Source of the DNA: an uncultured bacterium
GTDB lineage: Bacteria > Bacteroidota > Bacteroidia > CAILMK01
DNA length: 18,650 nt
NCBI GenBank assembly: GCA_903835275.1
Contig: CAILMK010000259.1
Coordinates: 1-18,650, forward strand
Reading direction: 5' to 3'
Program-made: the position numbers and the translations under genes
The notes under the pieces: model-generated
Told to the model about the DNA's origin: nothing
The model's database searches: none
The model's input: only the letters and a program-made list of their open reading frames with translations
Shown here: positions 1 through 18,650 of the stretch, piece by piece
How positions within the stretch are numbered: the first letter of the stretch is position 1
How the letters are laid out: each line of letters begins with the position of its first letter

Positions 1-30
1 GGCATGGAAATCCGAAAAGAGAGTAAATGA
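1..30 (+). CDS. C-terminal tail of an upstream gene (partial)
   Basis: The first reading frame is open from the window edge and ends at a TGA at 28-30, giving a tail that reads GMEIRKESK. The stop overlaps the ATG of the response-regulator gene in an ATGA arrangement (4-bp overlap), a common sign of translational coupling inside an operon. Only nine residues are visible, so the product cannot be identified. A sensor kinase or another signalling protein would fit beside a receiver, but that is a guess. The frame could also be open by chance over so short a stretch. Confidence 0.4.
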   Translation, partial: GMEIRKESK

Positions 31-407
31 AAATACTTATAGCTGAAGATGACAGTATGATCATGAAACTGATCCGTACCCGCCTCGAAAAGGATGGCTA
101 CGAAGTTATAACAGCTAATAATGGTGATTTGGCGCTGGATAAGATCAAGGAAGAATATTTTGATCTCATTATTACAGATATAATGATGCCATTCATCAGC
201 GGATTGGAGTTAGTAAGTACTGTTAAAAATACACTGAAGAAGAAGACTCCTATTATTGTGCTCTCCAATATGCATCTGGAAGCAACAATTCTGGAGGCAT
301 TCAGGTTAGGGGCAGATGATTTTATAACTAAACCCTTCAGCCCTAATGAGCTGAGTGTACGAGTGGCAAAAATTTTAAATAGAATTGAGTTAGACCCGCA
401 TGGTTGA
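27..407 (+). CDS. Stand-alone response regulator receiver (CheY-like, no output domain)
   Basis: This 126-residue protein is a single receiver domain that accepts a phosphoryl group from a histidine kinase. The hallmark residues are present: the acidic pocket E7/D8/D9, the phospho-acceptor D51 in the TDIMMP motif, the switch Ser80 and the invariant Lys102 in the TKPF motif. It ends about 20 residues after that lysine, so there is no DNA-binding or enzymatic output domain, and signalling probably works by protein-protein contact. The gene overlaps the end of an upstream frame by 4 bp and the next gene by 8 bp, so it is probably translated as part of the downstream exopolysaccharide-like operon and may control that machine post-translationally. 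The receiver call is secure; the partner is inferred. Confidence 0.93.
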   Translation: MKILIAEDDSMIMKLIRTRLEKDGYEVITANNGDLALDKIKEEYFDLIITDIMMPFISGLELVSTVKNTLKKKTPIIVLSNMHLEATILEAFRLGADDFITKPFSPNELSVRVAKILNRIELDPHG

Positions 408-2604
408 AAACAATACAAATTCCCTAGGGAAAAAACACAGGAAACCATATAACCTCGGCTACAGGCTGAAGGAGTGGTTTTTATTGTCCATCCTGAAGAT
501 AAGGTATATTTATCTTTTCAAATACTGGAGTTTCAGGCAGAAGTCTGTGGCTTTTCTTGCGTTGGTTATTATTGTATCTGTTGCAAGGTTCTCTCAAAAT
601 GAATTACAGGCGGATAAGCCGAAATTTTATATTGTTAAGGATGGTAGTTCCCTTTATAGGGTATCAAAGGATTATAAGGTAAATACCAACGATCTTATCA
701 TCTGGAATAATATCAGTAATGAATTTACCATTCACCCAAGCCAGAAACTTGCTTTAAATGATGATCCTGACAGTACAGTAAAAAAAGATTCAGTTACAAT
801 TGAGCATCAGTATGCAAGTCAGGATGTCTATCATTCCCTGCAAAAAGGAGAGAATCTGTACAGGTTATCATTAAGGTATAATGTTTCAGTAGATAGTATC
901 ATTCTATGGAATAATATCAAGGATGTCTCAAACCTGGATACAGGAATGAAACTGATTGTTGGCCGTTCAGGAAATAGCAGCAAGGATTCAAATATTGTAG
1001 CTGTTTTAAAACACGAAATCGCTCCGGTAAATCAATCAAATGCCATATATTATACGGTTAAGCCCAAGGATAATATCCTGCGTATTGCACTTGCCCATAA
1101 TGCTTATATAGCGGATATAGTTTCATGGAATAATATTAAGGATATAAACAGCATTGATACAGGCACCCTTCTTATAGTTGGTTACATCCAACCCGCCACC
1201 ACATGGTCACAGGTTGTTGTTCAAACCCCTGTGCCTGCACCTGAAGTTAAGGAGCAACCTGCTCACATTGCTAAAACTGAACCTGCCCCTGTGCAGGAAC
1301 AACAGAAAGCAACTGCTTCAATTGATACTGGTACAAAGTCACACGATACTTCAAAAGTGGTTGTCGTGGATGCTGCAACCAAGGCTAAAAATGATTCAGC
1401 TAAAGCTGCTTTCAGGAAGGATTCTGTTTTAAAGGAACAGGCAATAGCACGGGCACTTTCAAATAAGAAAAGCAAATGGCTGCAACCTAAATTTTACATT
1501 AACCGTTTAAGGCACCAGCCATGGTTAATTGCAGCACTAATTATCTGTACTACCCTGTTTATGTTCGGTGTGATCACACTTATTACCATGGTGGTAATTT
1601 TAAGGATCAGGAGTACAGTAAATGAAGCTATAAGTGCTAATTTCAGTAATGCCTTTGAAGACCTTATTACAGGTGTAATTTACGCTGACCATGACAGTGC
1701 TTCAAAATTGAGTGATGATGAATTTGATGATGCCCAGCTTGGAATTATAAATGGATTCGAGAAGAAATATCTTTCAAATCCTTTTCACAGGCAGTTGTGT
1801 ATTGACCACCTCTTAAATCTTTACAGAAACCTTACCGGAATCAGCGCAATGCGCGTGGTAAACCTGTATCATGAATTCAAACTTAATAACGATTCACTGG
1901 GCAAGGTAAAGAACAGGCAGTGGCATATAAAAGCAAAGGGAATACAGGAAGTGGAGCAAATGCATGTGCAGGATGCTTACAAACTTGTCTATAAATTCAT
2001 AGATAATCCGATAGATACTTTAAGGTATGAATCGCAAATTGCAGTGATGAGCCTTAAAGATGAAAAGAATCTTGCTTTCCTTGAAGAATTAAAATTACCA
2101 CTTACGGAGTGGCAGCAAATGATGCTCGCAAATAAATTGCATATTATCCGAAACAGGGATTTTAGCAATATGGAGGCATTGTTGAGTTGCAGTAATTTAA
2201 CCGTTGTTTGTCTTGCAATAAAAATTGTTCAGGATTTTAACATGCTTGCGTATGTACCGAGACTGACTGATTTGTTAAAGCATGATTCTCCGGATGTGAA
2301 AATGGCAGCGGCAAACGCTTTGGGTGGCTTGATAGCAAAGGATGCAATACCTGCATTGTTTTTGGAATTGAGGACGGCTCCAAGTCTTTTAAAAGAACGA
2401 ATATTGTCGGCTGCAGCTGTTATTGGAATAGATGACCATCTGGATGAGGTTGCAAAATATGTATTCCATGATAATTTCGAGGTAGCTCATGCCGCTGCAA
2501 ATGCACTCGTGAGTGCCGGAGAGAAGGGAATTAATGCACTAAGGGAAATTGTCAGCAACAATGAAGAAAATATAGGTATTCAGGTATTCAACAGTTTTAA
2601 CTAA
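400..2604 (+). CDS. Two-TM protein: three periplasmic LysM modules plus cytoplasmic HEAT-like repeats
   Basis: This 734-residue protein has a basic N-terminus and a hydrophobic segment at about residues 48-64. Three LysM-like modules follow at about 75-119, 142-187 and 216-261, each with the pattern of a YxV-type start, a central WNNI and a terminal LxVG or LAL. A Pro/Ala/Lys/Thr-rich linker spans about 270-360, a second strong TM segment about 374-402, and then a helical C-terminal region runs to the end. Its last part (about 545-720) looks like HEAT repeats, with regular Ala-rich helix pairs. Basic flanks predict that the LysM modules lie in the periplasm and the HEAT region in the cytoplasm. 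LysM modules bind GlcNAc-containing glycans such as peptidoglycan or chitin-like polymers, and HEAT repeats are protein scaffolds. It may therefore link the upstream receiver to the envelope or to the downstream synthase. I know of no characterised protein with this architecture. The start overlaps the receiver gene by 8 bp. Confidence 0.85.
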   Translation: MVENNTNSLGKKHRKPYNLGYRLKEWFLLSILKIRYIYLFKYWSFRQKSVAFLALVIIVSVARFSQNELQADKPKFYIVKDGSSLYRVSKDYKVNTNDLIIWNNISNEFTIHPSQKLALNDDPDSTVKKDSVTIEHQYASQDVYHSLQKGENLYRLSLRYNVSVDSIILWNNIKDVSNLDTGMKLIVGRSGNSSKDSNIVAVLKHEIAPVNQSNAIYYTVKPKDNILRIALAHNAYIADIVSWNNIKDINSIDTGTLLIVGYIQPATTWSQVVVQTPVPAPEVKEQPAHIAKTEPAPVQEQQKATASIDTGTKSHDTSKVVVVDAATKAKNDSAKAAFRKDSVLKEQAIARALSNKKSKWLQPKFYINRLRHQPWLIAALIICTTLFMFGVITLITMVVILRIRSTVNEAISANFSNAFEDLITGVIYADHDSASKLSDDEFDDAQLGIINGFEKKYLSNPFHRQLCIDHLLNLYRNLTGISAMRVVNLYHEFKLNNDSLGKVKNRQWHIKAKGIQEVEQMHVQDAYKLVYKFIDNPIDTLRYESQIAVMSLKDEKNLAFLEELKLPLTEWQQMMLANKLHIIRNRDFSNMEALLSCSNLTVVCLAIKIVQDFNMLAYVPRLTDLLKHDSPDVKMAAANALGGLIAKDAIPALFLELRTAPSLLKERILSAAAVIGIDDHLDEVAKYVFHDNFEVAHAAANALVSAGEKGINALREIVSNNEENIGIQVFNSFN

Positions 2605-2629
2605 TTGATGAATTATAAATAGATAAACT

Positions 2630-4108
2630 ATGTACGGTTTTTACGATTTTTTCAACCAGCTTATTGTAAAAGGCATATTTATATATGCGGTCGTGATATG
2701 CGGCTCGTATGCACTACTTGCCTTTATTTCCTCGCGGGCTATTAGCGGGTATTTGAAAAGAAACAGCTACATAGATTATAGTTCCATTCTGCGTTCTACA
2801 TTTGCTCCTTCAGTATCGGTAATTGCACCGGCATACAATGAGGCATTAACGGTTGTCCAGAATGTCCGTTCATTACTATCACTTCAGTACAGCAATTTTG
2901 AGGTGATCATCGTCAACGATGGAAGCAAGGATGATTCCATGCAAAAACTCATAGATTCCTACGAGCTGGAAGCCGTGAAATATGTTTTCCATGAGTATCT
3001 TGTAACAAAACCAATCAGAAATATTTACAAGTCTAAAAATCCTGCCTATCACCGCCTTCTGGTAGTTGATAAGGAAAACGGAGGAAAGGCTGATGCGCTT
3101 AATGTTGGTATGAATATATCTTCCTGTAAGATCATATCCTGCATAGATGTGGATTGCATCATGGAAGAAACAGCGCTTTTAAAGATCGTAAAACCATTCA
3201 TGGAAGATACCAAGCGTGTAATTGCAGTGGGAGGTGTAATATCTATTGCCAATTCCTGCGAGATTGAAAAAGGACGCCTGATAAAAATTAATCTTCCGAA
3301 GAAATTTCTTCCGAGGGTGCAGGTACTTGAGTATTTCCGCGCTTTTCTTATGGGACGCATGGCATGGAGTAAACTGGATGGCTTGCTATTGGTATCGGGA
3401 GCGTTTGGATTGTTTGACAAGGAAATTGCATTGAAAGCCGGCGGATATAATACTAAGACCGTGGGTGAAGATATGGAACTTGTAGTACGCATGAGAAGGT
3501 ATATGATCGAGAACGATATGCCTTACACTGTTATGTATGTACCGGATCCATTATGCTGGACAGAGGCACCGGATACCCTTAAAGTATTGGGGCGTCAGCG
3601 CAGCAGGTGGTCAAGGGGGACTATAGAAACATTATACTTGCACAGGGGGCTGTTTTTTAATCCGAGCTACGGATTTCTTGGAATGGTCAGCTATCCGTAC
3701 TGGTTCTTCTTTGAGTTCCTTGCCTCCTGGGTGGAAAGTGCGGGTCTTCTGTATTTTATTATCCTGATCGCATCAGGCCAGGCATACTGGACGTTCTTTC
3801 TAACTTTGTCTTCGCTGGTATTCACATTCTCAATGCTTATTTCGGTGTCGGCTCTTCTTTTTGAAGAAAGATCTTTTCACCAGTATAAAAAGAAATCTGA
3901 TCTTTTTAAATTGATTCTGACTGCTTTCATGGAGCCGATTTTTTATCATCCCCTGAATGTTTATTGGTCCATTCGTGGAAACTATGAGTTATTAATGGGC
4001 GTGAAAAAATGGGGAGAAATGACGCGGGTCGGTTTTGGGAATTTAAAAAAGAAAAAAGTAACAGGCAAAAAACAGAAGGCAAGTACCAAGCCGGGCCTTT
4101 CCGTTTAA
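2630..4108 (+). CDS. Membrane-bound family 2 glycosyltransferase (processive, PgaC/IcaA or hyaluronan-synthase type)
   Basis: This 492-residue integral inner-membrane enzyme probably polymerises a beta-linked polysaccharide from a nucleotide sugar on the cytoplasmic face. One TM segment lies at about 15-38. The GT-A domain follows with every expected motif: D97 in VNDGS, the D173-x-D175 metal site, the catalytic-base motif G279-E280-D281 and the Q323-R-S-R-W327 motif that marks processive GT2 synthases. Further hydrophobic segments at about 348-410 and 425-450 would form the translocation pore. The tail is Lys-rich and there is no PilZ domain, so direct c-di-GMP control as in BcsA is not indicated. 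The gene starts 25 bp after the LysM/HEAT gene and ends 14 bp before the YaiO-like gene. The sugar cannot be read from the sequence; GlcNAc is favoured by the LysM neighbour but unproven. Confidence 0.88.
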   Translation: MYGFYDFFNQLIVKGIFIYAVVICGSYALLAFISSRAISGYLKRNSYIDYSSILRSTFAPSVSVIAPAYNEALTVVQNVRSLLSLQYSNFEVIIVNDGSKDDSMQKLIDSYELEAVKYVFHEYLVTKPIRNIYKSKNPAYHRLLVVDKENGGKADALNVGMNISSCKIISCIDVDCIMEETALLKIVKPFMEDTKRVIAVGGVISIANSCEIEKGRLIKINLPKKFLPRVQVLEYFRAFLMGRMAWSKLDGLLLVSGAFGLFDKEIALKAGGYNTKTVGEDMELVVRMRRYMIENDMPYTVMYVPDPLCWTEAPDTLKVLGRQRSRWSRGTIETLYLHRGLFFNPSYGFLGMVSYPYWFFFEFLASWVESAGLLYFIILIASGQAYWTFFLTLSSLVFTFSMLISVSALLFEERSFHQYKKKSDLFKLILTAFMEPIFYHPLNVYWSIRGNYELLMGVKKWGEMTRVGFGNLKKKKVTGKKQKASTKPGLSV

Positions 4109-4122
4109 CTCTTTAGAAATAC

Positions 4123-5958
4123 ATGGGTAAATATTTACGATATTTTTACATTCATCTGATCATCATTCTTTCCGTTTTCGCGGCAGGGTCTTCCCTGTAT
4201 GCGCAACAGGATAGCAATGCTGTGAAAAACGTCAGGCCTGTGGATACCATGTTCAAGGAAGCACGTCTAAAGGCATTTGCCGGCCATAAGGATACTGCAA
4301 AGCTTATCATTGATTCCATTCTGAAAAGAACTCCTGATTATAATGATGTAAAAGTGTTTTTGGCCCGGATAAATACCTGGCAGCAAAAATATGATACAGC
4401 CAGTATTATACTCAATGAGGTCCTTGCTTCCGATCCTAAAAACCAGGAGGCAATTGATGCGTTTATTGATTTGAACTATTGGACGGATCACCAGGATATT
4501 GCAATGGCTTATGCAGACAAGGGTCTTGCCGTAAATGATAAATCAGACAGGTTCCATTATAAAAAAGCAAAGATATTTGTATACCAGAAGAAACCCGATG
4601 ATGCATTGTGGTTGCTGGATACGTTTATAAAATATACCCCTGATACTGCTGCAAATCACCAGAGCAGGTTTTACCGGGATAGCGTACTGAATGCAACATA
4701 TAAGCGCAGTGTTGATGAAATGTTCCTTGATGCGCGTAACAAGGCATTTACCGGACACAGGGATACTGCAAGGCTTATCATAGATTCCATCTATAAAAGG
4801 TCCCCGAATTATCTTGATGTAAGGGTATTTGAGGCAAGACTGAATACATGGGATCATAAATACGATACAGCAGAAAGGACATTGCGCTGGGTGCTTTCAA
4901 AAGATTCCAACAATACAGAAGCCATGAGTGCTCTGTTTGATTTAAAATACTGGGGAGATCATCCACGCGAAGCAGAATCATTCGCTGATATGTATATCAG
5001 GGTTGAACCCAAGTCAGATGAATTTCATGTAAAAAAAGCAAAGGCTCAGGTTGACCAGAAAAACTATAAAGGTGCTGCTGATATGCTGGATGCCTTTATT
5101 GCGACCCACAAGGATAGCAGTGAACTATCAAAAGCATACAGGCGCAAATTGCGTGAGGAAATGGTGCATAACAGTCTTACACTTTCATACGATATAGACG
5201 TATTTAATGACCATGAGGACATGACCCTGAACAAGGCGTTTACTAAAAATAATAACTTCAGTGAACCATGGCATCTCGTATCCATTTATTATGATCGTCA
5301 GACTAAATTCGGGTCTGTAATCGCAAGGATAAACTATGGCAACCGATTTAACAGTTACAATGGTGTTCAATACGAAATGGATGCTTATCCTACCATTGCA
5401 AAAAGTACTTATATGTACCTGAATGCAGGTTATTCAGATGCCCTCGTTGTTTTCCCTAAATACAGATGGGGTGCTTCAATATATCGTAATTTACCATGGG
5501 CATTTGAGGCTGAACTTGGCATTCGTGTTTTGTATTTTGCTCCTAACCTGGGCCCTGTTCGCATCTTCACAGGATCCATAGGCAAATACTACGGCAATTT
5601 CTGGTTTTCAGTTCGTCCGTACATTATCCCGAGTGATTATATTAGTTATGGCTATGTGAGCAAGTCCTTCCAGTTCATTGCTCGATACTATTTAAGCGGA
5701 GATCCGGATCATTATTTATCAGCCTCTTATAGCAGGGGTTTTTCCCTGGATGACCATAGCAAGGATTTTGTCCTTATTCAGCAAGATTATACAAAGAACG
5801 GTACGCTGCCAAGCTATAAGATACGCATGGCATACCAATGCAAGATAGCAAGCAGGACTTTCCTGAATGTAAGGGCATCTTACGAAGAAGATAAACTTTT
5901 TTACGGAAAATTCAGGAATGACTGGAGTGCCGGTTTTAGTATAGAAAGAAGATTTTAA
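4123..5958 (+). CDS. YaiO-like outer-membrane protein: TPR-type repeats plus C-terminal beta-barrel
   Basis: This 611-residue protein begins with a signal peptide ending near AQQ at residues 27-29. Residues 40-169 and 197-326 are two 130-residue units that align without gaps at roughly half identity and look like TPR-type helical arrays. Residues from about 350 to the end alternate polar and aromatic positions as in beta strands and finish in RRF, the aromatic C-terminus typical of barrel proteins recognised by BamA. This matches the YaiO-family outer-membrane barrel. In E. coli K-12, yaiO lies near yaiP (a GT2) and yaiS (a deacetylase-like gene). TPR plus barrel is also the layout of PgaA, the poly-GlcNAc exporter, although this barrel (about 260 residues) is smaller than that of PgaA. 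Position between the synthase and an extracytoplasmic protein suggests a role in exporting or anchoring the polymer. Confidence 0.82.
   Translation: MGKYLRYFYIHLIIILSVFAAGSSLYAQQDSNAVKNVRPVDTMFKEARLKAFAGHKDTAKLIIDSILKRTPDYNDVKVFLARINTWQQKYDTASIILNEVLASDPKNQEAIDAFIDLNYWTDHQDIAMAYADKGLAVNDKSDRFHYKKAKIFVYQKKPDDALWLLDTFIKYTPDTAANHQSRFYRDSVLNATYKRSVDEMFLDARNKAFTGHRDTARLIIDSIYKRSPNYLDVRVFEARLNTWDHKYDTAERTLRWVLSKDSNNTEAMSALFDLKYWGDHPREAESFADMYIRVEPKSDEFHVKKAKAQVDQKNYKGAADMLDAFIATHKDSSELSKAYRRKLREEMVHNSLTLSYDIDVFNDHEDMTLNKAFTKNNNFSEPWHLVSIYYDRQTKFGSVIARINYGNRFNSYNGVQYEMDAYPTIAKSTYMYLNAGYSDALVVFPKYRWGASIYRNLPWAFEAELGIRVLYFAPNLGPVRIFTGSIGKYYGNFWFSVRPYIIPSDYISYGYVSKSFQFIARYYLSGDPDHYLSASYSRGFSLDDHSKDFVLIQQDYTKNGTLPSYKIRMAYQCKIASRTFLNVRASYEEDKLFYGKFRNDWSAGFSIERRF
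4240..5100 (+). repeat. Internal tandem duplication inside the YaiO-like gene
   Basis: The segments 4240-4629 and 4711-5100 encode two 130-residue units that align colinearly with no gap. Shared landmarks include GH(K/R)DTA, LIIDSI, NTW, KYDTA, the YW-DH element and KKAK. The units are separated by a 27-residue spacer. The similarity is clear in protein but diverged in DNA, so this is an old duplication of a TPR-like array rather than a recent slippage event. Confidence 0.85.
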
Positions 5959-5959
5959 A

Positions 5960-7159
5960 ATGCAAAAGAGAAGATATATAATCCTTGTATTCTATTTCAT
6001 ACTCCTGACACCGCTCTGGATGTATTTGCTGTGGCATTTGAATCCTCCGAGGGAAATGAAAATTGCCATTATTGATAAAACCGTCCTTACAAATAAAGGG
6101 CAGGAGCACCGTTCATTGAACTGGGTCCTCAATTACAAAAAGTATGTTCGTCCTGATGGAAAATTATATTCCATTCCGGATGACTATTATGGATTTTTTC
6201 CTTTGGATAAGGAAAAATATAAAAAGCAGGGATTTGAAAATATGACCAAGTCCCAGCTTGATAAAATCCCGGATAAGTATGACATGGCATATTTTACAGA
6301 TACCTACGGGATGTATTATAACGAGTGGTTCAAGATTGGAAGGGCTACTGAACGATCCCCCCATATTTTCGGTGGTATGCAGCCTGAAGATATCCAGGTC
6401 ATCAGGGAGATGAAGAAGAAAAAGAAGCTTGTCATTTGTGAATTCAATACAATATGCTCGCCTACAAGTTATGGTGTACGTTCCCAATTTGAGAATATGT
6501 ACGGCATGAAATGGTCCGGCTGGATGGGCCGTTATTTCGAGTGCCTGGATACAACCATCAACAAGGAATTACCACTTTGGGTGGTTCGTAATTATAAAAG
6601 ACAACATGGCAATAAATGGCCTTTCAAAAAAGCAGGAATGGTATTTGACCGTGAAGATGATCACGTTGAAGTATTGGAAATAAATACCCACCTGGAAAAG
6701 GAATCTCCTTGTATCATTACCAACAAAGCTGACCAGGCAAGATATAATGTCCCGGAAAAAGTTGGGTATCCTTACTGGTTCGATATTATGTTGACCACAC
6801 ATCGTAATCACGTAGTATCAGTATTTGAAATTTACCCTAACAAACACGGCGATTCAATATTGCAGGCATATCATATTCCTACTCACTTTCCTGCAATGAT
6901 GGAACACTATGATTCAGCATATAAATTCTTTTATTTTTCCGGGGATTTTGCTGATAACCCTATCAAGGATTATCTCGCTCAAATGAAAGGTATCTGGTAC
7001 CTCAGTCCTTTATTTTACACCCGTGATGACCTTACCAGCAGGACAGGCTTTTTCTGGGAGTATTATGCACCGGTAATGAGTACCATCCTGAACAGGTATT
7101 ATCATGATATGAATACTGAAGGCCCTCTGGGAATCATCAGGAAGGCGACAGCAAAATAG
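5960..7159 (+). CDS. Membrane-anchored extracytoplasmic protein of unknown function, last gene of the exopolysaccharide-like operon
   Basis: This 399-residue protein has one N-terminal signal-anchor segment (about residues 6-26) after a short basic start, and the remainder is predicted to be extracytoplasmic. I do not recognise a named domain. Visible blocks that look like a conserved fold are IDKTV (38-42), the TDTYG element (113-117), EFNT followed by SPT (161-169), GWMGRYFE (187-194), SGDFADNPI (327-335) and FFWEYY (364-369). Alternating hydrophobic strand and acidic-turn patterns suggest an alpha/beta fold, possibly amidotransferase-like or a glycan-acting enzyme, but this is weak inference. 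The ATG follows the YaiO-like stop after one base, indicating tight co-expression, and the gene ends just before the operon terminator. In Pga-type systems the comparable slot is filled by a polymer-modifying protein, which is the role I would test. Confidence 0.7.
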   Translation: MQKRRYIILVFYFILLTPLWMYLLWHLNPPREMKIAIIDKTVLTNKGQEHRSLNWVLNYKKYVRPDGKLYSIPDDYYGFFPLDKEKYKKQGFENMTKSQLDKIPDKYDMAYFTDTYGMYYNEWFKIGRATERSPHIFGGMQPEDIQVIREMKKKKKLVICEFNTICSPTSYGVRSQFENMYGMKWSGWMGRYFECLDTTINKELPLWVVRNYKRQHGNKWPFKKAGMVFDREDDHVEVLEINTHLEKESPCIITNKADQARYNVPEKVGYPYWFDIMLTTHRNHVVSVFEIYPNKHGDSILQAYHIPTHFPAMMEHYDSAYKFFYFSGDFADNPIKDYLAQMKGIWYLSPLFYTRDDLTSRTGFFWEYYAPVMSTILNRYYHDMNTEGPLGIIRKATAK

Positions 7160-7191
7160 TTAAACAGCAAGCACAAACATTGTATAAACAG

Positions 7192-7225
7192 AAAAGCGTC
7201 CCGTACATTGTACAGGACGCTTTTT
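7192..7225. terminator. Rho-independent terminator after the five-gene operon
   Basis: The arms AAAAGCGTCC (7192-7201) and GGACGCTTTT (7215-7224) are perfectly complementary. An inner GTAC/GTAC pairing surrounds an ATT loop, with one C/A mismatch, and a T run reaches 7225. It lies 32 bp after the last operon stop. The A run on the opposite side lets it serve the convergent small gene as well. Confidence 0.85.
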
Positions 7226-7246
7226 ACATTTAGCCTTTTGTAAAAC

Positions 7247-7552
7247 CTACATCGTTTTCGCATCCTTGTTACACATTTTGCATGGAGTCTTGCCTGCTTT
7301 TTCAGCTTCGGCCTTTGTCATTTCCTTTACAGTACCACTGCATTTTGCGAGGCCTGTGCAAGTTTTACTGGTATGATATGCTTTCGCGGTTTTTGTATCG
7401 CATACATATACAGTCGCTTTTGCATCTTTCGGTTTTTCCATCTTTGTTTCTGCCTGGGCACCCTTGCTGTCTGTTTTTGCAGCTGTTTTATTTTGCGCAA
7501 AAGCGGTTGTCAGGCTGAAAGTCAGTGCTAATAATAATGTTATCTTTTTCAT
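7247..7552 (-). CDS. Small secreted Cys/His protein with an Ada/ComEA-nuclease-like zinc-site pattern
   Basis: Starting at the ATG at 7552, this encodes 101 residues with a clean signal peptide (MKKI, then a Leu-rich core and AFAQ at residues 17-20). The frame extends further upstream, but that would bury the signal peptide and run into the divergent gene, so 7552 is preferred. After a Lys/Ala/Thr-rich linker (21-46), the globular part carries H60, C65, C71 and a terminal C91-x-x-C94. This H-x4-C ... C-x2-C arrangement, with a preceding YH and a following PCK(M/R)C, recalls the small zinc-binding module found at the ends of some secreted nucleases and in Ada N-terminal domains. It is likely to bind metal in the periplasm or outside the cell. 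The partner and role are unknown. It converges on the terminator at 7192-7225 and diverges from the prolyl oligopeptidase gene. Confidence 0.75.
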   Translation of the reverse strand: MKKITLLLALTFSLTTAFAQNKTAAKTDSKGAQAETKMEKPKDAKATVYVCDTKTAKAYHTSKTCTGLAKCSGTVKEMTKAEAEKAGKTPCKMCNKDAKTM

Positions 7553-7648
7553 GTCTTTAGAATTTGACTTCAATATTATAAAAAATAATTGAAATACGGA
7601 CCAACTTACTACATGAACTTCAGCGGATACCCGCTTCGCTCTTTTACG

Positions 7649-7656
7649 TATATTTG
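7649..7656 (+). promoter_or_regulatory. Bacteroidota -7 element for the prolyl oligopeptidase gene
   Basis: TATATTTG matches the TAnnTTTG consensus exactly and ends 17 bases before the ATG at 7674, which would give a leader of about 10 bases. I see no good TTG -33 element at the usual 19-21 base spacing, so only the -7 half is supported. Confidence 0.5.
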
Positions 7657-7673
7657 CCTTCAAAATTAAGAGG

Positions 7674-9806
7674 ATGAATCGATTTAGAATATTGTTTATT
7701 ATCTCTGTAATAGCCTCTTTGGCTTTTATTGACGGGCCGCAAAAAGCAGTTGGACCCAAGTATACTTATCCGGATACCAGGAAAGATGCCGTTTCCGATA
7801 ACTATTTCGGTACCAAAGTGGATGATCCGTATCGCTGGCTGGAGGCGGATACGGCGCCGGAAGTTAAGCAATGGGTCATTGCACAAAATACAGTGACTAA
7901 AAATTATCTTTCACAGATCCCATACAGGGCCAAAATTCATAAGCGGTTGGAGGAGATATGGAACTACCCTAAATATACTGCTCCTTTCAAAAAGGGCGGC
8001 AATTATTTCTGGTACAAAAACAACGGCCTTCAAAACCAGAGCGTTTTATATATGACCAGTGATCTTAATAAAACCCCGCAGGTTTTATTGGATCCAAATA
8101 AGCTTTCTACAGACGGTACGGTTTCCCTTGGGGGAACTTTCTTTTCCAGAAATGGAAGATATATGGGATATACCATCAGTCGCTCAGGTTCGGACTGGCA
8201 GGAAATTTATGTTGTGGATGTCCGCACAAAAATGCGCACCAGGGATTCCTTGCGCTGGGTGAAATTTTCTGATATTGCCTGGCAGGGCGATGGCTTTTAT
8301 TACAGCCGTTTTGATGCTCCAAAGGGTGGTAGCGGGCTAAGTGCGGAAAATGAATTTCAAAAAGTATATTTTCATAATCTGGGCGATCCACAAACTAAGG
8401 ATAAGCTTGTTTTTATGGATAAGGATCATCCATTGCGGAATTTTGGCGCTTCAACCACCGAGGATGAACGTTACCTGATCATCTATGGTACTGATGGTGC
8501 TTCCACTGGGGATGAGGTTTACATCAAGGATCTTGTTAAACCCAAAAGCGAAATAAAGAAACTTTGGGAAGGCTTTGAATTTAATTACAGTATTGTAGAT
8601 AATATCAGCCATACACTTTTGGTATTGACCAATAAAAATGCACCCAAATACAAACTCATTTTAGTGGATATGGAGCATCCTGATGAAAAGGATTGGAAAA
8701 CAATTATTCCTGAAAGCAATGATGTATTACAGGAAGCAAAAACAGCAGGAGGAAAGATATTCGCGATCTATATGCAGGATGCTGCAAAACACGCTTACCA
8801 GTATGATATGGATGGAAAACGTGAACGTGAAATCGGGCTTCCTGCTCTTGGTTCCGTCAGCGGATTTGACGGTGGCAAACAGGACAAGGAATTGTTTTTT
8901 GCATTTACATCGTTTACATATCCATCTGCAGTGTTCCGTTATAAAATTGAGGACGGAAGTACTACTGTTTTCCAGAAGCCGGAAGTAAAATTCAATCCGG
9001 ATGATTATGTGACCAAACAGATCTTTTATAAAAGCAAGGACGGTACAAAAATCCCAATGTTTATCATTCATAAAAAAGGTTTGGATATGAATGGTGATAA
9101 TCCAACTTACCTCTACGGGTATGGCGGATTTAATATATCCATGAATCCGGTTTTTTCCGTGGGAAGATTAATTATTCTGGAAAATGGAGGCGTACTTGCC
9201 ATAGCAAATCTACGTGGTGGTGGCGAATACGGTGAGGACTGGCATAAAGCAGGCATGCTTGATAAAAAGCAAAATGTATTTGATGACTTTATTGCTGCGG
9301 CAGAATACCTGATTGAAAATAAATATACCTCCTCCCAAAAACTAGCTATAGCAGGTGGCTCAAACGGAGGCTTGCTCATTGGCGCATGTATGACTCAACG
9401 CCCTGAATTGTATAAAGTGGCTTTGCCCGCAGTAGGTGTTATGGATATGCTGCGTTTTCATAAGTTTACCATTGGTCATGCATGGACTCCTGAATACGGA
9501 AGCAGCGAAAACAAAGCGCAATTCGAGGTATTGTATAAGTATTCGCCGATCAATAATTTAAAACCGGCGGCATATCCTGCCACACTGGTTACTACAGCGG
9601 ATCATGATGACAGGGTGGTGCCCGCGCACTCATTCAAGTTTATATCTACCTTGCAGGATGCACAACTGGCGGATAATCCCGTAATGATACGCATTGACAG
9701 CAAAGCCGGCCACGGTGCGGGAAAACCTACAGGAAAACAGATTGATGAATGGACGGATATATGGAGTTTTGTATTTTACAATATGGGAATTACACCCAAA
9801 TACTGA
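7674..9806 (+). CDS. Secreted prolyl oligopeptidase (serine peptidase family S9A)
   Basis: This 710-residue enzyme cleaves short peptides after proline. A hydrophobic N-terminal segment (residues 5-18) suggests export to the periplasm, as is common for Bacteroidota members of the family. Residues about 30-80 match the N-terminal lead-in, including DDPYRWLE. Residues about 100-440 form the beta-propeller region and about 445-710 the alpha/beta-hydrolase domain. The catalytic triad is visible: Ser563 in GGSNGG, Asp645 in the DHDDRV motif with Arg647 as the probable substrate-binding arginine, and His680 in KAGHGAGK. The length equals the usual S9A length, so the gene is intact. It reads divergently from the small Cys/His protein. 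The next gene begins 42 bp later and may be cotranscribed. Confidence 0.96.
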   Translation: MNRFRILFIISVIASLAFIDGPQKAVGPKYTYPDTRKDAVSDNYFGTKVDDPYRWLEADTAPEVKQWVIAQNTVTKNYLSQIPYRAKIHKRLEEIWNYPKYTAPFKKGGNYFWYKNNGLQNQSVLYMTSDLNKTPQVLLDPNKLSTDGTVSLGGTFFSRNGRYMGYTISRSGSDWQEIYVVDVRTKMRTRDSLRWVKFSDIAWQGDGFYYSRFDAPKGGSGLSAENEFQKVYFHNLGDPQTKDKLVFMDKDHPLRNFGASTTEDERYLIIYGTDGASTGDEVYIKDLVKPKSEIKKLWEGFEFNYSIVDNISHTLLVLTNKNAPKYKLILVDMEHPDEKDWKTIIPESNDVLQEAKTAGGKIFAIYMQDAAKHAYQYDMDGKREREIGLPALGSVSGFDGGKQDKELFFAFTSFTYPSAVFRYKIEDGSTTVFQKPEVKFNPDDYVTKQIFYKSKDGTKIPMFIIHKKGLDMNGDNPTYLYGYGGFNISMNPVFSVGRLIILENGGVLAIANLRGGGEYGEDWHKAGMLDKKQNVFDDFIAAAEYLIENKYTSSQKLAIAGGSNGGLLIGACMTQRPELYKVALPAVGVMDMLRFHKFTIGHAWTPEYGSSENKAQFEVLYKYSPINNLKPAAYPATLVTTADHDDRVVPAHSFKFISTLQDAQLADNPVMIRIDSKAGHGAGKPTGKQIDEWTDIWSFVFYNMGITPKY

Positions 9807-9848
9807 TCATTTTTGTACCATTTTTGCAGTTTATACGTTACTAACAAG

Positions 9849-10763
9849 ATGAAGCAGGGAATTATAATCATTTTACTTTTATCCATTCTGGGTGGTAGTC
9901 ACCTGCATGCCCAGGTTGGGCATGCATATAGTGCTGCCGGGTATGATAGCCTGCTAACGTATGAAATGCAGCTGTGGAGGCTTTCGGACTCTATCCTGGA
10001 CGGTAGCGGACCAATGGTGCGAGCAAGTGCCCACAGGAAGTTTATACCGCTTTTGAAGAAGGCGCTTAAAGTTAAGGGCTCTTTTGACTATCCGTTCGAT
10101 TCGCTGGTATTTATGAAAAAGTTGGTTCCCGAGGATAAATCATTCCGAATATTCAACTGGATGCTGAAATTTGAAGATGGTACGTTCCACTACGTCGCGG
10201 CTATACAAATGAATACAAAGGATTCCCTGAAACTCATTCCCCTGTATGATAAATCCGAAAAGCTGGATGACAGCGAGCAGACAGTAAAAGTGTATGATTC
10301 TTATAACTGGTTTGGGGCATTGTACACTGCAATTATTGATTGTAAGATAAAAGGTAAAAAATATTATGTGCTTTTAGGATGGAACGGGTATAATGTTTTC
10401 AGCGATGAAAAAGTAATTGATGTCCTGTCCTTTGATAAGGAAGGAAAGGTGCAACTGGGAGCACCTATTTTTGATTTGAAGGGGAAAATTCAGACTCGTG
10501 TAGTGTTCCAGTACAACGGGGAGGCTAATTTCTTGTTGAACTATGTCCCGGAACATAAAATTATTTCTTTTGATCATCTGGTTCCTCCTAATCCAAAAAT
10601 GGCAAATAAGCCTTATATGTTTGTACCGGATGGTTCCTACGATTACTTTATTTTCAAAAAGAAAAAATGGGTACTTATGGATGATCTTTTCGGGAATGTC
10701 AAGGATATAAAAGCAGCAGGAGAGGGTACCGGTACCTTCAAAAAAGAAGGCGGGGAAAAATAA
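9849..10763 (+). CDS. Secreted protein of unknown function
   Basis: I chose the ATG at 9849 because it begins a textbook signal peptide (MKQG, then an Ile/Leu core, cleavage after HAQ near residue 22). A TTG 36 bases upstream in frame would place twelve extra residues before it and is less likely. The product is 304 residues. The mature part is rich in Asp, Lys and aromatics, has no further TM segment and has a Lys/Gly-rich tail. A central block, YYVLLGWNGYNVFSDEKV (about residues 176-193), looks like a conserved beta-rich core. I recognise the general type of Bacteroidota periplasmic hypothetical but no named family. It sits between the prolyl oligopeptidase and the VanZ-like gene (6 bp to the latter), suggesting cotranscription. 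Confidence 0.8.
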   Translation: MKQGIIIILLLSILGGSHLHAQVGHAYSAAGYDSLLTYEMQLWRLSDSILDGSGPMVRASAHRKFIPLLKKALKVKGSFDYPFDSLVFMKKLVPEDKSFRIFNWMLKFEDGTFHYVAAIQMNTKDSLKLIPLYDKSEKLDDSEQTVKVYDSYNWFGALYTAIIDCKIKGKKYYVLLGWNGYNVFSDEKVIDVLSFDKEGKVQLGAPIFDLKGKIQTRVVFQYNGEANFLLNYVPEHKIISFDHLVPPNPKMANKPYMFVPDGSYDYFIFKKKKWVLMDDLFGNVKDIKAAGEGTGTFKKEGGEK

Positions 10764-10769
10764 TAAACC

Positions 10770-11309
10770 ATGCCGTACTTTTATTACCGCTTTGTCCTGA
10801 TAATATTACTTATAATATCCATATTTTTCATTGCGCATTTCGTGTGGCCCTACATCGCAGGGTGGTTGGTAATACTCGAATTCCTGAACCGAAGGAAAGA
10901 ATATACAAGCCAGAAAAACTTCAGAACATACAACCTGATTTTTACAGCTTATGTCGTTTTTATTTTCAACCGCTTTGTATTTAAAGCGGTTCCTGTCGCT
11001 GTAAGGGAAGGAATCAACCGTTTGGAGCATGTATTGTTCGCCTTCGTTTTATGCCTGATGATATTACAGTTTTTGCAGTTTCCATTTGCACGGAAGTATG
11101 GTTTCTATATTAAACTATTATTAGCAAGTCTGATTTTTCAGATGATAGGGATCGTGAACGAATTATACCAGTTCGCATTCGCAAGTGGGCATTCTATTTT
11201 ATTATCTCCGGATACCATTCATGATCTGATCTCAAATGCTTTCGGAAATATTTTATTTGTATTCCTGATTATCTGGCTGCAAAAGCGCAGGAATATACAA
11301 GTGGCATAA
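10770..11309 (+). CDS. VanZ-like integral membrane protein
   Basis: This 179-residue hydrophobic protein has about five membrane segments (roughly residues 8-30, 53-72, 85-105, 112-131 and 153-171). The spacing of polar residues follows the VanZ family: an RLEH element with His87, a NELYQ element with Glu131 and Gln134, then HDLISNAFG with Asp152, Asn156 and Gly159. VanZ proteins are small membrane proteins, one of which gives low-level teicoplanin resistance in enterococci; most members have no known role and may act on lipid-linked glycans. The gene follows the secreted unknown by 6 bp and ends before a terminator that mainly serves the convergent receptor gene. The family call is moderately sure; no function should be inferred. 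Confidence 0.6.
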   Translation: MPYFYYRFVLIILLIISIFFIAHFVWPYIAGWLVILEFLNRRKEYTSQKNFRTYNLIFTAYVVFIFNRFVFKAVPVAVREGINRLEHVLFAFVLCLMILQFLQFPFARKYGFYIKLLLASLIFQMIGIVNELYQFAFASGHSILLSPDTIHDLISNAFGNILFVFLIIWLQKRRNIQVA

Positions 11310-11320
11310 TAAGCAATAAT

Positions 11321-11351
11321 AAAAAAAGCTTCCGGAAATTATTCCGGAAGC
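11321..11351 (-). terminator. Rho-independent terminator of the TonB receptor operon
   Basis: The 10-bp arms GCTTCCGGAA (11328-11337) and TTCCGGAAGC (11342-11351) flank an ATTA loop. On the minus strand the stem is followed by seven U residues (from the A run at 11321-11327), so it terminates the receptor gene. On the plus strand the downstream tract is only CTCTT, so it would be a weaker stop for the VanZ-like gene. Confidence 0.85.
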
Positions 11352-11376
11352 CTCTTGGTAATGTGCGGCTATCCCT

Positions 11377-13881
11377 TTATTTGGAGAAATCCAAAGGGAT
11401 AAATATCTTGAAACTTATATTTCTACCCATGTTATACACTCCTACGCGATAACTTCCGTTGGAATAATTTACCGGGTAATATTTAAAGCGACTCATATAA
11501 TCCATATAGCCGACATCCATGAGGTTGTCACCTGAAATATAAATGGTAAATAGCTTGCGTCCGTTCTTTACTATGTCGCTTCCTATACCTGCATTTATCA
11601 GTGTATACGATTCTGTGGGAGCCTTACTTGCGGCGTATTCAAACGGTGTGGAGGCAGTACTTAATGCAGTATACGTTGCGCTTTGCAAATAAATATCCTT
11701 CTGCGCAAATACATGAGTGACGCCGAAACGGATATAAGTATTTGCGAAATTTTTGCCCAACTTTTTTGCAGTAAAAGTAATAGCTGATTGCAACCTTGCC
11801 GGCGGAATAAACGGAGGATATTTAATGGAGTCCGGAACATTTTTTAATTGAGCATTTACAATGCTATAAGCAGCATATAGATCAAGCCAGGGCAATACGG
11901 AAGGATGAATATCCAGCATGGCTTCTCCTCCTGTCAGCATCGCGTCGTTTTGCGTATACTTATATACCGGAGCCGGGCCAAAGCCTACGGTGCTGCTATC
12001 AAGCAATACCTTGCCTTTGGAATCAAGTACAACTTTCGGAAAAATATAATTATTAATGCTGTTTGAGAATACATCCACTTCAAAAGTAATATCCTTTGTT
12101 TTTATGCCGGGTGCAATATCAAATTCCATGCTTTGTTCCGGTTTTAAGAGAGGATTACCGATTTCATAAACCACTGTTCCGTCATGGATGCCGTTGGATC
12201 CTGATTCTGCTACATTCGGCGCACGGAAACCACTCGCTGCATTTGCCTTGATATAGAACTTATCATTGAACTGATACGTAAGACCCGCGCTGCCCGTGGC
12301 ACCCCTAAAATTGGAGGTGTATCCTACAAACCTGTGCAATGCGCCCGGGGTATTTGCGGAAACAGGAGTTTCGTTAGAGTCTATATAGGAATCATGTCCT
12401 TTGAATTGTCGAGTATCATAGCGTACGCCTTCGCTTATGGTAAGCTTGCCGAATTTTTCATTCCCAATGGCAAATCCACCCAGAGAGAGTGAATTATATT
12501 CCGGTATTAATAGGAGGGTTCCTTTATTGGTAGAATTCTGGTACATGCTACTTGTGCCTACTGAGAAATTAAAATATTTATATTCCGGTGATACGTAACG
12601 GATATCACCATTCATGGTATTCAGGAAGTACCAGATATTGGAAACATCAGGCATAGTGGGATCATTGTTTTCCTGGCGGCTGTTTTGTTGCCATGCAAAA
12701 GTACCTGTAATGCGTCCTTCTCCAAGCGCAACACTATTATCCCACACAAGTTTGGAATGCTTTACATTTTGATTGATAAGAAATGGAGTGTAGGATTTTT
12801 GTTCCTGCAGAGTCGGGTTTACGTAGGTAGGATTTCCATTAACGGCAATTTGTTTTTGCAATATTCCCGTTGCGGAATCCCGCGTACCATCTACAATTCC
12901 AGTTTGCAAATTGAAAAAGCTGAAGTGCAGTTGTGAAAATCCCCAACTGCGGTGAATGCCAACAGTCGCTTCATAATTAAAATTACTGAATTGCGAATTG
13001 GTTACATATCCATCGTATTTATTCTGATACGCGTGCGCTTCTATGCTGGTAATACGTCCGCTCCAGGATATGCCATTGTTTGTTCCTGCCACGTGACCGC
13101 TGGTACTCGTCAGGCCATTATTTGTTTGGTAATTGTAGGCTATATCGGATTTTATTTGTCCTTCAGGTAATGGTTTTTCAGCAAGGAAATTTATTACTCC
13201 GGAAATGGCATCGGAACCGTACACAAGGGATGCCGGGCCTTTCAAAATCTGTACGCGGTCCACTGAATTTGGATCTATTTCAATACCGAATTCATCACCC
13301 CATTGTTGTCCTTCCTGCAATACTCCGTCATTGACGGTTACCAGACGGTTGTACCCAAGTCCACGGATAACAGGTTTGGATATACTTTGTCCGTCTGTAA
13401 TAGCAGATACACCCGGTATTTTTGCAATGGCATCAACCACATTAGTGGAAGCATTTTGTTGCAAATAACTGTTTGGTACTTCTGTGATCGGTTGGGCAGT
13501 GGATTGAAGGTTATTACCGACTGCATTTCCCGTTACCACTATTTCCTGGCATTGAATTGCAGAGGATTTAAGAACAAAATCTTGTGTGGCATTATCAGAA
13601 ATTGTAACGGAAATTTCGGATACCGTATATCCGATCAGGCGTGCCTCGACTATATACGTTCCCTTCGGAATATTGTTTAAATTGTATGTTCCATCTGCGC
13701 CACTGATGGCACCAATTTTAAGGTCGGGTATAAATATGCTTACTCCTTCAAGAGGAGTATTATCTCCCGCATCAATTACTTTTCCTGAAAGTGTATTCTG
13801 TGAAACAGTATTGACTTGTGAAAAAGCAGTAATGCACGAAAATGTAAAAAGTATAAAGAGTATTAAATATTTTGTCTTCAT
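11377..13881 (-). CDS. TonB-dependent outer-membrane receptor, metal-receptor-like
   Basis: With the ATG at 13881 the product is 834 residues and starts with a signal peptide (MKTK, hydrophobic core, AFSQ near residue 22). The frame reaches back to 13941, but that start would precede the signal peptide. The mature protein opens with a carboxypeptidase-regulatory-like domain (about 30-107), then a TonB-box-like QEIVVTG (112-118), a plug domain (about 125-235 with IRGLGYNRL and VQILKGPASLVYGSDAISG) and a long barrel to the end. It should import a scarce ligand across the outer membrane with TonB-ExbBD energy. The plug's EGQQWGDE segment resembles that of ZnuD-type zinc receptors, so a metal or metal chelate is a reasonable but unproven substrate. 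A small anchored protein lies immediately upstream and is probably cotranscribed. Confidence 0.95.
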   Translation of the reverse strand: MKTKYLILFILFTFSCITAFSQVNTVSQNTLSGKVIDAGDNTPLEGVSIFIPDLKIGAISGADGTYNLNNIPKGTYIVEARLIGYTVSEISVTISDNATQDFVLKSSAIQCQEIVVTGNAVGNNLQSTAQPITEVPNSYLQQNASTNVVDAIAKIPGVSAITDGQSISKPVIRGLGYNRLVTVNDGVLQEGQQWGDEFGIEIDPNSVDRVQILKGPASLVYGSDAISGVINFLAEKPLPEGQIKSDIAYNYQTNNGLTSTSGHVAGTNNGISWSGRITSIEAHAYQNKYDGYVTNSQFSNFNYEATVGIHRSWGFSQLHFSFFNLQTGIVDGTRDSATGILQKQIAVNGNPTYVNPTLQEQKSYTPFLINQNVKHSKLVWDNSVALGEGRITGTFAWQQNSRQENNDPTMPDVSNIWYFLNTMNGDIRYVSPEYKYFNFSVGTSSMYQNSTNKGTLLLIPEYNSLSLGGFAIGNEKFGKLTISEGVRYDTRQFKGHDSYIDSNETPVSANTPGALHRFVGYTSNFRGATGSAGLTYQFNDKFYIKANAASGFRAPNVAESGSNGIHDGTVVYEIGNPLLKPEQSMEFDIAPGIKTKDITFEVDVFSNSINNYIFPKVVLDSKGKVLLDSSTVGFGPAPVYKYTQNDAMLTGGEAMLDIHPSVLPWLDLYAAYSIVNAQLKNVPDSIKYPPFIPPARLQSAITFTAKKLGKNFANTYIRFGVTHVFAQKDIYLQSATYTALSTASTPFEYAASKAPTESYTLINAGIGSDIVKNGRKLFTIYISGDNLMDVGYMDYMSRFKYYPVNYSNGSYRVGVYNMGRNISFKIFIPLDFSK

Positions 13882-13984
13882 CGCAAATAAATTAATAATG
13901 TATAAAATGCAAACATCACGTAATTCAAAACCAGTAATCAAATACTGTTGAATTATGCCTGTGTCCGTGGAAAAAACCTTTATT

Positions 13985-14524
13985 TCAGGAATATTTCGGC
14001 GGGGGCGATGAGATAAAAAGAGAGATAGATTTGTACGATGAAAATACTGATGAATGACCGTAAATAATATTCGGTATATTATGTTGAACAGTATGTTTTT
14101 GAGGCAGGATAATATCCTGTAAGGAAATCTTTAATGTTGTTTTTGAAGTGCCTTTAGGGGGAGTGGATTTTAGATCACTATTATCTGCCACTTGCTGACC
14201 AAAACTAATACGTAGTTCCTGTTCCCTGTTATCCTGTTTGCAATGAAATAATGTGTATCCGTTTTTATTAGTGCTTGAAGAATAATCATACAGGTTACCG
14301 TCAAAAATAAATTCTGAGGAGCTTAGTTTGATAAAACGTTTTGCATCCTGAACGCTGTTGTTATCGATCTTTAATATAAGCAGGGATTTTTCGTTTTTGG
14401 AGATTTCCTGAAACTCTTCGTTCAGTTCATGTATTCCCAAAGTAAGGTAAAGAGGGCATCCCAGGTATTGATAGAGAAAAATACCCAGAAGTGCAAAGCT
14501 TAAAAGTCGCGAAGCCTTCTTCAT
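13985..14524 (-). CDS. Small signal-anchored protein upstream of the TonB receptor
   Basis: This 179-residue protein has an N-terminal hydrophobic segment (about residues 7-23) ending in YLGCP, so it is exported and may be membrane-tethered. The rest is polar, with an antiparallel-beta-like stretch (45-110) and a C-terminal part containing four histidines (about 143-160) before a Ser/Pro-rich end. I recognise no named domain. A gap of about 100 bp to the receptor start with no terminator suggests one transcript, as often seen for small accessory genes paired with metal receptors. A role in substrate handling is inference only. A -7 box almost abuts its ATG (see the separate entry). Confidence 0.75.
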   Translation of the reverse strand: MKKASRLLSFALLGIFLYQYLGCPLYLTLGIHELNEEFQEISKNEKSLLILKIDNNSVQDAKRFIKLSSSEFIFDGNLYDYSSSTNKNGYTLFHCKQDNREQELRISFGQQVADNSDLKSTPPKGTSKTTLKISLQDIILPQKHTVQHNIPNIIYGHSSVFSSYKSISLFISSPPPKYS

Positions 14525-14529
14525 GCGGA

Positions 14530-14537
14530 CAAAGATA
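14530..14537 (-). promoter_or_regulatory. -7 element abutting the start of the small anchored protein gene
   Basis: On the minus strand this reads TATCTTTG, an exact TAnnTTTG match, only five bases before the ATG at 14524. Transcription would start at or within a few bases of the start codon, implying a leaderless or nearly leaderless message. No TTG -33 partner is visible at the usual spacing. Confidence 0.4.
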
Positions 14538-14557
14538 GTCAGGATTTATGATTTGGT

Positions 14558-14571
14558 TCCGCCGCGGCGGA
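14558..14571. repeat. GC-rich 14-bp perfect palindrome
   Basis: TCCGCCGCGGCGGA is its own reverse complement and stands out in an AT-rich intergenic stretch. It lies about 34 bp upstream of the minus-strand ATG. It may be a protein-binding site or a copy of a dispersed short palindromic repeat; one copy in the window cannot decide. Confidence 0.55.
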
Positions 14572-14649
14572 TATGATTTACGATTATAAAGTCAATAATT
14601 TTCCGCCTAATACGATCAAATTTGGCCTTTCGGATATCTTATTTGAAAT

Positions 14650-14681
14650 TTTATTATCTTGATATTCAATAAGATAATAAA
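14650..14681. repeat. 11-bp inverted repeat with a 10-bp spacer
   Basis: TTTATTATCTT (14650-14660) is perfectly complementary to AAGATAATAAA (14671-14681). The spacer region contains a smaller nested palindrome, TTGA-TAT-TCAA (14659-14669). It sits mid-way between the divergent anchored-protein and YceI genes. It could be an operator or an AT hairpin; the arms are AT-only apart from one C/G pair, so chance is a real alternative. Confidence 0.5.
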
Positions 14682-14703
14682 TAACTTAAAAATAAATGTG
14701 TAT

Positions 14704-14729
14704 ACAATATATGTAGGTACATATATTGT
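14704..14729. promoter_or_regulatory. Probable operator: perfect 12-2-12 palindrome upstream of the YceI-family gene
   Basis: ACAATATATGTA (14704-14715) and TACATATATTGT (14718-14729) are perfect reverse complements around a GG spacer. The palindrome ends two bases before the -7 element at 14732-14739 and so covers the -33 region and the spacer, where a bound dimer would block RNA polymerase. The size fits a dimeric winged-helix regulator of MarR or HxlR type, the kind often associated with yceI genes, but no regulator gene is adjacent. Confidence 0.7.
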
Positions 14730-14731
14730 TG

Positions 14732-14739
14732 TAGATTTG
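14732..14739 (+). promoter_or_regulatory. -7 element of the YceI-family gene
   Basis: TAGATTTG matches TAnnTTTG exactly. Transcription should begin near 14744-14747, which lies after the in-frame ATG at 14742. This argues that the true start codon is the next ATG, at 14763. Confidence 0.6.
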
Positions 14740-14762
14740 TAATGAATTTTAAATATTATACC

Positions 14763-15350
14763 ATGAAAAAATTAATGATTACCCTTGTATTGCTGGCTTT
14801 CAGGCCTGCAGCTCCTGTGGAATGGAAAGCAGAAACATTCCATACCAAAATTGGTTTTACAGTCACCCACATGATGATCAATGAGGTTGACGGACATTTC
14901 GATAAATATGAAATCAGCGCCAAGTCCTCCAAGGCGGATTTTACAGACGCAGAGGTTCAATTCAGCGCGGATGTAGCCTCTATCAATACCGGCAATGAAA
15001 TGCGTGACAATCACCTGAAAGGCGATGACTTTTTTAACGCCGCGAAATATCCGAAACTTACTTTTGTAAGCAAGGGTATAAAGAAGATTGATGCAAAGCA
15101 TTATTTGCTCTCAGGAGATCTTACCATGAGGGATAAGACAAAATCAATTTCTCTGGCTATGCAATACAATGGTACTATTAAAGATATGCAAGGTGCACAA
15201 AAGGCAGGCTTTAAAATTGCAGGAACAATAAACCGTAAGGATTTCGGTTTGAACTGGAGTGGCACTGTTGAAGCAGGCGCAGTAGTAAGTGATGAAGTAC
15301 AGATCAATTGCAATGTTGAAATGGCACAGGCAATACCCACAGCGAAATAA
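14763..15350 (+). CDS. YceI-family periplasmic lipocalin-like protein
   Basis: The product is 195 residues from the ATG at 14763, chosen because an ATG 21 bases upstream would precede the predicted transcription start and because this one begins a typical signal peptide (MKKL and a short hydrophobic core). YceI proteins are secreted eight-stranded barrels that bind an isoprenoid or amphiphile in their cavity; E. coli YceI responds to high pH and stress. Family features include the FHTKIGFTVTHMM opening, the DVASINTGNEMRDNHLKGDDFF block, the AKYPKLTFVS element, the GDLTMRDKTKSI block and a near-terminal NRKDFGLNW. It is monocistronic, with its own promoter, a striking palindrome in the promoter and its own terminator, suggesting dedicated regulation. 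Confidence 0.95.
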   Translation: MKKLMITLVLLAFRPAAPVEWKAETFHTKIGFTVTHMMINEVDGHFDKYEISAKSSKADFTDAEVQFSADVASINTGNEMRDNHLKGDDFFNAAKYPKLTFVSKGIKKIDAKHYLLSGDLTMRDKTKSISLAMQYNGTIKDMQGAQKAGFKIAGTINRKDFGLNWSGTVEAGAVVSDEVQINCNVEMAQAIPTAK

Positions 15351-15381
15351 TTTCATTTTGTCATACATTCTTTTCTATTCG

Positions 15382-15408
15382 AAAGCCGTCTTACAAGACG
15401 GCTTTTTT
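15382..15408 (+). terminator. Rho-independent terminator of the YceI-family gene
   Basis: AAAGCCGTCT pairs with AGACGGCTTT around a TACA loop, followed by a T run through 15408. It lies about 30 bp after the stop codon. Confidence 0.88.
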
Positions 15409-15443
15409 ATTTCTATGTAATCGTATTTGACAAATTTCAAAAG

Positions 15444-15475
15444 TTGGCAAATCTCTTGGTGAATCAGTAACTTTG
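15444..15475 (+). promoter_or_regulatory. Promoter of the aldehyde dehydrogenase gene
   Basis: A TTG at 15444-15446 and an exact TAnnTTTG box (TAACTTTG, 15468-15475) are separated by 21 bases, within the 19-21 base spacing typical of Bacteroidota sigma-70-type promoters. The expected transcript start near 15480 is about a dozen bases before the ATG at 15493, supporting 15493 as the original start codon. Confidence 0.65.
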
Positions 15476-15492
15476 TAATTATATTTTATTCT

Positions 15493-15645
15493 ATGAAGAA
15501 GATTCAAAACTAGATAAATGGCCGTTTACAGGATGCACTTTCAGGCAAATGGCTGGATAATTACAATCCTGCTACGGGAGATATTTATTCCTTTATTCCT
15601 GATTCGGATAAGGAAGATATTGAGCTCGCAGTAGAGGCGGCAAGC
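15493..15645 (+). other. Original 5' end of the aldehyde dehydrogenase gene, broken by an amber codon
   Basis: The ATG at 15493 is in frame with the downstream dehydrogenase. It reads MKKIQN, then TAG at 15511-15513, then INGRLQDALSGKWLDNYNPA and on into the long open frame. The translated sequence after the stop is typical of the aldehyde dehydrogenase N-terminus (an N-x-[YF]-I-x-G-[KR] start and a NPATG element), so the stop replaces what was probably a tyrosine codon. Between the TAG and the ATG at 15646 there is no ATG, GTG or TTG in frame. The break may be a real nonsense mutation, a sequencing error or a read-through site. Confidence 0.85.
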
Positions 15646-16935
15646 ATGGCATTCCCGGGTTGGTCGGCTACTCCGGCAGAAAAACGTTCACAGATCATGC
15701 TGAAAATAGCAAGCATGATTGAGAGCCGAATGACTGAACTTACCGAGGCAGAATGTCTGGATAACGGCAAACCCTTATGGCTTGCCCGTGCAGTTGATAT
15801 TCCGCGCGCAAGGGATAATTTCAAGTTCTTTGCCACTGCTATTTTGCACGAAGCAAATGAAGCACACCAGACGGATCATACAGCGATAAATTACACCTAT
15901 TACACTCCTGTGGGAGTAGTGGGATGTATTTCCCCATGGAACTTGCCATTATACCTGTTTACCTGGAAAATAGCCCCGGCAATAGCGGCGGGTTGCTGCG
16001 TGGTGGCAAAGCCTTCTGAAGTAACACCAATGACGGCTTATTTACTCTCAGAAATATGTAAAGACGCTGGACTGCCTGCTGGTGTTTTGAATATTGTGCA
16101 TGGCCTCGGCCCAAAGGTGGGGAATGCCATCACAGAGCATCCGGATATCAAGGCGATATCATTTACCGGAGGGACAAAAACAGGAGCAGAGATAGCCAGA
16201 AAAGCGGCACCTGTTTTTAAGAAATTATCATTGGAATTAGGCGGTAAAAATCCAAATATCATTTTCGCTGATTGTGATTTTGATGCCATGCTGAAAACCA
16301 CAATACAATCATCCTTTTCCAACCAGGGACAAATATGCCTGTGTGGTTCACGGATTTTTGTGGAGGAAAGTATTTACGAAAAATTCAAATCAGCATTCGT
16401 AGAGCGCGTAAAGGAATTGAAAGTGGGAGATCCGTTACTGGAAGATACGCGCGTTGGTGCTATCGTATCCAAACCGCATTTTGAAAAGATCCTATCCTAT
16501 ATAGAACTCGCCAAAGAGGAGGGAGGAACCATACTTGCCGGGGGTAATGCAGTGGTTCCTGAAGGCAGGTGCAGCAATGGATATTTCATAGAGCCTACCG
16601 TTATTGATGGCTTGCCATATACCTGCCGTACCAACCAGGAGGAAATATTCGGACCTGTAGTAACAATAACTTCATTTAAAAATGAAGAGGAGTTACTGGA
16701 AATGGCAAACAGCACTATGTACGGACTTAGTGCCACTATCTGGACTACCAACCTCCAGAAGGCACACAGGGTAGCTCATAATGTACATAGCGGAATCATC
16801 TGGATCAATTGCTGGCTATTGCGAGATCTGCGCACGCCTTTCGGTGGAATGAAATCATCGGGTGTAGGCAGGGAAGGCGGATTTGAAGCGCTCAATTTTT
16901 TCAGGGAAATTAAGAACATCTGTATTAAGCTATAA
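15646..16935 (+). CDS. Aldehyde dehydrogenase, ALDH8A1 / 2-aminomuconate semialdehyde dehydrogenase type (N-terminus lost or interrupted)
   Basis: From the first ATG after the amber codon the open frame gives 429 residues, against about 480 if read from the natural start at 15493. NAD-dependent enzymes of this family oxidise an aldehyde to an acid via a cysteine thiohemiacetal. In the 429-residue numbering the oxyanion Asn is N99 in SPWNLP, the general base is E197 in LELGG and the nucleophile is C231 in NQGQICLC. The ICLC sequence and the SPWNLPLYL-TWKIAPAIAAG segment closely resemble ALDH8A1, which oxidises 2-aminomuconate semialdehyde in the kynurenine route of tryptophan breakdown; a hydroxymuconate semialdehyde is a near alternative. 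No other kynurenine gene lies in the window. All active-site residues survive, but about 51 N-terminal residues of the NAD-binding domain would be missing if translation starts at 15646, so activity is doubtful unless the stop is read through. Confidence 0.88.
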   Translation: MAFPGWSATPAEKRSQIMLKIASMIESRMTELTEAECLDNGKPLWLARAVDIPRARDNFKFFATAILHEANEAHQTDHTAINYTYYTPVGVVGCISPWNLPLYLFTWKIAPAIAAGCCVVAKPSEVTPMTAYLLSEICKDAGLPAGVLNIVHGLGPKVGNAITEHPDIKAISFTGGTKTGAEIARKAAPVFKKLSLELGGKNPNIIFADCDFDAMLKTTIQSSFSNQGQICLCGSRIFVEESIYEKFKSAFVERVKELKVGDPLLEDTRVGAIVSKPHFEKILSYIELAKEEGGTILAGGNAVVPEGRCSNGYFIEPTVIDGLPYTCRTNQEEIFGPVVTITSFKNEEELLEMANSTMYGLSATIWTTNLQKAHRVAHNVHSGIIWINCWLLRDLRTPFGGMKSSGVGREGGFEALNFFREIKNICIKL

Positions 16936-16957
16936 AATTCTTAATCAGGATTAAAAT

Positions 16958-16989
16958 AAAAAAGGATCCCGCTTGCGGGATCCTTTTTT
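16958..16989. terminator. Bidirectional rho-independent terminator
   Basis: GGATCCCGC (16964-16972) pairs with GCGGGATCC (16975-16983), flanked by six A on the left and six T on the right. It can stop both the plus-strand dehydrogenase and the convergent lipoprotein gene. Confidence 0.9.
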
Positions 16990-17007
16990 ATTTTAAGTTA
17001 AGTGTTT

Positions 17008-17832
17008 TTATTTACAGTTGAAATCGTAAAAAATAGTTCTTGCATTGTAACCGGTTACAGTGACCTTGCCCGGGATATTGTCAGAAGTAAAATCATCATA
17101 AGAATATGTGGAAGTGAAATTATTGGACAAGCTATCAGTAAGAGTAGCGCTAAGAACATTATGTTTCGCAAAATCAATTGCAGAATAATGAATACGATCT
17201 TTGGTTAGCAGTCCGCCCGGAAGTGTAGTGCTGTTATTATCAAAAGTATAAGTTATTGTTGTATCTGGCTTGTTGAAATCAGGAGGATTATGAGCTATGG
17301 TTTCAGTAGTCGGAAGCCCGTTAACATAGGACCACGTGGTAAGAGCAACTTGTTTGCCGTTGAAGTAGGTAATCATGTATTGTATTGTATTATAACTTGG
17401 AAATGATCCACCAACCAATTGATATTGGAAAACGTATGGAGATTTTACTGATCCCGTCATGGTATAGGTTTGATAAATTCCTCCACCGGCAAGAATCTTT
17501 TCAATATTGAAAGTGCCTGTACTTATTTCTATATTGGTGGCACTTACTTTCTTAATGGTATATTGGATTCCACCGCCGCTATAACCTGTAATCGAATCAG
17601 TGGTGGAATCCCTGGCTAAGATGTATTCTACGGTGCCTGTGCCATCAGTATAGGTAACATCCTTGGGAAGGCACTTTTTGACGGTAGTGGTAGTTGTTCC
17701 TGTAGAAGCTGTGGTACTGGTGGTGGTGGATGTGGATGTGGTATCCTTTTTCTTACTGCAGGAAGCAATGAGCAAAATTGAACTGAACACTGCTACAAAT
17801 GCAAAGGGATAAAAATACTTTTTCATTGTCAT
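17008..17832 (-). CDS. Lipoprotein of unknown function with a Thr/Ser-rich linker
   Basis: The protein is 274 residues if it starts at 17832, or 272 from the second ATG at 17826; the two starts cannot be told apart. A short basic start and a hydrophobic core lead to a lipobox LIASC with the lipidated Cys at residue 25, followed by SKKKD. Next comes a Thr/Ser-rich spacer (about residues 31-50) encoded by near-repetitive ACN/TCN codons. The remainder (about 53-274) is rich in Thr, Ser, Tyr and Gly, alternating as in antiparallel beta sheet, with repeated TYT/YTI-like strands. I recognise no named domain; similar beta-rich lipoproteins are frequent in this phylum. It shares the convergent terminator at 16958-16989 and lies downstream of dnaE on the same strand, with its own candidate promoter. 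Confidence 0.85.
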   Translation of the reverse strand: MTMKKYFYPFAFVAVFSSILLIASCSKKKDTTSTSTTTSTTASTGTTTTTVKKCLPKDVTYTDGTGTVEYILARDSTTDSITGYSGGGIQYTIKKVSATNIEISTGTFNIEKILAGGGIYQTYTMTGSVKSPYVFQYQLVGGSFPSYNTIQYMITYFNGKQVALTTWSYVNGLPTTETIAHNPPDFNKPDTTITYTFDNNSTTLPGGLLTKDRIHYSAIDFAKHNVLSATLTDSLSNNFTSTYSYDDFTSDNIPGKVTVTGYNARTIFYDFNCK

Positions 17833-17886
17833 TTAATTTAATACGAAATTGATCTTTTTTTTCATTATTTCCAAATCCGGCAAGAG

Positions 17887-17894
17887 CAAATATA
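17887..17894 (-). promoter_or_regulatory. Candidate -7 element of the lipoprotein gene
   Basis: On the minus strand this reads TATATTTG, an exact TAnnTTTG match, in the short gap after the dnaE stop. It predicts a leader of roughly 50 bases. A -33 TTG at good spacing is not evident, and part of the expression may come from dnaE read-through, since no terminator separates the two genes. Confidence 0.4.
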
Positions 17895-17902
17895 CACGGA
17901 AT

Positions 17903-18650
17903 TTAATTCAATCCTACTTCTATGGATCGCAATTCATTTATTTTCGCAAACAATTCATACCCGGGTTGCACCTTATATTTTAACGAGGCAAGCGTTAAAC
18001 TCAAGTTCTCATCAGGGGAGGAAACCTCCACCCGTAATGGGGTAGGGCCTGCATTATCCTTTGCAATGTTTTCAAGTTTTTCGCAAAGTTCAGGGGTTAT
18101 TTCTTCAAGAGGTACTTTCAATACAATGTTCTTGGTCATTTTATTGTGTACCTCGGCGAGCAGGAAAATATCCATCACCTCGGGTTCAATTTCTCCATTG
18201 AAACGGGGTTTGCCGTTTACTTTCATCATGACTACCTTACCTTCATCCAGATAATTCCTGAACTTGATGTAATTTTCGGAAAACAACCTGAATTCCATAC
18301 TGCCTTTGTAATCTTCAAAACTGAAAGCCACCCAGTCATTGCCGCGTTTATCCTTGCGCAGGATAACCTTGGATATAATACCCGCCAATATCTGGAGTTT
18401 ACCCGGTATTGGTTTGAAATCAGCAGTACTTGCATTTGCAAAATACTTGATCTCGGTTTTATATTCATCTAAAGGGTGTCCGCTGATATAGAAGCCCACC
18501 ACTTCCTTTTCCTTGTTTAATGCTTCGAGCCTGCTCCATGGTTCGCAGTCCGGAATTTTTGGTTGTGTTACTCCGGAATAGGTATCATCACCGCCGAAAA
18601 GTGACATGGATACATTTACTTTTGAATTTTGAAAAGCCGCACCGTATTTA
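17903..18650 (-). CDS. dnaE: DNA polymerase III subunit alpha, C-terminal part (cut by the window edge)
   Basis: The minus-strand frame is open to the right edge and ends in GLN followed by TAA at 17903. About 248 residues are visible of a protein that is normally 1,100-1,250 long. A Met at 18607 is internal, since the residues before it read KYGAAFQ, the usual approach to the SLFGG motif of replicative alpha subunits. Visible parts are SLFGGDD, the EPWSRLEALNKEKEVVGFYI element with SGHPLDEY, then an OB-fold-like domain (LQILAGIISKVILRKDKRG and the SFEDYKGSMEFRLF strand) and a C-terminal tail region. Alpha is the chromosomal replicase; the OB fold contacts single-stranded DNA. The gene is clearly orthologous to bacterial dnaE, with nothing odd in the visible part. 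Confidence 0.96.
   Translation of the reverse strand, partial: KYGAAFQNSKVNVSMSLFGGDDTYSGVTQPKIPDCEPWSRLEALNKEKEVVGFYISGHPLDEYKTEIKYFANASTADFKPIPGKLQILAGIISKVILRKDKRGNDWVAFSFEDYKGSMEFRLFSENYIKFRNYLDEGKVVMMKVNGKPRFNGEIEPEVMDIFLLAEVHNKMTKNIVLKVPLEEITPELCEKLENIAKDNAGPTPLRVEVSSPDENLSLTLASLKYKVQPGYELFAKINELRSIEVGLN

Follow-up and report, generated by a model that had tools for sequence, protein, structure and literature searches.

The five genes at the start of an 18,650-nucleotide stretch of DNA from an uncultured member of the Bacteroidota (contig CAILMK010000259.1, positions 1 to 18,650, here called the window) probably encode a synthase-dependent exopolysaccharide secretion system. A machine for polymer synthesis and export had been suggested in a first-pass annotation, and the linkage of the genes, their co-occurrence in other genomes, the intact catalytic motifs and the predicted folds agree in supporting it. 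To our knowledge, matrix-polymer secretion in Bacteroidota is poorly known compared to Proteobacteria. A search of titles and abstract openings of the open-access literature, with subscription papers and preprints outside its scope, found no description of this gene set as a system, and the term 'YaiO family' gave zero matches in open-access literature.

Gene arrangement and protein features

All five genes lie tightly packed on the plus strand (coordinates include the stop codons). The genes for a stand-alone receiver (27..407) and a LysM-TM-HEAT membrane protein (400..2604) overlap by 8 bp, and gaps of 25, 14 and 1 bp precede the genes for a processive-type GT2 synthase with a PgaC-like catalytic core (2630..4108), a TPR and YaiO-barrel protein predicted to be an outer-membrane export porin (4123..5958) and an anchored protein, ORF5 (5960..7159). 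A terminator-like hairpin of 15 pairs (7192..7224) begins 33 bp past the end of ORF5 and separates it from an ORF on the minus strand (7247-7759). These positions confirm the annotated order of five closely spaced genes and a terminator. The hairpin was scored on the minus strand by the scan, but as its sequence is nearly palindromic, we assume that the two convergent units share it. The contig begins 26 bp 5' of the receiver gene, and any upstream promoter or kinase gene falls outside of it. Since a genome of the same genus (G001, loci L010/L090) repeats the identical five genes in the identical order, the arrangement is no assembly artefact. In L010, the unknown gene is followed by an ORF of 179 aa, which does not match the protein of equal length encoded in the window.

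The receiver (126 aa) consists of a sole Response_reg domain (Pfam, 2.9e-29) without an output domain and has the acidic pocket E7/D8, the phospho-acceptor D51, S80 and K102. D51 is kept in 19/19 and K102 in 17/19 of the aligned sequences, the window included. A fusion of GGDEF and receiver was seen in one locus (L153).

The HEAT protein (734 aa) matches Pfam LysM (3e-22, three stretches) and HEAT_2 (1e-12). Its hydropathy profile has an N-terminal hydrophobic stretch (49-67) and a transmembrane region (373-407), and the LysM part is probably periplasmic, the HEAT repeats cytoplasmic. The gene stands directly 5' of the GT2 gene, usually overlapping the GT2 start. Relatives mostly correspond to the TM-HEAT half alone: LysM was detected in three of the seven HEAT proteins that were run against Pfam (those of the window, L010 and L011), and 56 of 60 HEAT proteins are, with at most 387 aa, too short for it. 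LysM is therefore ruled out as a defining part of the system; from the LysM-HEAT component named by the annotation, HEAT recurs in the relatives and LysM is a local elaboration. An extra N-terminal part of the HEAT protein in L093 looked SPOR-like by eye, and Pfam returned nothing for it at E up to 1.

The GT2 protein (492 aa) matches Pfam Glycos_transf_2, and its best NCBIfam family is PgaC_IcaA (TIGR03937, 132 bits vs. a cut-off of 422). D97, D173/D175, G279-E280-D281 and Q323/R324/R326/W327, i.e. the GT2 motifs named D, DxD, ED and QxxRW, are invariant in 19 aligned sequences including that of the window, in line with the complete set of processive-synthase motifs reported earlier. The protein is thus the type of membrane GT2 that the synthase-dependent exopolysaccharide class requires. 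It aligns to PgaC of E. coli at 27% over 274 aa (E 7e-27) and more weakly to YaiP (26%, E 3e-13), and CelA reaches 43 bits of 699. With PgaC ahead of YaiP and QxxRW kept, the best match is not a non-processive lipid glycosyltransferase, the outcome on which the idea would have failed. Within 247 genomes of the phylum, the orthologue group scores at least 376 bits and the next best 176 bits.

The barrel protein lies above the thresholds of PF19413 (3e-50, 171 bits vs. a cut-off of 23.9) and TIGR04390 (133 bits vs. 32). A signal-like N-terminus is followed by two TPR arrays, with helices at 40-192 and 197-346, and then by a barrel (350-611), in which we counted 14 strands in the structural model (pLDDT 87.4, pTM 0.58); the barrels of PgaA and BcsC have 16. 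The model resembles BcsC in Foldseek and the CymA, OmpG and FadL barrels in VIA-align, where chains of PgaA and BcsC are absent among the 50 matches listed. The class also requires a TPR scaffold and an outer-membrane barrel in genetic linkage with the synthase, and both are present here.

ORF5 (399 aa) has a single N-terminal transmembrane segment (5-27), a probably periplasmic domain rich in invariant residues of aromatic and acidic type, and no family match in Pfam or NCBIfam. Its similarity to PgaB amounts to a chance-level alignment (E 0.03), and homology to PgaB is rejected. The structural model predicts a GATase1-like fold close to CBM87, the carbohydrate-binding domain of Agd3 (PMC7229062). 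ORF5 is ruled out as an active class I glutamine amidotransferase, because the nucleophile cysteine is not conserved (the best cysteine column holds 99/207 sequences). E161 is invariant and, by our reading of the motif order, occupies an elbow-like position. CBM87 is marked by a GATase1-like alpha/beta/alpha fold without the Cys triad, an aromatic cleft and glycan binding; of these, ORF5 shows the fold, as modelled, and the lack of a conserved cysteine.

The annotation had compared the layout to PgaC with PgaA, lacking PgaD and PgaB. Indeed, the TPR-barrel gene follows GT2, and neither PgaB nor PgaD is found in the five genes; Pfam and NCBIfam assigned none of the five proteins to PilZ or PgaD. 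With PgaC_IcaA as the best GT2 family and the TPR-barrel protein encoded next to it, the locus might be a divergent PNAG (Pga) operon, whose product would be poly-GlcNAc and in which unrelated proteins would replace PgaB and PgaD. However, GT2 stays far below the PgaC_IcaA cut-off, the PgaA family TIGR03939 reaches only 45 bits vs. 367, the modelled barrel falls two strands short of that of PgaA, ORF5 resembles PgaB by chance only and a deacetylase family is absent within the five genes. We consider a Pga operon unlikely, although a pga-like organisation with undetected pgaB and pgaD is described in PMC7112194.

Distribution in Bacteroidota and the LtaS/OpgB-like enzyme

Among 80 loci with ORF5 in GTDB genomes, the neighbourhood includes YaiO in 74, the receiver in 60, HEAT in 58 and GT2 in 57 cases. 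The co-occurrence of the five families, on which the annotation had made its idea depend, is borne out by 41 of the 52 loci that have flanks of 7 kb or more in each direction, where receiver, HEAT, GT2 and YaiO all stand beside ORF5. The core GT2 is present in 65/247 genomes of the phylum and in all 11 with a strong ORF5 match (raw counts), and ORF5 itself occurs in a minority of the core-GT2 genomes (11/65). The gene set thus recurs across many environmental Bacteroidota; its core is receiver-HEAT-GT2, usually with YaiO, and only a minority possesses ORF5. The counts from the 80 loci, the 11/11 ORF5 genomes whose GT2 lies elsewhere and the 247 genomes, taken without a random-neighbourhood baseline, led us to reject a lone chance neighbourhood. 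Since the ORF5 form also occurs in the cultured genera Pedobacter, Spirosoma, Chitinophaga, Gillisia and Sediminibacterium, there are named genes for deletion.

The five-part composition of the annotation stands as far as the five genes are concerned, but leaves out a sixth component that occurs frequently. A phosphotransferase resembling LtaS/OpgB (LtaSX) lies near ORF5 in 64/80 loci and is fused to GT2 in 10/80; in the source genome of the window it sits on another contig. The best NCBIfam match of LtaSX in L042 is LtaS, and in L080 it is phosphoglycerol transferase I, followed by membrane-oligosaccharide glycerophosphotransferase, both far below the cut-off. In L064 and L075, 236-aa proteins at the LtaSX position look like LtaSX minus its catalytic half, but the similarity is weak (E 0.004 and 0.016).

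These matches recall the Opg system, where OpgH is the synthase and OpgB the phosphoglycerol transferase. The product could accordingly be a periplasmic, non-exported glucan with phosphoglycerol groups, and YaiO would do something else. A GDPD-family protein (PF03009) between ORF5 and LtaSX in L031 and the anchored, probably periplasmic ORF5 would fit such a glucan. It is nevertheless rather improbable, since a TPR-plus-barrel protein precedes ORF5 in 72/80 loci and is present in 14/16 GT2 regions examined from genomes without ORF5, and the top score of GT2 belongs to PgaC_IcaA.

It is very unlikely that receiver-HEAT-GT2-LtaSX and YaiO-ORF5 are two independent modules, neighbours since both act at the envelope: ORF5 and GT2 are on opposite strands in 49 of the 58 loci showing both, therefore often in separate transcripts, and the GT2 module is not nearby in 8/52 well-flanked loci, but all 11 searched ORF5 genomes without a nearby GT2 hold an orthologous one elsewhere, the 11/11 with strong ORF5 matches have the GT2 too, and in the window and 8/80 loci both genes share a strand, with GT2 upstream.

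Proposed mechanism

In the secretion system that we favour, GT2 would polymerise a nucleotide-sugar and extrude the chain across the inner membrane. Control probably falls to the HEAT protein, as the subunit in the place held by PgaD or a PilZ domain in known systems, and the phospho-receiver encoded upstream probably reads it, possibly gating secretion. If this control is real, it would represent a way of switching a synthase without c-di-GMP. In the clade of the window, the LysM part may tether the complex to peptidoglycan. As the chain emerges in the periplasm, ORF5 with its anchored domain probably binds it and hands it over to the TPR arm of YaiO, whose barrel would export it through the outer membrane. 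In most relatives, and here from another contig, the optional enzyme of LtaS/OpgB type probably attaches phosphoglycerol or phosphoethanolamine to the chain; if it does decorate it, there would be a phospho-modified polymer alongside phosphoethanolamine cellulose. The full combination of a receiver-on-HEAT switch replacing c-di-GMP, synthase-bound LtaS-type decoration, an anchored CBM87-like guide and a 14-strand exporter is a tentative proposal, which we regard as possible rather than probable.

Comparison with known systems

The system resembles PgaABCD, which secretes poly-GlcNAc in E. coli, in the shared processive motifs of GT2, the TPR-plus-barrel exporter and the further genes for membrane and periplasmic partners. 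The present system differs by its five genes without PgaB and PgaD, by the YaiO barrel as modelled and by the receiver, the HEAT protein and the optional LtaS-like enzyme. PgaC-PgaD is controlled by c-di-GMP (PMC7112194); Bacteroidetes, HEAT and YaiO are unmentioned in the main text of that article.

Type II cellulose synthesis by Bcs in E. coli likewise combines a synthase with a membrane-bound phosphotransferase and a TPR-barrel exporter, BcsC. The phosphotransferase BcsG is a membrane-bound phosphoethanolamine transferase that packs against the synthase with its TM domain (PMC11470070). In contrast, GT2 is not a CelA, BcsB and PilZ matches are absent within the five genes, and LtaSX resembles phosphoglycerol transferases and LtaS and in some loci forms a fusion with the synthase.

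The E. coli locus yaiO-yaiX-yaiP also has a YaiO-family barrel near a GT2, as the annotation had stated; yaiS, which it had added, is absent from the stretch examined. However, E. coli YaiO has only 257 aa, BLAST finds no real match between it and the protein of the window despite the common family name, and GT2 is nearer to PgaC than to YaiP.

Finally, ORF5 is comparable to two known domains, CBM87 of Agd3 and the one at the N-terminus of PelA(DA) from B. cereus. It has neither a deacetylase family match nor a sequence match in PDB searches, and it differs from both in being a free-standing, membrane-anchored protein.

Gene set and neighbourhood of ORF5

The first-pass annotation had proposed that five tightly packed plus-strand genes ending at a terminator form a distinct composite polysaccharide machine. 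The five ORFs lie at 27-7159 on the plus strand, with an 8-bp overlap or spacings of 1-25 bp, and a hairpin of 15 pairs follows at 7192-7224. Family scans assigned, in gene order, a receiver, a LysM plus HEAT protein, a GT2 and a TPR plus YaiO protein, and gave no family for the last gene, ORF5. ORF5 has 790 homologues at E ≤ 0.001, and none of the 120 listed carries a precomputed Pfam domain. Since the window is an entire contig of a draft genome (3.25 Mb, 764 contigs, 78% complete), the sequence 5' of base 1 is not visible. The same five genes recur in G001, a genome of the same genus (record CAIKRV010000011), and there too the prolyl oligopeptidase gene comes next. In the window, this gene is grouped on the plus strand with those of a 316-aa protein and a 179-aa membrane protein (7674-11309), both without a Pfam family; the 316-aa protein is also kept 3' of the set in G001, the 179-aa membrane protein was not found downstream of it there. 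The genes at 11377-16935 (TonB-dependent receptor, a 179-aa protein without family, YceI protein, aldehyde dehydrogenase) are ordinary neighbours.

A profile scan of the GTDB species genomes revealed 283 stretches encoding ORF5, and the proposed co-occurrence was checked in the best 80. Since these were picked by likeness to ORF5, the counts hold for those 80 loci: within 9.5 kb of ORF5 (start positions; many contigs are short) there is a YaiO protein in 74, an LtaS-like protein in 64, a receiver in 60, a HEAT protein in 58 and a GT2 in 57. Receiver, HEAT, GT2 and YaiO occur together in 41 of the 52 loci that are flanked by 7 kb or more on each side, 36 of them with the LtaS-like protein in addition. 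The remaining 11 loci lack the receiver (one), YaiO (two) or receiver, HEAT and GT2 (eight). When the genomes of 8 of the 23 loci without a nearby GT2 and three G-numbered genomes with a GT2-less ORF5 stretch were searched, a GT2 was found elsewhere in all 11 (400-806 bits; lowest match 38% identity). Around it, in eight of these genomes, HEAT adjoins GT2 in 8/8 and a receiver is present in 6/8, the two regions without receiver both being cut by contig ends. Some loci encode a protein of about 375 aa near ORF5 (L158:6122-7240, 373 aa, no Pfam match; L042:13693-14829, 379 aa).

Core and add-ons in the phylum

The same 247 genomes of the phylum were searched with the ORF5 and GT2 profiles, scoring the first few candidates per genome. 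GT2 scores fall in two groups, at least 376 bits (65 genomes) and at most 176 bits. ORF5 matched in 12 genomes, of which G223 was left out (a fragment with stops, E 3e-4; best GT2 match 158 bits). The remaining 11, own genome included, all have a GT2 match of at least 624 bits (P = 2e-7, rising to 8e-7 when the own genome is left out, uncorrected for kinship), and 54 of the 65 GT2 genomes have no ORF5; in this sample, ORF5 therefore implies GT2, and not the reverse.

We inspected 20 GT2 regions, 16 from genomes without ORF5 and four with it. HEAT adjoins GT2 in all 20, with a receiver in 17, YaiO in 15 and an LtaS-like protein in seven, three of these fused to GT2; among the matches, five to HEAT (26-48 bits) and one to YaiO (30 bits) are weak. 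From these counts and the survey it follows that the core is receiver-HEAT-GT2, usually with YaiO, and that the LtaS-like protein and ORF5 are add-ons.

In L161, a DUF4838 protein (12875-15079), possibly a polymer-acting enzyme of another variant, is encoded directly 3' of a YaiO protein whose TPR arm is long, with HEAT-GT2 alongside. The HEAT protein of L093 (13062-13499) is extended at its N-terminus; on visual inspection the extension looks SPOR-like, but it has no Pfam match.

LtaSX, the usual sixth component

LtaSX, the LtaS-like protein, sits in the membrane and carries a Sulfatase-family domain (PF00884, 3.6e-31 in L080). Its closest family is phosphoglycerol transferase I in L080 and LtaS in L042, both far under the cut-offs. 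E286, T326, D518 and H519, which we take to be the LtaS metal and nucleophile residues, are invariant in 16/16 sequences, and LtaSX is fused to GT2 in 10 of the best 80 loci. In the window's own genome, contig C69 encodes LtaSX twice in tandem on the minus strand, at 3102-5180 (693 aa) and 1692-3086 (465 aa), with matches of 519 and 406 bits, the shorter copy keeping the catalytic half and lacking most of the membrane part; G001 likewise has a tandem pair. Among 11 distinct genomes with an LtaSX-less ORF5 stretch, four have a strong match elsewhere (at least 404 bits) and seven have weak matches (at most 85 bits) or none. LtaSX is not universal.

A GDPD-family gene between ORF5 and LtaSX in L031 weakly favours glycerol-phosphate over ethanolamine-phosphate. 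At the place of LtaSX, L064 (11380-12087) and L075 (11171-11878) encode, on the minus strand, 236-aa membrane proteins weakly resembling its TM half only (E 0.004 and 0.016), which hints at a possible separate role for the TM part. The YaiO/TPR profile likewise picks up the LtaSX-like proteins of L146 (10029-12455, 809 aa) at 98 bits and of L148 (6222-8600, 793 aa) at 65 bits; these two are perhaps TPR-bearing.

Possible control of the synthase and likeness to known systems

The acceptor Asp of the receiver is kept in 19/19 aligned sequences, and the switch Lys is lost in two of the 19. Of the 60 loci with a short receiver, 21 have a kinase-like ORF on the receiver's strand, at most two ORFs away, and 14 of these ORFs have at least 800 aa. 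In one lineage, a protein with two receivers and GGDEF replaces the receiver beside HEAT-GT2 (L153:5633-7192), a possible link to c-di-GMP. Given the lost switch Lys and this fusion, gating by the receiver via the HEAT protein is our inference, and some lineages may also involve c-di-GMP.

Overall, the analysis supports and extends the proposal of a distinct composite polysaccharide machine. Judged by the curated cut-offs, this system does not belong to Pga. LtaSX can be paralleled with BcsG, which, according to PMC11470070, packs on cellulose synthase with its TM domain. The gene set is a variant of synthase-dependent secretion, new as a variant of a kind already known.
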